A DNA stretch of 64,000 bases from NCBI RefSeq assembly GCF_000967915.1, contig NC_022549.1:186001-250000 (forward strand), in the 5' to 3' direction. Shown here one piece after another: positions 1-64,000 of this stretch. Positions within the stretch are counted from its first letter, which is position 1. Each line of letters begins with the position of its first letter. A model generated the notes under the pieces. The model was not told the origin of the DNA and did not search any database. It saw nothing but the letters and a program-made list of their open reading frames with translations. A program made the position numbers and the translations under genes. Source of the DNA: Paracholeplasma brassicae. GTDB taxonomy: Bacteria; Bacillota_I; Bacilli_A; Acholeplasmatales; UBA5453.

Positions 1-1
1 T

Positions 2-64
2 ACTGAAAGCGAAACAAACAATCGTGGTTATTTAAACGATGTAGGATTACCAGAAGGATTTTAA
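2..64 (+). CDS. C-terminal end of an unidentified CDS (partial)
   Basis: An open frame enters from the left edge and encodes TESETNNRGYLNDVGLPEGF before a TAA stop at 62-64. Only about 20 residues are visible, so no family can be named. The next gene starts 54 bases later on the same strand, and the gap holds a short hairpin (AAGGTTT/AAACCTT, 82-99) with no T-tract, so the two may be co-transcribed. Confidence 0.45.
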   Translation, partial: TESETNNRGYLNDVGLPEGF

Positions 65-118
65 GCAACATAGGATTATTGAAGGTTTGATTAAACCTTA
101 TAGAAGTGGGGAAATTAT

Positions 119-925
119 ATGATTAACTATAAAACAAATAAAATTGGGATCACAATCACATTAACCGCCGTCTTTCTTACGCTTATGGGGTTTCTTCTTC
201 ACGCAAGAAGCGGATACTTAGAAGAAGGTGTCTATTTTAGACAAACCTATGGCTATATCGGCGTTAATGAATCAGAAGACATTGTCTTAGATTTCACCCT
301 ATATAGTTTAGGGACTGAAAATTTGACCTACTTTGATGAACCGACCTTCTTCGATGTTGATAACGACCTTGTGTTTCTTAAAGACATCGAGGTAAGAAGT
401 ATTCAAAGAGCAAAAGACATTGATGTGATCGAACTAAGGGTAACTCTTTACATGAGTGATTATGGCGTGACAACGATTGAACGCCTTAGACAAAAAAATA
501 TAAACAATAAACCAATCAAGAGTTATGAGATTGGCAGTATTGTGATTGAAAACATTCAAGCAAAACCACTAATGGTTTCGCACCAAGTCAATCAACAGTT
601 CTTTGATCAAGCCGAATACAACATGAACTTAGATAGTCATCTAAGTGAAAGCTATTTGATTAAAGACGTCATCATCAACCATGAAAAGATTCTTTTTAAC
701 AAAGAATTTTTACCCCTTTTGGTCGTTCCTGGACAAAAAACAGAACTCTCTTTCGAACTGGATTTTAAAGACATTAATTACGATGTGATCGTTGTAAAGC
801 CGCTCATTTTTCTTTCAAAAGAAGGGGATGAAACAAGTTATTTATTAAAGATATATACCCAAACAAGGTATGATATGCCGCTCAGTTACCAAGAAATCAT
901 TTCCTACATCGAATACAGTATCTAA
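119..925 (+). CDS. Hypothetical membrane-anchored protein
   Basis: I do not recognise this 268-residue protein. It has one N-terminal hydrophobic segment (about residues 10-27) after a short positively charged stretch, so it is probably an exported protein anchored by its N-terminus. The remainder is a soluble, beta-rich-looking domain without cysteines or obvious catalytic motifs. A GGGG-containing Shine-Dalgarno stretch lies just before the ATG. A weak hairpin terminator follows the stop, so it appears to end the transcription unit entering from the left. Coding is supported by uninterrupted length and composition like its neighbours. Confidence 0.75.
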   Translation: MINYKTNKIGITITLTAVFLTLMGFLLHARSGYLEEGVYFRQTYGYIGVNESEDIVLDFTLYSLGTENLTYFDEPTFFDVDNDLVFLKDIEVRSIQRAKDIDVIELRVTLYMSDYGVTTIERLRQKNINNKPIKSYEIGSIVIENIQAKPLMVSHQVNQQFFDQAEYNMNLDSHLSESYLIKDVIINHEKILFNKEFLPLLVVPGQKTELSFELDFKDINYDVIVVKPLIFLSKEGDETSYLLKIYTQTRYDMPLSYQEIISYIEYSI

Positions 926-927
926 TC

Positions 928-953
928 AAATGGCCTATATATTTTGGCCATTT
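928..953 (+). terminator. Weak intrinsic terminator
   Basis: The stem AAATGGCC / GGCCATTT is followed by a short T-run just after the 119-925 gene. The T-tract is short, so termination may be partial. Confidence 0.5.
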
Positions 954-993
954 TATGTTATCTTTATTATAGAAGACAAAGTGGGGTAGAACT

Positions 994-1764
994 GTGTATC
1001 AAAAAGAACTCGATTTACTAAAAGAAGTCGTCCCTCGTATTTACGAAGACGCAACAAAAATCAAAAAAGAGATTGCCTATAAAGAAGGTAACGAAGTTGT
1101 TACAACCATCGATTTATTCATTGAACAAAAAGTGATTGATGCCGTATTAAAGGCGTTTCCAAACGATACGTTCTTAAGTGAGGAATTTCATAAAGACGGT
1201 CTTTTACAAAACCGTACTTGGTTGATTGACCCAATCGATGGGACGTCTAACTTCTCTGTAGACTTGGATTTATTTGTGATTCAAATCGCGCTTTATGACC
1301 AAGGTGATTTCGTGTTAAGCTACATTTTTCACCCAAGAAATAAAGACACCTACGTGGCAGTAAGAAATAAAGGCGCGTTTTTAAATGACGAACGTTATCA
1401 TTTAAAAGACAAAAAAAATAATCGTCACGTCTTGATGTCTTTAGTTGGTATAACAACCAAAGACAAAGAAAAAGATTACTATAAGCAATTAATCGACTAT
1501 GGCATGTCTAATCAAACCAAACTCAGAATCTTAGGCTCCATCGGTCTTGAATTATCGCTTGCAAGCCAAGGCATCTTAAATGTCTTTTATTCGGGTGTAA
1601 CGAATCTTTGGGACATTGCGCCTGGGATACTACTATGTAGGGAATCAGGCACACAACTATTTAATGAACATGGTAAAGACTATCAATTAGGTGATAAGCA
1701 TCTCTTTATCACAGATAATGAAACAAGAAAGAATTTAATCAAAGATATCTTACAATTAAAGTAG
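994..1764 (+). CDS. Inositol-1-monophosphatase family phosphatase
   Basis: This is a Mg2+-dependent phosphatase of the SuhB/IMPase/FBPase-like superfamily. Signatures seen are the metal-binding EE at residues 63-64, the motif DPIDGTSNF at 79-87, and the second metal-site motif LWDIAPG near residue 205. Its 256 residues match the family's usual 250-270. It starts with GTG at 994, since no in-frame ATG gives a complete N-terminus. The substrate cannot be told from sequence: inositol phosphate, NADP/PAP or another sugar phosphate are all possible. It is monocistronic, with terminators before and after it. Confidence 0.88.
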   Translation: MYQKELDLLKEVVPRIYEDATKIKKEIAYKEGNEVVTTIDLFIEQKVIDAVLKAFPNDTFLSEEFHKDGLLQNRTWLIDPIDGTSNFSVDLDLFVIQIALYDQGDFVLSYIFHPRNKDTYVAVRNKGAFLNDERYHLKDKKNNRHVLMSLVGITTKDKEKDYYKQLIDYGMSNQTKLRILGSIGLELSLASQGILNVFYSGVTNLWDIAPGILLCRESGTQLFNEHGKDYQLGDKHLFITDNETRKNLIKDILQLK

Positions 1765-1784
1765 TATTCGTACTGCTTTTTTTA
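1759..1784 (+). terminator. Intrinsic terminator
   Basis: AAGTAGTA, a TTCG tetraloop, then TACTGCTT (one G-T pair) and a run of T, overlapping the end of the phosphatase gene. Confidence 0.75.
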
Positions 1785-1801
1785 TTTGTCCTTAGCGGCT
1801 G

Positions 1802-1830
1802 TTGAATCTGATTTGATTATAAGATATAAT
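1802..1830 (+). promoter_or_regulatory. Sigma-A-type promoter of gdhA
   Basis: TTGAAT (1802-1807), a 17-base spacer, then TATAAT (1825-1830), about 30 bases before the glutamate dehydrogenase start. Confidence 0.7.
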
Positions 1831-1859
1831 TATCTAAATAACCAAAGGGAGTGATTTTT

Positions 1860-3194
1860 GTGAATTACATTAAACGAATCGAAGAAGAAGTCAAAAACAA
1901 CTATCCAAATGAGCCAGAGTACGTTCAAGCCGTTTTGTCTTTTTTAGAATCGATTGAAGGTTTGAATCTGGATTTAGAACAACTCGAAAAAATGGCGGTT
2001 CTTGAACGGCTGATTATACCAGAACGGGTGATTTCATTTCGTGTGTCATGGTTAGACGATCAAAATCAAGTGAGAGTGAATACGGGCTACCGTATCCAAC
2101 ACTCAAGCTTGATTGGTCCATACAAAGGTGGGCTTAGATACCACAAGACGGTAAATCTCTCGACCTTGAAGTTTTTGGCGTTTGAACAAACGTTTAAAAA
2201 CGCCTTAACGGGCTTGCTTCTTGGTGGGGCAAAAGGTGGTTCTGATTTTGACCCAAAGGGAAAAAGTGACGCTGAGATTATGCGCTTTTCTCAAAACTTT
2301 ATGTTAGAACTTTACAGGCACATAGGCGAGAACACCGATGTGCCTGCTGGTGATATCGGGGTTGGAAGAAGAGAAATTGGTTATTTGTATGGTATGTATA
2401 AAAAGATTAGAAACGAATCGGTGGGTGTATTAACAGGTAAACACCCAGCGTATGGGGGCTCTTTAGTTCGAACAGAGGCCACTGGTTATGGGCTTGTTTA
2501 TTTTGTTAAAGAGATGTTAAAGACGTATTTGGATACGGACATCTCACACAAAGACGTGATTATTTCAGGCTCAGGTAACGTCGCTTTATACGCGGGCTAT
2601 AAAGCAAAAGAACTTGGTGCAAACGTCATTGCGATGTCTAATTCAAAAGGCCATATTTACGATCCAAATGGGATTGACTTAGACTACATCAAAGAACATC
2701 AACCAAAAGGTGATTTTAGAGAAGCCTACGTAAAAGCACACGAAGGCTCAAGTTACTCAAGTGACCCCAAAGAACTTTATCACATCAAATGTGACATTGC
2801 ACTGCCTTGTGCGATTCAAAATGAACTTGATTTAAATGAGGCGAAAATCTTAGTAGACAATGGGTGTTTCTTAGTCGCTGAGGGGGCAAACATGCCCACA
2901 ACCTCAAAAGCGAAGGCGTACTTACTGAAAAAAGGGATTCTTTTTGGACCTGGTAAAGCCGCAAACGCTGGTGGGGTTTCGGTGAGCTTACTTGAGATGT
3001 CACAAAACAAACAACACTACATGCAAACCTTTGATGACGTGGATGAAAAGCTCGAATCGATCATGAAAAACATCTTTAATCAAGCTTACGAACAAGCCAT
3101 ATTAATTAACGAACCTAATAATCTGGTTAAAGGGGCTAACATACGAGCGTTTTATCGTTTGTGTGAAGCCATGTTATCTCAAGGCGTCATCTAA
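1860..3194 (+). CDS. gdhA: NADP-type glutamate dehydrogenase
   Basis: The enzyme interconverts 2-oxoglutarate plus ammonia and glutamate in the cytosol. The roughly 444-residue length fits the hexameric GDH family. Visible motifs are GPYKGGLRYH (about residue 86), GGAKGGSDFDPKGK (about 122, with the substrate-binding lysine region), the stretch PAGDIGVGRREIGYLYG, and the Rossmann motif SGSGNVA. I place the start at GTG 1860. The frame could open at GTG 1851, but that codon lies inside the Shine-Dalgarno AAAGGGAG. It overlaps the next gene by one base (TAATG). With glnA at 10.2 kb the organism has both ammonia-assimilation enzymes. NADP rather than NAD specificity is inferred from overall resemblance. 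Confidence 0.95.
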   Translation: MNYIKRIEEEVKNNYPNEPEYVQAVLSFLESIEGLNLDLEQLEKMAVLERLIIPERVISFRVSWLDDQNQVRVNTGYRIQHSSLIGPYKGGLRYHKTVNLSTLKFLAFEQTFKNALTGLLLGGAKGGSDFDPKGKSDAEIMRFSQNFMLELYRHIGENTDVPAGDIGVGRREIGYLYGMYKKIRNESVGVLTGKHPAYGGSLVRTEATGYGLVYFVKEMLKTYLDTDISHKDVIISGSGNVALYAGYKAKELGANVIAMSNSKGHIYDPNGIDLDYIKEHQPKGDFREAYVKAHEGSSYSSDPKELYHIKCDIALPCAIQNELDLNEAKILVDNGCFLVAEGANMPTTSKAKAYLLKKGILFGPGKAANAGGVSVSLLEMSQNKQHYMQTFDDVDEKLESIMKNIFNQAYEQAILINEPNNLVKGANIRAFYRLCEAMLSQGVI

Positions 3195-3658
3195 TGAAGA
3201 AAAGACGTACTTGGTTAATCATTGCCCTTTTTTGGTCAGGGTTTATATTTTATAACTCGTTAATGCCAGCGAGCGTCTCTTCGTCACAAAGCGGTCTGAT
3301 TCGGGATTTGATTTACCCAATAATAACGAAGGTTGGTATTCCAATTGAACTGCCAGATTTAGAATTCATCATTAGAAAGCTTGCGCATTTTTTTGTGTTC
3401 TTTGTTTTTTCAATTCTTTGGTTCATCTATTTCATGTGTTCATTGTCAAGTAAAAAGACAATCAAACATGTTATAGGTTTAGGCTTACTACAAGCAATCA
3501 TCGATGAAACCATTCAATTATTTGCAGATGGCAGAAGTGGTGAGGTAAGAGACGTGTTAATTGATTTTAGTGGTGTCCTCTTTGGATTACTACTTTCTTT
3601 GATCATTCGACTGCTCTTTAAGTGGATAAACACGAGACAACTGCTTAGTAAAAAATGA
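3194..3658 (+). CDS. VanZ-like membrane protein
   Basis: This 154-residue protein has about four hydrophobic segments. The VanZ-family pattern is visible: an N-terminal helix followed by FYNSLMPA, a central KLAHF motif, and a late DETIQLFADGRSGEVRDVLIDF stretch preceding the last membrane helix (split here as DETIQLF and RSGEVRDVLIDF). VanZ proteins are widespread membrane proteins; only the enterococcal VanZ has a known link, to teicoplanin resistance, and the function here is unknown. Translation is probably coupled to gdhA, because the start overlaps the gdhA stop (TAATG). Confidence 0.82.
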   Translation: MKKRRTWLIIALFWSGFIFYNSLMPASVSSSQSGLIRDLIYPIITKVGIPIELPDLEFIIRKLAHFFVFFVFSILWFIYFMCSLSSKKTIKHVIGLGLLQAIIDETIQLFADGRSGEVRDVLIDFSGVLFGLLLSLIIRLLFKWINTRQLLSKK

Positions 3659-3714
3659 AGCAAACCTGTGTTGTATGATGGATAACATACGATAAATGAT
3701 CGTCTTTAATCGAT

Positions 3715-3830
3715 AAAAAAAACACCAGTTAACTGGTGTTATAAATCAAATTTTAGGGTAGGGATGGCGTATTAAAGCCATCCCTACTTCTATTAATTTG
3801 GACCTTGGCGGATTTCAGAACACCAAGACC
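3715..3830 (-). ncRNA. Candidate stand-alone small RNA
   Basis: The minus strand has a good promoter: -35 TTTACT at 3865-3860, 17-base spacer, -10 TATTAT at 3842-3837. About 100 bases later comes a terminator, the perfect palindrome AACACCAGTTAACTGGTGTT (3740-3721) followed by eight T on this strand. Between them lie a stem GGTCTTGG/CCAAGGTC closing a 14-base loop (with G-U pairs) and a perfect 11-bp stem GTAGGGATGGC/GCCATCCCTAC. No open frame of note is present. It matches no RNA family I can name; 6S RNA is possible but unproven. It occupies most of the 386-base gap between the VanZ-like gene and the gene at 4045. Confidence 0.55.
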
Positions 3831-4044
3831 GATATCATAATAACACATTACCGATTTGAAGTAAATAAGAAAGAATGCGATTTGTTTAATATTGTTTGTT
3901 TATATATTTTCGTCTTTTTTTTAGATTTTTTCCATCTTGGAAAATTATGACCTTTTTTGATTATTTTTGTTGTATTACACGCATTTTTATGTTTAAATAT
4001 AGCTTGGCGACTAAAGTCAAGTTTTGTGGGGGAGGATTTAGTTC

Positions 4045-4326
4045 GTGATCAAATATCATATTAGACTTGAGTCAAGATTAACACTTGACAGAGCTGATAA
4101 TGAAGATTTCTTAAATCGGATACTTCAACAAATCAATTCGTGTGATTATTATAAATCCATTAAGCGATTAGAGAAGGCAGATTTAGACATTCAGTTAAAT
4201 GAAAATGGCGGTCTGGTTTTATCCTTTGACCTAATTATTAACAAGGCAAAAAATAAAACCAAGGTTCTAGACAAGTTCTTAGCATTTTCAAAAAACAAAT
4301 TTGTGAGACTTCAGTCCTTAGGCTAA
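4045..4326 (+). CDS. Hypothetical protein, 93 residues
   Basis: I do not recognise this small soluble protein. It has no membrane segment or cysteine motif and is rich in Lys, Asn, Asp and Leu, with a probable alternation of helix and strand. The start is GTG 4045, supported by a very strong Shine-Dalgarno sequence (GGGGGAGG, 4028-4035) at good spacing. It is monocistronic and followed by a clear terminator. The G-rich ribosome-binding site is nearly complementary to the C-rich loop of the candidate RNA near 22.5 kb. Confidence 0.7.
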   Translation: MIKYHIRLESRLTLDRADNEDFLNRILQQINSCDYYKSIKRLEKADLDIQLNENGGLVLSFDLIINKAKNKTKVLDKFLAFSKNKFVRLQSLG

Positions 4327-4343
4327 GGTATAATCAGTTCACT

Positions 4344-4370
4344 AAAACACCTTTTTGAGGTGTTTTTTTT
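4344..4370 (+). terminator. Intrinsic terminator
   Basis: AAAACACCT / AGGTGTTTT stem with a five-base loop and eight T. Confidence 0.85.
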
Positions 4371-4437
4371 CAATTTTAAAGCTTTCAAATTAGGAAAAAT
4401 TAGTGTATGATAGAACTAATTGAAATGGGGGGATTTT

Positions 4438-6057
4438 ATGAAGTTATATCAAGACAGTAAAAAGATCATTATTCATCAGAGTGAAGAGTTTTTTCTTTCA
4501 CCAAAAGAACTTTTAGAAACGGCGATGTTTAAAGAGGTATTGAGTGAGTATTATCAAACGACCATCACGTTTGTAAAAGAAGAAACACTTTTTAGTATTT
4601 ACGAACAAATCGTATTAAACGACGCTTACTTAAAAGAACTACCAAACCACATCAAAGAAGAAGTATTTAATCTAACGGAGGGCTTCTATGATTATTGGCG
4701 TAAGAAAGAAAAGTATTTAATCTTTAAAGACGGGCCGTTACTTGAGGCATCAAATACGTTTAATGACGTCATAATTAAAACCTACCGGTTAATTACTGAG
4801 GGCTTATCGGGTAAGAAAAATAACGTCTATCGTCAATTGAGTGCGGGATTTAATGTGGTATTAAACCATGTGTCTACGTCGCTTTTTGAAGGCGAATTGA
4901 GTCATCTAAATGACGTCATTTGCCTAAATCAAATGGTGATTAGACCACCGTTCGTGATCCGAACCAAATCGAACACAAGAAAAGGCTTGTTTAAAGAGAC
5001 GAGCGTCAATCTATTTAAGGAAGTTAAAGACCTTAAAGGCTTTTTTATGATGCCAATCAAGGTGGGTAGAGAGCTCGCTTTGGTCTATGTGAAAGATAAA
5101 TATTTGCACCACGGCATCAGCTTATCAAGTCTATTTGAAATGGCAGATACCAAAGAGCTCTACACATTAAAACCAAGCTTAATGATTTTCTTTGGTGTCA
5201 GCGATAGCACCTATGACAATCACTACTACATTGATGAGAAAAAGGGCTACTACGTTGGTATCGTCTCAGACTTAGAGAAGAACGATTACTTTGGCTACAT
5301 GAAAAAGATGTTACTTACCTTACACAATCTAAAAAAGATTAATGAAGGCTGTTTGCCAATCCATGGGGCAATGGCAAAAATTACCTTCAATAACCACCAA
5401 CAGAAATACATTATGATGGTTGGTGACTCTGGGGCAGGTAAGTCTGAGACACTTGAGGCACTGGGTAATTTAGGTGAGGGGAAAATCAAGTCGTTTGACA
5501 TTATTTTTGATGACATGGGCTACCTTCTAGAAGAAGATAATATCATACGAGCTAGCGGAACTGAAATTGGGGCGTTTGTCCGTATTGATGACTTAGATGA
5601 TGGCTACATCTACCGAGAATTTGACCGGTCCATCTTCTTAAACCCAGAACGACACAACGCGAGACTCATCATCCCAGTGTCACGCTATGGGTTTATCAAA
5701 AGAGCACATCCTATCGACATGGTCTTATACATTAATAACTACAGCATGGATGATCAGATTCTATCTCGTTTTTCCTCGCTGATTGAAGCCAAAGACGTAT
5801 TCTTAAGTGGCAAACGCATGGCCAAAGGAACGACCGATGAAAAAGGCTTGGTTGAAAGTTTCTTTTCAAACCCGTTTGGTCCGGTTCAAAAAGAAATGAC
5901 GACTCGTTTTTTAGTCGATCAGTACTTTGAGGCATTAGACAAACAAGGCGTTTATTTAGGTGTGCTTAATACCAAATTAGGTGTGGCTGGCTTTGAAGAA
6001 GAAGGCCCGAAGATTGCCGCAAACGCGTTACTTGATTATTTTAACGACAAGGCATAA
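4438..6057 (+). CDS. P-loop protein resembling HPr kinase / PEP carboxykinase ATPases
   Basis: This 539-residue soluble protein carries a Walker A motif GDSGAGKSETLEALG near residue 329 and an aspartate-rich FDDMGYL near 358. That order and wording (GxSGxGKSE followed by a DDxG motif) resemble the HprK/PEPCK-type nucleotide-binding fold. A conserved-looking C-terminal stretch (GTTDEKGLVESFFSNPFGP) follows. The N-terminal 300 residues resemble nothing I can name. The start is ATG 4438 after GGGGGG; an earlier in-frame ATG at 4420 lies before that site. Neither PEP carboxykinase nor HPr kinase activity should be assumed, because the rest of either catalytic signature is not evident. Confidence 0.7.
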   Translation: MKLYQDSKKIIIHQSEEFFLSPKELLETAMFKEVLSEYYQTTITFVKEETLFSIYEQIVLNDAYLKELPNHIKEEVFNLTEGFYDYWRKKEKYLIFKDGPLLEASNTFNDVIIKTYRLITEGLSGKKNNVYRQLSAGFNVVLNHVSTSLFEGELSHLNDVICLNQMVIRPPFVIRTKSNTRKGLFKETSVNLFKEVKDLKGFFMMPIKVGRELALVYVKDKYLHHGISLSSLFEMADTKELYTLKPSLMIFFGVSDSTYDNHYYIDEKKGYYVGIVSDLEKNDYFGYMKKMLLTLHNLKKINEGCLPIHGAMAKITFNNHQQKYIMMVGDSGAGKSETLEALGNLGEGKIKSFDIIFDDMGYLLEEDNIIRASGTEIGAFVRIDDLDDGYIYREFDRSIFLNPERHNARLIIPVSRYGFIKRAHPIDMVLYINNYSMDDQILSRFSSLIEAKDVFLSGKRMAKGTTDEKGLVESFFSNPFGPVQKEMTTRFLVDQYFEALDKQGVYLGVLNTKLGVAGFEEEGPKIAANALLDYFNDKA

Positions 6058-6064
6058 AAAAAGG

Positions 6065-6093
6065 CGACAAGCATCAATTGCTTGTCGTTTTTT
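6065..6093 (+). terminator. Bidirectional intrinsic terminator
   Basis: CGACAAGCA / TGCTTGTCG with a five-base loop and T-run on the plus strand. A run of A on the other side gives a T-tract on the minus strand, so it can also end the minus-strand peptide gene. Confidence 0.85.
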
Positions 6094-6171
6094 GTTGGGG
6101 GTATCGAAACAAAACGAAGTGGGGTCGAATTGATTCGTTTCTGCTTGATTGTCTATAAAAGTTAGGATCAA

Positions 6172-6354
6172 TTAAGACGTGACCTTACCTGGGGGTAGCG
6201 GGGGATAATAAATATCACCTGGATCAGAATCAAGAGAAATGGCCTGTTTTTCATTTGCATGTTCAATCAACGGATTAAAATCCATTGAAACGAGGTATAA
6301 TTGTATTAGTGTTACGATTAAAAACAGTCGTTTAAGAACATGGAACTTTTTCAT
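6172..6354 (-). CDS. Small exported peptide, candidate quorum-sensing pheromone precursor
   Basis: This is a 60-residue peptide with a basic N-terminus (MKKFHVLKR), a hydrophobic core (LFLIVTLIQLYLV) and a polar C-terminus ending DIYYPPLPPGKVTS. That is the layout of exported pheromone precursors such as PapR, Phr or SHP. The start ATG at 6354 has a Shine-Dalgarno TGGTGGG seven bases upstream; an upstream in-frame ATG at 6411 lacks one. The gene diverges from an RRNPP-type regulator, the classic arrangement for peptide-receptor pairs. A minus-strand -10 box TATAAT sits at 6382-6377, preceded by a 16-base palindrome. The mature peptide and its processing are inference. It could instead be an unrelated small secreted protein. 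Confidence 0.6.
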   Translation of the reverse strand: MKKFHVLKRLFLIVTLIQLYLVSMDFNPLIEHANEKQAISLDSDPGDIYYPPLPPGKVTS

Positions 6355-6376
6355 GCGAATCCCACCAATCGAGGCT

Positions 6377-6420
6377 ATTATAAAGAATAAGATTGGTGTA
6401 AAACAGCTCAAATTTGAGCT
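6377..6420 (-). promoter_or_regulatory. Promoter and palindromic operator of the peptide gene
   Basis: The minus strand has a consensus -10 TATAAT at 6382-6377 and only a poor -35. A perfect 16-base palindrome, AGCTCAAATTTGAGCT, occupies 6405-6420. With a start site near 6370 its centre lies at about -42, the usual position for an activator that contacts RNA polymerase at a weak -35. The regulator gene begins 19 bases beyond it on the other strand. Confidence 0.55.
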
Positions 6421-6438
6421 TGAAATGTAGGTGGTAAT

Positions 6439-7370
6439 GTGATAAGAAAGATTGATAACGAATTATTTGTGTACCTAGATAGCATTAGAAAAGATCAAAA
6501 CATCTCACAAGAAGACTTGTGTTTTCCAATCATTACCGAATCACTTTACAGAAAGTACTTAAAAGGCAGCGTTAAAGCGCCACTTGAGGTGATTGAAGCC
6601 TTATCAAACCGACTCGGGTTTCGTTTTGATTTTTTTATGCGTGAATTTTCAAATCAAACCTATCAAGAAAATGAACTAGTGACTCAGTTTTTTAATTTAA
6701 CCATTGGTAGAAACTTTAAAGAGGCTATGGCCGTTTATCAAGTTATTATAAAAAAACCAATCATTCAAAAAGAAAATCAGTTGTTTTTTGAGACGTCGGT
6801 GTTGATTAAACGTTTGTTTGAAAAAGACATCAATTCGTTTTATTTTTCCAAAGCGATGAAATCATTGATCGACTTTGAGCACATCTTAAAAAAAAGCACC
6901 GTGTCACTTGCTGAGGCCTATGGGCTTGGGTTGTTGCTAGATAACGTCGTTAAGGAAGAAAAAGAAGTGATCGCAAAAAAACTTGAAAGTTTGATTTTAA
7001 CACCGAATAAGGTGATTTTTGGTAATCACAGTCACGTGATTAATTTGGTTGCCTTACACGTGGTTAAATACCTCGAAAAAGAAAAACTCTATGAACGGGA
7101 GCTTTTGGTTTTAACGCACGCAATTGAGGCCTCAAAAGAAAAATAAGAATTCGTATTTACTTGAATACTTTCACTATTTTTTGGGGTTATTGTTATCGAG
7201 CGCTTGGTAATGAAGCGTTGTTCTATGATCACATGTTTTATTGTTACTGCTTATACATCGCCTCAGAAGACAAACAAATCATTGAGACGTTTGATTATTT
7301 ATTTAAAAAGGATTTTAAGACCTCACCAGGGCTATTTATCAGGGATTATTTAGATAAAAAAAGTTTCTAA
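6439..7370 (+). pseudogene. RRNPP/Rgg-PlcR-type transcriptional regulator, interrupted by two frameshifts
   Basis: The N-terminal 70 residues form an Xre-like helix-turn-helix (ISQEDLCFPIITESLYRKYL). The remainder looks like the TPR-type peptide-binding domain of Rgg, PlcR or PrgX proteins. The first frame stops at TAA 7144-7146. Removing one base from the A5 run at 7139-7143 continues the protein as NKNSYLLEYFHYF. Removing one base in the TTTTTTGGGG tract near 7176-7186 then joins it to GYCYRALGNEALFYDH and on to the stop at 7370. The repaired protein is about 309 residues, the normal RRNPP length. It starts at GTG 6439 after TAGGTGG. It may be a true pseudogene, a phase-variable gene, or two homopolymer sequencing errors. 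Confidence 0.7.
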
Positions 7371-7453
7371 ATAACGAGGGCTATCGTTTTATCTTTTAGA
7401 TGTCATGCGTTATAATAAGACTATATAAACTATAAGAATAGAGGATTTAGTGA

Positions 7454-8578
7454 ATGAAACGATTTTCGTTATTACTTTTTATGCTGGCATTTGTGTTTAG
7501 TCAGTTTCAACCAGTCGTCAAAGCCGATGACTATGACGTGGTTTACTTTGGATCAAAGCTTTGTAGTGGGTGTCAAGAAGTTGAAGCTTCTGGTGTCTTT
7601 GATGAATTAGAAGCCCAAGGCTTAAACGTAAAAAAATACATCTTAGAGGATGACTCGAGTTATACAGGTATCTTCAGAAACTATCAGTATACGTATGGGG
7701 TTAAAGACAGTGAAAAAGCAGTCCCTATTTTGTTTGTTGGAGATACCTTCGTTAATGGGGTAGAAAACATCAAAAAAATGACGCTTAATGAAGAAATTAA
7801 AACCCTCGCACAAACCCCGATGTTACCGATTGAAGAGGCACCTGCGGGTGGGATTCAAATTGTGTATTTGATGTTACTCGGTTTACTCGATGGGATTAAT
7901 CCTTGTGCGATTGCGATGTTAATCATCTTTATCTCGCTTTTAGGGTTTTCCAAAGAAAAGAAAGTGTTGTTAAAGGTCAGTATCACCTTTATGTCTGCGA
8001 TATTCATTAGTTATTTCTTGTTTGGGACCATCTTATTTCGGTTTTTATCCGTCTTTGCGCATTTAGGGTTTTTAGTCACGGTGGTGCCCTACGTCATATT
8101 AGGGATATCCGTCGTTTTATTTCTTTTAAACTTTTATGATTATTTAGTGACCCGTAAACAACAATACGATAAAGTTAAAAATCAGTTACCAAAAGGGATT
8201 CAACGATTCAACCGTAATTTGATGAAGAAATTCACAGACGCCATGGAAAATGATTCCATTTACATGTACGTGATTACCTTTGTTTTAGGCTTAATTATCT
8301 CAGTGACGGAATTCTTATGTACGGGACAAGCTTACTTAACAGCGATTCTTCACCTCATTCATTTTAGTGATCACGTGATGCGTGGGATTTTATTATTATT
8401 TATGTACAACATTCTATTCATCTTACCACTAATCATCATTACCGTTATCGCAGTCAAAACCAAATCGGTGATGGGCGTGACGGTCTTTATGAGAGAAAAA
8501 CTACACATCGTTAAGTTGATTAACGCCATCGTCTTTTTAGCGATTGGGATTTATTATATTTTTGTGATCATCGGTTAG
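7454..8578 (+). CDS. Exported thioredoxin domain fused to CcdA/DsbD-like membrane domain
   Basis: Residues 1-24 form a signal peptide. Residues about 28-115 form a thioredoxin/glutaredoxin-like domain with the redox motif CSGC at 37-40 and the cis-Pro segment AVPILF. From about residue 135 there are six or more membrane helices with INPCAIAML near the start and a cysteine in the later helix (LCTGQAYL), the pair expected for DsbD/CcdA thiol-electron carriers. Likely role: moving reducing power across the membrane to extracytoplasmic thiols. The order (Trx first, then membrane domain) differs from E. coli DsbD. It leads a likely operon with the next two genes. Confidence 0.85.
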   Translation: MKRFSLLLFMLAFVFSQFQPVVKADDYDVVYFGSKLCSGCQEVEASGVFDELEAQGLNVKKYILEDDSSYTGIFRNYQYTYGVKDSEKAVPILFVGDTFVNGVENIKKMTLNEEIKTLAQTPMLPIEEAPAGGIQIVYLMLLGLLDGINPCAIAMLIIFISLLGFSKEKKVLLKVSITFMSAIFISYFLFGTILFRFLSVFAHLGFLVTVVPYVILGISVVLFLLNFYDYLVTRKQQYDKVKNQLPKGIQRFNRNLMKKFTDAMENDSIYMYVITFVLGLIISVTEFLCTGQAYLTAILHLIHFSDHVMRGILLLFMYNILFILPLIIITVIAVKTKSVMGVTVFMREKLHIVKLINAIVFLAIGIYYIFVIIG

Positions 8579-8590
8579 AGGAGGGTATTT

Positions 8591-8881
8591 ATGGCTAAAA
8601 AAATTAGATTAAGCACCAAAGACGAACAATCGGTTTTCATTGGTAAAGTCATTGATTTGCCAATCAAAAAAGAAAGCATCAAAAAGATGTCGATCACGCT
8701 TTTTAATGACCCTGAGCCTTGCGTGATACATGAATCCTATTCGGTGAGTAAGTTAACCGAGGGCTTAAGCGAACAACAAAAGAAGTTAAAGACAAGAGTA
8801 AAACTTACCTCACTTGAGCTCGATCTGAGTTACCTTGAACTAGTTAATTTAGACGATCTTTACATCGAGGTAGTCAAATGA
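8591..8881 (+). CDS. Hypothetical protein, 96 residues, before the cysteine desulfurase
   Basis: I do not recognise this small soluble protein, which has one cysteine and no membrane segment. A strong GAGGAGGG ribosome-binding site precedes the ATG. It overlaps the cysteine desulfurase gene by four bases (ATGA), implying translational coupling. Its position between a thiol-electron carrier and a cysteine desulfurase suggests a role in sulfur or redox metabolism, but nothing in the sequence proves it. Confidence 0.7.
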   Translation: MAKKIRLSTKDEQSVFIGKVIDLPIKKESIKKMSITLFNDPEPCVIHESYSVSKLTEGLSEQQKKLKTRVKLTSLELDLSYLELVNLDDLYIEVVK

Positions 8882-10014
8882 AGCCAATCTACGTCGATCA
8901 TGGGGCAACAACCCCACTCTTAAAAGAAGCACTCGAAGAAGGCATGCCTTATTTAGATAGAAGCTTTGCAAACCCATCATCCATGCATCCGTTTGGGATT
9001 GAGGTTAGAAAACGAATCAATATTGAGCGAGAAAACTTAGCAAAAAGTCTCAAAGTAAGTCCAAAAGAACTCTACTTTACCAGTGGGGCAACCGAAGCGA
9101 TTAACTTAGTTTTACAAGGAGTATCAAAGTGTGTAGGTCATGATAAAGAAATTTTGACCACTAAAATCGAACATAAAGCGACGCTAAATACCCTTCATAC
9201 GTTAGAAAAAGAAGGCGTCGTGGTTCGTTATATACCAGTGGACAGCCAAGGGCTTTTTGATTTTGATTTGTTTGAAGAAATGCTAACGCCTAAGGTAGGA
9301 CTAGTTTCCTTAATGTGGGCGAATAATGAAATAGGCACGCTTTATGATATGGAAAGAATCGCTTCAATTTGTCAAAAGAAAAACGTACTACTTCACGTCG
9401 ATGCGGTTTGTGTCGCAACTAAAATCGAAATGGACTTATCAAAAATACCCATCGATTACTTATCGATATCGGCCCATAAGTTTTATGGACCTAAAGGGAT
9501 TGGTCTACTCTTTGTCAGAGATAACGCACCAATTTGTCCTTTGATATTTGGTGGGTCACATGAAAATCACTTAAGAGCAGGCACGGAAAACGTGTTTGGG
9601 ATTGTGGCATTATCAAAAGCCTTTGGCATCATGAGTGAAAAAAGAAAAGAAGTAATCGCTCACTTAAATGAGCTTACAACAGCCTTTAGAGAAAAATTGA
9701 GTCAGATTGATGGCGTTTATTTTAATGGGCCTACTGAGTTATCTAACCAATTACCAGGGCTAGTTTCTGTTCGCATCAAGGGTTTTCAATCGATCGCCTT
9801 GGGTTTTGAGCTTGCAAGACATGGCATTTATGCTTCAAGTGGTAGTGCTTGTAATTCCGATGTGATTGAAGAGTCTCACGTCATTCAAGTAGTCAATCGT
9901 GATTGCTTAGAAGACTTTGGCGTTGTTCGTTTTACATTTGGTAAAGACAATAGATTAGAAGAAGTCAATCGTATCGTAGTTGTGATCAAAGAAATCATTG
10001 TAGAAAACAACTAA
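8878..10014 (+). CDS. Cysteine desulfurase (NifS/IscS-like, class V aminotransferase)
   Basis: This PLP enzyme releases sulfur from cysteine as an enzyme persulfide for Fe-S cluster or thiolation pathways. Seen: the N-terminal DHGATTP motif, the histidine-containing KIEHKATL segment, the PLP lysine in SAHKFYGPKG (about residue 200), and the active-site cysteine loop SSGSACNSDV (about residue 325). The 378-residue length is normal for IscS/NifS-type enzymes. No IscU/SufU scaffold gene lies next to it, so its specific partner is unknown. It is the last gene of the operon, with a strong terminator after it. Confidence 0.92.
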   Translation: MKPIYVDHGATTPLLKEALEEGMPYLDRSFANPSSMHPFGIEVRKRINIERENLAKSLKVSPKELYFTSGATEAINLVLQGVSKCVGHDKEILTTKIEHKATLNTLHTLEKEGVVVRYIPVDSQGLFDFDLFEEMLTPKVGLVSLMWANNEIGTLYDMERIASICQKKNVLLHVDAVCVATKIEMDLSKIPIDYLSISAHKFYGPKGIGLLFVRDNAPICPLIFGGSHENHLRAGTENVFGIVALSKAFGIMSEKRKEVIAHLNELTTAFREKLSQIDGVYFNGPTELSNQLPGLVSVRIKGFQSIALGFELARHGIYASSGSACNSDVIEESHVIQVVNRDCLEDFGVVRFTFGKDNRLEEVNRIVVVIKEIIVENN

Positions 10015-10021
10015 AAACATT

Positions 10022-10071
10022 AAAGTGTCGATAAAATGCAGTATTATTCTGTAATTTATCGACACTTTTTT
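10022..10071 (+). terminator. Intrinsic terminator
   Basis: A long 14-bp stem AAAGTGTCGATAAA / TTTATCGACACTTT with a 19-base loop and T-run. The second arm runs into the AT-rich promoter region of glnA. Confidence 0.85.
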
Positions 10072-10109
10072 ATTTTTAAAATCTATTTTTTTAAAAAGTG
10101 TAAAAAAAA

Positions 10110-10139
10110 TGTTGAAATTTTTAACATTGGGCGTATAAT
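10110..10139 (+). promoter_or_regulatory. glnA promoter with GlnR-like operator
   Basis: TTGAAA (10112-10117), a 16-base spacer, then TATAAT (10134-10139). Overlapping the -35 is TGTTGAAATTTTTAACA (10110-10126), one base off the GlnR/TnrA pattern TGTNA-N7-TNACA. Repression of glutamine synthetase under nitrogen excess is the expected consequence. No glnR gene is present in the window. Confidence 0.6.
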
Positions 10140-10162
10140 ATTTCCATATGGAGGATAGTTAG

Positions 10163-11500
10163 ATGAAGAACTACACAAAAGAAAGTATTTTAAAGAGTGC
10201 AAAAGAATTTGACGTACGCTATGTTCGCTTACAATTTAGTGACATGTTAGGTACCGTCAAGAACGTTGAAATTCCAATTACCAATTTGGAGCGTGCCTTA
10301 AACAACGACATTATGTTTGATGGTTCTTCGATCCAGGGATTCGTACGTATTGATGAAGCAGATATGTATTTATACCCGGATTTATCTACTTGGTTAATCC
10401 TTAATTGGGAAAATGCCCCAGTGGGTCGTGTGGCAAGACTGATTTGTGATGTGTATACCTCAAGTAAAAAACCTTACGAGGGTGACCCTAGATACGTGTT
10501 AAAAAAAGCGTTAAATGAAATGAAGAGTCTCGGCTTTGATAAGTTTAACGTTGGTGTAGAACCGGAGTTTTTCTTATTTAAACTCGATGAAAAAGGAAAA
10601 ATCACCAGAGAGTTATCCGATCAAGGTGGTTATTTTGATTTAGCCCCAATGGACGGCTCTGAAGACATTAGAAGAGACATCGTTCTTGAGATGCAAAAAT
10701 TAGGCTTTGAAATGGAAGTGTCACACCATGAAGTCGCCTTTGGTCAACATGAAATCAATTTCCACTTTGATAACGCATTAGAGGCGTGTGACAACATTCA
10801 AACCTTTAAAGTACTTGTGAAAAATGTCGCAAGACGTCACGGGTATCACGCAACCTTTATGCCAAAACCAATCAAAGGCATTAATGGTTCTGGGATGCAT
10901 TCAAATCTAAGCTTATCCAAAGACGGACGTAACGTATTTTTTGATGAAAAAACAGACAATCAATTATCGGAAACGGCGCTTAAATTCATTGCAGGTATCA
11001 TGAAAAATGCGCAAGCATTTACGCTTGTTTGTAACCCAATCATTAATTCTTATAAACGTTTAGTGCCTGGTTATGAAGCCCCGGTCTACATCGCTTGGAG
11101 TGATTCAAACCGCTCAACAATGATTCGTATTCCGGCCTCAAGAGGGAATGCCACACGAATTGAGGTAAGAAGTGTTGATGCCTCAGCGAACCCTTACTTA
11201 GCAATGGCAGTCTTACTAAACTCAGGGCTTGATGGGATTAAAAATGATCTAACGGCCCTAAACCCACTAAAGAAAAATTTATTTCGCATGAGTGAACAAG
11301 AAAGAAGACGTTTAGGGATAAAGAATTTACCTGAGAATCTAAAAGAAGCCATTGAGTTTTTCCAAAAGAGTGAGTTAATGAAAGAAACCCTTGGTGAAGA
11401 GCTTTTCGAGAAATTTATTGAAGCCAAACAAAAAGAATGGGACGAGTACAAAACGATTATTTCCGAATGGGAATTGAACAAGTACTTACCAATCATCTAA
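10163..11500 (+). CDS. glnA: Glutamine synthetase, type I
   Basis: ATP-dependent synthesis of glutamine from glutamate and ammonia. The 445-residue length fits the short GSI-alpha form found in Firmicutes. Motifs include FDGSSIQGF (beta-grasp domain), GVEPEFFLF (metal-binding glutamates), [12 protein letters not shown] (catalytic histidine region), the ATP-site stretch [11 protein letters not shown], and the [14 protein letters not shown] segment. No adenylylation-site tyrosine motif of the longer GSI-beta type is evident, so control is probably by feedback inhibition and a GlnR-type repressor (see the operator upstream). Monocistronic, with terminators on both sides. Confidence 0.96.
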
Positions 11501-11505
11501 AAAGC

Positions 11506-11532
11506 AAAAGAGGAAATTTTTCCTCTTTTTTC
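11506..11532 (+). terminator. Intrinsic terminator
   Basis: AAAAGAGGAAA / TTTTTCCTCTTTT stem with T-run directly after glnA. Confidence 0.8.
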
Positions 11533-11602
11533 TTGTATTAAAAAGTAAAATGGTATAATTAATGTGAAAAGAAAGCGTTTTTAGAAAAAAGGAGTGTTAC
11601 GT

Positions 11603-13180
11603 TTGAGTAAATATAAAATAGCGATCGTTGATGACGAACAAGACGTCAGAGAGCGACTAGAATCGATGATCCTAAAAAGCCCAACGGCGTTTGAACTAGT
11701 TGGTGTTTTTGATAATGGCATTGATGCCTATGAAGGCATCACAGGCAAAGACATCGACTTATTGATCACCGACATTAGAATCCCATATATTGATGGCATT
11801 GAGCTCTCAAGAAAACTTAAAAGTAGTGATCCATTCATCAAAATCATTATCATCACAGGTTATGACCAGTTTGATTACGCCAAACAGGCCATTGAACTTG
11901 AAGTGATCGGGTTTATCTCCAAACCGATTTTACAAAAAGAGCTCGATAAAGCTCTACAAAAAGCACACGATAGGATTTCAACTGATTATAACGTGTCAAG
12001 TGTCATTCAAGAGTTAAGCGAATTTCGTAAAGAGAACCTGCCCGTGCTTGTGGAAAATGACCTTTGTCTTTTATTACAAATGGACAAACCAGAGGCCTCT
12101 TTCATTGATAAATTAAAAAAAGAAGGCGTTCACCTTCGGTTTGATCATTTGTGTATTGGTGTCTTTGATTTTGACATCAGAGACGACAAAACGGACTTTG
12201 ATAAGTTAGATTTGGCGTTTTTAACGTTAAAAAATCAACTCGAACAAGCCTTCAAGAAGTATGATTTTGAGTTATTTAAACGAAGTCAACTGTTCGTCTT
12301 AATTCTTAAATCACTTCAACCGTTTTCGAACGTTGAAATATTAAAGTTTTTAGATACCGAGATTAAACGGATCAAACGGTATTTAAACCTAAGCATGAGT
12401 GTGGGTATCTCAAATCCATTTACAATTGAAGGTTCATTTAAAAAACACTTCAGAGACGCGCGTGCTTCACTTGAACAGCGCCGATTTTTAGGTTCAAATC
12501 AAGTGTTTTTTTGTAGCGACTTAGCGCAAAAAGAAAATTTGTTGATCTTAGACCGGGATGCCTTTAAAAACCTATCGTACGTGATTCGTTACGAAGGGCT
12601 TAAAGAAATTAAAAAAGAACTGGATTATTTATTTGAGATTGCCAAAGATGGGGTTTATCACTACACCCTAACCGAGGTATTAAATACCATCATCAGCAAT
12701 TGTGAAGAACCAGAAAAACTCATCAAAGATGGCATCAATTTAAATCAAATCCACCTGAATTTATTAGAACATAAAACCAAAGAATCGGTTTATAATTATT
12801 TTATTGAATTGATTTTAGCCGTTAAAGGCGTCAACCAATCGCTTCAAACCGACGTGGTTGGTAAGAACTTAGACAAGATTTTAAAGTACATCGAAACCAA
12901 TTTTAGTGATCAAAACCTCAACCTAGAAATGGCCTCAGACCAAATTGGGCTAAGCCCTTCTTACATTTCTGCCTTACTAAAAAATGAAAAAAACACGACC
13001 TTTGTCAAATACGTCACACAGTTAAGAATGGAAAAAGCCAAGGAACTCTTGAAAAAACAATCCTTAAAAATCATTGAGGTCGCTGAGATGGTTGGTTACT
13101 ACGAACCTTATTATTTTTCTCACTGTTTTAAGAAATATGAAGGTAAATCACCAAAAGAGTTTAAGAAGGACGAGTCATGA
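11603..13180 (+). CDS. YesN-type response regulator (REC plus AraC-family HTH)
   Basis: A two-component regulator of about 525 residues. The N-terminal receiver domain has VDDEQD and a phospho-acceptor aspartate in ITDIRIP (about residue 57). A long middle region follows, and a C-terminal AraC-type double helix-turn-helix occupies about residues 425-525 (GLSPSYISALLKNE and VAEMVGYYEPYYFSHCFKKY). I choose TTG 11603 as start because the GTG at 11594 lies within the Shine-Dalgarno GGAG. It overlaps the kinase gene by four bases. The context predicts control of the downstream sugar transporter genes. Confidence 0.92.
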   Translation: MSKYKIAIVDDEQDVRERLESMILKSPTAFELVGVFDNGIDAYEGITGKDIDLLITDIRIPYIDGIELSRKLKSSDPFIKIIIITGYDQFDYAKQAIELEVIGFISKPILQKELDKALQKAHDRISTDYNVSSVIQELSEFRKENLPVLVENDLCLLLQMDKPEASFIDKLKKEGVHLRFDHLCIGVFDFDIRDDKTDFDKLDLAFLTLKNQLEQAFKKYDFELFKRSQLFVLILKSLQPFSNVEILKFLDTEIKRIKRYLNLSMSVGISNPFTIEGSFKKHFRDARASLEQRRFLGSNQVFFCSDLAQKENLLILDRDAFKNLSYVIRYEGLKEIKKELDYLFEIAKDGVYHYTLTEVLNTIISNCEEPEKLIKDGINLNQIHLNLLEHKTKESVYNYFIELILAVKGVNQSLQTDVVGKNLDKILKYIETNFSDQNLNLEMASDQIGLSPSYISALLKNEKNTTFVKYVTQLRMEKAKELLKKQSLKIIEVAEMVGYYEPYYFSHCFKKYEGKSPKEFKKDES

Positions 13181-14889
13181 GACAAAAACATTCCATTGCC
13201 TCAATCATTCTAATCTCATTTTTTAGTATTTCGATGATTTACTTGATATTACTCTTTAGTGTCACTTATGTGAATTTCAAGAGAAATATCACAGAGGTAT
13301 CGAACATTCAATCAGAAGAAATCTCAAGACAGATTGTCTATAACTATGAGTCTTACATTAACACCATCATTGACACCTCGAACCTCATTCAAGCAGACAT
13401 TACTAACAAAGACATCTACGCTTCAATCGATGAAACCTCATCCTACTTAAACGACGTGATCCGCTTAAAAAAAGAAATCATCACGATTGAACTCTATGAT
13501 TTACAAGGGGATTTAATCGTGTCAAACATCAAAAACCAAACCGCAAGAAATGCAAGTCAAGCGTCTTGGTTTTTAAGTTCGATTAATGAACAAACCATTC
13601 ATAACTTTCAAACCCCGTTTGAAACACAAGGGGTCTATCAAATCACGATATCAAAGTTTGTGTTATTTAATAAAAACGACCAAAGTGGTGTCTTAAAAAT
13701 CGTCATTTCATTTGACCAGTTCGTCGAACTCGTCAAAAAAAGTAATCTCGGGTTTGGTGGACACATTTCAATTATTGATCAGTATTATAACACCATCTAC
13801 ACCTCTAAAACCGACGCATCTGGTGTTTCAGATGCCAAAGAAAAAGAAGTGTTTTTAAACACCGTGATTGGGACCTCAAAAACAAAAATCAATGACTTAA
13901 ACATGATGGTGAACGTCGATACGCTTGCAAACACCAGATGGCGTATTGGGGTATTTATCAACGCAGAGGGGATCAAAGTCATTGAAAACGAGTTCTTTTG
14001 GAACACGTTTTCCATCTCAACGTTGTTTTTATTTTTTGCCGTCCTACTCTTTTTAACCATTTCAAGACGTATCGCAAAACCAATTCAAGCATTAGAAGCG
14101 AAAATGTCAGACATTGAAAAAGAGGAGTTCTTTCAAATTCAAGAAGTCAACATCGATTCTTATCAAGAGGTTAGCGCGTTATCGCATAGTTTTAATACGA
14201 TGATGAAAAAAATCGACGAACTGATGACTCGGGTCGTGGTTGAACAAAAAGAACAACGTAAATCGGAATTAAAGGCTCTTCAAAATCAAATCAACCCCCA
14301 TTTCTTGTATAACACACTTGATTCCATCGTGTGGATGATTGAAAAAGAACAAAACGAACAAGCCGCTGAGCTGGTGATTGCCTTAGCTAAATTCTTTAGG
14401 CTTTCCATTTCAAAGGGCAGAAATATCATCCCAATCAAAGATGAAATCGATCACGCAAGAAACTACATCTTGATTCAAAACATCAGATACCAAAACGCAT
14501 TTACTTATTCGTTTTCTTGTGAGGATGACATCAAAGATCATAAGACAATGAAGTTCTTACTACAACCACTGATTGAAAATAGCATTTATCACGGCTTAAA
14601 AAACCGAATTGATCAAGGACACATTGAGGTTAAGGTTTATCAAGACGAAGAAGACATCATCTTCTCTGTTTCTGATAACGGTTATGGGATGAGACAAGAA
14701 CGTATCGATGAACTCTACCGACGGTTTAAAGATCAAAACCTGCACGATGGGGTTGGTCTTAAAAACATTTATCAACGCTTATTAATCTATTTTGGGTCAA
14801 AAGCGAAAATGATCATTAAGAGTGAACTCGACGAGGGCACCACAATTGAAATCCACATTTCGAAGGAGGCAAGTTATGAAGAAGATTAA
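13177..14889 (+). CDS. YesM-type sensor histidine kinase
   Basis: A membrane sensor kinase of 570 residues. TM1 is at about 9-31, an extracytoplasmic sensor domain spans about 32-272, TM2 is about 274-296, then a HAMP-like linker. The His_kinase domain has the phospho-acceptor in NQINPHFLYNTLDS (His near 375), and the HATPase domain has PLIENSIYHG and SDNGYGM motifs. Partner of the regulator just upstream (ATGA overlap). The sugar-binding lipoprotein downstream overlaps its end, suggesting a three-part sensor in which liganded lipoprotein is read by the kinase. The ligand is inferred as a sugar, not shown. Confidence 0.92.
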   Translation: MRQKHSIASIILISFFSISMIYLILLFSVTYVNFKRNITEVSNIQSEEISRQIVYNYESYINTIIDTSNLIQADITNKDIYASIDETSSYLNDVIRLKKEIITIELYDLQGDLIVSNIKNQTARNASQASWFLSSINEQTIHNFQTPFETQGVYQITISKFVLFNKNDQSGVLKIVISFDQFVELVKKSNLGFGGHISIIDQYYNTIYTSKTDASGVSDAKEKEVFLNTVIGTSKTKINDLNMMVNVDTLANTRWRIGVFINAEGIKVIENEFFWNTFSISTLFLFFAVLLFLTISRRIAKPIQALEAKMSDIEKEEFFQIQEVNIDSYQEVSALSHSFNTMMKKIDELMTRVVVEQKEQRKSELKALQNQINPHFLYNTLDSIVWMIEKEQNEQAAELVIALAKFFRLSISKGRNIIPIKDEIDHARNYILIQNIRYQNAFTYSFSCEDDIKDHKTMKFLLQPLIENSIYHGLKNRIDQGHIEVKVYQDEEDIIFSVSDNGYGMRQERIDELYRRFKDQNLHDGVGLKNIYQRLLIYFGSKAKMIIKSELDEGTTIEIHISKEASYEED

Positions 14890-15874
14890 TCTCATTTTAT
14901 TGGTTTTCATTGTTCTTTTTCTTGTCTCCTGTGAGAAAAAAGAAATCAAAGTAGGCATCATGATCTATGATGAGTCCGATACGTTTATGCAAGAGTTTAA
15001 AAACGCGATCATTAAAAATTTGAGTGATTACGAGTATGAGGTATTTTATGCCTCAAACTCTCAAAGCATCCAAAACAAACAAATGGTTAATTTAATCGAT
15101 CAAAACTATGACTTGCTTGTCATTAATGCGGTTGACCGCTTGGCTGCAAGTAGCCTAGCAGAACTCGCAAATGATAAAAAGATACCCATCATTTTTATCA
15201 ACCGTGAACCACTAGAAGAAGACATCGCTCGTTATGAAAACATTTATTACGTCGGTGCAGATGCGGATCTATTAGGCATCAGACAAGCAGAAGCGGCAGA
15301 TTTGGTGTTTAAAGACCCCAAAAACTTAAATAAAATCTTTGATCGAAACGCCGATAACGTCATACAAACCGTCATCTTAAAAGGCGAACAGTCTCACCAA
15401 GATGCTGAAAAAAGAACCCGTATGTCGATTGAACACTTACGAGCGCTTGGCTATGAGGTCGAACTTTTAACGACTTCGGTGGCCAATTGGCGACGAGACC
15501 TCGCCTACATTCAAACCAAAGAAATCATGGAAATGTTTCCTGAGGTTGAATTGATCTTATCAAATAACGATGACATGGCCTTAGGGGCAATTGATTACTT
15601 AGTGGAGACGAACCGCTTTGAAAAAGGCGAGACCTACGATCAAGACATCTTAATTATTGGAGTCGATGCCACAAGTGTTGGAAAACAAGCAATCAAAGAT
15701 GGACTGCTTTTTGCAAGTGTCTTAAATGATTCAAGCGCACAAGGGCATGCGGTTGCTACCTTGATCAATTATTTAATGAAGCATAAGCCACTCGATGACC
15801 TACCATTTGAACTTGTTAAAGAACGCTATGTGTTCGTTGATGGTCAAGTCATCTTAAAAGAACATTTGGAGTAA
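14876..15874 (+). CDS. Sugar-binding lipoprotein, MglB-like, tied to the two-component system
   Basis: A periplasmic-binding-protein-type lipoprotein of 332 residues. The signal peptide ends in the lipobox LVSC (Cys 19). The type I sugar-binding fold is shown by IPIIFINREP, the SNNDDMALGAIDYL motif and GVDATSVGKQAI, all characteristic of galactose/glucose-binding MglB. It starts at ATG 14876 after AAGGAGG and overlaps the kinase gene by 14 bases. It is clearly homologous to mglB downstream, but sits with the sensor genes rather than with transport genes, so it may be the sensing partner of the kinase. Confidence 0.87.
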   Translation: MKKINLILLVFIVLFLVSCEKKEIKVGIMIYDESDTFMQEFKNAIIKNLSDYEYEVFYASNSQSIQNKQMVNLIDQNYDLLVINAVDRLAASSLAELANDKKIPIIFINREPLEEDIARYENIYYVGADADLLGIRQAEAADLVFKDPKNLNKIFDRNADNVIQTVILKGEQSHQDAEKRTRMSIEHLRALGYEVELLTTSVANWRRDLAYIQTKEIMEMFPEVELILSNNDDMALGAIDYLVETNRFEKGETYDQDILIIGVDATSVGKQAIKDGLLFASVLNDSSAQGHAVATLINYLMKHKPLDDLPFELVKERYVFVDGQVILKEHLE

Positions 15875-15926
15875 AAAATCAAAGTTAGAGAATTTCACAA
15901 CTAAAAAATAGAATATTACATTTTTC

Positions 15927-15949
15927 TTGTAAGCGATTACAACTATAAT
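15927..15949 (+). promoter_or_regulatory. cre-like operator within the mglB promoter
   Basis: TTGTAAGCGATTACAA (15927-15942) is a near-palindrome of the CcpA/LacI-type cre class. It lies directly before TATAAT (15944-15949), filling the spacer between the -10 and a weak -35 (TTTTTC at 15921-15926). Binding there should block polymerase, giving catabolite or sugar-specific repression of mglBAC. Confidence 0.6.
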
Positions 15950-15981
15950 GAAAGCGAAACCAAAAGGGAGGAAACAAAAAA

Positions 15982-17016
15982 ATGAAACGAATTTTTGCTT
16001 TAATGGTTACGCTTTTACTAGCGGTAACAATGTTTGCATGTGAAGAAGATGGCGAATTCAAAGTAGACATTTTTATTTACAAGTACTCAGACACTTACAT
16101 TACAAGTGTTAGAAACGCAATGGATGCTGAACTTAAAGGCATCGACGTGAATTACACATTCCACGATGCGGATGGCTCACAAGAAACACAAAACACACAA
16201 ATCGATGGTGCAATCGCGAATGGGACTGACCTAATCGTTGTTAACATCGTTGAAACTGAAAGTGGTAACGTGGTAATTCAAAAAGCGAAAAACGCTAAGA
16301 TTCCTGTGATTTTCTTCAACCGTGAAGTAAGTGATGCCGTTGTTAATTCATACGATGACGCAGCATTTATCGGAACTGATCCAGACGAAGCTGGTTATAT
16401 GCAAGGCGAAATGATCGCTGACTTATTACTTGCTGATGGCGCGTGGGAAAAATACGACTTAAATAACGATGGTAAGATCAACTACATCATGTTAAGAGCT
16501 GACTTAGATAACCCAGAAGCAAACGGTAGAACTAAGTATTCAACTCAAGAAGCTAATCGCTTATTGGTTGCTGCTTCAAAACCTGAATTAGTACAAATCG
16601 GTACTGACCAAATGGCTGGTTGGGATCTAGCAACTGCTAAGACAATGACTGACGCATTATTAACTTCTAACCCATACACAGGAGATCAACCAATTGAATT
16701 AGTTATCGCTAATAACGACGACATGGCACTTGGTGCAATCCAATCACTTAATGGTGTTGGTTATAACACAGGTTCAGACGCTACTAAATATGTATTAGTA
16801 GTAGGTGTAGATGCAACTGCAACTGCTGTTGATGCCATCCAAGGTGGTAAAATGGCTGGTTCAATCAAACAAGACGGTGTTGCTATGGCTAAAGCAATCG
16901 TTAAGTTCATTGAAAACGTCTCATTAGACAAAGACTTCAATGAAGGTACAGATTATACATTTGAAACTGGTGCAGATAAAGTAAGAATTCCTTACGCTAA
17001 ATACACTGGCGAATAA
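15982..17016 (+). CDS. mglB: Galactose/glucose-binding lipoprotein MglB
   Basis: Solute-binding lipoprotein of a carbohydrate ABC importer (CUT2 class). Signal peptide with lipobox-like MFAC, lipidated Cys 20. Sugar-binding motifs include IPVIFFNREV, a calcium-loop-like DLNNDGKINYI stretch as in E. coli MglB, ANNDDMALGAIQSL and GVDATATAVDAI. The 344-residue length is normal. The codon choice looks smoother than in neighbours, consistent with high expression. An independent promoter with a cre-like box precedes it, and a GC-rich hairpin without T-tract separates it from mglA. Confidence 0.92.
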   Translation: MKRIFALMVTLLLAVTMFACEEDGEFKVDIFIYKYSDTYITSVRNAMDAELKGIDVNYTFHDADGSQETQNTQIDGAIANGTDLIVVNIVETESGNVVIQKAKNAKIPVIFFNREVSDAVVNSYDDAAFIGTDPDEAGYMQGEMIADLLLADGAWEKYDLNNDGKINYIMLRADLDNPEANGRTKYSTQEANRLLVAASKPELVQIGTDQMAGWDLATAKTMTDALLTSNPYTGDQPIELVIANNDDMALGAIQSLNGVGYNTGSDATKYVLVVGVDATATAVDAIQGGKMAGSIKQDGVAMAKAIVKFIENVSLDKDFNEGTDYTFETGADKVRIPYAKYTGE

Positions 17017-17039
17017 CAGTAACATTTAATAACAAATAG

Positions 17040-17055
17040 GCGGCCGTTTGGCCGC
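17040..17055 (+). other. Intercistronic hairpin mglB-mglA
   Basis: GCGGCC, loop GTTT, GGCCGC, with no T-run after it. Such a structure after a binding-protein gene commonly protects the upstream mRNA or lowers expression of the downstream transporter genes; that role is inference. Confidence 0.55.
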
Positions 17056-17135
17056 TTATGATGTTATTAATCCAAAAGTTTGATAGGAATATAGATTTTT
17101 GGATTAATGAATATGACAGGATTGGTGGGTTAACT

Positions 17136-18626
17136 ATGGAATACATCTTAAAAATGGAAGGGATCTCAAAATCATTTCCAGGTGTAAAAGCGTTAGATAA
17201 AGTAAATTTATTTGTAAGACCGGGTAGCGTACACTCCTTAATGGGTGAAAACGGGGCCGGTAAATCAACATTGATGAAATGCTTATTCGGCATTTATTTT
17301 GAAGATGAAGGCGAGATTTTTCTAGAAGGGAAAAAAGTCAAATTCTCAAGTTCTAGACAAGCCTTAACCAGTGGGGTTGCGATGGTTCAACAAGAGTTAA
17401 ACCAAGCGGTCAAACGAAACGTCATGGATAACGTTTGGCTTGGCAGATACCCAAAGATTGGGCCAATGGTCGATCATAAAAAAATGTACCAAGACACCTT
17501 AGAGATTTTTAAGACCTTAGAAATTACCGTTGATCCAAAAGAAACCATGTCGAATTTGAGTGTTTCTCAAAGACAAATGGTTGAGATTGCAAAAGCGGTG
17601 AGTTATGACGCAAAAGTAATCGCGTTTGATGAACCAACTTCCTCTTTAACCGATAAAGAAATCGAACACTTATTTTCAATCATCGATAAGTTAAAGAAAA
17701 AAGGCTGTGGGATTATTTATATCTCACACAAAATGGATGAAATCCTACGTATCTCTGATGATGTGACCATCATGCGTGATGGTAAATGGATCTCAACAAC
17801 ACCAGCCAAAGACTTAACGATTAATTCAATCATTAAGCAAATGGTCGGTCGTAGTCTTGATAACCGTTTTCCGGATAAAACAAACAAACCAGAAGGTAAA
17901 ATCTTAGAAGTTAAGAACTTTAGTGCGTTATACAAAAATCACATCGAAGAAGTGAGTTTTGATTTAAAGAAAGGTGAGATTTTAGGTCTTGCTGGACTTG
18001 TAGGGGCAGGACGCACCGAAGTCCTTGAAATGATTTTTGGTATCACGTCGAAAAAATCAGGTGATTTGATTTTAAATGGCAAAAAAATCGACAACAAGAA
18101 TTCACGACAAGCCATTAAAAACGGCTTTGCCTTATTAACTGAAGAACGACGTGCCACAGGGATTTTTGGGGTACTAAACATTTTAGAAAATGCCACCTTA
18201 TCCAATTTAAAATCCTATCAAAACAAGGTCTACTTGAAGCACGATCCAATGAAAGAAGATACCAAATGGGTGATTGACTCAATGCGTGTTAAAACACCAG
18301 GTCAACACACTAAGATTGGTAGCCTTTCTGGTGGGAACCAACAAAAAGTGATTATCGGCCGCTGGTTATTAACCAAACCAGAAGTGCTACTCTTAGATGA
18401 ACCAACCAGAGGGATCGACGTTGGCGCGAAATATGAGATTTATCAATTAATGATTAATCTCGCATCAACGGGCAAATCCATCATCATGGCATCCTCAGAA
18501 ATGCCAGAGTTACTTGGTATTTGTGATCGAATTTTAGTGATGAGTAATGGTCGTGTGGCTGGCATCGTTGATGCTAAGACAACGACTCAAGAAGAGCTGA
18601 TGAGTTTATCAGCGAAATACATGTGA
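17136..18626 (+). CDS. mglA: Galactose/methylgalactoside ABC transporter, double ATPase MglA
   Basis: Cytosolic ATPase of a CUT2 sugar importer with two tandem ABC domains in 496 residues. The first has [28 protein letters not shown] and AFDEPTSSL. The second has the degenerate Walker [15 protein letters not shown], then [14 protein letters not shown] and [11 protein letters not shown], as usual for RbsA/MglA proteins. The start ATG 17136 follows TTGGTGGG; an upstream extension of the frame to 17058 has no ribosome-binding site and would overlap the hairpin region. Confidence 0.95.
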
Positions 18627-18634
18627 GGTAAGCT

Positions 18635-19723
18635 ATGAATAAACCAAATGAAACAATTAAAGCACCGCTAAGCGAACAAGAAATCTTAGCGAAAAAAGAA
18701 CTTAAAGAACAACGTAAGAGAGACATTAGTGAATTTATCATTAATTACTCCCTCTATATTTTATTAGTCGGATTCATCATTTTTGTTACCATCATGAGAC
18801 CGAGATTTATCTCGATAAACTCAATTGTCAACATCATCACTCAAACGGCGTTTCGTTTACCGATTGCCTTAGGGGTTGGTGGGATCATCGTCTTAACGGG
18901 TACCGACCTGAGTGCTGGGCGTATCATTGGCTTAACAGCCATCATTACGGCCTCACTACTTCAACGCGGGGATTACCCAAACATTATGTATGAAGGCTTA
19001 GCAAATAACCCAATGCCAATTTTACTCGTGTTATTGATTGTTGTGATTGTTGGTGGGATCTTCGGGGCATTTAATGGCTTCTTTGTTGCTAAGTTTAAAC
19101 TACACCCATTTATTGTAACGTTATCGACTCAACTGATTGTTTATGCCATTAGCTTACAATACATTCAACTTGGTAAAAATAACGGTCAACCAGTGGGTGG
19201 ATTAAGACCAGACTTCTCAGATAAAATTATTGGTAGTGTCAGTATCTTCGGTATTAACATTCAGTTTTTAGTATTCTATGCCATCATTCTGGTTGCCTTA
19301 ATGTGGTTTATTTGGAATAAAACCGTGATTGGTAAGAACATGTACGCCGTTGGTTGTAACCCAGAAGCCGCAAACGTTTCAGGGATCAGCGTGTTTAAAA
19401 CAATCATGACTGTCTTCATCATGGCAGGGATGTTATATGGGGTTAACGGCTTTTTCACAAGTGCTTATGTTGGCTCTAATAACGCCGCGACAGGGGTAAA
19501 CTTTGAGTTAGATGCGATTGCAGCCTGTGTGATCGGTGGTGTATCATTCTCCGGTGGGGTTGGTAAAATTAAAGGCGTTGTGATTGGGGTATTCCTACTT
19601 CAATTAATTACCGCATCTTTCATCTTCTTAGGCGTTGATGCGAACCTTCAATACGCAATTAAAGGGCTTGTTATCTTACTTGCTACCTCAATTGACATGA
19701 GAAAATATTTAGTACGTAAGTAA
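18635..19723 (+). CDS. mglC: Sugar ABC transporter permease MglC
   Basis: CUT2-family permease of 362 residues with about ten membrane segments following a charged cytosolic N-terminus of about 45 residues. The segments GGIIVLTGTDLSAGRIIGLTA, GAFNGFFVAKFKLHPFIVTL (both trimmed to GTDLSAG and GFFVAKFKLHPFIVTL) and AVGCNPEAANVSGI are family hallmarks. Follows mglA by eight bases. Its stop overlaps the start of a small downstream ORF. Confidence 0.94.
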   Translation: MNKPNETIKAPLSEQEILAKKELKEQRKRDISEFIINYSLYILLVGFIIFVTIMRPRFISINSIVNIITQTAFRLPIALGVGGIIVLTGTDLSAGRIIGLTAIITASLLQRGDYPNIMYEGLANNPMPILLVLLIVVIVGGIFGAFNGFFVAKFKLHPFIVTLSTQLIVYAISLQYIQLGKNNGQPVGGLRPDFSDKIIGSVSIFGINIQFLVFYAIILVALMWFIWNKTVIGKNMYAVGCNPEAANVSGISVFKTIMTVFIMAGMLYGVNGFFTSAYVGSNNAATGVNFELDAIAACVIGGVSFSGGVGKIKGVVIGVFLLQLITASFIFLGVDANLQYAIKGLVILLATSIDMRKYLVRK

Positions 19724-19875
19724 TGGAAGAAAAAGAAAAAGAAACCAAACAAGCCATTAAAAAAGGTGGCATGTATGAAAACATTGATGTATCAAAAAAA
19801 GGCCTGACAATCACCATTTTGGTGTTGTCCTTAGTCTTTGTGGCATTAATGATCTATTTAGTCGTTAGGGGATAA
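19723..19875 (+). CDS. Small single-pass membrane protein, 50 residues
   Basis: ATG overlaps the mglC stop by one base (TAATG). The charged N-terminal half (MEEKEKETKQAIKKGG) is followed by one membrane segment (ITILVLSLVFVALMIYLVV). The frame ends immediately before the next gene (TAA then ATG). The tight packing supports translation in the mgl operon. I do not recognise a family; it could be a small transporter-associated subunit. Confidence 0.6.
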   Translation: MEEKEKETKQAIKKGGMYENIDVSKKGLTITILVLSLVFVALMIYLVVRG

Positions 19876-20148
19876 ATGCTTATGGAGCTTATCATATTAT
19901 TAATTACGATGTCATCGTTTATGACCATCTACTTAATTAATAAGTCTATGTTATATCAAAAAAACCAAACTGGACCTAAAATTGAGGAATATCAAATCTT
20001 GATCACCTCAATGATTATGGGCAGCCTTGGTTATGTCTTTGCCTATTTCATGTTTGGATTTCGACATGAAAAGAAAAGGTATCATTACATCGAACTCGGA
20101 TTATTAGGTATACAGTGCTTAATCGTTCTATTTCTTCTCCTCAAATAA
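19876..20148 (+). CDS. Small membrane protein, 90 residues
   Basis: A hydrophobic protein with three likely membrane segments (about residues 3-22, 42-62 and 72-89). It follows the 50-residue ORF directly, so it is probably the last gene of the mgl operon. The start is either ATG 19876 or ATG 19882; the AGGGG upstream fits the second about as well as the first. No family recognised. Confidence 0.62.
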   Translation: MLMELIILLITMSSFMTIYLINKSMLYQKNQTGPKIEEYQILITSMIMGSLGYVFAYFMFGFRHEKKRYHYIELGLLGIQCLIVLFLLLK

Positions 20149-20174
20149 ATAGAAACGTGGGTAGGATAACCCTA

Positions 20175-20209
20175 AAGAAAAACACAGTCAAAATGGCTGT
20201 GTTTTTCTT
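20175..20209 (+). terminator. Bidirectional intrinsic terminator
   Basis: AAGAAAAACACAG / CTGTGTTTTTCTT stem with nine-base loop. A/T-rich arms serve both the mgl operon and the convergent minus-strand kinase gene. Confidence 0.82.
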
Positions 20210-20216
20210 ATCGCGT

Positions 20217-21512
20217 TTAAGACAAAAAATTTAGGATGAGTCTTAAATAAAAGACATGATTTTCGACTGAAAAATCAAGCATGGCTTGATTCTTTTTAGC
20301 AAAGGCAACCATGCTTAAGACCCCGGTACCATGGCCGTGTTCATTCGATATGGGTAGACCATCCTTAGAAAAGACAATGTCGTCAAAATAAGGGTTTGAT
20401 ATTTCTAAAAAGAGACTATCGTTTTTAAACCTAGAAGTTAAGGTGATCACACGATTGGACGCCTCAGGTATTTTTAAACACGCGTGGATCGCATTTTCAA
20501 TGGCATTTGAAAAGACAATCGCAAGCTCACTAGGGTTAATCGGTAAGACCTCTGGGATGTCTAGATTGGAGATCACCTCGATTTGTTCTAAAGAAGCGTA
20601 ATTGAGGTAATGTGAAAGGGCGGCGTTGATGACTTTATTTTTACAATACGATTTAGGGCTGACCTCAGATAAGGTTTGATCAAGGTCTTCTAAATAATGT
20701 GAGGCTTGTTTAAAATCTTTGGTCAAAATCAGTTCGTTAAGAATGGATAGGTGATGTCTTAGGTCGTGTTTGATGATCGCAATCTTTTCTTCGGCAAGAA
20801 AAATAGCCGCTGACTGTGCCTCAAGCGAGCTCACTTGAATACTCAACAGTTTTTTGTCACGCTCAAAGGAAATCTTCGATTCAATTTCTTGGAATAAGAA
20901 AAAGAGAACAACGTAGATGGATAAACCCAAAAACAGACCAACGTAGAGATGAATAAAATACTGTGGTCGGTATAAAATCGGATTTGGGACGAAACCGATG
21001 TAATAAGAAAGCACATAGGAGATGACCAAAACCAAGTTCAATATCCACCAGCCTTTATTGAGTGTTTTTACCATTTTTAAATAATGAGGCTGTATAAACC
21101 GATGAACAAATGGAAAGAAGAGTAAATAAGTGAGGACTCTAATGGTGGTATCAAGTAAAGGGTTATCTTTTTGAGTGGTTAAATAGGAAGCTAATAAACC
21201 ATTGACAATTGCGACGTTACCAAACACTTGGATGGATAACATAGCAAATAGAAGCTTTGCCCCTTTGTATATCGCGTAATAGGAATAAAGTAAAAAATTC
21301 GGTAGTAAGAGCGTTAAAAAGAAAAAACGGATATAAAAGTCAGATAAACCAAGGGAATCAATCATAAATGCGTTGGCTACTGTGATTAAAAACATACCAG
21401 AAATGATGATCAAACGGTGTTTCTTAACTGGTGGTTTTAAAGGCACTAGAATTAAAAGAAAATAACAGGCAAAGGCTTGTGAAATAAAGAGTCTGACAAT
21501 CGTTGGGTTCAT
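20217..21512 (-). CDS. GHKL-type (AgrC-like) sensor histidine kinase
   Basis: About six N-terminal membrane helices (residues 1-200) are followed by a cytosolic kinase core. HDLRHHLSILNEL carries the likely phospho-histidine, FSNAIENAIHACL is the N-box, and HGHGTGVLSMV is the G-box, as in the HPK10/AgrC and CitA/DcuS-like GHKL group. The start is ATG 21512 or GTG 21515, after AGAGGGGG. It lies directly downstream of the LytTR regulator and is probably its partner. The signal is unknown; AgrC relatives sense peptides, but no agrBD-like genes are visible here. Confidence 0.87.
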   Translation of the reverse strand: MNPTIVRLFISQAFACYFLLILVPLKPPVKKHRLIIISGMFLITVANAFMIDSLGLSDFYIRFFFLTLLLPNFLLYSYYAIYKGAKLLFAMLSIQVFGNVAIVNGLLASYLTTQKDNPLLDTTIRVLTYLLFFPFVHRFIQPHYLKMVKTLNKGWWILNLVLVISYVLSYYIGFVPNPILYRPQYFIHLYVGLFLGLSIYVVLFFLFQEIESKISFERDKKLLSIQVSSLEAQSAAIFLAEEKIAIIKHDLRHHLSILNELILTKDFKQASHYLEDLDQTLSEVSPKSYCKNKVINAALSHYLNYASLEQIEVISNLDIPEVLPINPSELAIVFSNAIENAIHACLKIPEASNRVITLTSRFKNDSLFLEISNPYFDDIVFSKDGLPISNEHGHGTGVLSMVAFAKKNQAMLDFSVENHVFYLRLILNFLS

Positions 21513-21516
21513 CACA

Positions 21517-22242
21517 TCAATAACCCCCTCTAAGCGTATAATCAAGGTATTGTTTTCTAACGAGTGTTCGTCTGTTTTTTGATATTGGAATAAAGGCTTG
21601 GTTGTTCATAATAAAACCATCAGGCACCATTTTTAAGACGTGATTAAGATTGACTAAATAAGATCGGTGTGAAAGGATGAATGATTGATGTTCAAATAAC
21701 GATGGAATCGTCTTTGAAAAAGTCGTACGGTAGAACTTACTTTTGATGACCGATTCTGTGGTCGTAAAGTAAAGCACGTGATCACGGTATTCAATCCATT
21801 TGATGTCAAGTAGGTTAAGCGTGATGCGTTCCGTTCTGGTTTCTATTTGGTATTTGACTGTTTTCTTTTTGACTAAATGGCTGGCCATTGCTAAAGCGTC
21901 ATTTAGCTCACTCGCTTTTAATGGTTTGATTAAATACCGAATGGCCAACATCTCATACGCATCAAGTGCGTATTCTTTAGAGGCGGTTAGAAAAATAATG
22001 ACCGCATCTTTGTTGTGTTTTCGTATGACCTTAGCAAGTTCAATCCCACTGAACTCGGGCATCAAAACGTCTAAAATAAAGACATCCGTGTGAGTTAAAA
22101 TCGTTTGATCATCAATGACTAGTTTAGGGTTTAAAAAGTAGGTCACATCAAGATCAAAACGGGTGATAACGTCTTTTTTTAACAGTGTTTTTAGATGAGT
22201 CATTTCGTTTTGATTGTCTTCACAAACCACCAGTTTTATCAT
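21517..22242 (-). CDS. LytTR-family response regulator (AgrA/LytR-like)
   Basis: This 241-residue regulator has an N-terminal receiver domain (VVCEDN at the start, phospho-acceptor in FILDVLMPEFSG) and a C-terminal LytTR DNA-binding domain. The latter shows the typical IKWIEYRDHVLYF and FILSHRSYLVNLNHV segments. LytTR proteins bind pairs of nine-base direct repeats spaced by about 12 bases, and such a pair lies upstream at 22355-22384. Transcribed before the kinase gene as a two-gene unit; its stop TGA is two bases from the possible GTG start of the kinase. Confidence 0.92.
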   Translation of the reverse strand: MIKLVVCEDNQNEMTHLKTLLKKDVITRFDLDVTYFLNPKLVIDDQTILTHTDVFILDVLMPEFSGIELAKVIRKHNKDAVIIFLTASKEYALDAYEMLAIRYLIKPLKASELNDALAMASHLVKKKTVKYQIETRTERITLNLLDIKWIEYRDHVLYFTTTESVIKSKFYRTTFSKTIPSLFEHQSFILSHRSYLVNLNHVLKMVPDGFIMNNQAFIPISKNRRTLVRKQYLDYTLRGGY

Positions 22243-22354
22243 AAGTCACCTCTAGGTATGCCTTCTTATTAATCTTTATTGATTAAGTGTGTATTACGAA
22301 CTCATTGTTTACTTAATTAGAGCAATATAATTTTATCACAAAGAGACCAATAAG

Positions 22355-22384
22355 ACAATTAAGTGATGAAGTGTCCCTTTTAAG
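22355..22384 (+). promoter_or_regulatory. LytTR-type direct repeat
   Basis: ACAATTAAG (22355-22363), 12 bases, then CCTTTTAAG (22376-22384). Spacing equals that of AgrA/LytTR sites, and the first half matches eight of nine consensus positions while the second matches about six. It lies between the LytTR regulator gene and the candidate RNA, 28 bases before the -10-like TATGAT at 22412. Confidence 0.45.
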
Positions 22385-22423
22385 TGATTGGTCTTTAAAA
22401 TATCGTTGACTTATGATAGATTA

Positions 22424-22604
22424 AACGCATAAACATAGACAACCATAAGCGTGTAAAACCCTGTGATTTGTTTAGAAGTTTAGAGACGTCAAGACTTAGA
22501 ATGAATATACCCTGAACTCCCCCCACGAGTTGGTCTATTTGGCTAGGTCTTTTGTCTTTATATGAGGGTTATATTTAGAAAAAACACAAATTTTGTGTTT
22601 TTTT
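22424..22604 (+). ncRNA. Candidate structured regulatory RNA with C-rich loop
   Basis: The region has no coding frame but folds well. An outer stem AACCCT / AGGGTT encloses a rod formed by AGAGAC/GTCTTT and AAGACTTAG/CTAGGTCTT, capped by AACTC-CCCCCAC-GAGTT with an all-C-rich loop. A terminator hairpin with T-run follows at 22577. Possible promoters are TATGAT (22412-22417), or TTGACT (22406) with TAAACA (22430). The closing stem, bulge and rod are 6S-RNA-like. The CUCCCCCCAC loop instead suggests an antisense RNA acting on G-rich ribosome-binding sites. This fills most of the 363-base gap; the rest is the regulator's promoter region. Confidence 0.5.
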
Positions 22605-22605
22605 C
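22577..22605 (+). terminator. Bidirectional intrinsic terminator
   Basis: AAACACAAA / TTTTGTGTTT with A-run before and T-run after. It can end both the plus-strand RNA and the minus-strand reductase gene. Confidence 0.7.
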
Positions 22606-23553
22606 TTAATGTTTATAAGTCATGGTTTTCTTGGGATTTAAGTACTTTGAGATCGATGAAACCGCGGTGGCTGCTTCACCCATGCCAGATGAAATCATTT
22701 TGATCTTACCAGGATAGGTAACTGAGTTGCCTGCGGCATAAATGCCTTTATGACTGGTTTCCATGTTGGTTTTTACTGTGATTAAGCCGTTATCGGTTTT
22801 TATGCCATACGCTTCGTAATCAGGTTTAATTGGGACGTTACCATAAAAGACCAGAAGCGCATCGGTTTTAAGTGTTGTCGTTTCTTTTGTCTCTAGGTGT
22901 TTGATCACAAGGGACGCTACCTTAGTTGTTCCTTCCATACGGATTGGTTCATAAGGTGTATAGACCTTAGCAAACGATTTGACTTGTAAGACGTTGTTTT
23001 CGTGGGCTCGAAAATCAGCTCTTCGGTGAACCACGTTAATGGATTTTGCGTAGGGTTGTAGGCTTAAGGCAAAATCAATGGAAGAATCGCCGCCACCTAA
23101 GATTGTGATGTCTTTGTCTTTAAAGTCGCTTAAACGCTCAACGAAATAGTGGATGTTATCAAACGCTTTTTCATTAGGTAGTCCAAGAGGTCGTGGTCGA
23201 AACATCCCACCACCATTACAAAACAAGATGGTCTTTGAAAAATAGACCCCTTTGTTTGTAATAATTTTGTAGTAATCTTCTTCGTGAACAAAATCAAGAA
23301 TTTGGATGTTTAACAGGATACGATCGGTTTGTTGTTGAGTTAAATATTGTTGGTATAAAGACAAAATGAGTTCACCTGCCGTTGTTTTTGGAAAACCAGG
23401 CATGTCATAAATATTCTTTTCTTTATATAGGTTTAGTGTACCACCGTAAAGATGGCTAGATTCTAATACGATGGCATCTAGGTTGTGCATCGCACAAAGC
23501 GTGGCGGCGTATAGACCCACAGGGCCACTACCAATGATGATAACGTCTTGCAT
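22606..23553 (-). CDS. Ferredoxin/flavodoxin-NADP+ reductase, thioredoxin-reductase-like
   Basis: This 315-residue flavoprotein has an N-terminal FAD motif (IIGSGPVGLYAA), a second Rossmann motif for NAD(P)H (ILGGGDSSIDFAL) with HRRADFRAHE, and the C-terminal GIYAAGN motif. It lacks the CxxC redox pair of thioredoxin reductases, so it best fits the YumC/type-2 ferredoxin-NADP reductase group. It probably links NADPH to ferredoxin or to the flavodoxin at 40.4 kb. Monocistronic, with a minus-strand promoter (TATACT) just upstream. Confidence 0.85.
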   Translation of the reverse strand: MQDVIIIGSGPVGLYAATLCAMHNLDAIVLESSHLYGGTLNLYKEKNIYDMPGFPKTTAGELILSLYQQYLTQQQTDRILLNIQILDFVHEEDYYKIITNKGVYFSKTILFCNGGGMFRPRPLGLPNEKAFDNIHYFVERLSDFKDKDITILGGGDSSIDFALSLQPYAKSINVVHRRADFRAHENNVLQVKSFAKVYTPYEPIRMEGTTKVASLVIKHLETKETTTLKTDALLVFYGNVPIKPDYEAYGIKTDNGLITVKTNMETSHKGIYAAGNSVTYPGKIKMISSGMGEAATAVSSISKYLNPKKTMTYKH

Positions 23554-23718
23554 AAGTTTGCCTCATTTCTATTTAAAAAAGTTTCTTATATAGTATAACA
23601 CGACATTTGATGATTTGACATTCAAAATATCAATTAGATGCGTCTAATTATTTATAATTACACGAGATAAAAATAGGAATAAATCTAGATAACTAAGCGT
23701 TTAAAACAGGTTTTGATG

Positions 23719-23734
23719 ATTAAAACGTTTTCAT
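23719..23734 (+). promoter_or_regulatory. cre/LacI-type operator candidate upstream of pflB
   Basis: ATTAAAACGTTTTCAT; on the minus strand TGAAAACGTTTTAA, close to the CcpA cre pattern and sharing the AAAACGTTTT core with the operator at 29494. It lies about 85 bases before the pflB start, and a TATAAT -10 box is at 23769-23774. Confidence 0.4.
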
Positions 23735-23816
23735 TATAACTATGCGTGCGAATTGATTGATTAAACGATATAATGAGTTTGTAAAAAACGATTAATTTAA
23801 TAGGAGGAAATCGTCC

Positions 23817-26075
23817 ATGAAACAATGGGAAGGATTCAAAAAAGGTCTTTGGCAAGAAACTGTCGATGTCAGAGACTTTATCGTTAACAACTATGAAGAG
23901 TATCTAGGGGATGACTCATTCTTAGTTGGTCCAACAGAAGCATCTACAAAATTAAATCAACAATTCATTGATTTATTAGCAAAAGAAATCGAACTTGGTG
24001 GTGTCATCAGTGTTGACACAGACGTTGTGTCATCGATTACGTCACACAAAGCAGGTTACTTAGATAAGTCGCTTGAAAAAATAGTAGGTCTTCAAACGGA
24101 CGCACCTCTAGTTAGAGGTTTTCACCCATATGGGGGGATTAACGTTGCTGTCAAGGCAGCAGAAGCGTATGGTTATGAAATTAATCCAGAGCTTAAACAC
24201 ATTTTTACTGAGTATCGTAAGACACATAATCAAGGGGTATTTGATGCTTACAACTCAGAAATCAGAGCAGCCAGAAGTGCGGGCATTATCACCGGTCTTC
24301 CTGATGCGTATGGTAGAGGCCGTATCATTGGTGACTACCGCCGTGTGGCTCTTTATGGATTAGACTACCTAATCAATCAAAAGAAAGCAGAACAAAAGAG
24401 TTTATCGTTTCCAATGACGGAAAGAAAAATCCGTTTAAGAGAAGAAATTCAAGAACAAATCAACGCACTTGGTCGCTTAAAAACCTTAGGGGAATATTAT
24501 GGGTTTGACTTATCAAGACCAGCAGATAATGCGATGGAAGCTGTCCAATGGCTATATTTAGGTTATCTTGGTGCCGTTAAAGAGCAAAATGGGGCTGCGA
24601 TGAGTTTAGGTAGAACCTCAACATTCTTAGATATTTACATCGAAAGAGATTTAAAAGCTGGCATTATTAATGAAACAGACGCTCAAGAAATCATCGATCA
24701 TTTCATCATGAAATTGCGTATGGTTCGTTTTGCTAGAACACCTGAATACAATGAACTATTCACAGGCGATCCGACTTGGGTCACTGAGTCAATTGCAGGG
24801 ATGAACTTAGATGGAAGAAGCTTTGTTACTCGTACAAGCTTTAGATACCTTCAAACACTGTATAACTTAGGGACATCGGCTGAACCGAACCTTACCGTAT
24901 TATGGAGTGAATCATTGCCACAAAACTTTAAAAACTTCGCTGCTAAAGTATCGATTGATACATCATCGATTCAATACGAAAACGATGAATTAATGAGACC
25001 TGAACATGGTGATGACTATGCCATCGCATGCTGTGTTTCACCAATGGCAGTTGGTAAAGAAATGCAATTCTTTGGTGCACGTGCAAACCTTGCTAAAGCA
25101 CTACTTTACTCCTTAAACGGTGGTAGAGATGAAATGAGCGGCAAACAAGTCGCACCAAAAGGTGAAATCATCAAACCAGGCGTCTTAAATTACGATGAAG
25201 TGATGGTTAATTATGAAAAAACGTTAGAGTGGTTAGCAGAACTATACGTTGGCGCATTAAACATCATTCACTACATGCATGACAAATACGCTTACGAGTC
25301 ATTCGAAATGGCTTTACACGATAGAGATGTAACTAGATTTTTCGCAACCGGTGTTGCAGGCTTATCAGTAGTTGCAGATAGCTTATCAGCAATCAAATAC
25401 GCCACAGTCACACCAATCTATGATGAAGAATCCGGCTTAGTCGTTGATTTTAAAACCGAAGGGGAATTCCCTTGTTACGGGAATAATGACGACCGAGTGG
25501 ACCAAATCGCAGTGGATCTTGTTTCTAAATTCATGAACATGATTCGTAAACACGAGACTTACCGTGATTCAATTCCAACGATGTCTGTCTTAACCATTAC
25601 TTCAAACGTGGTATATGGTAAAAAAACAGGTAACACGCCAGATGGCAGAAGAAAAGGCGCACCGTTTGCACCTGGGGCAAACCCAATGCACGGTAGAGAC
25701 AATTCAGGGGCACTAAAATCCTTGATGAGTGTGGCTAAAATTCCATGTGAGTCTTGTGCCGATGGTATTTCAAATACCTTTACCATTGTGCCTCAAGCAC
25801 TTGGAAAAGAAGAAACAATGATGTTTGAAAACGTCATGGCAAGTGACATTAAGGTAGAAAACTTAGTCAATATCTTAGATGGCTACTTTACTGGTGGTGG
25901 TTACCACTTAAACGTCAACGTCTTAGTTAGAGAAAAACTGATTGAGGCAATGAATAACCCACACCTATACCCAAACCTTACCATTCGTGTGAGTGGGTAT
26001 GCCGTCAACTTTGCGTTATTAACTAACGAACAAAAGCGTGACGTTATTGCACGTACGTTCCATGAAACATTCTAA
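23817..26075 (+). CDS. pflB: Formate acetyltransferase (pyruvate formate-lyase)
   Basis: Glycyl-radical enzyme converting pyruvate and CoA to acetyl-CoA and formate. The 752-residue length matches PflB. The adjacent active-site cysteines are in IACCVSPM (Cys 405-406), and the glycyl-radical glycine is in RVSGYAVNF (Gly 727). Together with pflA, fhs and folD this supplies formate and C1-folates to purine and glycine synthesis. Preceded by a strong AGGAGG site. Its 3' end overlaps pflA by 14 bases. Confidence 0.97.
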
Positions 26076-26802
26076 AGGCAACACACATTCAGTAGAAACC
26101 ATGGGCGCATTTGATGGGCCAGGGATTCGTTATATCCTGTTTCTACAAGGATGTCCTTTAAGGTGTCAATTCTGCCACAACAGAGACACTTGGGATACGC
26201 AAGAAAACAAACTTCAAACACCTGAGGAAATTCTTGCGGATTATCAGAAATACAAAACATTTTATAAGAATGGGGGAATCACTGTTTCAGGCGGTGAACC
26301 ACTCTTACAAATCGACTTTTTAATTGAGCTCTTTACATTATTTAAAGCGCACAATATACATACATGCATCGACACATCGGGTGCGACCTTTACCCCACAC
26401 AATACAGAGAAGTTTGCGTCATTGATGAAGGTAACGGATTTGGTTTTATTAGATATCAAGCACATTGATGATGAAGGCCATAAAGTCCTTGTTGGGACAA
26501 CAAACAAACACATACTAGCGTTTGCTAAATACCTAAGTGATATTGATAAAGACGTCTACATTAGACACGTCTTACTCCCTGGCATTACAGGTACTGATGA
26601 CCAACTAACCAGATTAAGGAGTTTCTTAGATACACTAACAAACGTCAAACGAATCGATATCCTGCCTTACCACAAAAAAGGCATCGTCAAGTGGGAAATC
26701 AATCACTTTGACTATCCGCTTAAAGAATTAGAAGAACCTTGCAAGGATTTAATTATGAAAGCACACGATATTCTAAAGACCTGTTATGTATACAAGAAGT
26801 GA
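26062..26802 (+). CDS. pflA: Pyruvate formate-lyase activating enzyme
   Basis: Radical-SAM activase that installs the glycyl radical on PflB. The [4Fe-4S]/SAM motif CPLRCQFC is at Cys 31, 35 and 38, preceded by [19 protein letters not shown], a PflA hallmark, and followed by the glycine-rich SGGEPLLQ. The 246-residue length is normal. ATG 26062 lies within the end of pflB; no separate strong ribosome-binding site is seen, so translation probably depends on coupling. A flavodoxin gene and a flavodoxin reductase in this window could supply electrons. Confidence 0.95.
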
Positions 26803-26813
26803 ATTTAAGTCAA

Positions 26814-26846
26814 GCGATTCTATCCCTTTGGATAGGATTGTTTTTC
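26814..26846 (+). terminator. Intrinsic terminator
   Basis: Stem ATTCTATCC / GGATAGGAT (one G-T pair), loop CTTT, then T-run, after pflA. Confidence 0.8.
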
Positions 26847-26936
26847 TTTTATGGTAACTTTTGTTTGAAATCCCAAGGCTTTTCAGTTACAATATAATGA
26901 GCTAAGTAAAAGCACGATTAGAAAGAAGAAATAATT

Positions 26937-28322
26937 ATGAAAAATAGATCCGAAATATTTGAGAAAATGAGCATAAAAAAGGCAGTCTTTACACTAGCAC
27001 TGCCAACCATCTTATCTCAGTTAGTCTCAATGATTTACAATTTAACAGACACCTACTTCATTGGACAAGTCAATGATCCTTATCAAGTAGCGGCAGTCAA
27101 CGTGGCATTTCCAATATTCTTTGTCTTAATCGTTTTTGCCAACCTATTTGGCATTGGTGGGGGCTCATTAGTCTCAAGATTATTAGGGAAGAAAGACTAC
27201 GACAACATTAAAAAAGTAACTATCTCGAGTTTATTTGGGGCATTCTTGATGTCTCTTGTTTATAGTATCTTTGTTTTTGTGTATTTTGATCAACTCTTAG
27301 GACTACTTGGTACATCAGTTAATACCATTGGTCATGCGAGAGACTATTTGTTTTGGACCGTTGTTATCGGTGCGGTACCTTCTACCTTAGGCATGGTGTT
27401 TGGACACTTATTAAGAAGTGAAGGATTCTCTAAACAAGCCTCCGTTGGGATTGCGATTGGTGGGGTTTTAAACGTCATCCTGGACCCAATCTTTATCTTC
27501 GGTTTTGACATGGGTGTTGAAGGCGCTGCATTAGCAACGATGATTGCGAATACGCTTGCGATGATCTATTACGTCATACTCATTATTAAACTAGGCGATC
27601 AAACCCACATGAGCTTTGATTTTCGATTGATTAGTTTTAGAAAATACATATGGATTCCGATTTTAGCAATTGGTCTTCCTGCGGCTTCTGCCTCATTATT
27701 TAACGTTTTCGCAACGACAATCATTAATAATTTAACCTCCGTTTATGGCGATTATGAGCTAGCGGCGATGGGGATTGTTAAAAAGATTGATATGATTCCA
27801 CTTCACGTGACCTTAGGTATTTCTCAAGGGATCTTGCCTTTGATTGCGTATAACTATGCAGCTAAGAATTATAAGCGTATGAGGGATATCTCAAAATATG
27901 GTATGAAACTTGTGATGATTTTTTCAATGCTTTGTGTGGTCCTCTTTGTTGTTGAGGCACCATTATTGGTACGTATCTTTATTAAAGATTCAACCACGGT
28001 GCACTTAGGTGAACGTTTCTTAAGAATTGCTGTTTTAGCCATGCCAGTCATGGGGGTAAACTTTGTTATTAATACCGCATTTCAAGCGATGGGTAAAGGT
28101 AGACAATCCCTACTGCTTTCGATTTCAAGACAAGGTTTAATCAACATTCCGCTTTTATACTTAATGGATTACTGGTTTGGTCTTTATGGGATCATTTGGA
28201 CACAATTACTAGCAGACCTCTTAACGTTTGCGATTGGATTCTACTTGTTTACTAAACTAACAAGAAAACTTCACGAAGAAGAAGACTATTATAACGCTCA
28301 ATTATTAACACAAGAAGTCTAG
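26937..28322 (+). CDS. MATE-family multidrug/cation efflux protein
   Basis: This 461-residue protein has about 12 membrane helices. Family hallmarks are the N-terminal ALPTILSQLVSMIYNLTDTYF, the VAFPIF and GIGGGSLVSRLLG segments, and the repeat-like second half beginning near IPILAIGLPAASASL. It belongs to the MepA/DinF-like branch of MATE transporters driven by Na+ or H+. The substrate is unknown. Monocistronic, with its own promoter gap and terminator. Confidence 0.92.
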   Translation: MKNRSEIFEKMSIKKAVFTLALPTILSQLVSMIYNLTDTYFIGQVNDPYQVAAVNVAFPIFFVLIVFANLFGIGGGSLVSRLLGKKDYDNIKKVTISSLFGAFLMSLVYSIFVFVYFDQLLGLLGTSVNTIGHARDYLFWTVVIGAVPSTLGMVFGHLLRSEGFSKQASVGIAIGGVLNVILDPIFIFGFDMGVEGAALATMIANTLAMIYYVILIIKLGDQTHMSFDFRLISFRKYIWIPILAIGLPAASASLFNVFATTIINNLTSVYGDYELAAMGIVKKIDMIPLHVTLGISQGILPLIAYNYAAKNYKRMRDISKYGMKLVMIFSMLCVVLFVVEAPLLVRIFIKDSTTVHLGERFLRIAVLAMPVMGVNFVINTAFQAMGKGRQSLLLSISRQGLINIPLLYLMDYWFGLYGIIWTQLLADLLTFAIGFYLFTKLTRKLHEEEDYYNAQLLTQEV

Positions 28323-28330
28323 ATAAATTG

Positions 28331-28359
28331 CCACGAACAAACGGTTCGTGGTATTTTTT
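28331..28359 (+). terminator. Intrinsic terminator
   Basis: CCACGAAC / GTTCGTGG perfect stem, then T-run. Confidence 0.85.
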
Positions 28360-28420
28360 ACATAAAAATGTCGCTTTTTTGATTCCGATAGTGTGCTACA
28401 ATAAAGAAGAGGTGTTTTCT

Positions 28421-29404
28421 GTGAAAATGACAATTAAGGAATTAGCAAGGCTTGCGAGTGTATCGGTTACGACCGTCTCACTTGTTCTAAATGATAAGCC
28501 TTCACGAATCTCTGAACAAAAAAAAGAAGAAATCAAACGATTAGCCAAAGAATACAATTACGAACCGAATCTAACCGCAAGAAATCTAGTAACCAAAAAA
28601 TCAAAAACGATTGGTCTTTTGATTCCCGATATTGAGAACTTGTTTTTTAGTGCACTTGCTAAAAAAGTAGAAGACGAATTAAGAAAAAATGGCTACTCTT
28701 TGATTTTGGTTAATAGCGATGATTCGTATAAAAATGATTTAGAACTTATTAAGAATTTAGAGAGTCGTGGGGTCGACGGGTTACTTTTAACCATTTCGAA
28801 TGAATCAGAAGCACATGAAAGAGAATATCGTAAACTTTTATCAAGACTAACCATTCCTTACGTGTTTGTCGATAGAACATTCTTAAACGATAATGACCCA
28901 CAAGTCTATTTTGATAACCAATTGGGTGGGTATTTTGCCACCGAGTATTTAATTAATGAAGACTATCAAAGAATAGGCTGTTTGAGCGCACCTAGTTCAA
29001 TGAATGGGCAGTTTCGATACAAAGGTTATTTAAAGGCATTAGAAACCTTTAAGATTCCATTTGATGATTCTCTGGTCTATGAAGGTGATTTTCGTTACCA
29101 AAGTGGGTATGAAGCAGGTGATTTCTACAAAGACAAATATGTTGATGCAATCTTCGCATCCAATGATTTGATGGCGTATGGGTTGATCAAACGATTAAAA
29201 GAGTTGGGGATCGATGTACCAAAAGACATTAAAGTGGTGGGTTATGACAACCTAGCGTTTTCATCCATGCTTGGCATTGATTTACCATCGGTCGAACAGA
29301 ACATTTCGGATCTCGGAAGTAGTGCAGTCAAACTCTTGATGCAATTAATCAAGCAAAAACAAACAAAAATTAAAATTGTCTTAGAGCCCGTCTTTAAGCG
29401 ATAA
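28421..29404 (+). CDS. LacI-family transcriptional repressor of the nucleoside operon
   Basis: About 327 residues. An N-terminal LacI helix-turn-helix (TIKELARLASVSVTTVSLVLND) with hinge helix (trimmed: VSVTTVSLVLND) is followed by a periplasmic-binding-like effector domain (KTIGLLIPDIENLFFS, VDRTF, FASNDLMAYG). This resembles RbsR/CcpA-type regulators. The start is GTG 28421 after AGAGG. It sits just before a nucleoside/ribose operon whose promoter carries a perfect LacI-type palindrome, so local repression with a ribose- or nucleoside-derived inducer is likely. Confidence 0.9.
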   Translation: MKMTIKELARLASVSVTTVSLVLNDKPSRISEQKKEEIKRLAKEYNYEPNLTARNLVTKKSKTIGLLIPDIENLFFSALAKKVEDELRKNGYSLILVNSDDSYKNDLELIKNLESRGVDGLLLTISNESEAHEREYRKLLSRLTIPYVFVDRTFLNDNDPQVYFDNQLGGYFATEYLINEDYQRIGCLSAPSSMNGQFRYKGYLKALETFKIPFDDSLVYEGDFRYQSGYEAGDFYKDKYVDAIFASNDLMAYGLIKRLKELGIDVPKDIKVVGYDNLAFSSMLGIDLPSVEQNISDLGSSAVKLLMQLIKQKQTKIKIVLEPVFKR

Positions 29405-29411
29405 AGAAGAG

Positions 29412-29438
29412 AAGGTAAAACTATGCCTTCTTTTTTTT
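29412..29438 (+). terminator. Intrinsic terminator
   Basis: AGAAGG / CCTTCT stem with T-run after the LacI gene. It separates the repressor from the operon it probably controls. Confidence 0.75.
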
Positions 29439-29451
29439 ATTATAATATGTG

Positions 29452-29509
29452 TTGACAGCGTTTACATCCTGTGATAAGATAATGTCGTAGTTAGGTAAAA
29501 CGTTTTACC
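29452..29509 (+). promoter_or_regulatory. Promoter and LacI-type operator of the nucleoside operon
   Basis: TTGACA (29452-29457), 17 bases, TAAGAT (29475-29480). Just after the expected start site lies the perfect 16-base palindrome GGTAAAACGTTTTACC (29494-29509), with the central CG typical of LacI-family operators. Bound repressor would block initiation or early elongation. Confidence 0.75.
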
Positions 29510-29519
29510 AGGTGAGAAT

Positions 29520-29942
29520 ATGACGACAACAATCGAGAAGAACGCCTTAACCGTACAACTTTATCAAGACATCAGAAAAACTGTTTCGTTTAAAGAATAC
29601 AAAGACGAGGACGTTGAAGTCGCACTAAAGCATACACTTTTTTCAGTGGTTGCTTATAAAGATGATCGACCAGTAGGTATTGCTCGTTTGGTTGGTGATG
29701 ATCGAGTAACGTTCTTTATCAAAGACGTAGTGATTATACCAGAATACCAAAGTAACGGGGTTGGTCACCAACTCATGCTTGCCTTATTTGAATACATTGA
29801 AGAACACGCTTGTGAAGGTGCTTATGTAGGCTTAATGTCAACGCCAGGCAAAGAAGCGTTCTATGAAAAATATGGGTTTATCAAACGACCAACAGAGAAT
29901 TTAGGAAGTGGGATGGTATTATACTATGAAAAGAAAAAATAA
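29520..29942 (+). CDS. GNAT-family N-acetyltransferase
   Basis: This 140-residue acyl-CoA-dependent acetyltransferase has VGIARLVGDD, the acetyl-CoA-binding segment VIPEYQSNGVGHQLM (motif A, Q/RxxGxG/A-like), and the late AFYEKYGFIKRP motif. The substrate is unknown. It is first in the nucleoside operon, directly behind the LacI operator, and overlaps the ribokinase gene by 17 bases. An acetyltransferase is not a standard part of ribonucleoside catabolism. Confidence 0.85.
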   Translation: MTTTIEKNALTVQLYQDIRKTVSFKEYKDEDVEVALKHTLFSVVAYKDDRPVGIARLVGDDRVTFFIKDVVIIPEYQSNGVGHQLMLALFEYIEEHACEGAYVGLMSTPGKEAFYEKYGFIKRPTENLGSGMVLYYEKKK

Positions 29943-30846
29943 AGTCTACGTACTAGGTAGCATCAATATTGACCTAGTCGTTGAAGTTGACTATCTACCA
30001 AAACCTGGTGAAACACTCAAAGGTAAACAGTTTCTTAGAAACTTAGGTGGCAAGGGCGCAAACCAAGCCATATCAGCCAGAAGACTTGGTTGTGATACGA
30101 CCTTAATTGCGAGTGTTGGTAATGATCCTTTTGGTAAAGAAGCATTAACTAAACTAAACGACAGTCTAATTAACACAACTAAAATAGAGTTATCAAACTC
30201 GGATACCGGCATGGCCTTTATCACAAGACATGAGGCGGAAAACAGAATCATCCTATACCCAGGGGCAAACCATGAGATGGATGAAAAAAGAGCGATGGAT
30301 GCACTAAATGGCACTCAAGGCGACTTGTTAGTAACGCAATTTGAAATACCTTACGAGATTGTTTATCATGGGTTGAAAAAAGCCAAATCTCTTGGTATGA
30401 CGACGGTATTAAATCCAGCACCCGCGACTAAAATAGGTAGTGAAATTTACGCGTGTGTGGATTACTTAATCGTCAATCAAACCGAATGCGAAATACTATC
30501 TGGGATTTACCCGAATTCGTTAGAGGATGTGTTAGTCGCCAAAGACTATTTCATTAAAAAAGGTGTCAAAAAACTGATTGTAACCTTGGGATCAAAAGGA
30601 TCCATCTATGTATCAAGCGATCAGATCATTGAACAAAAAGCATTCTTTATCAAACCAGTCGATACGACTGGTGCAGGTGATTCTTATGTAGGAGGCATCG
30701 CTTATGGTCTATTAAATGAGCTAACAATGAAAGAGACCTTAGAGATAGCTTCTGCTTGTGGGGCTTACGCCACACAAAAAGAAGGGGTTTATGAAGCCAT
30801 TGGAAATCATCAACAAATCATGAAATTTATGGAGGAGAGAAAATGA
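29926..30846 (+). CDS. rbsK: Ribokinase
   Basis: PfkB-family sugar kinase phosphorylating ribose at O5. Signatures are GSINIDLVVEVDYLPKPGET, NLGGKGANQAISARRLG (PfkB motif 1) and DTTGAGDSYVGGIAYGL (motif 2, catalytic Asp). The 306-residue length is normal for RbsK. The start ATG 29926 lies inside the end of the acetyltransferase gene. In this operon it would use ribose released by the nucleoside hydrolase and send ribose-5-phosphate to the pentose phosphate pathway. Confidence 0.92.
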   Translation: MKRKNKVYVLGSINIDLVVEVDYLPKPGETLKGKQFLRNLGGKGANQAISARRLGCDTTLIASVGNDPFGKEALTKLNDSLINTTKIELSNSDTGMAFITRHEAENRIILYPGANHEMDEKRAMDALNGTQGDLLVTQFEIPYEIVYHGLKKAKSLGMTTVLNPAPATKIGSEIYACVDYLIVNQTECEILSGIYPNSLEDVLVAKDYFIKKGVKKLIVTLGSKGSIYVSSDQIIEQKAFFIKPVDTTGAGDSYVGGIAYGLLNELTMKETLEIASACGAYATQKEGVYEAIGNHQQIMKFMEERK

Positions 30847-31763
30847 AAAAAAGACCAATTATCATCGATACCGATCCAGGCATTGATGACGCAGTTGCCA
30901 TTGCAATCGCGTTGTTTGATGAGACCTTAGACGTCCGTTTGTTAACAACCGTTTCTGGTAACGTCAGTGTAGACAAAGTCACAGACAATCTACTGAGATT
31001 GCTCAAGTTTTGGGGCAAATCCGTAAGAGTTGCCAAAGGGGCTCAAAAACCGCTGATACAAATCAGAGAAGACGCCTCGAGCGTCCATGGGTCAAGTGGA
31101 ATGGATGGCTATGAATTTCCTGCCGTGACCTATGAAAACTTAATCGAAGAGCACGCCGTAGTTGCACTTAGAAATGAACTATTAGAGTCAAAAGAAAAAA
31201 TCACATTGGTTCCAATCGGACCGTTAACCAATATTGCGTTGTTGTTAAGTACCTACCCTGAAGTAAAAGAGAAGATTGAAGAAATCATATTGATGGGTGG
31301 TTCTGCAGGTAGGGGTAATTATGGGGTATTATCTGAATTTAACATAGGATTTGATCCAGAAGCTGCCAAGATTGTGTTTGAATCGGGCTTGAAAATCACA
31401 ATGGCTGGGCTTGATGTGGGATTAAAAGCGCTCGTTTATCACGAGGATTCCTTAGAAATCAAAGCACAAAACAAAACAGGTGAGATGATTTACGCCCTGT
31501 TTCAAAAATATCGTGGGGGTAGTTTGAAAACAGGGTTAAAAATGTATGATTCAACGGCAATTGCCTATTTATTAAATAAAGATTTATTTGAAACGGTTTA
31601 CACGCACGTTTCAATTGAAACAGAGGGCACCTATACCAAAGGTGCAACCTTAGTCGATTTAAAAGGGTATCTAAAGAAAGAACCGAACGTCACGGTTTGC
31701 CTAGATATCAAACAAGAAGAATTTAGTGTATGGTTAAAAGAAGCACTAGCTAAGTGCATCTAG
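30843..31763 (+). CDS. Nucleoside hydrolase (IunH/Rih family)
   Basis: Cleaves ribonucleosides to base and ribose. The calcium-binding DTDPGIDDA motif is near the N-terminus (residues 9-17), with further family segments VHGSSGMDG, IGPLTNIALLL and LMGGSAG, and an EFNIGFDPEAA stretch. The 306-residue length fits. The base specificity (purine, pyrimidine or mixed) cannot be told. ATGA overlap with rbsK implies coupled translation. Confidence 0.92.
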   Translation: MKKRPIIIDTDPGIDDAVAIAIALFDETLDVRLLTTVSGNVSVDKVTDNLLRLLKFWGKSVRVAKGAQKPLIQIREDASSVHGSSGMDGYEFPAVTYENLIEEHAVVALRNELLESKEKITLVPIGPLTNIALLLSTYPEVKEKIEEIILMGGSAGRGNYGVLSEFNIGFDPEAAKIVFESGLKITMAGLDVGLKALVYHEDSLEIKAQNKTGEMIYALFQKYRGGSLKTGLKMYDSTAIAYLLNKDLFETVYTHVSIETEGTYTKGATLVDLKGYLKKEPNVTVCLDIKQEEFSVWLKEALAKCI

Positions 31764-31778
31764 TCGGGGGGAGACATT

Positions 31779-33164
31779 ATGGAACTAGTTTTAATGTATG
31801 TAGCATCGGTACTAGCGATTGCTGCGGTTGTATTTATGTTATTAAAGAAATTAGACATCAAGATTACTTTACTTGGTGTCGGGATGGCATTAATTGTGAT
31901 TGCAATGGCAATGGGCAAACTGCCAACCAAAGAATTTAATGATTTCATGGCACCATTTAATGCGATCATTGATCAGTTTAAAGCCACCCTGCCAAAAGCC
32001 GGGCTAATCATCCTAATCTTAGGTGGTTATACGGCTTACATGAGTAAGATTGGGGCAAACGATGTAACGGTTAATACTTTAACTAAGCCACTTAGAGGTA
32101 TTCGTTCAGCTTATGTGTTAGTGCCAATTGTGTTCTTACTTGGAAACGTCTTATCTTTAGTCATTCCAAGCGCATCAAATTTAGCTATCATTCTATTAGC
32201 GACCTTATACCCTGTTTTAAGAAAATCAGGGATGAGCACACTAACAGCCGCAGCGGTTATCGCAACCACGGCAACCGTTATGCCGACACCACTTGGGGGG
32301 GATAACGTTGCCATCGCTCAAGCCTTGGGTATGGATGTATCAACTTATGTGTTTAGATACCATGCGATTGTATCTGTACCAACCTTATTCTTTATGGCAT
32401 TTGTCCATTATTTCTGGCAAATGTATTTAGATAAGAAAGATCTTAAAAATGGGATTGTTAGACAAGAAGATTTAGAAATCGAAGCGTTAAAGACAATCAA
32501 TGGTGGATTCGTGTATAAGACGGTTTATACACTATTACCACTCTTACCAATCGTGATTTTATTACTTGTCTATGTCTTTAATCTACTAACAAAAGGCACC
32601 GATATTGGCATGTCAGTTGAACTGGTTTCATTAATTTCATTTGTCATAGCGATTGTTTGTGAATTGATTAGAAAGAGAAACTCAAAAGCAGTCTTAGAAG
32701 ACACAGAATCATTCTTTAGAGGCATGGGTAATGCCATGGGTATTGTGGCACTATTGGTTGCTGCTGGTGTATTTGTTCAAGGCTTAAAATCGATTGGTAT
32801 TATCACGCACTTACAAGACGTGATGACGACTGCAAACGTACCAGGGTTTACACTACCACTAATCCTTGTGTTACTATCAGCTGTAATTGTCATCTTATCA
32901 GGTTCAGGTACCGCATTATTCTATGCAATGGTTCCATTAATGGCACCATTAGCACTTGCTGCAGGCATTAGTGCTTATGCAGTTACAGTTCCTATGGGAC
33001 TTGCAGGAAACTTACTAAGAGCCGTATCACCAGTATCGGCCGTGGTTGTTATCGTTTCAGGAACAACCAAACAAACACCATTTAACATCGTCAAACGTAC
33101 GGCGGTTCCGATGGTTGCTGGTGTGGTATTCATGTTTGTACTTTCAATGTTATTCTTCTTATAA
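31779..33164 (+). CDS. DcuC-family transporter, likely nucleoside/ribose-linked
   Basis: This 461-residue protein has about 12 membrane helices. It resembles E. coli DcuC at several landmarks: GYTAYMSKIGANDVTV, a SLVIPSASNLAIILLATLYP-like segment (here trimmed), and HYFWQMYLDKKDL. DcuC proteins carry C4-dicarboxylates, but its place as last gene of a nucleoside hydrolase-ribokinase operon points to uptake of nucleosides or ribose. The ribosome-binding site is a striking GGGGGGAG. Confidence 0.82.
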   Translation: MELVLMYVASVLAIAAVVFMLLKKLDIKITLLGVGMALIVIAMAMGKLPTKEFNDFMAPFNAIIDQFKATLPKAGLIILILGGYTAYMSKIGANDVTVNTLTKPLRGIRSAYVLVPIVFLLGNVLSLVIPSASNLAIILLATLYPVLRKSGMSTLTAAAVIATTATVMPTPLGGDNVAIAQALGMDVSTYVFRYHAIVSVPTLFFMAFVHYFWQMYLDKKDLKNGIVRQEDLEIEALKTINGGFVYKTVYTLLPLLPIVILLLVYVFNLLTKGTDIGMSVELVSLISFVIAIVCELIRKRNSKAVLEDTESFFRGMGNAMGIVALLVAAGVFVQGLKSIGIITHLQDVMTTANVPGFTLPLILVLLSAVIVILSGSGTALFYAMVPLMAPLALAAGISAYAVTVPMGLAGNLLRAVSPVSAVVVIVSGTTKQTPFNIVKRTAVPMVAGVVFMFVLSMLFFL

Positions 33165-33210
33165 ACACAAGCCTAGTGGTAATTGGGGACTACTTACTTA
33201 AAAGAACGAG

Positions 33211-33233
33211 AAAACGGAGAAATCCGTTTTTTT
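33211..33233 (+). terminator. Intrinsic terminator
   Basis: AAAACGGA, loop GAAA, TCCGTTTT and T-run, ending the nucleoside operon. Confidence 0.85.
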
Positions 33234-33356
33234 GTTTGCCTAACGAACAAACTGAAATAATTGTGAAGCGTGAAACCGGATTTTATATTAAAATTAGATG
33301 ATATTTGAGGAAAATTAAGATTGTTCTATGATAGAATAATAATAGAGGTGATTAGT

Positions 33357-34349
33357 TTGAAAATATTAGTAACCGGTGGGCTAGGGTATATTGGCTCACA
33401 CACAATTGTTGAATTAGTTAAAAAAGGCCATGATGTTGTGATTGTTGATGATTTATCTAACGCTCAATTAGAGACACTTGATAAACTTGAGTCAATCACA
33501 AATAAACGCTTACCTTTTTATGAAATGAATGTAACCGATGAAAAACGAATGGAAGCTCTTTTCATCCAAGAATCATTTGACGCTTTGATCCATTTTGCGG
33601 GATTTAAAGCCGTAGGTGAATCGGTTTATAAACCATTAGAATACTATTATAATAACGTCGTATCTACGATGATTTTGGCAAAGTTATGTATAAAACACCA
33701 CGTGGCTAAATTCATTTTTAGTTCGTCTGCAACGGTCTATGGCGATGGGGTAGCACCATTTAGTGAAACCTCACCACTCTTAAGAACAACGAACCCTTAT
33801 GGGGAAACCAAAGCGATGAGTGAACGCATCTTAATGGATACTGCGTTTGCCAATAAAGGGTTTAATCCTGTCTTGCTTAGATATTTTAATCCGATTGGTG
33901 CGCACGAATCCGGCCTACTTGGTGAACTGCCAAATGGCATACCAAATAACTTAATGCCATACGTCACGCAAGTTGCCAAAGGCATTAGAGAAAAACTGAG
34001 TGTGTATGGCAATGACTACGACACCATCGATGGCACTGGTGTTAGAGACTACATTCACGTCGTGGATTTAGCTAAAGGTCACGTTGCGGCAGTCGAAGCA
34101 GATCTAAACGGTGCCAATGTCTTTAACTTAGGGACTGGAAAAGGGACATCGGTATTAGAAATTATCAAAGCCTTTGAAAGCGAAAACAACATTAAATTGA
34201 ATTATCAAATCGTTGATCGCCGTGCAGGGGATATCGCAACGTCATACGCAGACGTCAAAAAAGCCAAGGAAGTCTTAGGTTGGGAAGCCAAACTAGGCAT
34301 TAAAGAAATGGTTAAAGACGCTTGGTATTTTGAAAAAAACATCAAGTAA
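33357..34349 (+). CDS. galE: UDP-glucose 4-epimerase
   Basis: Short-chain dehydrogenase-fold epimerase interconverting UDP-glucose and UDP-galactose. It has the NAD motif GGLGYIGSH, the catalytic YGETK (YxxxK), and RYFNPIGAHESG and NLGTGKGTSV segments typical of GalE. About 330 residues. The start is TTG 33357 behind AGAGGTG; earlier in-frame codons lack a ribosome-binding site. It could serve galactose taken up by Mgl as well as surface polysaccharide synthesis. Monocistronic. Confidence 0.94.
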   Translation: MKILVTGGLGYIGSHTIVELVKKGHDVVIVDDLSNAQLETLDKLESITNKRLPFYEMNVTDEKRMEALFIQESFDALIHFAGFKAVGESVYKPLEYYYNNVVSTMILAKLCIKHHVAKFIFSSSATVYGDGVAPFSETSPLLRTTNPYGETKAMSERILMDTAFANKGFNPVLLRYFNPIGAHESGLLGELPNGIPNNLMPYVTQVAKGIREKLSVYGNDYDTIDGTGVRDYIHVVDLAKGHVAAVEADLNGANVFNLGTGKGTSVLEIIKAFESENNIKLNYQIVDRRAGDIATSYADVKKAKEVLGWEAKLGIKEMVKDAWYFEKNIK

Positions 34350-34357
34350 AACTAGAT

Positions 34358-34388
34358 AGACAACCCATTCGAGGTTGTCTTTTTTTTC
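34358..34388 (+). terminator. Intrinsic terminator
   Basis: AGACAACC / GGTTGTCT stem with eight or more T, after galE. Confidence 0.87.
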
Positions 34389-34419
34389 GTTTTTTACTAT
34401 AATAAGTACTGGTGATAAA

Positions 34420-34887
34420 ATGAAAAAATGTCCAAACTGTTGGAATGAAGTTAAACCGACCGATGCGGTTTGTCCTTTTTGCAAAGAAAAATTAAAGCGT
34501 ACATTTGAATACGAAGCCAAACTAACTGATCGTAGTGCGTATCAAAATGATAAAAATCTATACGTCTATGCCCTACCATTCTTATTTCAAAAAGGACTCA
34601 CATTTAAAGGCGTAAGTTCAAGGTTTGAGTATTTTATGGGACTCTTTTATTTAGCAGTAATCTTTACGTTATGTGCAATTTATCTAAACGTTTTACTGCC
34701 TGTGTTTTATCTTTCAATCATTCCAATCATTAACGCAACCACCAGACGTCTACACGATTCTAACCGAAACGCAAAAGACTACTTGATTTTACTCATTCCT
34801 TTAATGGGTATTATTTTCTTCTTTACCTATTTGGTAGCTGAAACAAACCCACACTCAGTTTATAGGGATCACATCAAAAAAGGATAA
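34420..34887 (+). CDS. Zinc-ribbon plus DUF805-like membrane protein
   Basis: This 155-residue protein begins with a zinc-ribbon (CPNCWNEVKPTDAVCPFC, two CxxC pairs). A membrane domain with three hydrophobic segments follows. The RFEYFMGLFYL and RRLHDSNRNAKDYLILL motifs are those of DUF805 family members. Function unknown. The start ATG 34420 is chosen over an upstream in-frame ATG at 34375 that overlaps the galE terminator. Confidence 0.8.
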   Translation: MKKCPNCWNEVKPTDAVCPFCKEKLKRTFEYEAKLTDRSAYQNDKNLYVYALPFLFQKGLTFKGVSSRFEYFMGLFYLAVIFTLCAIYLNVLLPVFYLSIIPIINATTRRLHDSNRNAKDYLILLIPLMGIIFFFTYLVAETNPHSVYRDHIKKG

Positions 34888-34909
34888 ACACCAGTTTTGG
34901 TGTTTTTTT
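34886..34909 (+). terminator. Intrinsic terminator
   Basis: AACACCA / TGGTGTT stem followed by T-run. Confidence 0.82.
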
Positions 34910-34995
34910 CATAATTTACGTTTCTTCTAAAATAGATTGACAAGAGTGAGTTAATTTGAAACAATGAATATGATACGTGTAAGGTAGGCGAAATA

Positions 34996-36513
34996 ATGGA
35001 TATAATCAAAGAGTCACTAATCATCGTTGGATCGATTTTTGGTGTACTAACGTTTTATCGTGAAATATACAAATGGATTGGGTTTTTTATGAAATCAAGA
35101 ACCTACCCCACAACGACAATTAAAAGAGAATATGCGGTGTTAATTCCGGCTAGAAACGAAGAAAAAGTCATTGGTAATTTGATTGACAGCATCAAACTTC
35201 AAAATTACGATCAATCTAAGATTACGATTTTTGTGGTTGCAGATAACTGCACTGACCAAACAGCCATTGTTGCAAAAACGCATGGGGCGATCTGTTATGA
35301 ACGATTTGATGATCAGAAAAAGCGTAAGGGGTACGCCCTTGATTATCTGGTCAATAGAATAAAAAAAGATTATGACATCAATGCATTTGATGGATTTTTT
35401 GTCTTTGATGCCGATAATGTATTAGAGCTCGATTTTATCGAGGAAATGAATAAGGCATTTGTACAGACAAACAGCATTGTAACGAGTTATAGAAATACTA
35501 AAAACTTTGATACGAACTGGATATCTGCTTCGTATGGGATTCACTTTTATCGTCGGTCAATGGCGTATCACAGACCAAGAAGTATCTTAGGTATTGGTAC
35601 ACATTTAAGTGGAACGGGTTTTCTTATGCCAACCTCAGTCATTTCTGATGGGTTTCACTTTCACGAGCTTACGGAAGACACTGAAATGACAATGGTCACT
35701 TCGGCAAATGGCATGAAGATTGCTTATTGTGAAAGTGCAATCCATTACGATGAACAACCCACCTCATTAAAAGTAGCATTGACCCAACGGTTAAGATGGA
35801 CAAAAGGCCGATTAAATGTCTTTAAGAAGACCTGGCGTAATACAATCAAAGGGATATTCAAATCGAATGGATTTACCAACTATGATCTATTCTTTTATTT
35901 ATTTCCTTACAGTTTAGTCGAACTTGGATTTCAAATTTGTTTGATGGTTGGTGGTGTCATCACTGCACTCCTTTTGGGTGGGTCATTAAACATTCGTGGA
36001 TTATTTATCGCGGTACTGTTATACTATTTGGCAAAATACGTTTCGAATTTATTTTATAATACACTCGCGGTAATCAGAGAGAAAAAAAACATTAGTTGCC
36101 CGTTTTACAAAACGGTATTTTTCTTAATCGTATCCCCTTGGTTTCAATTGATTAGTATTTACTTAATGGTGGTTAGTTTATTTAAAAACGTACAATGGCA
36201 CCCGATCATACATAGCGATTCGAAAACAATTGATGAGATTAAACAAGATAAAAAAACAATCCAAATTTTGAATACAAAGTCAGTATTTTGGAAAGTGATG
36301 GAAACGTTTGGCATCGTCATTGGGTTATTAGGGTTAATCTTATTTACCTACATTAATCAGGTCATTGAGATTTCTTTTATGAACCGGATAACCTACTTTG
36401 TGATACCTTCAATGGCCACCATATCGATCGTTTTTTTCAGTAGTTATGTGTTTAATAAAAAAACAGGTGATGAAAGACAAAATAAAAAAGCTAAAATGAG
36501 TTCAAAAGAATAA
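34996..36513 (+). CDS. Membrane glycosyltransferase, family 2
   Basis: A processive-type GT2 enzyme of 505 residues. It has an N-terminal membrane segment, then a GT-A domain with LIPARNEEKVIGNLI, a VVADNCTD motif, FVFDADNVLE (DxD) and TEDTEMTMV. The QRLRWTK motif (QxxRW) follows. The C-terminal region has several membrane helices, two pairs separated by a cytosolic stretch. The sugar and product are unknown; the nearest galE could provide UDP-galactose. Monocistronic, with its own start region. Confidence 0.9.
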   Translation: MDIIKESLIIVGSIFGVLTFYREIYKWIGFFMKSRTYPTTTIKREYAVLIPARNEEKVIGNLIDSIKLQNYDQSKITIFVVADNCTDQTAIVAKTHGAICYERFDDQKKRKGYALDYLVNRIKKDYDINAFDGFFVFDADNVLELDFIEEMNKAFVQTNSIVTSYRNTKNFDTNWISASYGIHFYRRSMAYHRPRSILGIGTHLSGTGFLMPTSVISDGFHFHELTEDTEMTMVTSANGMKIAYCESAIHYDEQPTSLKVALTQRLRWTKGRLNVFKKTWRNTIKGIFKSNGFTNYDLFFYLFPYSLVELGFQICLMVGGVITALLLGGSLNIRGLFIAVLLYYLAKYVSNLFYNTLAVIREKKNISCPFYKTVFFLIVSPWFQLISIYLMVVSLFKNVQWHPIIHSDSKTIDEIKQDKKTIQILNTKSVFWKVMETFGIVIGLLGLILFTYINQVIEISFMNRITYFVIPSMATISIVFFSSYVFNKKTGDERQNKKAKMSSKE

Positions 36514-36599
36514 GGCGAATAACCGCTTTTTTTTCTAAGAGGGCAGTGTCTATGATAAAATAGAGTATAGATAAAACACCTAAGAAAGAAGGTATTTTG

Positions 36600-38228
36600 A
36601 TGAAAGATGACGTAACGATTTCAAATGAAGCCAAATTAGTTCCAATTAAAGAGATTATTGGTAAACTCGGGATTAACGAAGAACATGTATCTTACTATGG
36701 GAAATCAATCGCTAAGATTGATCATAAATTAACGCCCGAAGAAGAAAAACAAACGGATGCTAAATTAATTTTAGTAACGGCCATCACACCAACCCCCTTT
36801 GGAGAGGGAAAGACAACCATGTCAATTGCCTTAAACGATGGCTTAAACCGGATTGGTAAAAAAGCGATGGCTGCTTTAAGAGAGCCCTCACTTGGACCCG
36901 TCTTAGGTATGAAAGGCGGCGCAACCGGTGGTGGCTATGCGCAAGTCGTTCCAAAAGAAAAAATCAACCTACATTTTACTGGAGACTTACACGCGATAAC
37001 AACGGCACATAATTTTATTAGTGCAGCCATCGATAATCACTTTCATTTTAATAACCCCTTAAACCTTGATAAAACCCGTATTACATGGCCAAGAGCCATG
37101 GACATGAATGATCGTGCCTTAAGAAGTATTGAAACCATCTATCGAAAAGACAGTTTTTTAATTACGGCTGCCTCTGAAATCATGGCGATTTTTAGCTTGG
37201 CAAGTTCAATTAAGGATTTAAGAAGAAGACTGGATGAGATCTTAATTGGTTATGACCTATCTGGAAATGAGGTATACCTAAAAGCACTTGGAATCACAGA
37301 TAGCTTACTGATTATTTTAAAAGAAGCCATCGATCCAAACTTAGTCCAAACCTTAGAAAATAACCCGGTCTTAATTCATGGGGGGCCTTTTGCGAATATC
37401 GCACATGGATGTAATAGCGTTTTTGCGACAAAGAAGGCATTGAAATTGGCAGATTACGTGGTGACCGAAGCGGGCTTTGGGGCGGATTTAGGGGCTCAAA
37501 AATTCTTAGACATCAAAACCAAATTGATTGATAAAACACCCGATGTGATTGTGGTTGTTTCAACCATTAGAGCACTGAAGTATCATGGGAACTTAAAAGA
37601 AGAAAATCCTATGGAACAATTGCGATTAGGGGTATCGAATTTAGAGGCACATTTGGCGCATTTGAGTTGTTATGAACTACCTTTGGTGGTATCCCTAAAT
37701 GAGTTTTATAACGACACAAAAGAAGAAATTGACTTTATGATGAATCACCTAAAAGAACTCGGTTATCCGGTGGTTCGTGTGACAAGTTTTAAGGATGGTT
37801 CAATTGGTGCAGAACAACTGGCAAACACCGTGGTTGAGCTTTCAAAACAAACAAGTCAGATCAATTACACGTACGAGAAAAAAGATGATTTATTTCAAAA
37901 AGCGAAAAAGATTGCTTCTCGTATGTATGGGGCAAATGATGTCGTTTACAGTAAAAAAGCACAAAGAAAACTAAGCGAACTTAACGGAACCTATAAAGAG
38001 TTTGATGTGGTCGTGGCTAAAACCCCATTGTCATTTTCAAATGACCCAAAAAGACGAGGTCTTGTTCATGAGTTTGATTTAATGATTGAGGACGTTAGAG
38101 TATCTAGGGGTGCAGGGTTTGTCGTTTTATTAACCAAAGGGATCATTACGATGCCAGGCTTACCAGAAGAACCAAATGCGAAGAAGATGTTTATGGATGA
38201 TTTTGGGAACATCAGCGGCAAGATTTAA
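36600..38228 (+). CDS. fhs: Formate-tetrahydrofolate ligase
   Basis: ATP-dependent formation of 10-formyl-THF from formate. The P-loop TPTPFGEGKTTMSIAL is near residues 64-79, with EPSLGPVLGMKGGATGGG-type motifs (trimmed: LGPVLGMKGGATGGG) and FTGDLHAITTAHN. 542 residues, usual for the family. Start ATG 36600 after AAGAAGG; the TTG just before is inside the spacer. Uses formate from PflB. Followed by folD at 11 bases and then purB, forming a C1/purine operon. Confidence 0.96.
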   Translation: MKDDVTISNEAKLVPIKEIIGKLGINEEHVSYYGKSIAKIDHKLTPEEEKQTDAKLILVTAITPTPFGEGKTTMSIALNDGLNRIGKKAMAALREPSLGPVLGMKGGATGGGYAQVVPKEKINLHFTGDLHAITTAHNFISAAIDNHFHFNNPLNLDKTRITWPRAMDMNDRALRSIETIYRKDSFLITAASEIMAIFSLASSIKDLRRRLDEILIGYDLSGNEVYLKALGITDSLLIILKEAIDPNLVQTLENNPVLIHGGPFANIAHGCNSVFATKKALKLADYVVTEAGFGADLGAQKFLDIKTKLIDKTPDVIVVVSTIRALKYHGNLKEENPMEQLRLGVSNLEAHLAHLSCYELPLVVSLNEFYNDTKEEIDFMMNHLKELGYPVVRVTSFKDGSIGAEQLANTVVELSKQTSQINYTYEKKDDLFQKAKKIASRMYGANDVVYSKKAQRKLSELNGTYKEFDVVVAKTPLSFSNDPKRRGLVHEFDLMIEDVRVSRGAGFVVLLTKGIITMPGLPEEPNAKKMFMDDFGNISGKI

Positions 38229-38239
38229 GGAGGCTAAAC

Positions 38240-39082
38240 ATGTTATTAGATGGAAAAAATAGCGCAAAAGAATACGAAGATAGTTTGCGTCTTAAAATAG
38301 ATAAAATCAAAGAAAAAAGTGGTAGAGCGCCACATTTAACAGTCATCATGGTTGGCAATAATGAAGCTTCAAAAACATACGTATCAAGTAAAAAGAAAGC
38401 ATGCCTTCGTGTAGGGATGACCTCAGACATCAAGTATTTAGACGAAAGCATTAAAGAAGATGAATTAATTGCGCTAATTGAATCACTCAATAAGAATGAT
38501 GATATCGATGGTATTTTAGTTCAACTACCACTACCTAAACACATCAATGAATCTTTGGTTGTAAACACCGTAGATCCTTTAAAAGACGTGGATGGACTTA
38601 CGATTCTTAATGCGGGTAAAGTATTTACAAAAACGGGTGGGGTTGCACCGGCCACACCAAAAGGAATTATGATGTTGCTTGAAAAATACAACATCAACGT
38701 CTGCGGGATGCACGCAGTGGTTGTCGGTAGATCTAACCTCGTTGGACTTCCGATCGCAAAACTGTTAAATGACTCAGATGCGACGGTTACGCTATGCCAC
38801 AGGCAAACCAGACATCTAAGTACCTTTACAAAGTCTGCGGATCTACTTGTGGTTGCGGTGGGTAAAAAAGATATGATCACCAAAGACATGGTTAAACCAG
38901 GGGCAATCGTGATTGACGTTGGCATCAACCGAATGGACGGTAAGCTATATGGTGACGTATCAAGCGAAGTCTCAAGCATTGCTAGCTACTTCACGCCAGT
39001 CCCAGGTGGTGTCGGTCCAATGACCATAAATGCATTATTACACAATCTATTAGAACTATATGAGGTAAGACATGATTGCTAG
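38240..39082 (+). CDS. folD: Methylene-THF dehydrogenase / methenyl-THF cyclohydrolase
   Basis: Bifunctional folate enzyme of 280 residues. Seen: YVSSKKKACLRVGM (catalytic Lys segment), DGILVQLPLPKHI, KDVDGLT, VVVGRSNLVGLPIA (NADP site) and the C-terminal PGGVGPMTI. A strong AAGGAGG site precedes it. It joins fhs to glycine/serine and purine metabolism. Its 3' end overlaps purB by 11 bases. Confidence 0.96.
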   Translation: MLLDGKNSAKEYEDSLRLKIDKIKEKSGRAPHLTVIMVGNNEASKTYVSSKKKACLRVGMTSDIKYLDESIKEDELIALIESLNKNDDIDGILVQLPLPKHINESLVVNTVDPLKDVDGLTILNAGKVFTKTGGVAPATPKGIMMLLEKYNINVCGMHAVVVGRSNLVGLPIAKLLNDSDATVTLCHRQTRHLSTFTKSADLLVVAVGKKDMITKDMVKPGAIVIDVGINRMDGKLYGDVSSEVSSIASYFTPVPGGVGPMTINALLHNLLELYEVRHDC

Positions 39083-40364
39083 ATATCAAAGACAAATTAT
39101 GGCCAGCATATGGAGTGAAGAAAATCGCTTTAAATCGCTATTTAAAGTAGAAATTGCAGCTTCTTATGCTTGGATGAAGTTAGGCCTGTTTGATGAGTCC
39201 GTTTTTAAAGAAATTGAACAAGCAACCTACGACATCGAAGAAATCAAAACATTAGAAAAAGAAACCAAACACGACATCATCGCGTTTACGAGAAACATCT
39301 CAAACCGGATGAATAGTGAGGCTAAAAAATGGATTCACTATGGGTTAACTTCAACCGATGTGGTTGATACGGCTTACGCTCTTCAGTTTAAAGAAGCCAA
39401 TGACATCCTAGAACAAGACATCTTAAGCTTTATGGCAACTTTAAAACGACTTGCCTACAGTTATAAAGACACGCTTTGTATAGGTCGAACGCACGGCATG
39501 CACGCAGACTTGACATCGTTTGGGTTTAAGTTTGCGCTTTATTACGATGAAATGAAACGCAACTACGAGCGTTTCGTGATGGCTAGAAAAACCATTGAAG
39601 TGGGTAAGATAAGTGGCGCTGTTGGTAATTTCGCAAACGTCGATCCAATGGTTGAGACGATTGTTTGTGAAAGCCTACAAATCAATCAAGCCAAAAGTTC
39701 GACTCAAGTCTTAGCGCGTGACTCACACGCGTATTATATGACAGTGCTTGCACTTATCGGCTCCACGCTAGAAAAAATCGCAACTGAAATTCGACACCTA
39801 TCAAGAAATGAAATTGGTGAGGTTAGTGAAGCCTTTGGTAAAAATCAAAAAGGGTCATCTGCGATGCCTCAAAAGAAAAACCCAATTTCAAGTGAAAACA
39901 TTTGTGGGTGTAGTAGGGTCTTAAGAGGGTATCTTACCCCTGCATTTGAAAACATCAACTTATGGCACGAAAGAGATATCTCTCATTCGAGTGCAGAACG
40001 CATCATCTTTGAAGACGCGACAACGCTACTTGACTACATGCTAAATCGTTATGAACAAACACTGTTGGGTTTGGTTGTGAATGAGAAACGAATGATTGAA
40101 AACATTTCATTTAGTTTTGATACACTTTATTCACAGCGCGTGATGACTAAGTTAATTGATAAAGGACAAACCAGAGAAGACGCCTATGACTTGATTCAAC
40201 GTCTAACCAAAGAAGCGTTTAACGTGCGTCAAAGCTTCAAAACCCTGTTGTTAAAAGAAGGTAATGTAACGATGTGGTTGAATCAAGACGAGATAGAGGC
40301 TTGTTTTACAAACGATTATTATCTAAAACAAATCGACTATATTTTTAATCGCGTATTTTCTTAA
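39072..40364 (+). CDS. purB: Adenylosuccinate lyase
   Basis: Fumarase-superfamily lyase acting in purine synthesis (SAICAR and adenylosuccinate cleavage). The superfamily signature GSSAMPQKKNP is near residue 261. IHYGLTSTDVVDTA and IGRTHGMHAD carry conserved catalytic residues. 430 residues, typical. The start ATG 39072 lies within folD behind GAGGTAAG, so translation is coupled. Confidence 0.95.
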   Translation: MIARYQRQIMASIWSEENRFKSLFKVEIAASYAWMKLGLFDESVFKEIEQATYDIEEIKTLEKETKHDIIAFTRNISNRMNSEAKKWIHYGLTSTDVVDTAYALQFKEANDILEQDILSFMATLKRLAYSYKDTLCIGRTHGMHADLTSFGFKFALYYDEMKRNYERFVMARKTIEVGKISGAVGNFANVDPMVETIVCESLQINQAKSSTQVLARDSHAYYMTVLALIGSTLEKIATEIRHLSRNEIGEVSEAFGKNQKGSSAMPQKKNPISSENICGCSRVLRGYLTPAFENINLWHERDISHSSAERIIFEDATTLLDYMLNRYEQTLLGLVVNEKRMIENISFSFDTLYSQRVMTKLIDKGQTREDAYDLIQRLTKEAFNVRQSFKTLLLKEGNVTMWLNQDEIEACFTNDYYLKQIDYIFNRVFS

Positions 40365-40432
40365 AGAGTGTATCGTTTGACTCTTAAGCACCATATTTAT
40401 ATAATTAAGGTGAAAGAAAGGATGATTAAATT

Positions 40433-40846
40433 ATGAGTAATATATTAGTAGCATACTGGACTGCAACAGGTAATACACAAGCAATGGCAGTTAAAGTTGC
40501 TGAAGGCGCAAATGCAGACTTAAAAGAAATTAGTGAAATCTCACCTGAAGATGCTCTTCAATACGAAAAAATCGCATTTGGTTGCCCAGCAATGGGGGAC
40601 ACATTCGAGGAGGCTGAAGAGTTCTTAGAATGGTATGAACAACTAGAAGCAGGTCTTGAAGGCAAGAAAATTGCCATCTTTGGATCCTTTGGTTGGGGTT
40701 CTGGTGAATGGATGGAAGATTGGACCGATCGTATCGGCCAAACAACCGCTGTTTTATTTGAAGAACCACTAATGGCAAACGAAGCACCTTCTTCAGACGA
40801 CGAAGACGCTTGTGTGTCATTTGGCCAACGTTTCTCACAATTCTAA
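40433..40846 (+). CDS. Flavodoxin
   Basis: Small FMN electron carrier of 137 residues. The phosphate-binding loop is WTATGNTQ (usual form WTGTGNT/S), followed by the IAFGCPAMGDTFEE and FGSFGWGSGEW segments that bind the isoalloxazine ring. Acidic overall. It may accept electrons from pyruvate metabolism, or serve PflA and the Rnf/Nqr-like complexes. Monocistronic, with terminator. Confidence 0.93.
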   Translation: MSNILVAYWTATGNTQAMAVKVAEGANADLKEISEISPEDALQYEKIAFGCPAMGDTFEEAEEFLEWYEQLEAGLEGKKIAIFGSFGWGSGEWMEDWTDRIGQTTAVLFEEPLMANEAPSSDDEDACVSFGQRFSQF

Positions 40847-40859
40847 TTTAACTAAAAGA

Positions 40860-40885
40860 GAAGGCGATTAAAGCCTTCTTTTTTT
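40860..40885 (+). terminator. Intrinsic terminator
   Basis: GAAGGC / GCCTTC stem, loop GATTAAA, T-run. Confidence 0.87.
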
Positions 40886-40932
40886 CGTTATTCAAAGAAT
40901 TTCTAAATTCATTCATGTAAGCGTTATTAGGG

Positions 40933-40961
40933 TTTACAAGTTCATGGATGCTTGTTATAAT
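40933..40961 (+). promoter_or_regulatory. Promoter of the guanine-riboswitch transcript
   Basis: TTTACA (40933-40938), 17 bases, TATAAT (40956-40961), about 15 bases upstream of the aptamer. Confidence 0.75.
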
Positions 40962-40977
40962 AGCCGTGTATTCAATA

Positions 40978-41125
40978 TGTATCGTATAATCAGCCTAATA
41001 TGGGGGCTAAGTTTCTACCGCGAGCCTATAACGTCGCGACTACGATATGAAAACCATTTTTTTATTTGTTTTCATATGTAGAAATGCCACCTATTTTACC
41101 AAAAATAGGGGCATTTTTCTTTTTT
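40978..41125 (+). promoter_or_regulatory. Purine riboswitch (guanine class) with terminator platform
   Basis: The aptamer spans about 40978-41049: P1 TATCGT/ACGATA, ATAATCAGCC ... GGGGGCTAAG, the conserved GTTTCTACCGCG, and GTCGCGACTACG. The C in GACTAC indicates guanine/hypoxanthine rather than adenine. A hairpin ATATGAAAAC/GTTTTCATAT (41045-41077) overlaps the 3' side of P1. A terminator (stem AAATGCC-a-CCTATTTT with AAAATAGG-GGCATTT, T-run to 41125) follows. The expected logic is off when purine is bound. It controls the purine permease downstream. Confidence 0.92.
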
Positions 41126-41181
41126 GATGATTAGTGTTGAATACACCATTTTTACAAAATAAAAAAGGAGAACAAGAAAAA

Positions 41182-42555
41182 ATGGACAGAATTAAACAGT
41201 TTTTCAAGCTAGAACAACTTGGATCAACCGTATCTAAAGAAGTACTAGCGGGGGTAACGACATTTACAGCAATGGTCTACATTGTGTTTGTCAACCCATC
41301 GATTTTAGGCGTTGCAGGGATGCCTGTCGGCGCGGTATTCTTAGCAACAATCTTCTCAGCGGTCGTTGGTACCCTAATTATGGGCTTATTCGCAAATGTG
41401 CCTTACGCACAAGCGCCAGGGATGGGGTTAAATGCCTTATTCACTTACACCGTTGTTTTAAACTTTGGATTTTCTTGGCAAGAAGCACTTGGCTTGGTAT
41501 TTATTTCAGGGCTCTTTAATATTGCGATTACGGTCACTCGTGTGCGTAAATCAATTATTAAGGCGATTCCTAAGTTCTTGCAAAGCGCGATTGGTGGCGG
41601 CATTGGGTTATTTATTGCCTACATTGGCTTTTTAAACGTTGGATTAATTGAGTTTGGTGCAGTACCTGAGTTAAACAAGTTTACAACGGCGCCATCGGTT
41701 TTAATGATCATTGGCTTAATTTTGACGTTAGTTCTTATCTTAGTTAAAGTAAAAGGTGCGATTCTAATTGGTATTATCGCAACCACACTCATTGGTATTC
41801 CAATGGGCGTAACCAATCTTTCTGGCATTTCATTTGATATTGTAGGACCATTTAAAGAACTTGATCAAACCTTCTTTGCGGCATTTGATGGTTTAGGTAC
41901 GTTATTTAGTGACATTAACCGTCTACCAATGGCGTTCTTAGCAATTTTCGCATTTACATTATCTGATGTGTTTGATACGATTGGTACGTTTATTGGTACA
42001 GGTCGTAAAACGGGTATCTTCACTGATGAAGACATGGACGCCATGGAAAATTCAAAAGGGTTTAAAACCAAGATGGAAAAAGCATTACTTGCTGATGCAA
42101 TCGCAACCACAACAGGGGCATTGATTGGTACGTCAAACGTGACAACCTACGTTGAAAGTGCGGCAGGTATCGAGGTTGGTGGTAAGACTGGTTTAACGAG
42201 TGTTGTCACATCTGTTCTATTCTTATTAATGATTTTTGCTGCACCGATTGCTGGCATCATTCCAGGGGCCGCAACCGCACCAGCCTTAATCATTGTTGGT
42301 ATTATGATGGTTTCAAGTTTTGCCGATGTGAAGTGGGAAGATTTAACTGAAGCGATTCCTGCATTCTTTACGGTGATTATCATGACACTTGCCTATAACA
42401 TTACTTATGGGATTGCGTTTGGGTTTATTATGTATGTGGTCACAAGAATCGTGACAAACCGTTCAAAAGAAATTCACCCAATTATTTGGGGTTCAACTGG
42501 CATCTTCATCTTCTATTTCGTCTTAATGGCTTTAAGAGGCATTGGCGTCTTATAA
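41182..42555 (+). CDS. Guanine/hypoxanthine permease (AzgA/PbuG-type NCS2 family)
   Basis: This 457-residue protein has about 12 membrane segments. The family pattern includes EVLAGVTTFTAMVYIVFVNP near the N-terminus, YAQAPGMGLNALFTY, and FAFTLSDVFDTIGTFIGTG with VTTYVESAAGI. It imports purine bases, in keeping with the guanine riboswitch in its leader. The start ATG 41182 follows AAAGGAG; an upstream in-frame ATG at 41134 has no ribosome-binding site. Confidence 0.94.
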   Translation: MDRIKQFFKLEQLGSTVSKEVLAGVTTFTAMVYIVFVNPSILGVAGMPVGAVFLATIFSAVVGTLIMGLFANVPYAQAPGMGLNALFTYTVVLNFGFSWQEALGLVFISGLFNIAITVTRVRKSIIKAIPKFLQSAIGGGIGLFIAYIGFLNVGLIEFGAVPELNKFTTAPSVLMIIGLILTLVLILVKVKGAILIGIIATTLIGIPMGVTNLSGISFDIVGPFKELDQTFFAAFDGLGTLFSDINRLPMAFLAIFAFTLSDVFDTIGTFIGTGRKTGIFTDEDMDAMENSKGFKTKMEKALLADAIATTTGALIGTSNVTTYVESAAGIEVGGKTGLTSVVTSVLFLLMIFAAPIAGIIPGAATAPALIIVGIMMVSSFADVKWEDLTEAIPAFFTVIIMTLAYNITYGIAFGFIMYVVTRIVTNRSKEIHPIIWGSTGIFIFYFVLMALRGIGVL

Positions 42556-42602
42556 AATGAATGAATATTCAGGTATCAAAGTAACTTAATGTAAAAAAAA
42601 TC

Positions 42603-42632
42603 AAACACCTATCATTTTTTAGGTGTTTTTTT
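42603..42632 (+). terminator. Intrinsic terminator
   Basis: AACACCTA / TAGGTGTT stem and T-run. Confidence 0.85.
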
Positions 42633-42674
42633 GACAATAAAATGATAGAATAGATGTGACTAAGGAGGGCGTTT

Positions 42675-43205
42675 ATGAATATATGGCATGATATAGACGA
42701 AAATCGCATTTCGCCAGAACGCTTTGTAGCTTGTATCGAGATATCAAAAGGCAGTAAGAAAAAATACGAATTAGATAAAGATACCGGCATGATAATTTTA
42801 GATAGAGTCTTGTACACATCGACTCACTACCCGGCCAACTATGGGTTTATTCCAAGAACCTATGCCGGCGACAATGACCCACTTGACGTGTTAGTGCTTT
42901 GTCAAGAAGACATTGAGCCACTATCGCTTGTTAACTGTATTCCGATTGGGGTTATTAAAATGATTGATTCTGACCAAGTCGATGAAAAGATTATTGCGAT
43001 TGCCGTTGGGGATCCATCGCTTGCGCAGTACAATGACATCTCAGAATTACCAGGGCATTTATTAAATGAAATGGGACACTTTTTTGAAGTGTATAAGTCA
43101 TTAGAAGGTAAGAAAACATACATCCTAGATATTGGGGATAAAAAAGCAGCAGAAGACATTATCAATGATTCGTTAAAACGTTATAGAGAGATATTTTTAG
43201 GTTAG
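42675..43205 (+). CDS. ppa: Inorganic pyrophosphatase, family I
   Basis: Soluble Mg2+-dependent PPase of 176 residues. Seen: YELDKDTGM, YPANYGFIPRTY, and the metal-binding signature GDNDPLDVLV (DxDPxD-like), followed by a DEKIIAIAVGDP segment. This hydrolyses the PPi produced by biosynthesis. It lies ten bases before the YebC gene with no terminator between, so they are probably co-transcribed. Confidence 0.94.
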   Translation: MNIWHDIDENRISPERFVACIEISKGSKKKYELDKDTGMIILDRVLYTSTHYPANYGFIPRTYAGDNDPLDVLVLCQEDIEPLSLVNCIPIGVIKMIDSDQVDEKIIAIAVGDPSLAQYNDISELPGHLLNEMGHFFEVYKSLEGKKTYILDIGDKKAAEDIINDSLKRYREIFLG

Positions 43206-43214
43206 GGTGAAATT

Positions 43215-43925
43215 ATGGGAAGAGCACATGAAGTAAGAAAGGTCGCAATGGCAAAAACCGCTGCGGCAAAAAGTAAATTATATGCAAAATACGGAAAAGA
43301 AATCTACATGGCAGCAAAAGCTGGCATTCCAGATCCAGAATCAAACGTTTCTTTAAAGAAGATTATTGAGAAAGCGAAAAAAGACCAAGTGTCCGCTGAC
43401 GTCATTAGCCGTGCGATTGAAAAAGCAAAAGGTGGATCAGATGAAGCCTACATCGCCGCAAGATACGAAGGGTTTGGTCCTGGCAATTCACAATTAATTG
43501 TTGAGGCACTAACCGATAACGTTAATCGTACGATTGCAGAAGTTAGAACCATATTCAATAAAAATGGTGGTAAACTAGGGTCTGTCTTGCACATGTTTGA
43601 AAACAAGGCGGTCTTCACTTTCCAAGGGTTAACTGAGGATGAAGTTTATGAAATTCTACTTGAAGGGGATTGTGATATTTCAGATTTAGAAGTCGATGAA
43701 GAATTTGTTACAATCACTGCTGATGCACAACAATACAACCAAATTAGAACAACACTCTTAGATCAAAAACCAGAACTAGATTTAGAGGTTGATGCAGTGA
43801 TGTGGTTACCACTTGCTGAGACGACCTTAGAAGGTCATGATTTGGAATTGTTTGATCGTATGATGGCTCAATTTGATGAGCTAGATGACGTTCAAGAAGT
43901 TTTCCACAACGTCACAAGAGACTAG
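43215..43925 (+). CDS. YebC/PmpR-family protein
   Basis: This 236-residue protein has the family N-terminus (MGRAHEVRKVAMAKTAAAKSKLYAKYGKEIY, partly quoted here as AKTAAAKSKLYAKYGKEIY). It also has the YEGFGPGNSQLIVEALTDN motif and the late WLPLAETTLEG segment. Members are described as transcriptional regulators or, more recently, as factors relieving ribosome stalling. The specific role here is not determined. Terminator follows. Confidence 0.92.
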   Translation: MGRAHEVRKVAMAKTAAAKSKLYAKYGKEIYMAAKAGIPDPESNVSLKKIIEKAKKDQVSADVISRAIEKAKGGSDEAYIAARYEGFGPGNSQLIVEALTDNVNRTIAEVRTIFNKNGGKLGSVLHMFENKAVFTFQGLTEDEVYEILLEGDCDISDLEVDEEFVTITADAQQYNQIRTTLLDQKPELDLEVDAVMWLPLAETTLEGHDLELFDRMMAQFDELDDVQEVFHNVTRD

Positions 43926-43933
43926 TGATTTCA

Positions 43934-43966
43934 AAGTTAAGTAGAAATACTTAGCTTTTTTTTACG
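43934..43966 (+). terminator. Intrinsic terminator
   Basis: AAGTTAAGTA, loop GAAA, TACTTAGCTT (one G-T pair) and T-run. Confidence 0.8.
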
Positions 43967-44062
43967 TAAATCCCTCTTTAAATTATAATCTTTCTAAGAT
44001 TTTATTGTTATTTTTGTAAGGGTGATTGTGATATTGGTAATGATACTCGTTTGAATAGATGA

Positions 44063-44124
44063 TTGATAAACGCGTTAATAGGGCGTTTATCAATTCTTGA
44101 CAAGGACATTAAAAGATGTATAAA
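44063..44124 (+). promoter_or_regulatory. Palindrome and promoter upstream of pyrR
   Basis: TTGATAAACGC / GCGTTTATCAA (44063-44073, 44083-44093) is a perfect 11-base inverted repeat. It is followed four bases later by TTGACA (44097-44102), a 16-base spacer and TATAAA (44119-44124). The repeat is an operator candidate. The promoter would give a leader of about 200 bases before pyrR; the rest of this AT-rich 400-base gap shows no gene or recognisable attenuator. Confidence 0.5.
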
Positions 44125-44333
44125 ATTAACAAAAAATCCAGTTTAATTGAGTGATTTAAAGTGTTATAAAAGACTGATTTTATAAAGAATATAAGACATC
44201 TTAAACAAAAACTCATAAAATGGCTGAAAATTGCTCTTTTTAAATATGAGATATTATGTTAAAATCGCACTTGTCAACCGATTTACACTAGTAATTTAAT
44301 GGGTTGTAATATATAATATTAACGGTGATAACT

Positions 44334-44831
44334 ATGAAACAAGTACTAGATTCAATTCAAGTAAGTAAGACCTTAAAACGCTTAACGCATGAAATCATTG
44401 AACGACACGATGATTTAAACGGGATCGTTTTGTTTGGGATAAGATCAAAGGGATTACCGATTGCGAAAATCGTAAAAAAGAATTTAGAAGTCTTTACTGG
44501 CATCGATGTGCCACTGTATGAATTAGACATTAGAGGTTATCGAGACGACGATAAAAAAGTCCCTCAAAAACCAGTCAAGGTGGACATTAAAGATAAGAAT
44601 GTGATTTTAATTGATGATGTGCTTTATACCGGAAGAAGTGTTAGAGCGGCCCTTGATGCGGTCGTTGATATGGCAAGACCGTCAAAAATTGAGTTTCTCG
44701 TTTTAGTCGACAGAGGCCATAGGGAACTACCGATTCGTGCGGATTACGTTGGAAAAAACATGCCAACCTCACACGATGAAGTGCTGATATTTGATACGGA
44801 TGAATTAGCAATGTACATCAAGAATAAGTAG
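44334..44831 (+). CDS. pyrR: PyrR-type regulator / uracil phosphoribosyltransferase
   Basis: A type I phosphoribosyltransferase of 165 residues with the PRPP loop VILIDDVLYTGRSVRAAL near residues 91-108. It also has the PyrR-specific features RSKGLPIA, RGYRDDD and LVDRGHRELPIRADYVGKN. PyrR attenuates pyr mRNA on binding UMP and often has uracil PRTase activity. No pyr biosynthetic genes or clear PyrR-binding hairpin are seen nearby. The start is ATG 44334 rather than the GTG three codons earlier. It is followed closely by glyA. Confidence 0.92.
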   Translation: MKQVLDSIQVSKTLKRLTHEIIERHDDLNGIVLFGIRSKGLPIAKIVKKNLEVFTGIDVPLYELDIRGYRDDDKKVPQKPVKVDIKDKNVILIDDVLYTGRSVRAALDAVVDMARPSKIEFLVLVDRGHRELPIRADYVGKNMPTSHDEVLIFDTDELAMYIKNK

Positions 44832-44852
44832 AAAAATATAAGGGGGATGCCA

Positions 44853-46085
44853 ATGCTAGGAATAAGCAATAAAGATAGTCTTGTTTTAGACGCACTTAAA
44901 CAAGAAGAGAAAAGGCAAGAATCGCACATCGAATTGATTGCGTCTGAAAACTTTGTCTCTAAAGAAGTGCTTTTTTTACAAGGGTCGGTTTTAACCAATA
45001 AATACGCCGAAGGGTATCCTTCAAAACGGTATTACGATGGGTGTGAGTACGTCGATGTCATCGAAAACTTAGCCATCAAACGCATTTGTCAATTATTTGA
45101 TGCTGGTTATGCGAATGTTCAACCACACAGTGGCTCACAAGCCAACATGGCGGCCATTAGAAGTTTAATTAAACCGGGTGAAAAAATCTTAGGGATGGGG
45201 TTAAACGAAGGTGGTCACTTAACGCATGGCTATCATTTGAGTTTTAGTGGGTCGGATTACGTCGGTGTGACCTATGGGGTTAATAAAGAAACTGAAACCA
45301 TTGATTACGAAGCAGTTAGACAAATCGCTTTAAGAGAAAAACCACAGTTGATCATCGCGGGGGCTTCGGCTTATCCAAGAGCAATCGACTTTAAGAAATT
45401 CCGAGAGATCGCCGATGAGGTGGGTGCTAAATTACTAGTTGATATGGCACACATCGCAGGACTAATTGCTGCAGGGCTTCATCAAAACCCAATGCCATAC
45501 GCACACGTTGTGACAACCACCACCCACAAAACCTTAAGAGGGCCACGCGGTGGTGTAATTTTAACAAACGATGAGGCATTATCAAAAATAATCAACCGAC
45601 AAGTGTTTCCTGGGATTCAAGGTGGGCCATTGATGCATGTGATTGCCGCAAAAGCAACGGCGTTCTTTGAAGCCTTAGATGACTCATTTAACGTCTATCA
45701 ACAACAGGTCATCAAGAATGCGCAAACCTTAGCCAAACGCTTAGAAACACTTGGCTACCGCATCGTCTCTGGTGGTACGGACAATCATTTACTGCTTGTT
45801 GATGTGTATCACTCGATTGGTAAAACAGGTAAAGAAGCAGCAAGTATTCTTTCATCTGTGAACATCACATGTAATAAAAACACCATTCCTTATGATGAAT
45901 TAAAACCAGCAATAACGAGTGGTATAAGGTTAGGTACTCCAGCGGTAACCAGCCGAGGATTGAAAGAAGAAGATATGGTAATAGTGGCCAATTTAATTGA
46001 TTGTGCCTTAAGAAATAAAGACAGCATAGAAAATATTAAGAAAGAGGTCGTGTCATTGATGGATCGTTTTCCGATTTATCAATAG
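44853..46085 (+). CDS. glyA: Serine hydroxymethyltransferase
   Basis: PLP enzyme interconverting serine plus THF and glycine plus methylene-THF. SHMT signatures are [32 protein letters not shown] (20 residues), [10 protein letters not shown], and the PLP lysine in [13 protein letters not shown]. About 410 residues, normal. ATG 44853 is preferred to 44847 because the latter abuts the AAGGGGG ribosome-binding site. It lies between pyrR and rnfC with short gaps on both sides, so the redox operon may share its promoter. Confidence 0.95.
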
Positions 46086-46106
46086 ACATTCAAATGAGGT
46101 GAAACG

Positions 46107-47408
46107 ATGATTGAAAAAACAAAATGCCTTCCTGATGGCAAACACGAAAGAAAAAGCCAAGAAGTAATTCACTATTTAGAAGCAGACTTTTTGTATTACC
46201 CAACCACAGACCTAAGATGCCCTGCTGGGGAATCTTGTGTGATCGATGGACAATACGTTAAAGTCGGTGAACTCATTGGAACAAGAAAAGGTGCGTTTTT
46301 TGAGCAACCAATCCATTCCACTGTGTCAGGTTATGTTGTAGGTACTGAAAAGAAGATTCACAGCAGTGGTCAAACCGTTGACTGTATGATTGTTCAAAAC
46401 GACAAGAAGTATGTTTTACATGAGTCTTGTGTGCCAAGAACTGACGAGGATATTGAACAACTAAGCAAGGAAGATTACATAAAAATCATTAAAGATTCTG
46501 GATTGTCCGGACTTGGTGGTTCAGGCTTTCCAACCTATGTAAAACTCCAAACCAAAGAAACCATCCACACGGTGGTGGCTAATGGGGTTGAATGTGAACC
46601 ACATCTAATCTCAGACTACAAGTTAATTCTTGATAAAGCCAAAGAAATCGTTGAAGGTTTAACACTTTCAATGAGAGCCTTAGGAGCGACTAAAGGGGTT
46701 ATTGCAGTAAAAGCAAAATACCCAGAATTAGCTGGTGTATTCGAATCACAATTTGCAGAATTTTCGAAGTTTGATTTAGAAGTTAAAAGAGTTGGTAACT
46801 ACTACCCAGCAGGTTGGGAAGTTGAAACCATTAAATCATCTACAGGTATTTCAGTACCACCGGGTGAATTAACTGCTAAGTATGGCGTTGTTGTGTTTAA
46901 CGTTGCAACCCTATATGGTATGTACCGTGCGATTCGTAGAAACATTCCAATCACTGAACGTTTCTTCTCAATCTCAGGTGATGGGATTAAAGAATCGAAG
47001 AACTTTAGAGTTCGTATTGGAACACCAGTTCGTGATTTAATCGAAATGTGTGGTGGATACACAGAAAATGATAAACCAAAAGCGGTCATCGTTGGTGGAC
47101 CAATGATGGGTAATTCACTACAAAATGACGATTTAATCGTCACGAAGACTTGCACAAGTTTAATCGTATTTGATGAAAACGTCGTGGAATCTGAACCTTG
47201 TATTCACTGTGCGTCTTGTGTGTATTCTTGTCCAGTGAATATTCAACCAGTTCAAATCATGAACGCTTATAAAGAACGCGATAAAGAAGCAGTTGAAGCG
47301 TTAGGTGTAAATAAATGTATTGAATGCGGTCTTTGCTCATTCACATGTCCTTCTAAGATTCATTTAACAGAAACCATGAGACAAGCAAAACGATTCATTA
47401 GAAAATAA
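46107..47408 (+). CDS. rnfC: Rnf complex subunit RnfC
   Basis: Peripheral Fe-S/flavin subunit of the ion-translocating ferredoxin:NAD+ oxidoreductase. The N-terminal barrel-like region contains PIHSTVSGYV, and the NADH/FMN domain has SGLGGSGFPTYVKL. Two C-terminal [4Fe-4S] ferredoxin motifs are CIHCASCVYSCP (about residue 365) and CIECGLCSFTCP (about residue 405). The 433-residue length fits clostridial RnfC. First gene of rnfCDG-X-EA-Y-B, and 21 bases after glyA. Confidence 0.95.
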   Translation: MIEKTKCLPDGKHERKSQEVIHYLEADFLYYPTTDLRCPAGESCVIDGQYVKVGELIGTRKGAFFEQPIHSTVSGYVVGTEKKIHSSGQTVDCMIVQNDKKYVLHESCVPRTDEDIEQLSKEDYIKIIKDSGLSGLGGSGFPTYVKLQTKETIHTVVANGVECEPHLISDYKLILDKAKEIVEGLTLSMRALGATKGVIAVKAKYPELAGVFESQFAEFSKFDLEVKRVGNYYPAGWEVETIKSSTGISVPPGELTAKYGVVVFNVATLYGMYRAIRRNIPITERFFSISGDGIKESKNFRVRIGTPVRDLIEMCGGYTENDKPKAVIVGGPMMGNSLQNDDLIVTKTCTSLIVFDENVVESEPCIHCASCVYSCPVNIQPVQIMNAYKERDKEAVEALGVNKCIECGLCSFTCPSKIHLTETMRQAKRFIRK

Positions 47409-47421
47409 GGGGTAAGATTAT

Positions 47422-48498
47422 ATGAACTATGCGAAACAGACAAGTCCATACATCCGCAAAGAAACCAGTGTAAAACGCATGATGGTTGACGTGTTAATTG
47501 CCTTACTACCAGTGGTGGTATTCGCAATTTACCGTTTTGGATGGGATGCGATTATCAGAATTTTATTATCCGTGGTCATTATGGTGGTGGCTGAAGCCAT
47601 CGGTATGATGATGCGTGTGATGGTTCATCCATCAGTTAAAGGGTTTAAAAACCGCTTTAAAGCACGCTTTGAAAAATTAACCATTAATAACGTCACAGCG
47701 CCATTAGTGAGTGCGATCATCTTTGCGATGATTATTCCTTCGACCTTAAACCTATATGTGGTTGCGGTTGGGGCATTATTTGGGATTGTGGTTGCTAAGT
47801 TATTCTTTGGTGGGTTAGGCTCGAACATCTTTAACCCAGCAGCGATTGGTCGTGTGTTTATTGGGCTTTCATTTGCGAGCCAATTTAAATACGCAGGTAT
47901 TGACGCTGCCGTAGGGGCAACCCCACTTGGTGCGGTAAAAGATGCGATGTTAAACATCCCGACCGTTTTACAAGATTACAAACTAATTGATTTATTCTTA
48001 GGTAACATTCCAGGGTCAATGGGTGAAATCAGTGCGATTTTAATTCTCGTTGGTGCGACTTACTTATTCATTAGAAAAGCAGCTGACTTTAGAGTGACCT
48101 TATCTATGGTGTTATCATTTAGCGTGATTATCTTTATCGCAGCGATTGCACAAGGATCTAAGAACTTAGTAGAAACGACATTATTCCATGTGCTTGGTGG
48201 TGGGCTATTATTTGGGGCAGTCTTCATGATTACAGACCCAGTAACTTCACCATACACAAGACCTGGTCGTTGGATTTATGGGTTAATGGTCGGTGTCATT
48301 GCCGCATTCATCCGTTTGTTCGGTGCCTACCCAGAAGGTGTTGCGTTTGCGATTATCATTTCAAACATGTTTGTGGCATTACTTGATTACTACAAGTGGT
48401 CAACAAATAAATATTCATGGAAGTTTATCATTGGCTATGTTATTAGCTTAGCGGCCTTAGGCCTAGTTGCATTTATTGGGATGGGAGGTTTAAACTAA
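47422..48498 (+). CDS. rnfD: Rnf complex subunit RnfD
   Basis: Membrane subunit of 358 residues with about nine helices, homologous to NqrB. Family motifs include FGGLGSNIFNPAAIGRVF and DPVTSPYTRPGRWIYG. The site for covalent FMN is normally SGATPL; here it reads VGATPLG (residues near 165), keeping the acceptor Thr but not the leading Ser/Thr. Overlaps rnfG by one base. Confidence 0.95.
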   Translation: MNYAKQTSPYIRKETSVKRMMVDVLIALLPVVVFAIYRFGWDAIIRILLSVVIMVVAEAIGMMMRVMVHPSVKGFKNRFKARFEKLTINNVTAPLVSAIIFAMIIPSTLNLYVVAVGALFGIVVAKLFFGGLGSNIFNPAAIGRVFIGLSFASQFKYAGIDAAVGATPLGAVKDAMLNIPTVLQDYKLIDLFLGNIPGSMGEISAILILVGATYLFIRKAADFRVTLSMVLSFSVIIFIAAIAQGSKNLVETTLFHVLGGGLLFGAVFMITDPVTSPYTRPGRWIYGLMVGVIAAFIRLFGAYPEGVAFAIIISNMFVALLDYYKWSTNKYSWKFIIGYVISLAALGLVAFIGMGGLN

Positions 48499-49022
48499 TG
48501 AAAATATTTAAAACAGCGTTAGTTCTAACATTGGTTGGAATCGCGTGTGGCATTTTGATTGGTTTTTCCAACCAAATTACCGCACCAATCATTGCGAAAA
48601 ACAAGTTAGAAGCCGAATTAAAGGCGTATAAAGAAATATTTCCAACCATTGATGACCAAGAAGTTCTTGAGTACACATCAGACATCGTTTCAAAGGTGAT
48701 TGTGGCTAAAGAAGGTGGCAATGTGATTGGTTACTTAGTGATGGGTAAACAAGCCAACGGCTTTGGTTACATCGACATGATTGTTGGTTTTGATAAAGAT
48801 GGGACAATCGTTGGTATTGAAATCGTCGATTTCAATCAAACACCATCGTATCAAGCAGGTATTCTATCACGTACACTACAATTTGAAGGGACTGCTTTAG
48901 CGGATATTCCTGCAAAAGGACCACAAATTGATGCCAGTGTCGGTGGTACCTCTCAAGGGTTTAACACAGTAAAACTAATCGTAGCGGCAGCCGTTAGCGC
49001 GTATAATGAGGCGGTGAAATAA
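48498..49022 (+). CDS. rnfG: Rnf complex subunit RnfG (FMN-binding domain, unusual motif)
   Basis: A 174-residue protein with an N-terminal membrane helix and an extracytoplasmic FMN_bind domain (GYIDMIVGFDKDGTIVGIEI). The flavinylation motif expected as [ST]GATx[ST] reads VGGTSQG, and the ETPGLG segment reads QTPSYQ. The presumed FMN-accepting Thr is kept but its surroundings are not. Overlaps its neighbours by one base on each side, so it is tightly coupled in the rnf operon. Confidence 0.88.
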   Translation: MKIFKTALVLTLVGIACGILIGFSNQITAPIIAKNKLEAELKAYKEIFPTIDDQEVLEYTSDIVSKVIVAKEGGNVIGYLVMGKQANGFGYIDMIVGFDKDGTIVGIEIVDFNQTPSYQAGILSRTLQFEGTALADIPAKGPQIDASVGGTSQGFNTVKLIVAAAVSAYNEAVK

Positions 49023-50401
49023 TGAGTAGAGAAAATAGAGGATTACTAATCAACTTTGGTATACTACTGGTTGTTTCAATCAGCTTTATCCTAGGTTATG
49101 GTATTTTATATAAGAATTTAGATAAGAAAGACGCTTTAAAAGAATACCAAGTGTATTTTAGTGAAGCAACAGACTTTACTGAAGTGAGTGTAGATTCAAC
49201 GATTATTTCTAAAAAAGTTGAAATCAAAAAAGGATCTGATGTGATTGGTTACTACTTTGTTGGTAGCGAATACGCAGAAGGCATTCCTGGACACGATGGT
49301 AAAGACGAATTAAGAATTAGTGTGGTCATTGATAAATCAGGTAAGTTCATTAATATTCAAACGGAATATTCAGAACATACTGAAAGTTTTGTCAGCAAAT
49401 TAAACACATTCTATAATAACGCTAAAAACCAAAACATCGCCGATTTTAAAAACATCGATGGTGAGGCAGGGGCTTCGGCTTATTCGATGCCAGTGGTAGA
49501 AAAGGTCTTAACTGAGATTGCGAAAAACTTAGAGATCACAGTTAAACCAATGGTACCAAAAGACCCATACGTCTTAGTCTTTGGTGATTACGAAAGAAAA
49601 GAATTAGACAACGAATTTGAAGCAGATGATGTGTTATTATCAAGAGAATTAATTTATAACGACTTAAACCAAGTCATTGGTATCGCTTATGTGGGTACGG
49701 GTATCGCTAATGGCATTCCTTACCATGACGGACCGGCAAAACTTGACTTATTGGTCGGTTTATCAATTGATGGTAAGATTTTAGGCACAACCATCTTGGA
49801 ACACGAGCACACACAATCATTCGTAGACAAGATTTTACCTTACTTCACTAACTTAGTTGATGTCTCAATTGATGGCTTTGAAACAGTGGATTTAGTTGCG
49901 GGTGCAAGTGAGTTCACAATGCCTGTGGTTCAATCCATCTTAGCGAAGGTAAAAGAACGCTTTGAAGGGTTTGATGTCTATGCACACGTATCTAATGGGT
50001 ACGTCACGATTGAAGATGATGTCACATTTGTCGCAACGGATAAAGTTCTTGAAAAGAAAGTGCTTAAAGATTCTGAAGGGATCGTAACTGGGTATGTTTA
50101 TATCGGTACTGATGGTATCACGGGCATTCCAGGACACGACGGTAAAGACTATATCAAACTGGCTGTTGGTGTTGATTTAACAGGGAACATTACGGGTGTG
50201 TATTTAATTGAAAGTGCCCATACCGAAGGCTTTGTTAAACGTATTATTCCATATTTAAATACCTTGGAAGGGCAAGCGATTGCTTCCTACAAAACAACTT
50301 ACAATAATGGAACTACAGAAGTCGATGGATTCGCTAATGCAAGTGAGTATACGAAACCAGTAATCATCAGTATTTTAAATGCAATTAAGGGGGTGGCATA
50401 A
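49022..50401 (+). CDS. Membrane-anchored protein with three FMN-binding-like repeats
   Basis: A 459-residue protein with one N-terminal membrane helix (about 10-30) and three tandem extracytoplasmic repeats near 74-170, 216-316 and 355-456. Each repeat holds a GIPxHDG motif, a strand pair like that of RnfG, an H[ET]xxSF/HTEGF motif, and a motif at the flavinylation position: AGASAYSMPVV, AGASEFTMPVV, NASEYTKPVI. Ser replaces the usual flavin-accepting Thr. It lies between rnfG and rnfE with start-stop overlap to rnfG, where standard rnf operons have no gene. Likely an accessory electron carrier or structural duplicate of RnfG. Confidence 0.8.
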   Translation: MSRENRGLLINFGILLVVSISFILGYGILYKNLDKKDALKEYQVYFSEATDFTEVSVDSTIISKKVEIKKGSDVIGYYFVGSEYAEGIPGHDGKDELRISVVIDKSGKFINIQTEYSEHTESFVSKLNTFYNNAKNQNIADFKNIDGEAGASAYSMPVVEKVLTEIAKNLEITVKPMVPKDPYVLVFGDYERKELDNEFEADDVLLSRELIYNDLNQVIGIAYVGTGIANGIPYHDGPAKLDLLVGLSIDGKILGTTILEHEHTQSFVDKILPYFTNLVDVSIDGFETVDLVAGASEFTMPVVQSILAKVKERFEGFDVYAHVSNGYVTIEDDVTFVATDKVLEKKVLKDSEGIVTGYVYIGTDGITGIPGHDGKDYIKLAVGVDLTGNITGVYLIESAHTEGFVKRIIPYLNTLEGQAIASYKTTYNNGTTEVDGFANASEYTKPVIISILNAIKGVA

Positions 50402-50402
50402 C

Positions 50403-51083
50403 ATGTCTGAAACCGTAACTTTAAAGAAAAAAGACATCTTCATGACGGGTGTGTTAAAAGAAAATGCAACCTTCAAAATGATGTTAGGTATGTGTCCTGC
50501 CCTTGCGGTAACGAGTAGTTTTGAATCCGCATTTGGGATGGGCATTTTAGTTATCATCATTCTATCGTTTAGTAATGGGATTATTTCATTACTTAGAAAA
50601 TTAATTCCATCAGACGTGCGTATTCCTGCCTACATCGTTATTATTGCAACACTTGTAACGGCGTTAAAGATGTTTGTTGATGCGTACGCACCAGCGTTAG
50701 CATCAAGCTTAGGTGTGTTTATTGCGCTAATCGCGGTTAACTGTATTGTTTTAGGTAGAGCAGAATCGTTCGCTTCTAAGAATACCGTATTAAATTCAAT
50801 CGTTGATGGTCTTGGTAGTGCCACTGGGTTTACCTTATCGATCTCATTAATTGGTTTAGTTAGAGAAGTCTTAGGTAAGGGTAGTTTCTCATTTGGTGTG
50901 TTATTACCATTGCCATTTGAATTTACATGGCAAATTTTCCCAAGTGAATACGCTTGGAGCGTTCTTGTATCACCTCCGGGTGCTTTCTTAGTGATTGGTA
51001 TTTTATTAGCCGGGTTTACCGCTTATGGCCAACACATGGAACTTAAGAAGAAGTTAAATAAAGCGAAAGCGAGGGCTAAATAA
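50403..51083 (+). CDS. rnfE: Rnf complex subunit RnfE
   Basis: A 226-residue membrane protein with six helices, homologous to NqrD. Seen: KMMLGMCPALAVTSSFESAFGMG (with the conserved membrane cysteine in GMCPALA), LIAVNCIVLGRAESFASKN, and a LVSPPGAFLVIGIL segment. RnfA and RnfE form an antiparallel pair holding a membrane Fe-S site between CxxN-like cysteines. The start ATG 50403 directly follows the stop of the triple-repeat gene. Confidence 0.95.
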   Translation: MSETVTLKKKDIFMTGVLKENATFKMMLGMCPALAVTSSFESAFGMGILVIIILSFSNGIISLLRKLIPSDVRIPAYIVIIATLVTALKMFVDAYAPALASSLGVFIALIAVNCIVLGRAESFASKNTVLNSIVDGLGSATGFTLSISLIGLVREVLGKGSFSFGVLLPLPFEFTWQIFPSEYAWSVLVSPPGAFLVIGILLAGFTAYGQHMELKKKLNKAKARAK

Positions 51084-51664
51084 TGACCTTAGAAGTATTC
51101 TTTGTTTCACTGATTAGCTCGATGCTAATTCAAAACGTTATCTTAATGAAGTTCTTAGGGATTTGTTCATTCTTAGGTGTTTCTAAAAAGATGAGTAACG
51201 TTTGGGGTATGAGTGCGGCGGTTATGTTTGTTATGATGATCTCAACCGCAATTACTTACCCACTATACTTTTATGTATTAGAACCACTCAATGTTCAATA
51301 CATTGATACGATTGCGTTTATCTTAGTTATCGCAGCAGTGGTTCAATTAGTCGAAATGATTTTAAAGAAATACGTGGAAAGTTTATATCGTGGTTTAGGG
51401 GTTTTCTTACCACTGATTACAACGAACTGTGCGGTCTTAGGGGTTGCACAAACCAATATTTCAAGTGCGAACGGGTATTTAGATGCCTTAACCATCACCT
51501 TTGGGACAGCCCTAGGGTTTGGTTTAATCATCATTACATTTAGTGCGATCCGTATTCGTCTAGACTCAGCTAACGTGCCAAAAGCGTTTAAAGGTATGCC
51601 AATTGCGCTTGTGGTTGCTGGCTTAATGTCACTCGCATTCTTAGGTTTACAAGGGTTAATTTAA
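51083..51664 (+). CDS. rnfA: Rnf complex subunit RnfA
   Basis: A 193-residue membrane protein with six helices, homologous to NqrE. LISSMLIQNVILMKFLGICSF near the N-terminus (here quoted as LIQNVILMKFLGICSF) and LPLITTNCAVLGVA in the centre carry the conserved cysteines shared with RnfE. It overlaps rnfE by one base and the next small gene by one base. Confidence 0.95.
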   Translation: MTLEVFFVSLISSMLIQNVILMKFLGICSFLGVSKKMSNVWGMSAAVMFVMMISTAITYPLYFYVLEPLNVQYIDTIAFILVIAAVVQLVEMILKKYVESLYRGLGVFLPLITTNCAVLGVAQTNISSANGYLDALTITFGTALGFGLIIITFSAIRIRLDSANVPKAFKGMPIALVVAGLMSLAFLGLQGLI

Positions 51665-51873
51665 TGCCTAGCGAACTAATCGGTATTTTGATACTAGCAG
51701 TACTAGTATTCTTCTTTATCGTGATTACTTTAGTCAATAAAAAAACCCCAGTGCCACAAAGTTGTGAACATGCGTATCACGAAGCACAAGCTTCTGGGTG
51801 CGATGCGTGTGCAATTAGTGGTGGTTGTACAATAAGAGAAGCACTAGATAAAATAAAGGAGATCGGCAAATAA
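51664..51873 (+). CDS. Small cysteine-rich membrane protein in the rnf operon
   Basis: A 69-residue protein with one N-terminal membrane helix (about 5-25) and a short cytosolic-type tail containing four cysteines at 34, 46, 49 and 55 (C-x11-C-x2-C-x5-C, within CDACAISGGC). The spacing could bind an Fe-S cluster or zinc. It is locked between rnfA and rnfB by start-stop overlaps on both sides, so it is surely translated with the complex. I do not know it as a standard Rnf subunit. Small FeoB-associated Cys-rich proteins look superficially similar. Confidence 0.8.
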   Translation: MPSELIGILILAVLVFFFIVITLVNKKTPVPQSCEHAYHEAQASGCDACAISGGCTIREALDKIKEIGK

Positions 51874-52184
51874 TGTTAAATGCAACTTTAGTTATCGGTG
51901 GTCTAGGATTATTATTAGGACTAGGCTTAGCCTTAGCGGCTAAATACCTAGAAGTATTTGAAGATGAACGTATTGCAGAAGTAGAAAAGATGTTACCAAA
52001 CTACAACTGTGGTGCGTGTGGGACACCTGGGTGTCATGCGTTTGCTACTGAAATTGTGACCGGTAAAGCGGGTAAGATTTCAAGATGTAAACCAGGAAAA
52101 CCAGACAAACATTATAACCCAATTTTAGAGTACTTAAAGAACCATCCAAATCCAGATGGCACACCAGTAGACATCAAATTATAA
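51873..52184 (+). CDS. rnfB: Short RnfB (membrane helix and single Fe-S domain only)
   Basis: A 103-residue protein matching only the N-terminal part of RnfB. It has one membrane helix (about 4-23) and the four-cysteine cluster domain NCGACGTPGC ... C (Cys 46, 49, 54, 72). Usual RnfB proteins are about 190-330 residues and carry two or more ferredoxin-type [4Fe-4S] clusters after this domain; none is present. The stop is followed by a clear terminator and no continuation in another frame is apparent, so this looks like a genuine short form rather than a frameshift. Confidence 0.88.
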   Translation: MLNATLVIGGLGLLLGLGLALAAKYLEVFEDERIAEVEKMLPNYNCGACGTPGCHAFATEIVTGKAGKISRCKPGKPDKHYNPILEYLKNHPNPDGTPVDIKL

Positions 52185-52190
52185 CAACAA

Positions 52191-52220
52191 AGCACTTCCC
52201 TTGTGGAGGTGCTTTTTTTT
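52191..52220 (+). terminator. Intrinsic terminator of the rnf operon
   Basis: AGCACTTC / GAGGTGCT stem (one G-T pair) with eight T. Confidence 0.82.
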
Positions 52221-52371
52221 ACGCTTTAGAGGGCACATCAAACATGGATTTTCAAACCATCTTAAGTATCTTTATTTACACATAATTGGGCATTGTAAGT
52301 GTTTTTAATGAAAACTGGGGTGTTTTTGATTATTATATATGATATAATACGAAATGGAAATGAGCGATAAT

Positions 52372-53598
52372 ATGAAAAAAATAATGGGAATGATTTTAGG
52401 ACTTGCACTACTTTCAGGTGCGTTCTTTAAAGTAAATGTTTATGCAAGTGATGAGCCTTTGGTAAGGTCTATGACCGATTATATGTACACGAGTATTACC
52501 GTGACACTATATAACGCAACCATTGAAGATTTAAATGAGATTGAAAAAATCTATCAAGAGTACACAATTATATCAAATAATTTCAATTTTAAGGACGACG
52601 ATTTTGATGAGGTTAATGACTACTTAAGTAACCCTTTTTATGGACAAACAAGTATTTATGACGTCAATCAGAAAGCGTTTGATGAACCAGTCGTCGTTAG
52701 TCAAAAATTGTTTGACTTACTCTTAGAAGCTAAAGCGCTCTATTTAGAGACCAATGGCTATTTTGATGTCTCGATTGGTAGGGCCGTTGATTTAATCAAA
52801 CAAGGCATTACCTCTTTTGGTTACGATGAGATGCCTAAGGCAGATTTTGATCAATTAATGAATGACATTGATGCGCTTGGTCGTGTGACCTTTAGTGAAG
52901 TCATACTAAATGAAACAAATCTTACGGTTCGATTTACGAATGAAAATGTGAAACTTGATCTAGGGGCACTTGCGAAAGGCTATGCCACACAAAAGGCAGT
53001 TGACTATTTAGAAGAACAAGGCATTACAACTTATATGATTAACGCAGGAAGTTCAAATATTGCGGTAGGCAAACACCCGGAAAATAGAAACTGGCGTTTA
53101 GGCTTAAGACACCCGGTGAATCCGATGTTAGGCTTATACGCGGTGGTTTCAAATACCGATAAGGCGATTGTTACCTCAGGGAATTTTGAACAATTCTTCA
53201 CTTATGATGAGATTAGATACCATCACATCATCTCACCTAAGGATTACTTACCAAAACAGTACTATCACGCAGTAACACTCATCGGTGATGACTCGGGTCA
53301 TTTGGATGGGTTATCAACCGCTATCTTTAATATGCCTTTTGATGAGGCAAAGGCGGTCGTTGAAAATTTAGGCATTGAAGCAATCTTTTTTATGTACGAT
53401 GGTAAGATTAATACGATGCTTGAGGATACTGAAGTCGAGCTTAGGGTAGAAGAAGAAACCGAATCAAGACCAAACGACGTTGAGTCGATTGCCTACATTC
53501 TAGGTGGGGTCGTGATTGTTGGTGGTATCATTATCGTTTTACTATCAATCAACGAAAAGAAAAAAGGTGCTAATTATGACAAAGAAAAAGAAGAATGA
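52372..53598 (+). CDS. apbE: FAD:protein FMN transferase (ApbE-like), membrane-anchored
   Basis: Transfers FMN from FAD onto Thr/Ser of Rnf/Nqr and other extracytoplasmic flavoproteins. A signal sequence (KIMGMILGLALLSGAFF) is followed by the ApbE domain with LFDLLLEAKALYLETNGYFD, VKLDLGALAKGYATQKAVDYL (21 residues, core DLGALAKGYA) and INAGSSNIAVG. The C-terminus adds a second membrane helix (YILGGVVIVGGIIIVLLSI), unlike the plain lipoprotein form. The start ATG 52372 begins the signal peptide; two earlier in-frame ATGs are less well placed. It leads a three-gene unit next to the rnf operon. Confidence 0.92.
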   Translation: MKKIMGMILGLALLSGAFFKVNVYASDEPLVRSMTDYMYTSITVTLYNATIEDLNEIEKIYQEYTIISNNFNFKDDDFDEVNDYLSNPFYGQTSIYDVNQKAFDEPVVVSQKLFDLLLEAKALYLETNGYFDVSIGRAVDLIKQGITSFGYDEMPKADFDQLMNDIDALGRVTFSEVILNETNLTVRFTNENVKLDLGALAKGYATQKAVDYLEEQGITTYMINAGSSNIAVGKHPENRNWRLGLRHPVNPMLGLYAVVSNTDKAIVTSGNFEQFFTYDEIRYHHIISPKDYLPKQYYHAVTLIGDDSGHLDGLSTAIFNMPFDEAKAVVENLGIEAIFFMYDGKINTMLEDTEVELRVEEETESRPNDVESIAYILGGVVIVGGIIIVLLSINEKKKGANYDKEKEE

Positions 53599-54058
53599 TT
53601 TTTTGTTGATTGGCGTTGCCTTAATTCTACTCGGAGGCCTGTTAATTTTTAGTATCGCAACTAGAGTTAAAGGCGAAATTGCTTATGTGAAGGTTTCGAA
53701 TCAAGCGGTGATGCAAATCTCATTAAAGGATGGGTCATACGTAGCAAATAACCCATCAAACGTGATTGTTTTAACCGAAAAACCTGAAATTGATGGGTTT
53801 GACTTAACCACTTCAAGCGAGGTAATTCTACTCGAGTTTGGAAAAACAATTGTGGTGTATCAAAACCTCTTTTATGTCAGAGGGGCACTTGGCGTGGTTG
53901 AAATTCAGTATAAAGAAAATAAAATCAGAGTTAGTAAGGAAAAGAGTCCTTATAATATTTGTAGTAGACAAGGTTATTCGGATGTCGCACCGATCGTTTG
54001 TTTACCTAATTTTATCACCATAGAATTTAGTAACGATACGGATGTGATCATTGGATGA
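53576..54058 (+). CDS. NusG domain II-containing membrane protein
   Basis: 160 residues with an N-terminal membrane helix (about 7-26) and one extracytoplasmic beta domain. The C-terminal part contains SPYNICSRQGYSD and VCLPNFITIEF, a pattern I associate with NusG_II-type proteins often found beside ApbE and Rnf-like genes. Two cysteines flank that segment. ATG 53576 lies inside the end of apbE, and the gene overlaps the next by four bases. Its role in flavin or redox trafficking is inferred from neighbours. Confidence 0.75.
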   Translation: MTKKKKNDFLLIGVALILLGGLLIFSIATRVKGEIAYVKVSNQAVMQISLKDGSYVANNPSNVIVLTEKPEIDGFDLTTSSEVILLEFGKTIVVYQNLFYVRGALGVVEIQYKENKIRVSKEKSPYNICSRQGYSDVAPIVCLPNFITIEFSNDTDVIIG

Positions 54059-54561
54059 GTATAAAAAAATTGGTGCTGCTTGCAATCTTTACAGCGATTG
54101 CCGTGGTCGTAAATATCTTAGAAATGTATATTCCGATTATTCCTGGAACGGCATTCAAAATTGGGTTTGCGAATATCATTACACTCATCGTGGTTTTTGT
54201 ATATTCTCCAAAAGAAGCAATCATTGTGGGCTTAATGCGCATCTTTGTTGCAGGTCTTCTTGGGCCATCAGGGTTTGGACCAACCTTTATGCTTAGCTTA
54301 ACGGGTGGGGTGTTTTCAATCCTTACGATTGTCATATTTAGAATGCTTGATAAATTTTCACTAATTGGTGTTTCTGTGTTAGGCTCAATCATGCACGTCT
54401 TTGGTCAAATTCTTGCCGCAAGGTTTATTTTTGCGGAAGTTGTGACATTTTATGCACCGATCATGCTGTTTCTAAGTATTCCTGCGGGCATATTTACAGG
54501 GATTTTAGCAAATAAGTTTTTAGCCATTTCAAAAGAGTGGTTTGTGGAAAAGAAATATTAA
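54055..54561 (+). CDS. Gx transporter family protein (ECF S-component-like)
   Basis: A 168-residue integral membrane protein with five to six helices. LAIFTAIAVVVNILEMYIP, FKIGFANIITLI, RIFVAGLLGPSGFGPTFML and LSLTGGVFS match the Gx transporter/heptaprenyl-diphosphate-synthase-component-I-like family. Such proteins commonly co-occur with ApbE, and by analogy with Listeria extracellular electron transfer may move FAD or flavin across the membrane for ApbE. ATGA overlap with the preceding gene. Confidence 0.8.
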   Translation: MSIKKLVLLAIFTAIAVVVNILEMYIPIIPGTAFKIGFANIITLIVVFVYSPKEAIIVGLMRIFVAGLLGPSGFGPTFMLSLTGGVFSILTIVIFRMLDKFSLIGVSVLGSIMHVFGQILAARFIFAEVVTFYAPIMLFLSIPAGIFTGILANKFLAISKEWFVEKKY

Positions 54562-54584
54562 CTCGAATTTCAGTTAAAAAAGGT

Positions 54585-54648
54585 TTGAGTTATTAAAAAG
54601 TCTATGATATAATATATCGGAAACTTACTATGGACGAAACGTCTATGG
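54585..54648 (+). promoter_or_regulatory. rpmE promoter and leader hairpin
   Basis: TTGAGT (54585-54590), 17 bases, TATAAT (54608-54613). The short leader contains CTATGGACG, loop AAA, CGTCTATGG (54628-54648), a nine-pair hairpin immediately before the ribosome-binding site. It might mediate autogenous control by L31, as L31 leaders do in other Firmicutes. Confidence 0.6.
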
Positions 54649-54664
54649 CGGAAGGAGAATGGAT

Positions 54665-54877
54665 ATGAAAGAAAAAATTCATCCAAAATACCAAGTTGTT
54701 AAATGCCACTGTGTAACTTGCGGTAACGAATTTGAATTAGGTTCAACAGCAAAAGAAATTCGCGTTGATACATGTTCAAATTGTCACCCATTCTATACAG
54801 GTCAAGATACATTCACAGCAGCAGCTGGACGTGTTGACAAGTTTAACAAACGTTATGGTATTGACACAAAGAAATAA
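54665..54877 (+). CDS. rpmE: Ribosomal protein L31 (zinc-type)
   Basis: 70-residue large-subunit protein. It has the cysteine set of the zinc-binding (C+) form: KCHCVTCGNEF with Cys 14, 16 and 19, and DTCSNCHPFYTGQ with Cys 37 and 40. ATG 54665 has GAAGGAG at correct spacing; ATG 54659 is too close to that site. Monocistronic, with strong promoter and terminator. Confidence 0.95.
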   Translation: MKEKIHPKYQVVKCHCVTCGNEFELGSTAKEIRVDTCSNCHPFYTGQDTFTAAAGRVDKFNKRYGIDTKK

Positions 54878-54898
54878 TCAGTCGTTAAGAAGAAATAG

Positions 54899-54926
54899 AC
54901 GTAGCCTAAAAAGCTACGTTTTTCTT
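54899..54926 (+). terminator. Intrinsic terminator
   Basis: ACGTAGC / GCTACGT stem, seven-base loop, T-run. Confidence 0.82.
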
Positions 54927-55107
54927 CATTTTACCTAGGATTATTTATGGGTTTTTCAATGAAAATTATTTCATAAAAAATAGGGTTGATTCTTTGATTT
55001 GTTTTCCTTATACTAGAAGTAGCGAGATTAACTAAGGTCATTCTCTTTTTATTTTGTCGAATATAATAATCACAATAAATTATAACATTAAAATGAGGTG
55101 GAACACG

Positions 55108-55710
55108 ATGCATCAACCAATTTTTGGCGGCTGGATTGAAGTCGTCTGCGGACCAATGTTTGCAGGTAAAACAGAAGAAATCATCAGACGTATTCGCAGA
55201 TTAGAATACGCCAAGAAAAACGTTTTGGTTTTTAAGCCAACCATCGATAATCGTTACGCGACCGATGAAATCGTTTCTCATAATAAGACAAAAGCAAAAT
55301 CAATTAATATCAATCAAGCCAGGGAAATCTTGGATCACATCAAGGAAAATACGCACGCGGTCGTGATCGACGAGGCTCAATTTTTAGACGATGAAGTCGT
55401 TGATGTGGCAGAATACCTAGCGAATAAAGGCATTCGCGTCATTGTGGGTGGTCTTGATAGAGACTTTAGAGGTGAGCCGTTTGGGCCAATGCCGCAGTTA
55501 CTTGCGGTGGCGGAGTTTGTCGTTAAACTGACAGCGATTTGTGTGGTAAGTGGGCAACCAGCCACACGGACACAACGTCTAATTAATGGCAAGCCAGCGA
55601 GATACGACGATGAGATTGTCCTAGTTGGGGCAAGCGAATCCTATGAACCAAGATCAAGAGAATTCCATGAAGTCATTGGCAAGGTTAACCGATTTGAAGA
55701 TGACAAATAA
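55108..55710 (+). CDS. tdk: Thymidine kinase lacking the zinc-binding cysteines
   Basis: Type II thymidine kinase of 200 residues. P-loop GPMFAGKT at 15-22, VIDEAQFL near 88, and the lasso-region PATRTQRLINGKPARYDD. In zinc-type Tdk the lasso is held by two CxxC pairs; here they read CVVSGQPATR and PRSREFH, so three of four cysteines are missing. The fold appears otherwise intact. The start ATG 55108 follows GAGGTGG. It overlaps tadA by 11 bases. Salvages thymidine, fitting the nucleoside scavenging seen elsewhere in the window. Confidence 0.94.
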   Translation: MHQPIFGGWIEVVCGPMFAGKTEEIIRRIRRLEYAKKNVLVFKPTIDNRYATDEIVSHNKTKAKSININQAREILDHIKENTHAVVIDEAQFLDDEVVDVAEYLANKGIRVIVGGLDRDFRGEPFGPMPQLLAVAEFVVKLTAICVVSGQPATRTQRLINGKPARYDDEIVLVGASESYEPRSREFHEVIGKVNRFEDDK

Positions 55711-56158
55711 AGACGAGTATTACATGAGCTTAGCGATTAAAGAAGCAAAAAAAGCTTCTTTAAAAGACGAAGTTCCAATTGGTGCGGTGTTGGTGTATGA
55801 AGATAAAGTGTATGCCAAAGCACATAACCTTAGGGTAAAAACTAACAAAACTGCCTCACACGCGGAAATGTTAGTCATCGAGAAGGCAAACAAGAAGTTC
55901 GGGTCTTGGCGATTAGAGGACATGACGCTTTATGTCACTCTAGAACCTTGTCCGATGTGTGCTGGAACGATTCTGCAATCACGAGTAAAGCGCGTGGTGT
56001 ATGGGGCAAACGATCCAAAGGCTGGCGCCCTTGGTAGCGTTTTTAATTTATTTGAACATAAATTTAATCACACGGTGGAAGTAACTTGTGGTATACTAGA
56101 AGAAGAGTGCAGTGAACTCATTAAATCGTTTTTTAAAGAGTTACGCCAAAAGAATTAA
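55700..56158 (+). CDS. tadA: tRNA-specific adenosine deaminase TadA
   Basis: Deaminates A34 to inosine in tRNA-Arg(ACG). 152 residues with the cytidine-deaminase-fold zinc motifs HAE (54-56, in TASHAEMLVIE) and PCPMC (83-87). The TadA-specific SRVKRVVYGANDPKAGALGS follows. The start ATG 55700 lies within the end of tdk; ATG 55724 is an alternative. The SRP RNA gene follows after only four bases, matching the conserved tadA-SRP RNA order of Firmicutes. Confidence 0.93.
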   Translation: MTNKDEYYMSLAIKEAKKASLKDEVPIGAVLVYEDKVYAKAHNLRVKTNKTASHAEMLVIEKANKKFGSWRLEDMTLYVTLEPCPMCAGTILQSRVKRVVYGANDPKAGALGSVFNLFEHKFNHTVEVTCGILEEECSELIKSFFKELRQKN

Positions 56159-56162
56159 ATCC

Positions 56163-56274
56163 GTATCCCTATGAGGCATCACCATTCAATTGTAGCGAGT
56201 GAACCTGGTCAGGTCTTGACTGAAGCAGCCATAAGCTTTGTTATGATGTGAGTGGTGATGCTTGATAGGGATAC
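56163..56274 (+). ncRNA. ffs: Signal recognition particle RNA (small, 4.5S-type)
   Basis: The invariant core GGTCAGGTCTTGACTGAAGC followed by AGCC is at about 56207-56230, containing the Ffh-binding asymmetric loop and apical region. The 5' end GTATCCCTAT, AGGCATCACCA pairs with the 3' end TGGTGATGCTT, ATAGGGATAC, giving one long hairpin of about 112 bases without an Alu domain. It may be processed from the tadA transcript or use a promoter within tadA. The classic GGAA-type tetraloop is replaced here by a TTGA-like loop. Confidence 0.93.
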
Positions 56275-56291
56275 AATAATCAAATAGATAG

Positions 56292-56315
56292 AGAACCTTT
56301 AGGGTTCTTTTTTTC
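56292..56315 (+). terminator. Intrinsic terminator after the SRP RNA
   Basis: AGAACC / GGTTCT stem and seven T, 18 bases after the RNA. Confidence 0.8.
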
Positions 56316-56402
56316 TTATTCATCTCAAGTCATTCTATATTATAAAAATTATAAAATTTATGAAAGCACTTTTAAATAATGACATTATTTGATGCAAATG
56401 GC

Positions 56403-56432
56403 TTGGTGTAAATAAAAAGTCTGTGATACAAT
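56403..56432 (+). promoter_or_regulatory. Promoter of the Nqr-like operon
   Basis: TTGGTG (56403-56408), 18 bases, TACAAT (56427-56432), about 57 bases before the first gene. Confidence 0.5.
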
Positions 56433-56489
56433 GAAGGCAAATATAGTTTGGGATACTAAGTATCCTCTAATTAGAAAGCGGTGAACTGA

Positions 56490-57404
56490 ATGAATGAAAA
56501 AATGCCAAGCCACTTAGCGGTTTTAAACAATCGTAATTTGGTCATTATGATTGGTGCGCTATTGGTTATTTTACTTGGGGCGACCTTTATCTTTGGGGCC
56601 TATAGTTTGTTAATCGCAGGGGTTGCGATTGTCTTTAGTGGGTGCGTTGAGTTAATATTTGCGAAAACGAGAAAAAAAGGTCTCGATTATAGCATATTAA
56701 TCACACCTCTTATTTTTGCGTTAACGATGCCACCATCGGTCCCACTTTGGGTGGTTGCGATCGGTGCGAGCTTCGGGACTTTTTTTGCAAAAAGTTTATT
56801 TGGTGGTTTGGGTAAAAACATCTTTAACCCAGCCATGGTCGGTTATATTTTTGTTACAATCTCGTTTCCAAGGTATTTAAACACACAGTGGTTAAACCCA
56901 AAAACCGATGTGATTGGGAGTGTGACCCCATTAATTGGTTTAAATGGTGGTAATCTTAGTGAATCTTATATGGATTTATTGTTGGGTGTTGTGCCTGGAT
57001 CACTAGGGGAGACGTTTCGTATTGGTATTCTAATTATAGGGCTTCTCTTAGTCGTTCTAAAAATTGTGGACTGGCGTATTCCGGTCTCAATTCTAGGTAC
57101 GGTATTTATCGTTAATTTGATTGGAAATCAGTTGAATGAAACCTATTTTAGTGACCCGGTCGCATCTTTACTAGTCGGTAGTGTGCTTTTCGGTAGTTTC
57201 TTTGTCGCAAGTGACCCAGTATCGATGCCGGTTTCTAACTGGGCGAAAGTAATTTATGGCATTGGGATTGCGGCAATCATCTTAATTATTCGTGGTAACC
57301 CTGGCGCATACCCAGCCGGCATGGCGTTTTCTGTGGTGATTATGAATGCGTTTAGTCCGTTAATTGATTCATACTTTATTAAAGAAGCGGGTGAGCTTGT
57401 ATGA
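56490..57404 (+). CDS. NqrB/RnfD-like membrane subunit
   Basis: A 304-residue membrane protein with about eight or nine helices, related to RnfD and NqrB. FGGLGKNIFNPAMVGYIFV and ASDPVSMPVSNWAKVIYGIG are family segments. It is shorter than NqrB (about 410). The FMN site, usually SGATPL, reads GSVTPLIG. First gene of a five-gene set whose order B-C-D-E-F is that of nqr, but no nqrA precedes it. Preceding gap holds the SRP RNA, its terminator and this promoter. Confidence 0.88.
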   Translation: MNEKMPSHLAVLNNRNLVIMIGALLVILLGATFIFGAYSLLIAGVAIVFSGCVELIFAKTRKKGLDYSILITPLIFALTMPPSVPLWVVAIGASFGTFFAKSLFGGLGKNIFNPAMVGYIFVTISFPRYLNTQWLNPKTDVIGSVTPLIGLNGGNLSESYMDLLLGVVPGSLGETFRIGILIIGLLLVVLKIVDWRIPVSILGTVFIVNLIGNQLNETYFSDPVASLLVGSVLFGSFFVASDPVSMPVSNWAKVIYGIGIAAIILIIRGNPGAYPAGMAFSVVIMNAFSPLIDSYFIKEAGELV

Positions 57405-57994
57405 GACAATACATCAACATGTTAGTGTTTGTTGTGATTTTGGGGTCCGTGGTTTCTTTCTTACTTGTTGGGGCGGATTTGCTGACCAAAGACCGAATCG
57501 CAAGAAATGACGAAGCGTTATTAAAGAGTTCGATTTTAGATGCTTATGACATCAGTTATAGTTTTAATACGGTGTTTGAACGTTTTGATGAAACGGTTGA
57601 AGAAGTGGTTATTGAAGACACAACGTTTTATATTGATAAAGAAACAAACCGTGTGTCCTACATTTTCAAAGGTTCCGGGGTTTGGGGGCCAATCGAAGCG
57701 ATTATGACGCTTGAGGCGGATTTTAAAACAATCGTTTCAATTTCAATTTTAGCGCAAGAAGAAACACCTGGTCTTGGTGGTGTGTTGGCTGAGGCTTGGT
57801 ATTTAGAAAAATACAGTGGGACTGTACTTTCTGATCAAAGTCCCTACATTATTATCAGACATGGGAATGAGGATAATCTACCAAATGAAGTCGATGCGAT
57901 TACAGGCGGAACAAGAACCTCTGAAGCTTTTATGAAGATGGTTAATGAAACCTACCCGATGTATAAGACGTTATTTGAAAGTAGAGGTAATTAA
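57401..57994 (+). CDS. NqrC/RnfG-like flavinylated subunit
   Basis: 197 residues with an N-terminal membrane helix and an extracytoplasmic FMN_bind domain. GSGVWGPIEAIMTLE and the EETPGLGG motif are present, and the flavinylation site reads DAITGGTRTS, close to the consensus [ST]GATx[ST] with Gly for Ala. It therefore probably carries covalent FMN placed by the ApbE protein at 52.4 kb. ATGA-type overlap with the preceding gene. Confidence 0.9.
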   Translation: MRQYINMLVFVVILGSVVSFLLVGADLLTKDRIARNDEALLKSSILDAYDISYSFNTVFERFDETVEEVVIEDTTFYIDKETNRVSYIFKGSGVWGPIEAIMTLEADFKTIVSISILAQEETPGLGGVLAEAWYLEKYSGTVLSDQSPYIIIRHGNEDNLPNEVDAITGGTRTSEAFMKMVNETYPMYKTLFESRGN

Positions 57995-57995
57995 G

Positions 57996-58622
57996 ATGAA
58001 ATGGATTCGTATTAAATACACTAAAACCTATAACCTCTTAAAGGACGGGCTTGCCACAAGTAATCCAATTGTGATTGCCGTCTTAGGGATTTGTTCCTCA
58101 CTTGCGGTATCAAACAAGGTTGAAAACGCGATCGCGATGGGTCTAGGTGTGACCTTTGTTGTGATGGCCTCAAGCATGCTCATTTCAAGTATGAGAAGTA
58201 TTATTCCAGCCAAAGTTCGAATGGTGACTTACATGGTGGTCATTTCGACGTTTGTGATTATGTTTCAAATGTTTCTAGATGCGTACTTTCCAACGATTGC
58301 CAAAAGCTTAGCGGCTTACGTCGGTTTGATCATCACCAATTGTATTGTGATGGGTAGAGCTGAGGCGTTTGCGGTTAAAAACCCAGTCAAGTATTCCATA
58401 GTTGATGGGTTTGCTTCAGGTATGGGTTATATGTTCATACTGGTTGTTGTTGCAATCATCAGAGAAGCCTTAGCGTTTGGAACCATCTTAAACATGAGGG
58501 TCATGCCTTTAAGTTTTACGAATTGGTCTGTCATGGCCTTAGCGCCTGGTGGGTTCTTTGTGATGGCGCTCTTCATTTGGGGCATTCGAGAATGGCTTAA
58601 GTATTACGAAAGTGAGGTGTAA
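57996..58622 (+). CDS. NqrD/RnfE-like membrane subunit
   Basis: 208-residue membrane protein with six helices. Seen: NPIVIAVLGICSSLAVSNKVENA with the conserved helix cysteine (LGICSSLA), and GLIITNCIVMGRAEAFAVKN. Homologous to RnfE at 50.4 kb but clearly diverged, so it is a second complex rather than a recent duplicate. The start ATG 57996 follows the NqrC-like stop by one base. Confidence 0.93.
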   Translation: MKWIRIKYTKTYNLLKDGLATSNPIVIAVLGICSSLAVSNKVENAIAMGLGVTFVVMASSMLISSMRSIIPAKVRMVTYMVVISTFVIMFQMFLDAYFPTIAKSLAAYVGLIITNCIVMGRAEAFAVKNPVKYSIVDGFASGMGYMFILVVVAIIREALAFGTILNMRVMPLSFTNWSVMALAPGGFFVMALFIWGIREWLKYYESEV

Positions 58623-58625
58623 TTT

Positions 58626-59207
58626 GTGAGTAATCTAATTGAACTTTTTGTTGCAACGATATTAAATCACAACATTGCACTGGTCTACATTTTAGGGATG
58701 TGTCCATTAATTGCTATTTCGACGAACGTGAAAAATGCCAAAGGGATGGGGATTGCGGTTGTTTTGGTTGTTACCTTAACGGCAATGATCAACTACCCGA
58801 TTTATCAATTATTAAAACAAACCGAAACAACGAGTTTAGCACTGTTGGTTTTCATTATTACGATTGCGGCAACCGTGCAAGTCTTAGAGATGTTAATGGA
58901 TAAGTATTTACCTAAACTCTATAACGCGTTTGGTATTTATTTACCACTAATTACCGTAAACTGTGTGGTCTTAGCGGTATCATTGTTCTTTGTTAACCGT
59001 ACGTATAATTTTGCGGAAACCACGGTGTTTTCGTTTGGATCGAGCGTTGGTTGGATGCTAGCGATCGTTTTAGTTGCTGGCATTCGAGAAAAAATGGCGA
59101 AGCACAGTGATGTACCAAGAGGTTTAAAAGGCAAAGGGATTGTCTTTGTCATCTTGGGCATCTTAGCGTTAGCGTTTATTGGATTTACTGGCTTAGCTAG
59201 TATATAA
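58626..59207 (+). CDS. NqrE/RnfA-like membrane subunit
   Basis: 193-residue membrane protein with six helices. NIALVYILGMCPLIAISTNV near the N-terminus and LPLITVNCVVLAVS in the middle hold the conserved cysteines. The GTG start at 58626 is set by GAGGTG at 58614-58619. Partner of the NqrD-like subunit. Confidence 0.93.
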   Translation: MSNLIELFVATILNHNIALVYILGMCPLIAISTNVKNAKGMGIAVVLVVTLTAMINYPIYQLLKQTETTSLALLVFIITIAATVQVLEMLMDKYLPKLYNAFGIYLPLITVNCVVLAVSLFFVNRTYNFAETTVFSFGSSVGWMLAIVLVAGIREKMAKHSDVPRGLKGKGIVFVILGILALAFIGFTGLASI

Positions 59208-59219
59208 GGAGGATATTCT

Positions 59220-60296
59220 ATGAATCCGTTTGTACCGATTATATTGATTGGTGGTTTAATACTCATTACCCTCTTTTTAATTGTCATTGATAAACTACTT
59301 GGTGGTGGCAAAGAAAAGATGTTACTTGTCAATGAGGATACCATCATACCTGTAAAAAATGAAGATACGTTATTAAATACGTTATCGAATCAAAAAATCT
59401 ACATTCCTTCAGCGTGCGGAGGAAAAGCGACGTGTGGGTTTTGTAAGTTTCGACTCATTGAAGGTGGTGGTGAGGTTAAACCAACCGAACTACCATTTCT
59501 ATCCAAAGAAGAAAGAGATTTAGGCATTCGTTTGTCTTGCCAAGTAAAAGTCAAGGACGACATGAAAATTGAAATCCCAAAGGAGTTACTGCACGCGAAG
59601 GCTTACCAAACGAAAGTCGTTGAAATCATTGAGCAAACCTATGACATCAAATTGGTTCGGTTTAAATTAATTGACCCGGACAAAATGGAATTTAAACCGG
59701 GTCAATACGCACAAATTAAAGTCCCCGGCATTGATGTGATTCGGGCTTACTCAATCGCATCTAACCCAAAAGACACATCAGAAATCGAGTTGATTATTAG
59801 ACAAGTGCCTAACGGTAAAGCAACAACGTTTGTCCATAAAGCCTTACAAGTAGGCGATAAAATCACACTGACGGGGCCCTATGGTGATTTTTATTTAAGA
59901 GACAGTGGTAGAGAAATGATTTGTATCGCTGGTGGCTCAGGTAAAGCACCAATTAGAAGTATCCTATATTACTTAAAAGACCGCGGCATGACGCGTAAAG
60001 TCACTTATTTCTTTGGGGCGAAATCCAAAAGAGATCTCTATATGACCGAAGAATTCGAACAGTTAATGACTGAATTTCCAAACTTTACTTACGTGCCAGC
60101 TCTATCAGAACCGCTTGAAGAAGACAATTGGAAGGGTGAGGTTGGTTTAATTACCGACGTTGTTGATAGACACACCGATGATCTAAGTGAAGCAGAAGCC
60201 TATTTGTGCGGCTCACCAGGGATGATTAACGCCTGTAACAAAGTCTTAAGTAAACACAAAATTAAAGAACACAACGTTTTCTTTGATAAGTTTTAA
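59220..60296 (+). CDS. NqrF-like NADH dehydrogenase subunit (2Fe-2S plus FAD)
   Basis: 358 residues: an N-terminal membrane helix (about 5-26), a plant-type [2Fe-2S] domain with cysteines 66, 72, 75 and 107 (SACGGKATCGFC, LSCQV), then a ferredoxin-reductase module. The latter has FAD motif RAYSIASNP, NAD-binding AGGSGKAPIRS and the C-terminal CGSPGM. This is the NADH-oxidising subunit of Na+-NQR, which distinguishes this set from an Rnf complex. Strong AAGGAGG site. A terminator follows. Confidence 0.94.
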   Translation: MNPFVPIILIGGLILITLFLIVIDKLLGGGKEKMLLVNEDTIIPVKNEDTLLNTLSNQKIYIPSACGGKATCGFCKFRLIEGGGEVKPTELPFLSKEERDLGIRLSCQVKVKDDMKIEIPKELLHAKAYQTKVVEIIEQTYDIKLVRFKLIDPDKMEFKPGQYAQIKVPGIDVIRAYSIASNPKDTSEIELIIRQVPNGKATTFVHKALQVGDKITLTGPYGDFYLRDSGREMICIAGGSGKAPIRSILYYLKDRGMTRKVTYFFGAKSKRDLYMTEEFEQLMTEFPNFTYVPALSEPLEEDNWKGEVGLITDVVDRHTDDLSEAEAYLCGSPGMINACNKVLSKHKIKEHNVFFDKF

Positions 60297-60310
60297 ATGA
60301 AATTTGACGA

Positions 60311-60344
60311 AATCAGTGGGCAATATCGCTCACTGATTTTTTTA
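60311..60344 (+). terminator. Intrinsic terminator of the Nqr-like operon
   Basis: AATCAGTG / CACTGATT stem and T-run. Confidence 0.87.
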
Positions 60345-60416
60345 CATTTGTTTTCAAAACTGTTTAGTCTAGCAGATATTATGATATAATATCAAATAGT
60401 GGAGGTATATTATTAG

Positions 60417-61031
60417 ATGAAATTACAATATCATGTATTTAAAACGTTAAAAGAACCAGTGGAAACTCAAGACTTAGGTGAACGTAGTGTGGAGGTTCAT
60501 AGCATGAACCAAACACCTTACTTAGCAAAATACGCGTCAAAAGGTCAATTTGCTGTTTGGACATCCGATGGAAAGGAATACAAATTACTGATTGAAGATG
60601 GCTACTATGAAGTCATGAAAGAATTATACGATAAAAAAATCAACAAAGTATGGATATCATTCTACGAAGAAGCTGATAAGGTTCGAAGTGGGTTAATGTA
60701 TAAAATCGTGTTACCGATGATCGCACTTGCGATGTTGGTGGCGGTATTATTTTCAACCATTCCAGCGTTACAACAATTCCAAAGCGTGGCACTTATTGCC
60801 ATACTTGCGGTGATTTTAGTTGCGAACATTTTACAAACGAATTTGATGAAAAAGAAAATTGAACAAGCCAGAGCAAACTCAATTACTGAGATTAAACGCA
60901 TTCGTGGAAAAGAACGTTTTGAAGAAATACTAGAAGCGCAAGCGAAGTATTACGATACTTACTTTAATACCGAAGTGGTTGAAGAAGTAAAAGAAGACAT
61001 AGACAATCAGGATTCTAATTCTGAAAAATAA
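60417..61031 (+). CDS. Hypothetical membrane protein, 204 residues
   Basis: I do not recognise it. A soluble N-terminal domain of about 95 residues is followed by two adjacent membrane helices (about 98-116 and 124-142). The C-terminal tail is charged and probably helical or coiled-coil, ending in an acidic stretch. A GGAGG site precedes ATG 60417 at rather long spacing. It lies between a terminator and transketolase and may be co-transcribed with the latter (19-base gap). Confidence 0.72.
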   Translation: MKLQYHVFKTLKEPVETQDLGERSVEVHSMNQTPYLAKYASKGQFAVWTSDGKEYKLLIEDGYYEVMKELYDKKINKVWISFYEEADKVRSGLMYKIVLPMIALAMLVAVLFSTIPALQQFQSVALIAILAVILVANILQTNLMKKKIEQARANSITEIKRIRGKERFEEILEAQAKYYDTYFNTEVVEEVKEDIDNQDSNSEK

Positions 61032-61050
61032 ATAAAAGTGAGGACATGTT

Positions 61051-63012
61051 ATGAATCAAACAATCGATCAATTAAGTATTAACACCTTGAGATTTTTAGC
61101 GGTTGATGCCATTAACAAGGCAAACAGTGGACACCCAGGGATTGTTTTAGGTGCCGCGCCAATGGCGCACATGTTGTTTACAAAACACATGCATATATAC
61201 CCTAAAAAACCAAATTGGTTCAACAGAGACCGCTTTATTCTATCTGCGGGTCACGGTTCGATGTTACTTTACGGATTAAACCATTTATCTGGGTTTAAGG
61301 TGAGTTTAGAAGATTTAAAGAACTTTAGACAAATCGGAAACACACCAGGTCACCCAGAATACGGTCACACCGATGGGGTAGAAACCACCTCAGGTCCATT
61401 AGGTCAAGGAATTTCTAATGGGGTTGGTATGGCCATTGCTGAGGCACACTTGGCAAAAAAATACAACAAGCCAGGCTATGACGTCGTTGATCATTACACG
61501 TATGTGCTTTGTGGTGATGGGGACTTACAAGAAGGCGTTGCACTTGAAGCACTGAGCTTAGCAGGCCATCTAGGCTTAGGTAAGCTGATTGTACTATTTG
61601 ACTCAAACGACATTCAATTAGACGGGAAAACGGATTTAGCGTTTTCTGATGACCACAAGAAGAAATTCGAATCAATGAATTGGCATTACCAAAGAGTAGC
61701 GGATGGCAATGACATTGATTTAATTAATAAAGCCATTAAAAAAGCGAAAAAAGAAGACAATAGACCATCGGTGATTGAAGTTAAGACAATCATCGGTTAT
61801 GGGACAACCCTAAGTGGGACCTCAAGCGTCCACGGCTCTCCAATTGGATTTGAACGCCGTGAGGAAATGAAACAATTTTATTCATGGCCACATGACGCAT
61901 TTGATGTGCCGCAAGAAGTTTACAAGCATTACAAAACAAAAGTATACAACCGTGGTCACCGTACGTATCGTAAATGGGTTGACATGGTTGAAGAATACGC
62001 TCAAAAATTCCCACAAGAGGCTCAAGAATTAAAGAGTTCAGTGCTTCAAGATTTCAGTGTTTCAATTGATGCCCTACCAAAATTTGAATTTGGTGGACAA
62101 GTCTCAACACGTGCCGCATCCGGTAAGGTTCTGGATTATTTATCCAAAGAATACCCATGCATCATGGGCGGGTCTGCCGATTTAACAGCCTCAACCATGG
62201 CTAAAGGCGCAGACGGTCATTTCAGCAAAGAAAACCGTTTGGGCAGAAACATTAATTTTGGTGTTCGTGAGCACGCCATGGGCGCAATCACCAACGGGTT
62301 AACTCTACACGGTGGTATTAAAGCATTCTCTGGGGCATTCTTTGTCTTCTCAGACTACATGAAACCATCCTTAAGACTAGCTGCGATCATGCGAATCCCA
62401 TCAATCTTTGTTTTCTCACACGACTCAATTGCCGTGGGTGAGGATGGACCAACGCACCAACCGGTCGAACAATTAGCAGGTCTTCGTGCCATTCCAGGTT
62501 TAAACGTGATTCGTCCAGCAGACGCTAACGAAACAGCACAAGCTTGGGCAGTTGCTATGAATTCCAAACACACACCAACCGCCATTATTACAACCAGACA
62601 AAACGTGAAAACCCTAAGAGACACACCACACCCTCAGTTCAACCGTGGCGCATATGTGATTTCTAAGGAAGAAGGGCCACTCGATGGTATCCTACTTGCC
62701 GCTGGTAGTGAGGTATCACTTGCGGTTGAGGTTCAGTCATTGTTAAAAGAAAAGAATAAATACGTACGCGTGGTTTCAATGCCAAGCATGTACATGTTTG
62801 ATAAAGAAAAACAAACCTACAAAGACGAAGTGCTTCCAAAAGGCGTAAAAACCTTAGCGCTTGAAATGGGTAGCTCAATGCCTTGGTACAAATACACACC
62901 AAACGTTTATGGCATTGATTCTTATGGGGTATCTGCTCCACTTGCGGTGGCCATCAAACATTTTGGATTTACAAAAGAAAAAGTGGAAGAAGTATACTTA
63001 AACATCAAATAA
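61051..63012 (+). CDS. tkt: Transketolase
   Basis: Thiamine-diphosphate enzyme of the non-oxidative pentose phosphate pathway; 653 residues, normal. N-terminal [18 protein letters not shown], the ThDP motif [20 protein letters not shown] and [14 protein letters not shown]. The pyrimidine domain has the catalytic glutamate in [11 protein letters not shown]-terminal domain present. It would feed ribose-5-phosphate from the nucleoside operon into glycolysis. Confidence 0.96.
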
Positions 63013-63033
63013 GGCGAGCAATCGCCTTTCTTT
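63011..63033 (+). terminator. Weak intrinsic terminator
   Basis: AAGGCGA, loop GCAA, TCGCCTT followed by TCTTT; the T-tract is interrupted. Confidence 0.6.
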
Positions 63034-63099
63034 GACGATTAAGGCCAGTCTTTTAAATTGGCCGAAATCGTTTTACACACAAACTTAGGAAGTGATATT

Positions 63100-64000
63100 A
63101 TGTATGACGTATTAGTCGTCGGTGGTGGACACGCCGGAATCGAAGCGTGTTTGGCCGCAGCCCGCATGGGCAAAAAAACAGCGTTAGTAACAGGAAAGCT
63201 TGATCGCGTTGGGGCAATGAGTTGTAACCCATCGATTGGTGGACCAGCCAAAGGGATTGTTGTTCGAGAAATTGATGCGCTTGGTGGCCAAATGGCCAGA
63301 AGTGCAGACCTTGGACAAATCCAAATGAAAATGTTGAATCTTTCAAAAGGACCAGCAGTTTGGGCATTAAGAGCACAAATTGATAAGTTGGCGTATCCTA
63401 AGATCATGTTAGAGATACTAGAAAACCAAGAAAATCTAACGTTAATTGAAGCGTTAGTGGATCATTTAATTATTAATGACAACCAAGCGTGTGGCGTTGT
63501 TTTAGAATCAAACGAAGAAATCAAGTCAAAGACCGTGGTGATTACCACAGGTACTTATTTAGATAGCCGTATTCTAAGAGGACATGAAAAAACCGTGTCA
63601 GGCCCAGATGGTCAACCGACCACTAAAGGGATCTCAAAACAATTAGCAGACCTCGGATTTGAAATGGTCAGACTAAAAACAGGTACCCCGCCAAGGGTAC
63701 TAAAAAGTAGTATCGATTATACGAAGACTACCATTCAAAACGCGGACGACAAATTTCAAACGTTCAGCTTTGACCCACTAATCACAGAAATGGGTCATCA
63801 AGAACCTTGTTATTTGACTCACACCAACCTAGACACACATGGCATCATCAACATTAATCTTAATTTGTCATCAATGTATGGCGGCATTGTTGAAGGGGTA
63901 GGACCAAGGTACTGCCCATCGATCGAAGACAAAGTCGTTCGTTTCTCTGATAAAGAAAGACACCAAATCTTCCTAGAACCAGAAAGTATGGCCTTAGATG
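63100..64000 (+). CDS. mnmG: tRNA uridine-5-carboxymethylaminomethyl modification enzyme MnmG (partial)
   Basis: The reading frame from ATG 63100 stays open to the window end, giving 300 residues of an expected roughly 620. The N-terminal FAD motif is [19 protein letters not shown]. The GidA/MnmG signature [21 protein letters not shown] and [15 protein letters not shown] follow (quoted here as [10 protein letters not shown] and [12 protein letters not shown]). With MnmE it modifies U34 of tRNAs. The ribosome-binding site is TAGGAAGTG. No frameshift is seen in the visible part. Confidence 0.95.

Follow-up and report, generated by a model that had tools for sequence, protein, structure and literature searches.

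The locus at positions 6172-7370 of the window, by which we mean the whole 64,000-nucleotide stretch of DNA that was analysed (G000:C1:186001-250000, from a genome of 1.88 Mb in a single contig), is very likely to be a two-gene peptide quorum-sensing cassette, in which a self-activating pheromone gene is paired with a regulator of a ComR/PlcR-like RRNPP subfamily, an assignment inferred from sequence alone. The features of the locus and its immediate surroundings are as follows.

6172..6354, minus strand: putative pheromone precursor gene (60 aa), with a basic start, a hydrophobic core and a Pro-rich tail, DIYYPPLPPGKVTS
6361..6366, minus strand: Shine-Dalgarno-like GGTGGG ahead of the peptide ATG (direct sequence reading)
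6377..6382, minus strand: TATAAT, the -10 box of the promoter driving the peptide gene; the operator lies 22 nt upstream of it
6405..6420, no strand assigned: 16-bp perfect palindrome AGCTCAAATTTGAGCT, the predicted operator, with its centre near -42 of the peptide promoter
6439..7146, plus strand: first part of the regulator (235 aa; GTG start, TAA stop), comprising the HTH and most of the TPR-like domain
7140..7370, plus strand: last part of the regulator, in another frame after a frameshift
6065..6087, minus strand: terminator-like hairpin 3' of the peptide gene
1..64, plus strand: end of the last copy in a tandem array of small peptide genes, part of a paralogous cassette just upstream of the window

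The peptide frame runs from an ATG at 6354 (minus strand) to a stop codon at 6174-6172 and encodes MKKFHVLKRLFLIVTLIQLYLVSMDFNPLIEHANEKQAISLDSDPGDIYYPPLPPGKVTS in full; its start lies 84 nt from that of the divergent regulator gene. No other gene is joined to it on its strand, and the hairpin (6087-6065) is, by position, common to the peptide gene and to a convergent gene ending at 6057. The two regulator parts align in turn, end to end, to 24 relatives of about 305 aa, and therefore represent one gene split by a small indel near 7140; for alignment and tree building only, they were joined by an X. Programmed frameshifting near 7140 was set aside, since the aligned relatives keep one frame there. 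The preliminary description had proposed a 60-residue peptide with a basic start, hydrophobic core and Pro-rich tail, divergent from a regulator in need of repair, and a promoter at 6377; all three claims held, the regulator being a single gene broken by a frameshift close to 7140 and the promoter displaying a perfect TATAAT (6382-6377, minus strand) 22 nt from a perfect 16-bp palindrome.

Further along the regulator strand, 83 nt 3' of that gene, the frame at 7454-8578 encodes an exported thioredoxin-like N-terminus followed by a DsbD/CcdA-like membrane part (weak NCBIfam matches), and the two genes may possibly share one transcript. The window also contains a purine riboswitch (40962-41062) and a small SRP RNA (56173-56267), both at the Rfam gathering score.

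The focal regulator belongs to a family with three intact paralogues in the same genome and relatives in 21 of 61 genomes of the same genus, family and order. With a 25-member profile, members were found in 52 of 160 genomes of the order (34 of 88 among the good ones) and in 62 of 395 sampled genomes of the class. About 100 regulators from Acholeplasma, Peloplasma and related Bacilli were inspected, with named hosts including Acholeplasma oculi, Peloplasma aerotolerans, Tenericutes bacterium MO-XQ and Mycoplasmatota strain zrk7; a narrower alignment served for the profile search of genome contigs. An N-terminal Xre-type HTH is present, HTH_3 being detected in 15 of 25 members at E <= 0.01 and in the focal regulator at E 2.9e-4, which falls short of Pfam's cut-off. 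The family profile reaches PlcR (E 1.6e-6 over 247 residues), as well as ElrR and Rgg2.

The AlphaFold model of an intact paralogue from the focal genome (pLDDT 90.7, pTM 0.81) displays an HTH followed by a run of paired helices, a C-terminal TPR superhelix of the RRNPP type. Foldseek searches with this model returned ComR and PlcR at the top (about 2e-6), and the matches with E < 0.001 were the RRNPP receptors ComR, PlcR, PrgX, Rgg and NrpR, together with one unnamed Listeria regulator. PlcR superposed on the paralogue with a VIA Z of 17.9 and an rmsd of 8.6 over 272 residues, the large deviation being likely to reflect domain orientation; unrelated TPR proteins scored up to Z 13.7 against the same model. 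When the 235-aa focal part was folded by itself, with no alignment, the model (pLDDT 51) was too poor for its fold to be judged.

A divergent small ORF of the exported type lies beside 35 of the 50 testable regulators, as against 2 of 226 other genes of the same loci, under a strict rule by which the ORF must be divergent, preceded by a ribosome-binding site, signal-peptide-like and within 160 nt of the regulator start. About 30% of the regulators miss this rule, some having leaderless ORFs and others none. Most regulators with readable upstream DNA are accompanied by a divergent small ORF with a Shine-Dalgarno sequence, an MKK or MRK start and a hydrophobic core, and many of these precursors consist of two to nine head-to-tail copies of a unit of ~13 residues (LDF[ED][DN]SGxPE..), as illustrated by IDFDDSGFPEFVR in six copies (L064), LDFDDPDLPELVN in six (L164), DFDDRDEPEFIN in nine (L153) and DFHNSGNPEYEEL in eight (L007). 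The consensus pheromone core is LDF[ED][DN]SGxPE[WLYF][VI].

The peptides are under selection. Units within one array are alike as protein and differ mainly at synonymous sites, with a mean per pair of 5.3 synonymous and 0 nonsynonymous differences in L064; the units were chosen by protein pattern, a source of bias in the count, although in L064 the pattern is matched by every one of the six units in the array. Orthologous precursors display pN/pS values of 0-0.5. Regulator and pheromone-core distances are correlated (r 0.53, 43 pairs, 0/5000 permutations), a correlation that shared descent alone could yield. The partial correlation between pheromone and TPR distances, given the HTH distance, is merely 0.19, and no claim is therefore made for the TPR domain specifically.

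These results bear on the two observations that, according to the preliminary description, would refute its reading, namely a regulator fold devoid of TPR repeats and relatives without a conserved small exported ORF at their side. Both checks were run; TPR-like repeats were found in the intact paralogue and the ORF was found beside the relatives (35/50 versus 2/226). The proposed Xre-type HTH with a TPR-like C-terminus thus held, the latter at the level of the family, and the quorum-sensing reading is supported, with secretion and binding remaining inferences only.

Several loci depart from the common arrangement. In L066, L072, L101, L102, L105 and L106 no exported peptide is found and a divergent leaderless ORF carries a similar core (FSDVGIPDIV and DGFYWIGDPEFIW are examples); several of these ORFs are followed by a membrane protein with the look of a lipoteichoic-acid synthase, judged by eye only. 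In L162, two to three near-identical short pheromone genes stand in tandem beside one regulator, a second route to higher copy number besides repeats inside one precursor. The regulator of L145 (G042:C1:271851-274574) is broken by an inserted ORF, transposase-like by eye, and its peptide gene is intact. The paralogous cassette just upstream of the window (L077:8700-10065, G000:C1), which ends at window position 64, has a regulator divergent from seven tandem small peptide genes in the order A-B-A-B-A-B-A, in 366-nt units; B carries a signal-like leader and A does not, and both terminate in RGY..DVGLP[DE]G. Its first peptide gene is preceded by GTGACATATGTGCTCT, with CATAAT 22 nt further on (by eye). 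The window gene at 119-925 begins 55 nt after this array and could conceivably belong to the same operon.

The intergenic regions of the family have in common a 16-bp palindrome, ASNNC-N6-GNNST, which in its strict form occurs in 29 of 60 intergenics against a mean of 1.1 and a maximum of 5 after shuffling. Reading toward the peptide gene, a TATAAT-like hexamer (at least four matches) stands exactly 22 nt beyond the palindrome in 39 of 41 distinct cassettes, compared with 16 at the runner-up offset of the range; at operator sites elsewhere, a -10 box stands at the same distance in 40 of 41 cases. The fixed spacing places the centre of the palindrome near -42, a usual position for an activator in contact with RNA polymerase where the -35 element is poor. 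The focal locus combines a perfect palindrome and a perfect TATAAT at the 22-nt spacing of the family.

Several relatives contain GACATATATGTC, the core of the comX ComR box (PMC5131891), and in ComR the helix 3 residues R35 and R39 contact the GACA bases (PMC5131891). In the family, Arg at residue 35 of the recognition helix accompanies G at half-site position 3 in 40 of 42 cases, and Ser accompanies T or C in three of three, from two lineages that include the focal pair. Many relatives have an inner GACA/TGTC together with helix-3 arginines, and the focal locus has the half-site CTCA and Ser at residue 35, a joint change. By analogy, the covariation between Arg35 and G agrees with ComR R35 touching that base; the numbering was matched to ComR by helix position and not by residue-level superposition.

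The same operator recurs at other promoters. It occurs two to nine times per genome in the Peloplasma group and in some other genomes, with almost no control matches; many of these sites are orthologous and so not independent. On the 3' side of the operator, about eight loci encode a Band_7 protein together with a 5TMR-PAS-GGDEF-HD-GYP protein; other sites precede genes for radical-SAM/SPASM proteins (in one case with a subtilase), for a C39 peptide exporter with an HlyD protein (in the genus-mate G004), and for RHS/DNRLRE proteins, ABC proteins and AAA ATPases. The focal genome yielded no second close operator, the other operator-like sites (1392566 and 542126) being at control level.

Two further arrangements were observed. 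In G022 and G001 (L079:3953-13916 and L080:6176-8355), the pheromone gene is followed by a gene for a sigma-70-like factor and then by genes for a membrane protein and nucleotidyltransferase-domain proteins, with a 2242-aa RHS-repeat protein further on in G022. The site ahead of the C39 exporter and HlyD gene of G004 (L239:1000-4295, G004:C33) is a perfect Peloplasma-type operator, and the cassette of G004 itself bears a different palindrome; horizontal gain or a missed regulator are possible explanations for this operator.

The focal pair groups with L133 of G070 in a quick tree (SH-aLRT 99). In L133 the regulator is intact, the peptide tail is LGDPPFPPFGVKK / ELGIKDLGDPPFPPFGVKK, and the operator AGGCCAATTTTGGCCT is followed by TATAAT at 22 nt. 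The focal and L133 tails have D.GD..PP.PP in common, a weak likeness (shuffle p 0.028), and the focal tail departs from the core motif of the family (motif score, shuffle p 0.22); the focal pair is therefore regarded as a divergent branch with a Pro-rich tail. Searching for relatives with the focal peptide returned only itself and matches at chance level. The case for the focal peptide as a pheromone rests mainly on its position, its promoter and the sister locus L133.

In the proposed mechanism, the precursor would be exported through its hydrophobic N-terminus, trimmed to a short tail peptide and returned to the cell via an oligopeptide permease. The peptide would then bind to the TPR domain of the cytoplasmic regulator, a step inferred from the fold and without binding data, and the dimeric HTH is predicted, from the promoter geometry and the joint change of helix and half-site, to activate transcription at the 16-bp palindrome near -42. 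Autoinduction is proposed because the operator stands before the peptide gene, so that the pheromone would raise its own expression by positive feedback; competition and c-di-GMP genes lie behind the same operator in some relatives. Sequence evidence shows the pairing, the paralogue fold, the selection on the peptides and the operator, which keeps a fixed spacing from the -10 box and also occurs at other promoters; export, trimming, re-import and receptor binding are extended from known RRNPP systems (PMC11343458, PMC5131891). Opp-type binding proteins (SBP_bac_5) are encoded in the focal genome, but 147 of 160 genomes of the order have them too, and their presence does not discriminate.

The alternative that survives best is that the focal copy, although a true cassette by descent, is in decay and no longer signals, its frameshift having taken away the last helices of the regulator; the evidence is balanced and this could as well be true as false. 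In its favour, the frameshift falls ahead of the last ~70 residues, no further operator copy exists in the genome and three intact paralogues there could have taken over. On the other hand, the C-terminal frame has stayed open and can be aligned over its whole length, and both the operator palindrome and the -10 box are perfect, so that any decay must be very recent. A sequence error in an A-run would account for the frameshift without decay, and the remaining genes in the first 15 kb appear to be of full length. The focal copy may thus be inactive or may carry a sequence error at the frameshift, both being possible.

A second alternative takes the small ORFs not for pheromones but for bacteriocins or toxins, governed by a regulator that acts independently of any peptide. 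The same operator stands over peptide export and radical-SAM genes in some genomes, and antimicrobial activity is possible for small exported peptides. This reading is nevertheless unlikely, given that the receptor fold is of the RRNPP type, that the short acidic repeat units are conserved to the letter and covary with the regulator, and that an immunity or export gene is usually absent beside a peptide gene of the focal type. The weakest alternative, an ordinary Xre/RstR-type repressor next to an unrelated small ORF by chance, draws on RstR being the top NCBIfam match (far under its cut-off) and on Pfam detecting only a sub-threshold HTH_3 in the focal protein, but is very unlikely, being contradicted at the family level by the pairing rate, the selection on the peptides and the fixed spacing between operator and -10 box, and further opposed by the TPR fold and by the lack of a relative among viral contigs under the patterns used. 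On the strength of that search a phage origin is not supported, nor is it excluded.

The quorum-sensing reading places the locus among systems of a known kind. RRNPP quorum sensing has been described for Bacillota and their mobile elements, and RRNPP systems and multi-copy precursors are already known (PMC9765709, PMC10075063, PMC11343458, PMC12700828); the large RRNPP survey covered complete Firmicutes genomes and viruses. In the main texts of these four papers, Tenericutes and Mycoplasma are absent, as are Acholeplasma and Mollicutes where they were searched for. The preliminary description had suggested that such systems are poorly described in Mollicutes and that the peptide may represent a new class. 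No description of such signalling in mycoplasma-like bacteria was found in the open-licence literature searched, which is not proof of novelty, and the family core is apparently undescribed in that literature, with the focal tail lying outside it. While the RRNPP kind is known, the subfamily, pheromone class, operator and lineage are apparently undescribed in the searchable literature.

A bolder reading, which taken as a whole we consider likely, is that Acholeplasmatales and related Bacilli commonly communicate through a hitherto undescribed RRNPP subfamily. Its pheromones would be multi-copy polyproteins built from units of about 13 residues, with leaderless forms as well; its operator would be ComR-like and fixed near -42, and its regulon would take in c-di-GMP genes, RiPP/bacteriocin-export genes and RHS genes. 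Since receptor, pheromone, operator and candidate outputs are all obtained from comparative genomics, the code is directly testable: the abutting repeats delimit the pheromone unit, and the natural joint changes of helix and operator are specificity variants. This wall-less lineage is usually credited with few regulators; if the bolder reading is true, peptide signalling is a general trait of it.

Among known systems, ComR-ComS (XIP) of streptococci is similar in its HTH and TPR receptor, ComR being the top Foldseek match, in its GACA/TGTC palindrome, which many relatives of the focal regulator combine with helix-3 Arg35/Arg39 (PMC5131891), in the activation of its own peptide gene, here implied, and in the proximity of a sigma-factor gene, which adjoins two cassettes of the family (sigma-70-like). 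It differs in that here the peptide gene is divergent from the receptor gene, the pheromone core (LDF..SG.PE) is unrelated and often multi-copy, the output genes are others and the identity is only 11-13%; ComR governs comS and the competence gene comX, and the operator targets found here are of other kinds. PlcR-PapR of the Bacillus cereus group scores best among solved sequences in the profile comparison (E 1.6e-6) and has the best structural Z (17.9), but has another operator and another pheromone, and the focal peptide gene is divergent, with a different tail. The PapR gene lies downstream of PlcR on the same strand. The arrangement initially proposed was that of PlcR-PapR or Rgg-SHP; the operator is nearer to that of ComR-ComS than to that of PlcR-PapR, with GACA/TGTC as in the ComR box (PMC5131891). 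Rgg-SHP and RopB-LCP of streptococci have the receptor fold and a small ORF adjoining the receptor gene, and the peptides of RopB-LCP are leaderless, as in some members here; most of the precursors described here, in contrast, have a signal-like leader and acidic units that contain Pro, and are not short hydrophobic peptides. Membership of the Rap-Phr group was rejected, as an HTH is present, whereas Rap has a 3-helix domain with a phosphatase or protein-binding role and no DNA-binding domain. Tandem Rap-Phr pheromones nonetheless resemble the present precursors in having several pheromone copies per precursor, up to eight in one (PMC11343458); the system described here is distinguished by DNA-binding receptors and by abutting units with a period of about 13 residues.

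Follow-up and report, generated by a model that had tools for sequence, protein, structure and literature searches.

The direct repeat between a leftward two-component operon and a convergent thioredoxin-reductase-like (trxB-like) gene is, judged by its sequence, very likely a real LytTR operator, i.e. a predicted regulator site. The best single reading of the locus, to which we give roughly even chances, is that this operator is flanked by two promoters, a good one running leftward and a weak one running rightward that would serve a regulatory RNA of approximately 165-180 nt; plain autoregulation is the main rival. In this study, the locus was analysed in a window of 64 kb (the whole stretch of DNA, to which all positions refer) and in the genome of the wall-less host, which is one contig of 1,877,792 bp. 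The genome has one LytTR gene and one perfect LytTR-type repeat, and the two lie side by side, which supports the RNA model; the repeat is equally near to the leftward promoter, which counts against it.

The two-component genes and the direct repeat

The sequence-only reading had described a LytTR regulator and an AgrC-like kinase running leftward, a repeat pair of 9 + 12 + 9 spacing and no visible peptide or processing gene, and each of these descriptions was confirmed. Both genes lie on the minus strand with domains assigned by Pfam (Table 1), and the regulator is the only LytTR (PF04397) match in the whole genome. The kinase has approximately five hydrophobic segments in its N-terminus, and its gene begins within the 3' end of the regulator gene. 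Thus, the pairing of a GHKL kinase with a LytTR regulator, a trait of agr, is present at the locus. The AgrB processing protease (PF04647) had no match in the genome, and no ORF for an AgrD-type precursor was found between the regulator and the trxB-like gene.

From the LytTR regulator gene to the trxB-like gene, the intergenic region spans 363 bp and contains the exact repeat TTAAGTGAT-N12-TTAAGTGAT at 22359-22388. An exact 9-bp repeat at N12 occurred in 0.34% of the dinucleotide shuffles of this region, and in 0.96% when spacings of N11-13 were allowed. The 9+12+9 geometry has been described for the LytTR family (PMC2766830), and the plus strand, ACAATTAAG ... CCTTTTAAG, resembles the AgrA site ACAGTTAAG (PMC8228455). 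Compared with the SilA profile, repeat 2 fits at 9/10 positions and repeat 1 at 5/10 only. Genome-wide, the locus itself is the one perfect match to the repeat; the next-best match (2 mismatches) is intragenic, as are all three of the 3-mismatch sites that were opened, and the near-match class numbers 16 vs 10 in a reversed-pattern control, i.e. near control level. Moreover, the intergenic region holds four TTAAGT cores, both strands counted (P 0.006 by shuffles). The extra cores at 22283 (+) and 22311 (-), near the regulator leader and in opposite orientations, are possibly additional LytTR half-sites.

Table 1. Features of the locus, with positions in the 64-kb window.
Feature	Position	Strand	Remarks
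GHKL sensor kinase gene	20217-21545	-	Pfam HATPase_c_5 (GHKL, AgrC-type ATPase) 52.6 bits
LytTR response regulator gene	21517-22242	-	Pfam Response_reg 51 bits, LytTR 31.5 bits
Leftward promoter of the two-component genes (predicted)	22330-22358	-	TTGTCT-17-TAAAAT, TGTG extended element
LytTR-type repeat 1, TTAAGTGAT	22359-22367	+	overlaps ACAATTAAG (22355-22363)
LytTR-type repeat 2, TTAAGTGAT	22380-22388	+	12 bases past repeat 1; overlaps CCTTTTAAG (22376-22384)
Candidate rightward promoter	22394-22422	+	TTTAAA-17-TAGATT, TATG extended element
Alternative rightward -10, TATGAT	22412-22417	+	
Alternative rightward promoter	22406-22411, 22428-22433	+	TTGACT with CATAAA
Predicted regulatory RNA	22429-22606	+	5' end uncertain, 22424-22441; fold prediction
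Closing stem (predicted)	22457-22462/22565-22570	+	
Side hairpin (predicted)	22465-22480	+	
Rod (predicted)	22481-22560	+	
Apical hairpin (predicted)	22515-22531	+	AACUC-CCCCCAC-GAGUU, C-rich loop 22520-22526
Terminator	22578-22604	bidirectional	hairpin, T-run on both strands
Convergent trxB-like flavoprotein gene	22606-23553	-	neighbour, outside the system

Promoters around the repeat

The -35 element of the leftward promoter abuts repeat 1. Mapped promoters of A. laidlawii carry a -10 element TAWAAT, an extended element TRTG and a -35 element TTGACA (PMC5138195), and the extended and -10 elements of the leftward promoter (TGTG-A-TAAAAT) match this Acholeplasma consensus fully. The rightward candidate matches it poorly and scores no better than shuffled DNA. 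A weak rightward promoter beside a good leftward one is expected if only the rightward one needs an activator; the weak score fits an activator-dependent promoter and equally fits no promoter. The resemblance to the AgrA site and the SilA fit of repeat 2 hint that the repeats are oriented in the usual way, towards a plus-strand promoter. In AgrA sites, the proximal repeat is located approximately 60 bases upstream of the transcription start (PMC4227749), and the centre of repeat 2 lies 40 to 57 bases upstream of the rightward start, depending on the start chosen.

The structured plus-strand region

To the right of the repeat, a rod-like fold, a CCCCCAC hairpin loop, a terminator and no frame had been noticed from the letters alone, and of these only the terminator calls for a qualification. 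The entire fold of 22424-22604, terminator included, reached -46.4 kcal/mol (z -4.0). With the terminator excluded, the plus strand of 22457-22570 gave -33.0 kcal/mol vs -22.7 +/- 3.2 kcal/mol for shuffles (z -3.24, P 0.002), whereas the minus strand was ordinary (z -0.46, P 0.31); these P values are optimistic because the limits of the region were picked after the fold was known. The mean pair probability was 0.76-0.90 across 5' ends from 22424 to 22453. Furthermore, the pair probabilities of the rod were mostly >0.9 independently of the chosen 5' end, and the predicted structure did not change at 28, 30 and 37 C. The G-U pairs of the rod add to the strand asymmetry, as expected for a plus-strand RNA. 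The loop was found at its place in the apical hairpin, and no plus-strand ORF of at least 20 aa was found within the predicted RNA. Among arbitrary windows of equal length, 4.7% had z <= -3, and 16% of the intergenic windows had z < -2.5, many owing to terminators. The SRP RNA and the purine riboswitch of the same 64-kb window scored far better. Given these better-scoring RNAs and the post hoc limits, the fold is suggestive but no proof.

The terminator is real. It is bidirectional, sits directly past the convergent trxB-like gene and its stop codon, and is shared with that gene; it therefore cannot by itself prove a plus-strand RNA, and its use as plus-strand evidence was given up.

Other structured elements were observed in the window. 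The purine riboswitch (40962-41062, 64.5 bits) was above its Rfam cut-off, and the bacterial small SRP RNA (56173-56267) scored 52.4 bits in Rfam. A match to the L31 leader of Firmicutes at 54628-54657 was just below the cut-off (28 vs 33.3 bits) and precedes a short ORF that, when translated, resembles ribosomal protein L31. Additionally, the intergenic stretch 3659-4044 is strongly structured (z ~-7.6), with near-perfect hairpins including GTAGGGATGGC/GCCATCCCTAC, and matched no convincing Rfam family.

Relatives and conservation

A BLAST search of the intergenic region against 60 relatives returned short pieces only, mostly of the terminator, and a single-sequence covariance model of the RNA found only itself in 160 genomes of the order. 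No ortholog of the regulator was found in 60 relatives (best full-length match 27-30%). A wider contig scan with the regulator and a plasmid search with the kinase gave distant matches only, and viral contigs did not contain the exact loop pattern. In five members of the genus, the trxB-like orthologs (~50% identity) have other genes downstream and no predicted RNA nearby. Since no homolog of the intergenic DNA, the RNA model or the regulator was found, the unit is species-specific in the present data.

The order has many regulator-kinase pairs arranged like this one, with identities of 22-32%, among them pairs in genomes G032 and G046. Upstream of approximately 30 related regulators, neither a clear matching repeat nor a recognisable RNA was found, except for a weak lead in genome G007 (L013). 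In that genome, TTAAGATAA-N13-TTAAGATAA is located ~310 bases upstream of a LytTR regulator gene and is like the repeat of the window in its core and nearly in its spacing; it may well be a chance occurrence, given 1.3 kb of AT-rich DNA.

Proposed mechanism and alternative explanations

For the regulatory RNA reading, we infer the steps of binding, activation, transcription and target pairing as follows. The polytopic GHKL kinase would sense a ligand and phosphorylate the LytTR regulator, which would bind the tandem repeat as a dimer and bring RNA polymerase to the weak promoter on the right. The repeat would thus act between divergent promoters, with the good extended -10 promoter serving the regulator-kinase operon leftward, and rightward transcription would yield an RNA of ~165-180 nt ending at the shared terminator. 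The CCCCCAC loop, exposed on a long rod, may base-pair with target mRNAs at their G-rich ribosome-binding sites.

GTGGGGG was found near a possible start codon at 11 sites vs 3 in a reversed control, approximately half of them at plausible gene starts. At the best site (G000:C1:355072-355086, L095), an acyltransferase-like gene has TCGTGGGGG before its ATG, and the complementarity to the C-rich loop region extends over 9 bases; this putative pairing is a post hoc lead only.

Autoregulation alone would mean that the regulator acts, as activator or repressor, on the leftward promoter of its own operon, that the remainder is spacer plus the terminator of the trxB-like gene and that the fold arose by chance. 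This is a possible explanation, in which we place distinctly less than even confidence. The contact of repeat 1 with the -35 element of a good leftward promoter, the terminator directly behind the trxB-like gene, a rightward promoter not above chance and the ~5% of arbitrary windows that fold with z <= -3 all speak for it. However, autoregulation would leave aside a strand-specific, high-probability rod of ~30 pairs, a C6 run in AT-rich DNA and an orientation of the repeat that suits a rightward promoter, and it needs less than the ~215 bp of non-coding DNA that follow the repeat on its right side. A non-coding RNA with its own promoter and independent of LytTR, for instance 6S RNA in a diverged form or some other housekeeping RNA, is unlikely. 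Its length and rod shape would be 6S-like, and Rfam searches, run on the window with the gathering threshold and on the region with E values up to 10, detected no relevant family; in particular, 6S RNA (RF00013) gave no score at the region even at E 10, and the gathering threshold was not reached. This comparison, which the sequence-only reading had named as a check, thus came out without a match but is insensitive: the 6S model reached its cut-off in 0/41 genomes and was silent in this genome and in the other genomes of the genus and family that were covered, so that the absent match is weak evidence and a diverged 6S RNA could escape. The predicted fold, with internal loops of few bases, a closing stem of ~6 pairs and no large central bubble, argues against 6S more directly than the silence of the model. 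Moreover, a housekeeping RNA should persist in the genus, in which the covariance model finds none, and the neighbourhood of the trxB-like gene differs in relatives.

It was further considered that the plus-strand transcript might encode a very short peptide, e.g. a signal for the kinase, which would complete an agr-like logic. A frame of 15 codons started by TTG can be drawn at ~22469, but it sits within the rod, and the plus strand has no frame of 20 aa and no visible ribosome-binding site; together with the lack of AgrB in the genome, this makes the explanation very improbable. The regulatory RNA is kept as the best single reading. A stronger form of it, in which the RNA is the only direct target of the regulator besides its own genes and carries all of its output in a species-specific unit with no peptide-processing gene, is doubtful.

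Comparison with known systems

Mollicutes have kept few regulators, and to our knowledge no Mollicute two-component system has been shown to act through a regulatory RNA. If the regulatory RNA reading is true, the set of a single regulator, a single site and a single RNA would be an unusually simple case for testing how a LytTR system works when it lacks its own peptide gene.

RNAIII of Staphylococcus aureus has C-rich loops, a likeness to the candidate RNA, which has approximately one-third of its length. The agr locus of S. aureus encodes AgrB and AgrD and has a repeat pair for each promoter, whereas a single pair is present here. The P2 and P3 promoters diverge around the AgrA repeats (PMC4227749), as do the promoters here, of which the rightward one is a candidate. 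The streptococcal sil system (SilA-SilB) shares LytTR direct repeats with a 21-bp period, and repeat 2 fits its profile; however, repeat 1 fits poorly, and the targets of SilA are mostly bacteriocin-related genes (PMC2766830).

Layouts lacking AgrBD are already known in fasBCA-FasX and virSR-VR-RNA (PMC3673130). In FasA-FasX, which has no known ligand, the regulator promotes the transcription of a small regulatory RNA (PMC3673130). Streptococcal FasBCA-FasX likewise combines AgrC-like kinases with an AgrA-like LytTR regulator; it differs in having two kinases, no sequence relation between the RNAs was found, and the regulator dependence shown in fas is here predicted from sequence. VirR of Clostridium perfringens binds a repeat pair upstream of the -35 element and drives regulatory RNAs (PMC2838878). 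The VirSR system (VR-RNA, VirT, VirU) also resembles the locus in its LytTR regulator and repeat pair, with a candidate RNA here, but VirR has multiple sites from which it drives multiple genes, whereas one perfect site is present in this genome. Of the traits common to FasX and VR-RNA, LytTR-type direct repeats upstream of the candidate RNA are present, as is structured non-coding sequence with a terminator, which is shared with the convergent gene. The sequence-only reading had likened the locus to agr and RNAIII without agrBD; the LytTR-type repeat beside a structured non-coding stretch and the lack of AgrB partly bear it out, but the arrangement is not new, and given the FasA-FasX and VirR-VR-RNA precedents (PMC3673130), the locus compares more closely with fas or vir. 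By this analysis, the locus would join FasX and VR-RNA in kind rather than found a new class.

Follow-up and report, generated by a model that had tools for sequence, protein, structure and literature searches.

The rnf cluster and the FMN3 gene

The window (the whole stretch of Paracholeplasma brassicae DNA that was analysed, 64,000 nucleotides) carries an rnf cluster in which an RnfG paralogue with three FMN_bind domains, called FMN3 here, is encoded between rnfG and rnfE. The genome is a single contig of 1,877,792 bases. The features of the cluster are as follows.

46107..47408, + strand: rnfC (TIGR01945 over cut-off)
47422..48498, + strand: rnfD, with flavinylation-type motif DAAVGATP at 47902-47925
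48498..49022, + strand: rnfG, one FMN_bind domain, with motif DASVGGT at 48930-48950
49022..50401, + strand: FMN3, membrane-anchored triple FMN_bind protein, RnfG paralogue, 459 aa, ATG start
49028..49156, + strand: N-terminal helix of FMN3 (residues 3-45 in the model, hydrophobic part ~5-33), membrane anchor
49139..49534, + strand: FMN_bind domain 1 (residues ~40-171); GIPGHDG at 49280 (residue 87), HTESF at 49376 (119), DGEAGAS at 49457 (DGEAGASAYS, 146); putative acceptor S152
49562..49972, + strand: FMN_bind domain 2 (residues ~181-317); GIPYHDG at 49712 (residue 231), HTQSF at 49808 (263), DLVAGAS at 49889 (DLVAGASEFT, 290); putative acceptor S296
49976..50398, + strand: FMN_bind domain 3 (residues ~319-459); GIPGHDG at 50123 (residue 368), HTEGF at 50219 (400), DGFANAS at 50324 (DGFANASEYT, 435); putative acceptor S441
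50403..51083, + strand: rnfE, likely start 50403
51083..51664, + strand: rnfA
51664..51873, + strand: CysS, 69 aa, one hydrophobic helix followed by four conserved Cys, weak likeness to FeoB-associated Cys-rich protein
51873..52184, + strand: short rnfB, 103 aa, membrane helix and single 4-Cys FeS domain (PF04060), without the C-terminal Fer4 cluster domain
52354..53598, + strand: apbE
53570..54058, + strand: NusG_II-domain protein, kept in the cluster
54055..54561, + strand: ECF S-like membrane protein (below cut-off), kept in the cluster after apbE

The stop codon of rnfG and the start of FMN3 overlap in TAATG, and the FMN3 stop codon (TAA, 50399-50401) is separated by one base from an ATG at 50403. 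This ATG lies behind AAGGGGGTGG and is a likelier start for rnfE than the 50379 of the mechanical ORF list. Start-stop coupling of FMN3 to both neighbours, as in the original prediction, is thus borne out, and the ORF is real, with all of the predicted GIPxHDG, HT[EQ]xF and flavinylation-type motifs located in its three RnfG-like repeats. A frameshifted or misassembled rnfG was rejected as an explanation, because FMN3 begins with a start codon of its own, the preceding stop overlaps it, the protein carries a membrane helix, and relatives share this second gene. Named relatives in a protein search with FMN3 include Paracholeplasma vituli.

RnfB (51873-52184) lacks the C-terminal cluster domain that serves for ferredoxin docking in the Rnf complexes studied. 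Among order loci, wherever rnfB was identified, it has this short form (94-129 aa), as it does in most of a class panel, and the short RnfB may be more surprising than FMN3 itself. CysS (51664-51873), between rnfA and rnfB, is present in most order loci and many class loci, belongs to no confident family, and is a candidate for a factor that inserts Fe-S clusters or for an additional electron-transfer component. A likeness of CysS to NqrM was considered and rejected, with no DUF539 and only weak FeoB_associated hits among the matches listed. The ECF S-like protein may be involved in flavin trafficking, for which the Listeria system (PMC9973259) serves as a comparison. An NQR-like cluster, BCDEF, is found at 56490-60296 without nqrA, and there is no NQRA_N match in the genome. 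NqrBCDEF has been noted earlier in a mollicute genome paper (PMC6256511).

FMN_bind domains and putative flavin sites of FMN3

The Pfam FMN_bind model (PF04205) matches FMN3 with 32.2 bits (gathering cut-off 22), with two stretches passing. With profiles built from the domains of relatives, excluding window sequence, repeats 1, 2 and 3 score 72, 93 and 77 bits, and all three are still matched by profiles made only from relatives' first RnfG domains (24-30 bits) or from the class panel of single-domain RnfG (17-28 bits). The best of 500 shuffled controls reach 11.0, 6.8 and 8.4 bits. A broad alignment proved too divergent to support a degenerate scan, and a PDB sequence search with the single FMN3 protein returned chance matches only. 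Against the RnfG model TIGR01947, FMN3 scores 16 bits, below the curated cut-off of 102, as is the window's own rnfG (57.1).

An AlphaFold2 model of FMN3 was made from 13 sequences, with a mean pLDDT of 81.9 and a pTM of 0.46, the latter too low for flavin-flavin distances or sheet pairing of domains to be read from it. In VIA-align comparisons of this model, the helix plus domain 1 aligns with Clostridium tetanomorphum RnfG (7zc6_G; Z 13.0, 163 aligned, rmsd 6.3), domain 2 with holo NqrC (4xa7; Z 10.3, 126 aligned, rmsd 2.4) and domain 3 with RnfG 8ahx_G (Z 10.7, 133 aligned, rmsd 2.9). Domain 1 of CbFMN4, a covalent FMN protein, gives Z 8.7, and the four Foldseek matches at E < 0.001 are all RnfG chains. 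The fold on which the original prediction depended is therefore present, with domains 1-3 aligning to solved RnfG or NqrC at Z 10-13, and for all three domains it is well supported. The part of FMN3 that is C-terminal to the helix is predicted to lie outside the cell.

The canonical ApbE motif is D-x-x-[S/T]-G-A-[S/T], with FMN transferred onto the last residue (PMC12052999). In FMN3 the Asp, the second Ala and the acceptor Ser are conserved in all three motifs (DGEAGAS, DLVAGAS and DGFANAS), Ala takes the [S/T] position in 3/3, and domain 3 has Asn in place of the motif Gly. RnfD (DAAVGAT) and RnfG (DASVGGT) of this genome likewise depart from [S/T] at this position. The flavins of RnfD and RnfG are part of the known Rnf mechanism. 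Since the same relaxation is found in these two proteins it is probably tolerated in FMN3, and the missing [S/T] need not mean that the flavin is absent. In a model protein, replacing the motif Gly with Ala lowers flavinylation, and Ser is a poorer acceptor than Thr; thus domain 3, with Ser as acceptor and Asn for Gly, may be flavinylated partly or not at all.

An acceptor Ser/Thr and an HT or QT dipeptide are present in nearly every FMN_bind domain across the order. The HT of HT[EQ]xF aligns with the ET of NqrC's ETPG, and in CbFMN4 the Thr at the corresponding place contacts the flavin N5, suggesting from the alignment that the FMN3 Thr is its equivalent. The apbE of the cluster encodes the only flavin transferase found in the genome. 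FMN3 is therefore probably flavinylated.

The gene pair in relatives and exchange between its domains

The original prediction took the place between rnfG and rnfE to be empty in known rnf operons. This was wrong: a homologous gene is common in relatives, and multi-flavinylated RnfGs have been published (PMC8238504). A second FMN_bind gene is often found at this site in the order. The order-wide arrangement is rnfC-rnfD-rnfG-(FMN3 homologue)-rnfE-rnfA-CysS-short rnfB, commonly followed by apbE, the NusG_II protein and the ECF-S-like protein. The first 20 loci were picked by a match to FMN3, which biases the frequency of the second gene; in a second set, picked by rnfE, more than one FMN_bind domain is found between rnfD and rnfE in 11/20 loci and one in 9/20.

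The division of domains between rnfG and the next gene is variable. It is 1+3 in the window, and most commonly 2+2 elsewhere. Other splits are 2+3 (L040, L048), 3+2 (L043, L046), 2+1 (L049, L054-L056) and 1+2 (L110), and single genes carry three (L045, L108) or four domains (L098). In two loci (L101, L102) RnfG is 1353 and 1423 aa long; ten profile segments match in each, and as these include fragments the number of FMN_bind domains is roughly 7-10. Across the wider class panel, one-domain rnfG genes are in the majority, and in some clusters an additional flavin-domain gene lies between rnfD and rnfG instead. Since a one-domain RnfG is all that many relatives in the order possess, the flavin array is not needed for Rnf as such. 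The cluster of L048 (G042), with its 2+3 domains, is divergent; rnfB and CysS were not found there, and the genome has no PF04060 match.

In the domain tree, most proximal (first) domains are split from distal domains at 94/94. Domain 1 of FMN3 groups with first domains of FMN3 homologues, and domains 2 and 3 fall among the distal ones. Many relatives show the greatest similarity of the rnfG distal domain to its distal counterpart in the adjacent gene of that genome. The identity of such distal pairs is 93% at the protein and 95% at the DNA level in L042, and at the protein level 82% in L044, 78% in L038 and 73% in L039; first-domain pairs of the two genes are at most 43% identical. A single clade for the distal domains of second genes is rejected (AU test, p-AU 2.6e-5; 12 state changes). 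We read this sequence pattern as repeated copying between neighbouring genes, that is, as apparent concerted evolution of the distal domains. In the window, domains 2 and 3 are 39% identical and do not show such homogenisation at present. Homogenised distal and distinct proximal domains are the pattern expected if distal domains are interchangeable relay units, and repeated homogenisation between neighbours is thus an evolutionary argument for exchangeable relay modules. Tentatively, and with more doubt than confidence, mollicute Rnf might be seen as a tunable outward electron exporter, in which RnfG and its paralogue share copied distal flavin domains and the relay length (one to roughly ten) evolves fast while the proximal docking domains stay fixed.

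Proposed electron path and relation to known systems

In Rnf, electrons pass from RnfB through the RnfA/E cluster to the outside flavin of RnfG, and return through RnfD to RnfC and NAD+ (PMC11889175, PMC12174285). We propose, with a probability of about 0.6, that FMN3 is a flavinylated RnfG paralogue that passes electrons from Rnf to an extracellular acceptor. One N-terminal helix would hold FMN3 in the membrane with its three FMN_bind domains outside the cell, and the downstream ApbE would attach FMN to S152, S296 and, perhaps to a lesser extent, S441. The RnfG flavin would then hand electrons to FMN3, presumably docked to Rnf, as a branch off the normal return through RnfD and RnfC, and the FMN3 flavins would relay them to an outside acceptor such as Fe(III), O2 or soluble flavin. 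In this way, a wall-less cell could shed electrons while the Rnf pump keeps working. The extracytoplasmic flavin chain of the original prediction fits the acceptor Ser/Thr, the flavin-contact Thr, the sole apbE in the cluster and the published multi-flavinylated class; of its parts, flavinylation and outward flow are predicted.

An electron donor for Rnf exists, since pyruvate:ferredoxin oxidoreductase and small ferredoxin-like frames are encoded in the genome. An extracellular sink is plausible given that no NqrA was found and that a related mollicute is without respiratory quinones (PMC11122141). No terminal acceptor or partner reductase for FMN3 was identified. A weak FMN_bind match elsewhere in the genome (L005), in an ORF that reads like an FAD-dependent oxidoreductase, was judged to be chance and rejected as a terminal reductase. 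A search of open papers for a link of the Acholeplasma membrane NADH oxidase to Rnf yielded nothing usable.

FMN3 could instead be flavinylated without forming a wire to Rnf, acting close to the membrane as a terminal enzyme or electron store that reacts directly with O2 or soluble acceptors. Because mollicutes lack a cell wall, they have less need for long-distance transfer. The published three-FMN protein SaFMN3 is flavinylated, has a single redox potential (-184 mV) and consumes O2 once reduced (PMC10339131), a precedent that also fits the relay from Rnf. A terminal or storage role overlaps with an electron relay, and alone it would leave unexplained the fixed place in the rnf operon and the distal-domain exchange with RnfG; we consider it rather improbable.

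It is quite unlikely that FMN3 is a non-flavinylated scaffold or assembly factor in which the FMN_bind fold is kept as structure only, the alternative that the original prediction had allowed. The departures from Dxx[ST]GA[ST] (Ala in all three motifs, Asn for Gly in the third) and the absence of the acceptor from domains of a few relatives (L045 G2) are in its favour. However, nearly all domains, across divergent genomes, retain the acceptor Ser/Thr and the flavin-contact Thr, and the [S/T] relaxation is shared by RnfD and RnfG of this genome. We give equally little credence to FMN3 replacing RnfG at the Rnf core, for example under other redox conditions; domain 1 would then dock onto RnfD and RnfA/E. 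The full-length alignment of the helix and domain 1 to RnfG of solved complexes would suit such a replacement, as would the grouping of the second gene's first domain with RnfG proximal domains in some relatives, but a normal rnfG is still in the operon, and the first domains of FMN3 and its closest homologues fall outside the RnfG proximal group.

The preferred reading, a relay from Rnf to an outside acceptor, can be set beside several known proteins. Multi-flavinylated proteins are common, and their roles have been described as enigmatic. With an ion pump as neighbour, a single apbE, no NqrA found and a probably culturable organism, FMN3 makes an outward Rnf electron drain testable in a small wall-less cell. 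Like RnfG (TIGR01947) and NqrC, it has a membrane helix and the FMN_bind fold with the acceptor at the same place; RnfG, however, has one domain and sits within the U-shaped Rnf electron path, whereas FMN3 has three and falls short of the cut-off of the RnfG model. SaFMN3 and CbFMN4 (Tong et al. 2023, PMC10339131) have three and four covalent-FMN domains of similar fold, but their repeats are >80% identical and about 85 aa long, compared with 33-39% and about 140 aa in FMN3, which is encoded in an rnf operon. FMN-bind2 proteins (Huang et al. 2024, PMC10979944), of which an Erysipelotrichaceae example has been modelled, carry multiple copies of a larger FMN_bind domain, often in even numbers with predicted sheet-to-sheet pairing, whereas FMN3 has three; their domains are ~160 aa with insertions forming the pairing face, against ~140 aa in FMN3, a comparison of length only.

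The closest likeness is to the multi-flavinylated RnfGs of RNF clusters, for which a second path to extracytosolic acceptors has been proposed (Meheust et al. 2021, eLife, PMC8238504). FMN3 has the features of the multi-flavinylated extracytosolic class, with three domains, one N-terminal hydrophobic helix and a predicted outward orientation. Both cases have several FMN_bind domains encoded in the rnf cluster; however, in those described by Meheust et al. RnfG itself carries the extra domains, whereas here they belong to a separate anchored paralogue after a one-domain RnfG, with the split varying among relatives. FMN3 fits the second-path proposal as a separate anchored protein. The multi-flavin class is already published, and the separate three-domain paralogue with its 1+3 split is the variant seen here.

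Follow-up and report, generated by a model that had tools for sequence, protein, structure and literature searches.

A predicted five-subunit, mainly one-way NADH dehydrogenase of the Rnf/Nqr superfamily without NqrA in Paracholeplasma

The complete 1.88 Mb genome of a species of the genus Paracholeplasma contains a terminator-bounded nqrB-C-D-E-F operon, at positions 56490-60296 of the 64,000-nucleotide stretch analysed here (the window). We suggest that its five proteins form an NADH dehydrogenase of the Rnf/Nqr superfamily, which has lost its cytosolic output subunit and which probably, though far from certainly, works mainly in one direction. For the window species itself, we infer from the comparison of sequences that electrons of NADH would go to extracytosolic flavins and not to quinone. 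The original prediction, which proposed a Na+-NQR relative with an acceptor other than quinone, is thereby partly supported. An extracytoplasmic acceptor agrees with what is seen in relatives, where additional FMN domains appear in NqrC and the FMN site of NqrB disappears, but nothing was found that supports ferredoxin or flavodoxin.

The operon and its neighbourhood

The five open reading frames are in the order B-C-D-E-F (Table 1), and a profile search of their proteins gave matches to PF03116, PF04205, PF02508 (twice) and the combination Fer2, FAD_binding_6 and NAD_binding_1. The NqrF scores 286.8 bits against TIGR01941, just below the cut-off of 295. Both the gene order and the genuine NqrF of the original prediction are confirmed by these results. 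The genes are contiguous and in the same order in 20 of 20 relatives fetched, so the arrangement is not due to chance. The first gene had been described as a short NqrB-like one, rightly, since its product is above the cut-off of the RnfD model (209.7 vs 207.05) and far under that of the NqrB equivalog (164 vs 350 bits). PF03116 is the sole domain of this protein, with no fused NAD-binding domain. The N-terminal part of Vibrio NqrB has no counterpart in it, the alignment beginning at Vibrio residue 122, and its Asp242 aligns as the equivalent of the riboflavin aspartate. No RnfB or RnfC subunit is encoded within the operon.

Table 1. The nqr operon and the adjoining rnf and apbE genes, in window positions.
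Feature	Position	Strand	Remarks
rnf cluster	46107-52184	+	start about 10 kb upstream of the nqr operon
rnfC	46107 (start)	+	
rnfD	47422 (start)	+	
rnfG	48498 (start)	+	
triple-FMN protein	49022-50401	+	inside the rnf cluster
rnfE	50403 (start)	+	
rnfA	51083 (start)	+	
rnfB, short	51873-52184	+	103 aa; single PF04060 motif
apbE	52354-53598	+	FMN transferase; sole copy in the genome
NusG_II-domain protein and Gx/ECF-S-like membrane protein	53576-54561	+	accompany apbE
terminator-like hairpin	56290-56310	+	upstream of the operon, 3' of SRP RNA gene; consensus scan
nqrB-like	56490-57404	+	304 aa; Thr146 in the FMN-threonine column, within DVIGSVT (degenerate motif)
nqrC-like	57401-57994	+	197 aa; single FMN_bind domain, motif DAITGGTRT
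nqrD-like	57996-58622	+	intramembrane [2Fe-2S] cysteines present
nqrE-like	58626-59207	+	193 aa; GTG start; Cys26 and Cys113
nqrF	59220-60296	+	358 aa; one N-terminal membrane helix; [2Fe-2S] Cys66/72/75/107; FAD and NAD domains
terminator-like hairpin	60309-60340	+	13 pairs; directly 3' of nqrF; consensus scan
204-aa gene after the operon	60417-61031		no confident family in profile searches

A full Rnf set had been claimed 10 kb away. The distance is right, but "full" has to be qualified, as RnfB is short and has one PF04060 motif. The order of the genes that accompany apbE is the same in relatives, and ApbE is found in all 23 Nqr-bearing relatives; it is needed to flavinylate NqrC, RnfG, RnfD and NqrB. 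Both marks of flavin-based extracytosolic electron transfer, ApbE and an FMN-bearing extracytosolic domain, are present.

The operon shares the B-F order with Na+-NQR (nqrABCDEF; Vibrio, Bacteroides, Ruegeria), an NADH:quinone oxidoreductase, and has in common with it the 2Fe-2S, FAD and NAD domains of NqrF, the NqrD/E cysteines and the NqrC FMN motif. However, it differs in having no NqrA, an NqrB about 110 residues shorter and no quinone synthesis, and the FMN motif of NqrB is relaxed in the window and relaxed or lost in relatives. The Rnf complex (rnfCDGEAB), which the window species also has, is homologous in its core; unlike Rnf, the nqr operon has NqrF in place of RnfB and no RnfC-like subunit.

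NqrBCDEF operons without NqrA have already been published for Pseudothermotoga, Clostridium ultunense and Izimaplasma ZiA1 (PMC4148951, PMC5924567, PMC6256511). By their description in the accessible text of these papers, they have the gene set and order of the window, Rnf is also there where reported, and the acceptor is called unknown. The same portions of text hold no mention of FMN loss in NqrB, multiplication of NqrC domains or half-Rnf. What is new here is what the comparison shows, that is, the decay of the NqrB FMN site, the growth of NqrC, the half-Rnf and the loss of the A subunit.

The quinone side

The absence of NqrA stated in the original prediction holds for the complete genome, where PF05896 has no match, and TIGR01936 is above the cut-off in none of the 50 genomes of the loci. 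No A-like gene adjoins NqrB in this group of operons. Genes for quinone synthesis were not found either: no UbiA-type quinone prenyltransferase exceeds the cut-off in the window species, where one 20-bit fragment contains an internal stop, and UbiA is over the cut-off in 0 of 61 genomes vs 14 of 14 control genomes. Cytochrome bd is likewise absent, and no quinol oxidase was found in the 61 genomes.

The premise that NqrA and NqrB together form the quinone site needs updating. The available part of a 2025 review (PMC12174285) places ubiquinone under NqrB and gives NqrA no cofactors and no assigned direct function. The missing NqrA alone is therefore weak evidence, and the missing UbiA is the stronger.

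Cofactor sites among the relatives

The cofactors of the outward half (NqrF, NqrD/E and NqrC) are, from their motifs, all kept in relatives. Both NqrD [2Fe-2S] cysteines are found in 49/49 group members, Cys113 of NqrE in 52/52 and Cys26 in 51/52 (one gap), and the four NqrF [2Fe-2S] cysteines in 53/53. The covalent-FMN site of NqrB, in contrast, has degenerated or been deleted in 17 of 39 group members vs 3 of 49 outside the group. Under a loose rule the motif is intact in 22/39 non-redundant members vs 46/49 others, under a strict rule in 8/39 vs 41/49, and the aligned threonine is missing in 11/39 vs 1/49. At least five changes at this site are placed on the D+E tree. One NqrB in which the FMN loop is deleted retains the NqrB/RnfD fold. 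The riboflavin aspartate is present in 35 of the 39 and replaced by Glu in the other 4, and it is kept in nine of the eleven proteins without the FMN threonine; thus, part of the return half persists. In spirochaete-type NqrA-less operons, the FMN site is kept in 28 of 30, so the absence of NqrA does not imply one-way flow everywhere.

Near-duplicates (L063, L071, L073, L088, L115, L027), truncated or fused ORFs (L096, L098, L100, L103, L114, L119, L123, L128, L132, L133, L137, L138, L141) and X_L107 and NQR_L168 were dropped before counting. L036 and L042 were also dropped from the tree and from the FMN-motif and riboflavin-Asp counts, as was every second spirochaete-type row from the tree. 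L086, whose NqrF is in two pieces, was left out, and NqrB proteins shorter than 255 aa were excluded from the alignment. For the cysteine counts near-duplicates were kept, and L098, L100, L103, L132, L137, L138 and L141 were left out.

In the Acholeplasma lineage, which consists of wall-less bacteria, NqrC is enlarged to 2-5 tandem FMN domains. Enlarged forms, most with 2-5 FMN motifs, occur in 7 of 39 tree rows and in one further genome (G028). Six of the seven rows are without an intact NqrB FMN motif, and in the seventh (L035) it counts as intact solely through a DPATFAT match, which we think is due to chance. When relatedness is taken into account (3 independent pairs), multi-FMN NqrC and loss of the NqrB FMN site are not significantly linked. 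In the window species, on the side opposed to a one-way reading, NqrB keeps Thr146 and Asp242 and NqrC has a single FMN.

Rnf shows the mirror image in 8 of the 26 Rnf loci of relatives examined, where the opposite half is lost: RnfB is missing and none of the four [2Fe-2S] cysteines of RnfE/RnfA is left, but the RnfC and RnfD sites remain. Six of these eight genomes also have Nqr. The other two, G042 and G046, have neither NqrF nor NqrD/E, so there the Rnf half stands alone. The Rnf of the window species is not halved. This pattern suggests that Nqr and its sister Rnf may both have been turned into one-way devices pushing electrons outward.

Proposed electron flow and its alternatives

In the mechanism that we propose, NADH would reduce the FAD and [2Fe-2S] of NqrF, and electrons would pass through the intramembrane [2Fe-2S] of NqrD/E to the FMN bound covalently to NqrC on the outer side of the membrane, cofactor binding being assigned by motif throughout. 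From there they could go on to external flavin domains or to a diffusible acceptor, with O2, ferric iron or another oxidant as candidates. ApbE from the adjoining rnf cluster would attach the FMNs, and NqrB would be kept as a structural partner and perhaps as an ion path. The direction of flow, the acceptor and any Na+ coupling are what we infer. Some inward flow may remain in the window complex, because the FMN threonine of its NqrB survives in a relaxed motif. Searches with PF00890 and PF04205 found no extracytosolic terminal reductase. PF04205 occurs at three places in the genome (NqrC, RnfG and the triple-FMN protein). A FrdA-like partner of the fumarate/urocanate reductase type was rejected, as the ten PF00890 matches are short, N-terminal and of Rossmann type.

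For Acholeplasma-type species we tentatively, with slightly less than even confidence, go further and speculate that the U-shaped Rnf/Nqr circuit was cut in two and that one external flavin relay receives the NADH electrons of both limbs. Nqr would then be the outward limb alone (NqrF, the D/E cluster and multi-FMN NqrC) and Rnf the other limb alone (RnfC, RnfD and multi-FMN proteins), having lost RnfB and the iron-sulfur cysteines of RnfE/A. By means of the relay these cells would respire at the membrane without quinone or cytochrome, and the window species would represent an early stage with NqrA as the sole loss.

A full return path, out to NqrC and back through the FMN and riboflavin of NqrB to a cytosolic acceptor, possibly with another protein docked in place of NqrA, is unlikely but deserves some weight. 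Thr146 and Asp242 are retained in the window, and the spirochaete-type operons keep their FMN site. However, close relatives have lost this site repeatedly while retaining the operon, and no A-like gene is near NqrB in the group. It appears rather less plausible that the enzyme has remained an NADH:quinone reductase and draws on quinones that the cell scavenges from its medium. NqrA could be dispensable if quinone binds NqrB, where the available text of PMC12174285 lists ubiquinone, giving NqrA no cofactor; the NqrB riboflavin Asp is largely kept, and use of exogenous quinone by a non-producer is reported (PMC10746273). Against this, with neither UbiA nor a quinol oxidase in 61 genomes, no onward route was found for quinol, many relatives have lost the NqrB FMN that stands between NqrC and riboflavin, and the 304-aa NqrB lacks the Vibrio N-terminal stretch.

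The co-occurrence of complementary halves, with Nqr in six of eight half-Rnf genomes, would also fit a split transhydrogenase, in which the Nqr half sends electrons out and the Rnf half, by way of external FMN proteins common to both, returns them to NAD+, so that electrons pass from one nucleotide pool to another with ion pumping. With G042 and G046 having no NqrF or NqrD/E, and with the window Rnf not halved, this is very improbable. We give hardly any credence to a relict decaying under relaxed selection: the NqrB motif does decay and Nqr is patchy (23/61 relatives), but the outward-half cofactor residues vary little or not at all across 49-53 sequences, the NqrF frame is open in all 23 matches, and NqrC is gaining domains.

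One-way flow, our preferred reading, has been proposed before for RNF/NQR-like two-subunit systems, with NAD(P)H as the donor and an FMN domain outside the cytosol as the recipient (Meheust et al. 2021, PMC8238504). As far as the accessible text describes them, their NqrB/RnfD-like protein is fused to a NAD domain and they have neither NqrD/E nor NqrF, whereas F, D/E and C are all kept in the window; the Acholeplasma half-Rnf resembles them more than the window operon does. The accessible text of PMC10339131 describes SaFMN3 and CbFMN4, extracytosolic multi-flavinylated proteins with tandem covalent-FMN domains, and reports that reduced SaFMN3 reacts with O2. These are soluble and stand-alone, in contrast to Acholeplasma-type relatives, where the tandem domains are within NqrC itself.

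The site of Na+ crossing in Rnf/Nqr is disputed. From the available parts of the two papers, Hau et al. 2023 propose NqrB, FMN-gated, and Kumar et al. 2025 propose RnfA/E. Natural complexes without the NqrB FMN, and Rnf without the A/E cluster, are separated halves of the machine that make this question directly testable.

The complexes are also a candidate for membrane NADH oxidation in quinone-less Acholeplasma; no assigned function for the Acholeplasma complex was found in the literature searched. Jinks and Matz in 1976 and Reinards et al. in 1981 are said to have described the membrane NADH oxidase of A. laidlawii as a flavin iron-sulfur enzyme, reportedly with subunits of about 65, 40 and 19 kDa. 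The computed masses for locus L043 are 72.3 (C), 40.0 (F), 25.1 (D), 21.5 (E) and 34.8 kDa (B), a comparison that is a lead and not evidence.

The window group is nested within a set of operons in which the "A" subunit, carrying both 4Fe-4S motifs, is intermediate between RnfC and NqrA; it follows that the group lost this subunit. With such an "A" subunit, the sister operons resemble the link that had been missing from RnfC to NqrA, and they suggest that NqrF may have been gained before RnfC lost its clusters, contrary to the proposal in the accessible text of PMC4014512, where the gain of NqrF came after the cluster loss.

An nqr operon without nqrA

The five genes of the nqr operon overlap or are narrowly separated in the ORF reading. 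In profile and Pfam searches their products match, in turn, NqrB/RnfD, FMN_bind, an Rnf-Nqr subunit (twice) and a reductase of NqrF type. The operon of the original prediction, Nqr-like but lacking nqrA, is real. As it is flanked by hairpins, with an SRP RNA gene ahead of the first, the five genes form a unit of their own, see the table.

Features of the window and of related loci
Feature	Sequence	Position	Remark
nqr operon	window	56490-60296 (+)	five genes
Terminator-like hairpin	window	56290-56310	5' of nqr operon; consensus scan
Terminator-like hairpin	window	60309-60340	3' of nqr operon; consensus scan
SRP RNA gene	window	56173-56267	directly upstream of nqr operon
RnfB gene	window	51873-52184	103 aa, one PF04060 motif only
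Membrane-anchored protein	window	49022-50401	between rnfG and rnfE; roughly three weak repeats of FMN-binding type (GAS/NAS-type motifs)
204-aa protein	window	60417-61031	two likely membrane helices; no confident family
Purine riboswitch	window	40962-41062	upstream of xanthine/uracil permease gene
Gene of about 150 aa	L164, spirochaete-type locus	7367-7819	3' of nqrF
Rnf loci with RnfC and RnfD intact, without RnfB and without the four RnfE/RnfA [2Fe-2S] cysteines	L172 (genome G032), L175 (G042), L178-L183		

The host genome is a single contig of 1,877,792 bases, 99% complete, in which the NqrA family PF05896 has zero matches; the RnfC of the window resembles an NqrA model weakly (26 bits). 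UbiA, which the common menaquinone and ubiquinone routes require, exceeds the cut-off in none of 61 genomes (this one and 60 relatives) and in all 14 control genomes. The search for nqrA together with a quinone route therefore leaves the prediction standing. Cytochrome bd is also absent from all 61 genomes.

An nqr operon without nqrA is in itself already known. NqrBCDEF without NqrA is described in Pseudothermotoga, where the acceptor is called unknown (PMC4148951), and in Clostridium ultunense, where it is compared with the Alkaliphilus nqr cluster (PMC5924567). It is also described in 'Ca. Izimaplasma' ZiA1, in a paper that cites A. palmae (PMC6256511). Searches of the open-access literature brought up no assigned function for such complexes among the entries listed.

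Distribution and the A subunit

NqrF is present in 23 of the 61 genomes and, with a stricter E-value, in 24 of 295 genomes of a phylum sample. All 23 bearers in the first set have ApbE, and 22 have RnfC over the cut-off, the sole exception being a genome that is 82% complete. Named genomes were scanned with a profile; the best 80 of at least 531 NqrF relatives were kept, and the matches listed fall into three kinds of neighbourhood. We assigned these by best NqrF match and presence of A, under names of our own, leaving seven rows unassigned (class X). MYC (Mycoplasmatota and kin) and SPI (spirochaetes, Ilyobacter and others) are without A, and in SPI a gene of about 150 aa usually adjoins. In most spirochaete-type operons without NqrA this gene lies directly after nqrF; Pfam and NCBIfam gave no match for it. 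HYB, with at least seven loci, has an A-like protein upstream of B and includes, among the matches listed, Petrocella, Tissierellales, two Omnitrophota, Armatimonadetes, Anammoxibacter and one uncultured member.

The HYB A protein, an RnfC/NqrA INTERMEDIATE, has about 500 aa (381 aa in one locus), and both RnfC-type 4Fe-4S motifs are found in seven of seven among the matches listed. For two of the A proteins the scores are 242-252 bits against RnfC and 140-150 bits against NqrA, with the NqrA model covered nearly fully, and the single one run against Pfam has RnfC_N, Complex1_51K and 4Fe-4S domains. Such an intermediate subunit adjoins nqrBCDEF in L081, L094, L108, L122, L126, L127 and L131, and also in L144 and L147. 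These operons may be a missing link that connects Rnf with Nqr.

The 70-row D+E tree unites MYC in one clade (SH-aLRT 99), which is nested among the HYB rows, and the hypothesis that all NqrA-less rows share a single origin is rejected (p-AU 0.0001, 55 of 68 rows). Together these argue that A was lost in the MYC lineage independently of the spirochaetes; the weak point is the rooting, which relies on three Rnf rows and several long branches.

Two loci differ in other ways. NqrF of L086 lies in two frames (171 and 166 aa). The Nqr of a Pseudooceanicola plasmid (L168) is an independent variant that has NqrA and a cytochrome c3-family gene close by, and whose NqrB, of 260 aa, is without the FMN motif.

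Cofactor sites of Nqr

In Na+-NQR, electrons run outward via NqrD/E to NqrC and back via the FMN and riboflavin of NqrB (PMC10643135, PMC12174285). The outward sites are conserved in MYC. Counting near-duplicates, both cluster cysteines of NqrD are found in 49 of 49 rows, those of NqrE in 51 of 52 (the remaining row has a gap) for one and in all 52 for the other, and those of NqrF in 53 of 53; by regular expression, the NqrC motif is present in all listed MYC rows except three (L074, L076, L087).

Of 39 non-redundant MYC rows, 22 have an intact NqrB FMN site under a loose rule, versus 46 of 49 others; under the strict Dxx[ST]xAT the figures are 8 of 39 and 41 of 49. The FMN threonine is absent from 11 of 39 MYC rows and 1 of 49 others, the whole loop being deleted in several cases. 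The tree requires at least five changes. A loop-less NqrB (L088) still gives a confident predicted model (pLDDT 84.5, pTM 0.82), for which RnfD and NqrB chains rank first among the PDB matches. However, two observations count against a clean loss of the return half: the window NqrB keeps Thr146, and the riboflavin-binding Asp, which is D346 in Vibrio (PMC10643135) and was transferred through alignment with the window NqrB, is kept in 35 of 39 MYC rows.

Halved Rnf complexes and enlarged NqrC

The Rnf cluster of the window encodes RnfC, D, G, E and A along with a triple-FMN protein and an RnfB that is short, as is usual (94-123 aa) among relatives possessing RnfB. RnfC exceeds the cut-off in 49 of the 61 genomes, and 26 relative loci were surveyed. 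The four RnfE/RnfA [2Fe-2S] cysteines and RnfB are kept in 18 of them and in the window. In the other eight (G022, G028, G030, G032, G042, G046, G050, G052) the locus lacks RnfB and all four cysteines are missing from the aligned positions, and all eight retain two 4Fe-4S motifs in RnfC and the FMN threonine and riboflavin Asp of RnfD. Genome-wide, PF04060 is absent from exactly these eight of the 49 genomes with RnfC and present in the other 41. A search with PF02508 gives no further complete RnfE/A pair in these eight; just two weak copies, without NqrD/E, are present in G042 and G046. The altered proteins are still recognisable, RnfE and RnfA scoring 42.8 and 32.3 bits in L172 and 48.4 and 69.7 bits in L175 (cut-offs 213 and 229).

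Nqr co-occurs in six of the eight genomes, with an enlarged NqrC in all six and no credible FMN motif in NqrB in five, L035 of G052 being ambiguous. The window NqrC has a single FMN domain, and in some relatives the protein reaches 354 to 847 aa. Two FMN motifs are counted in L035, three in L040, four in L038, L042, L043, L093 (one additional match discounted as chance) and G028, and five in L095; the 847-aa L037 has one match to the counting pattern and two more TGVT-type motifs. Pfam finds separate FMN_bind stretches in L043 (four), L038 (three) and L035 (two), and one stretch each in L037 and L040. Multi-FMN proteins are proposed as long-distance carriers, and O2 reacts with reduced SaFMN3 (PMC10339131).

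Loss of NqrA, and in many relatives of the NqrB FMN, would remove the return path, and the simplest reading is that electrons exit at NqrC. We consider this probable for the Acholeplasma type and lean towards it with more reserve for the window species, since its return cofactors may still bind. If each exported electron were accompanied by one Na+, the process would be electroneutral yet could still build a Na+ gradient. The comparative pattern, which as read from sequences combines apparent loss of the return half in Nqr and of the outward half in Rnf with FMN multiplication, is new with respect to the literature searched.

Proteins like the membrane-anchored one of the window occupy the rnfG-rnfE position in relatives too, and homologues of the 204-aa protein lie 3' of tadA, close to the rnf cluster, in some of them.
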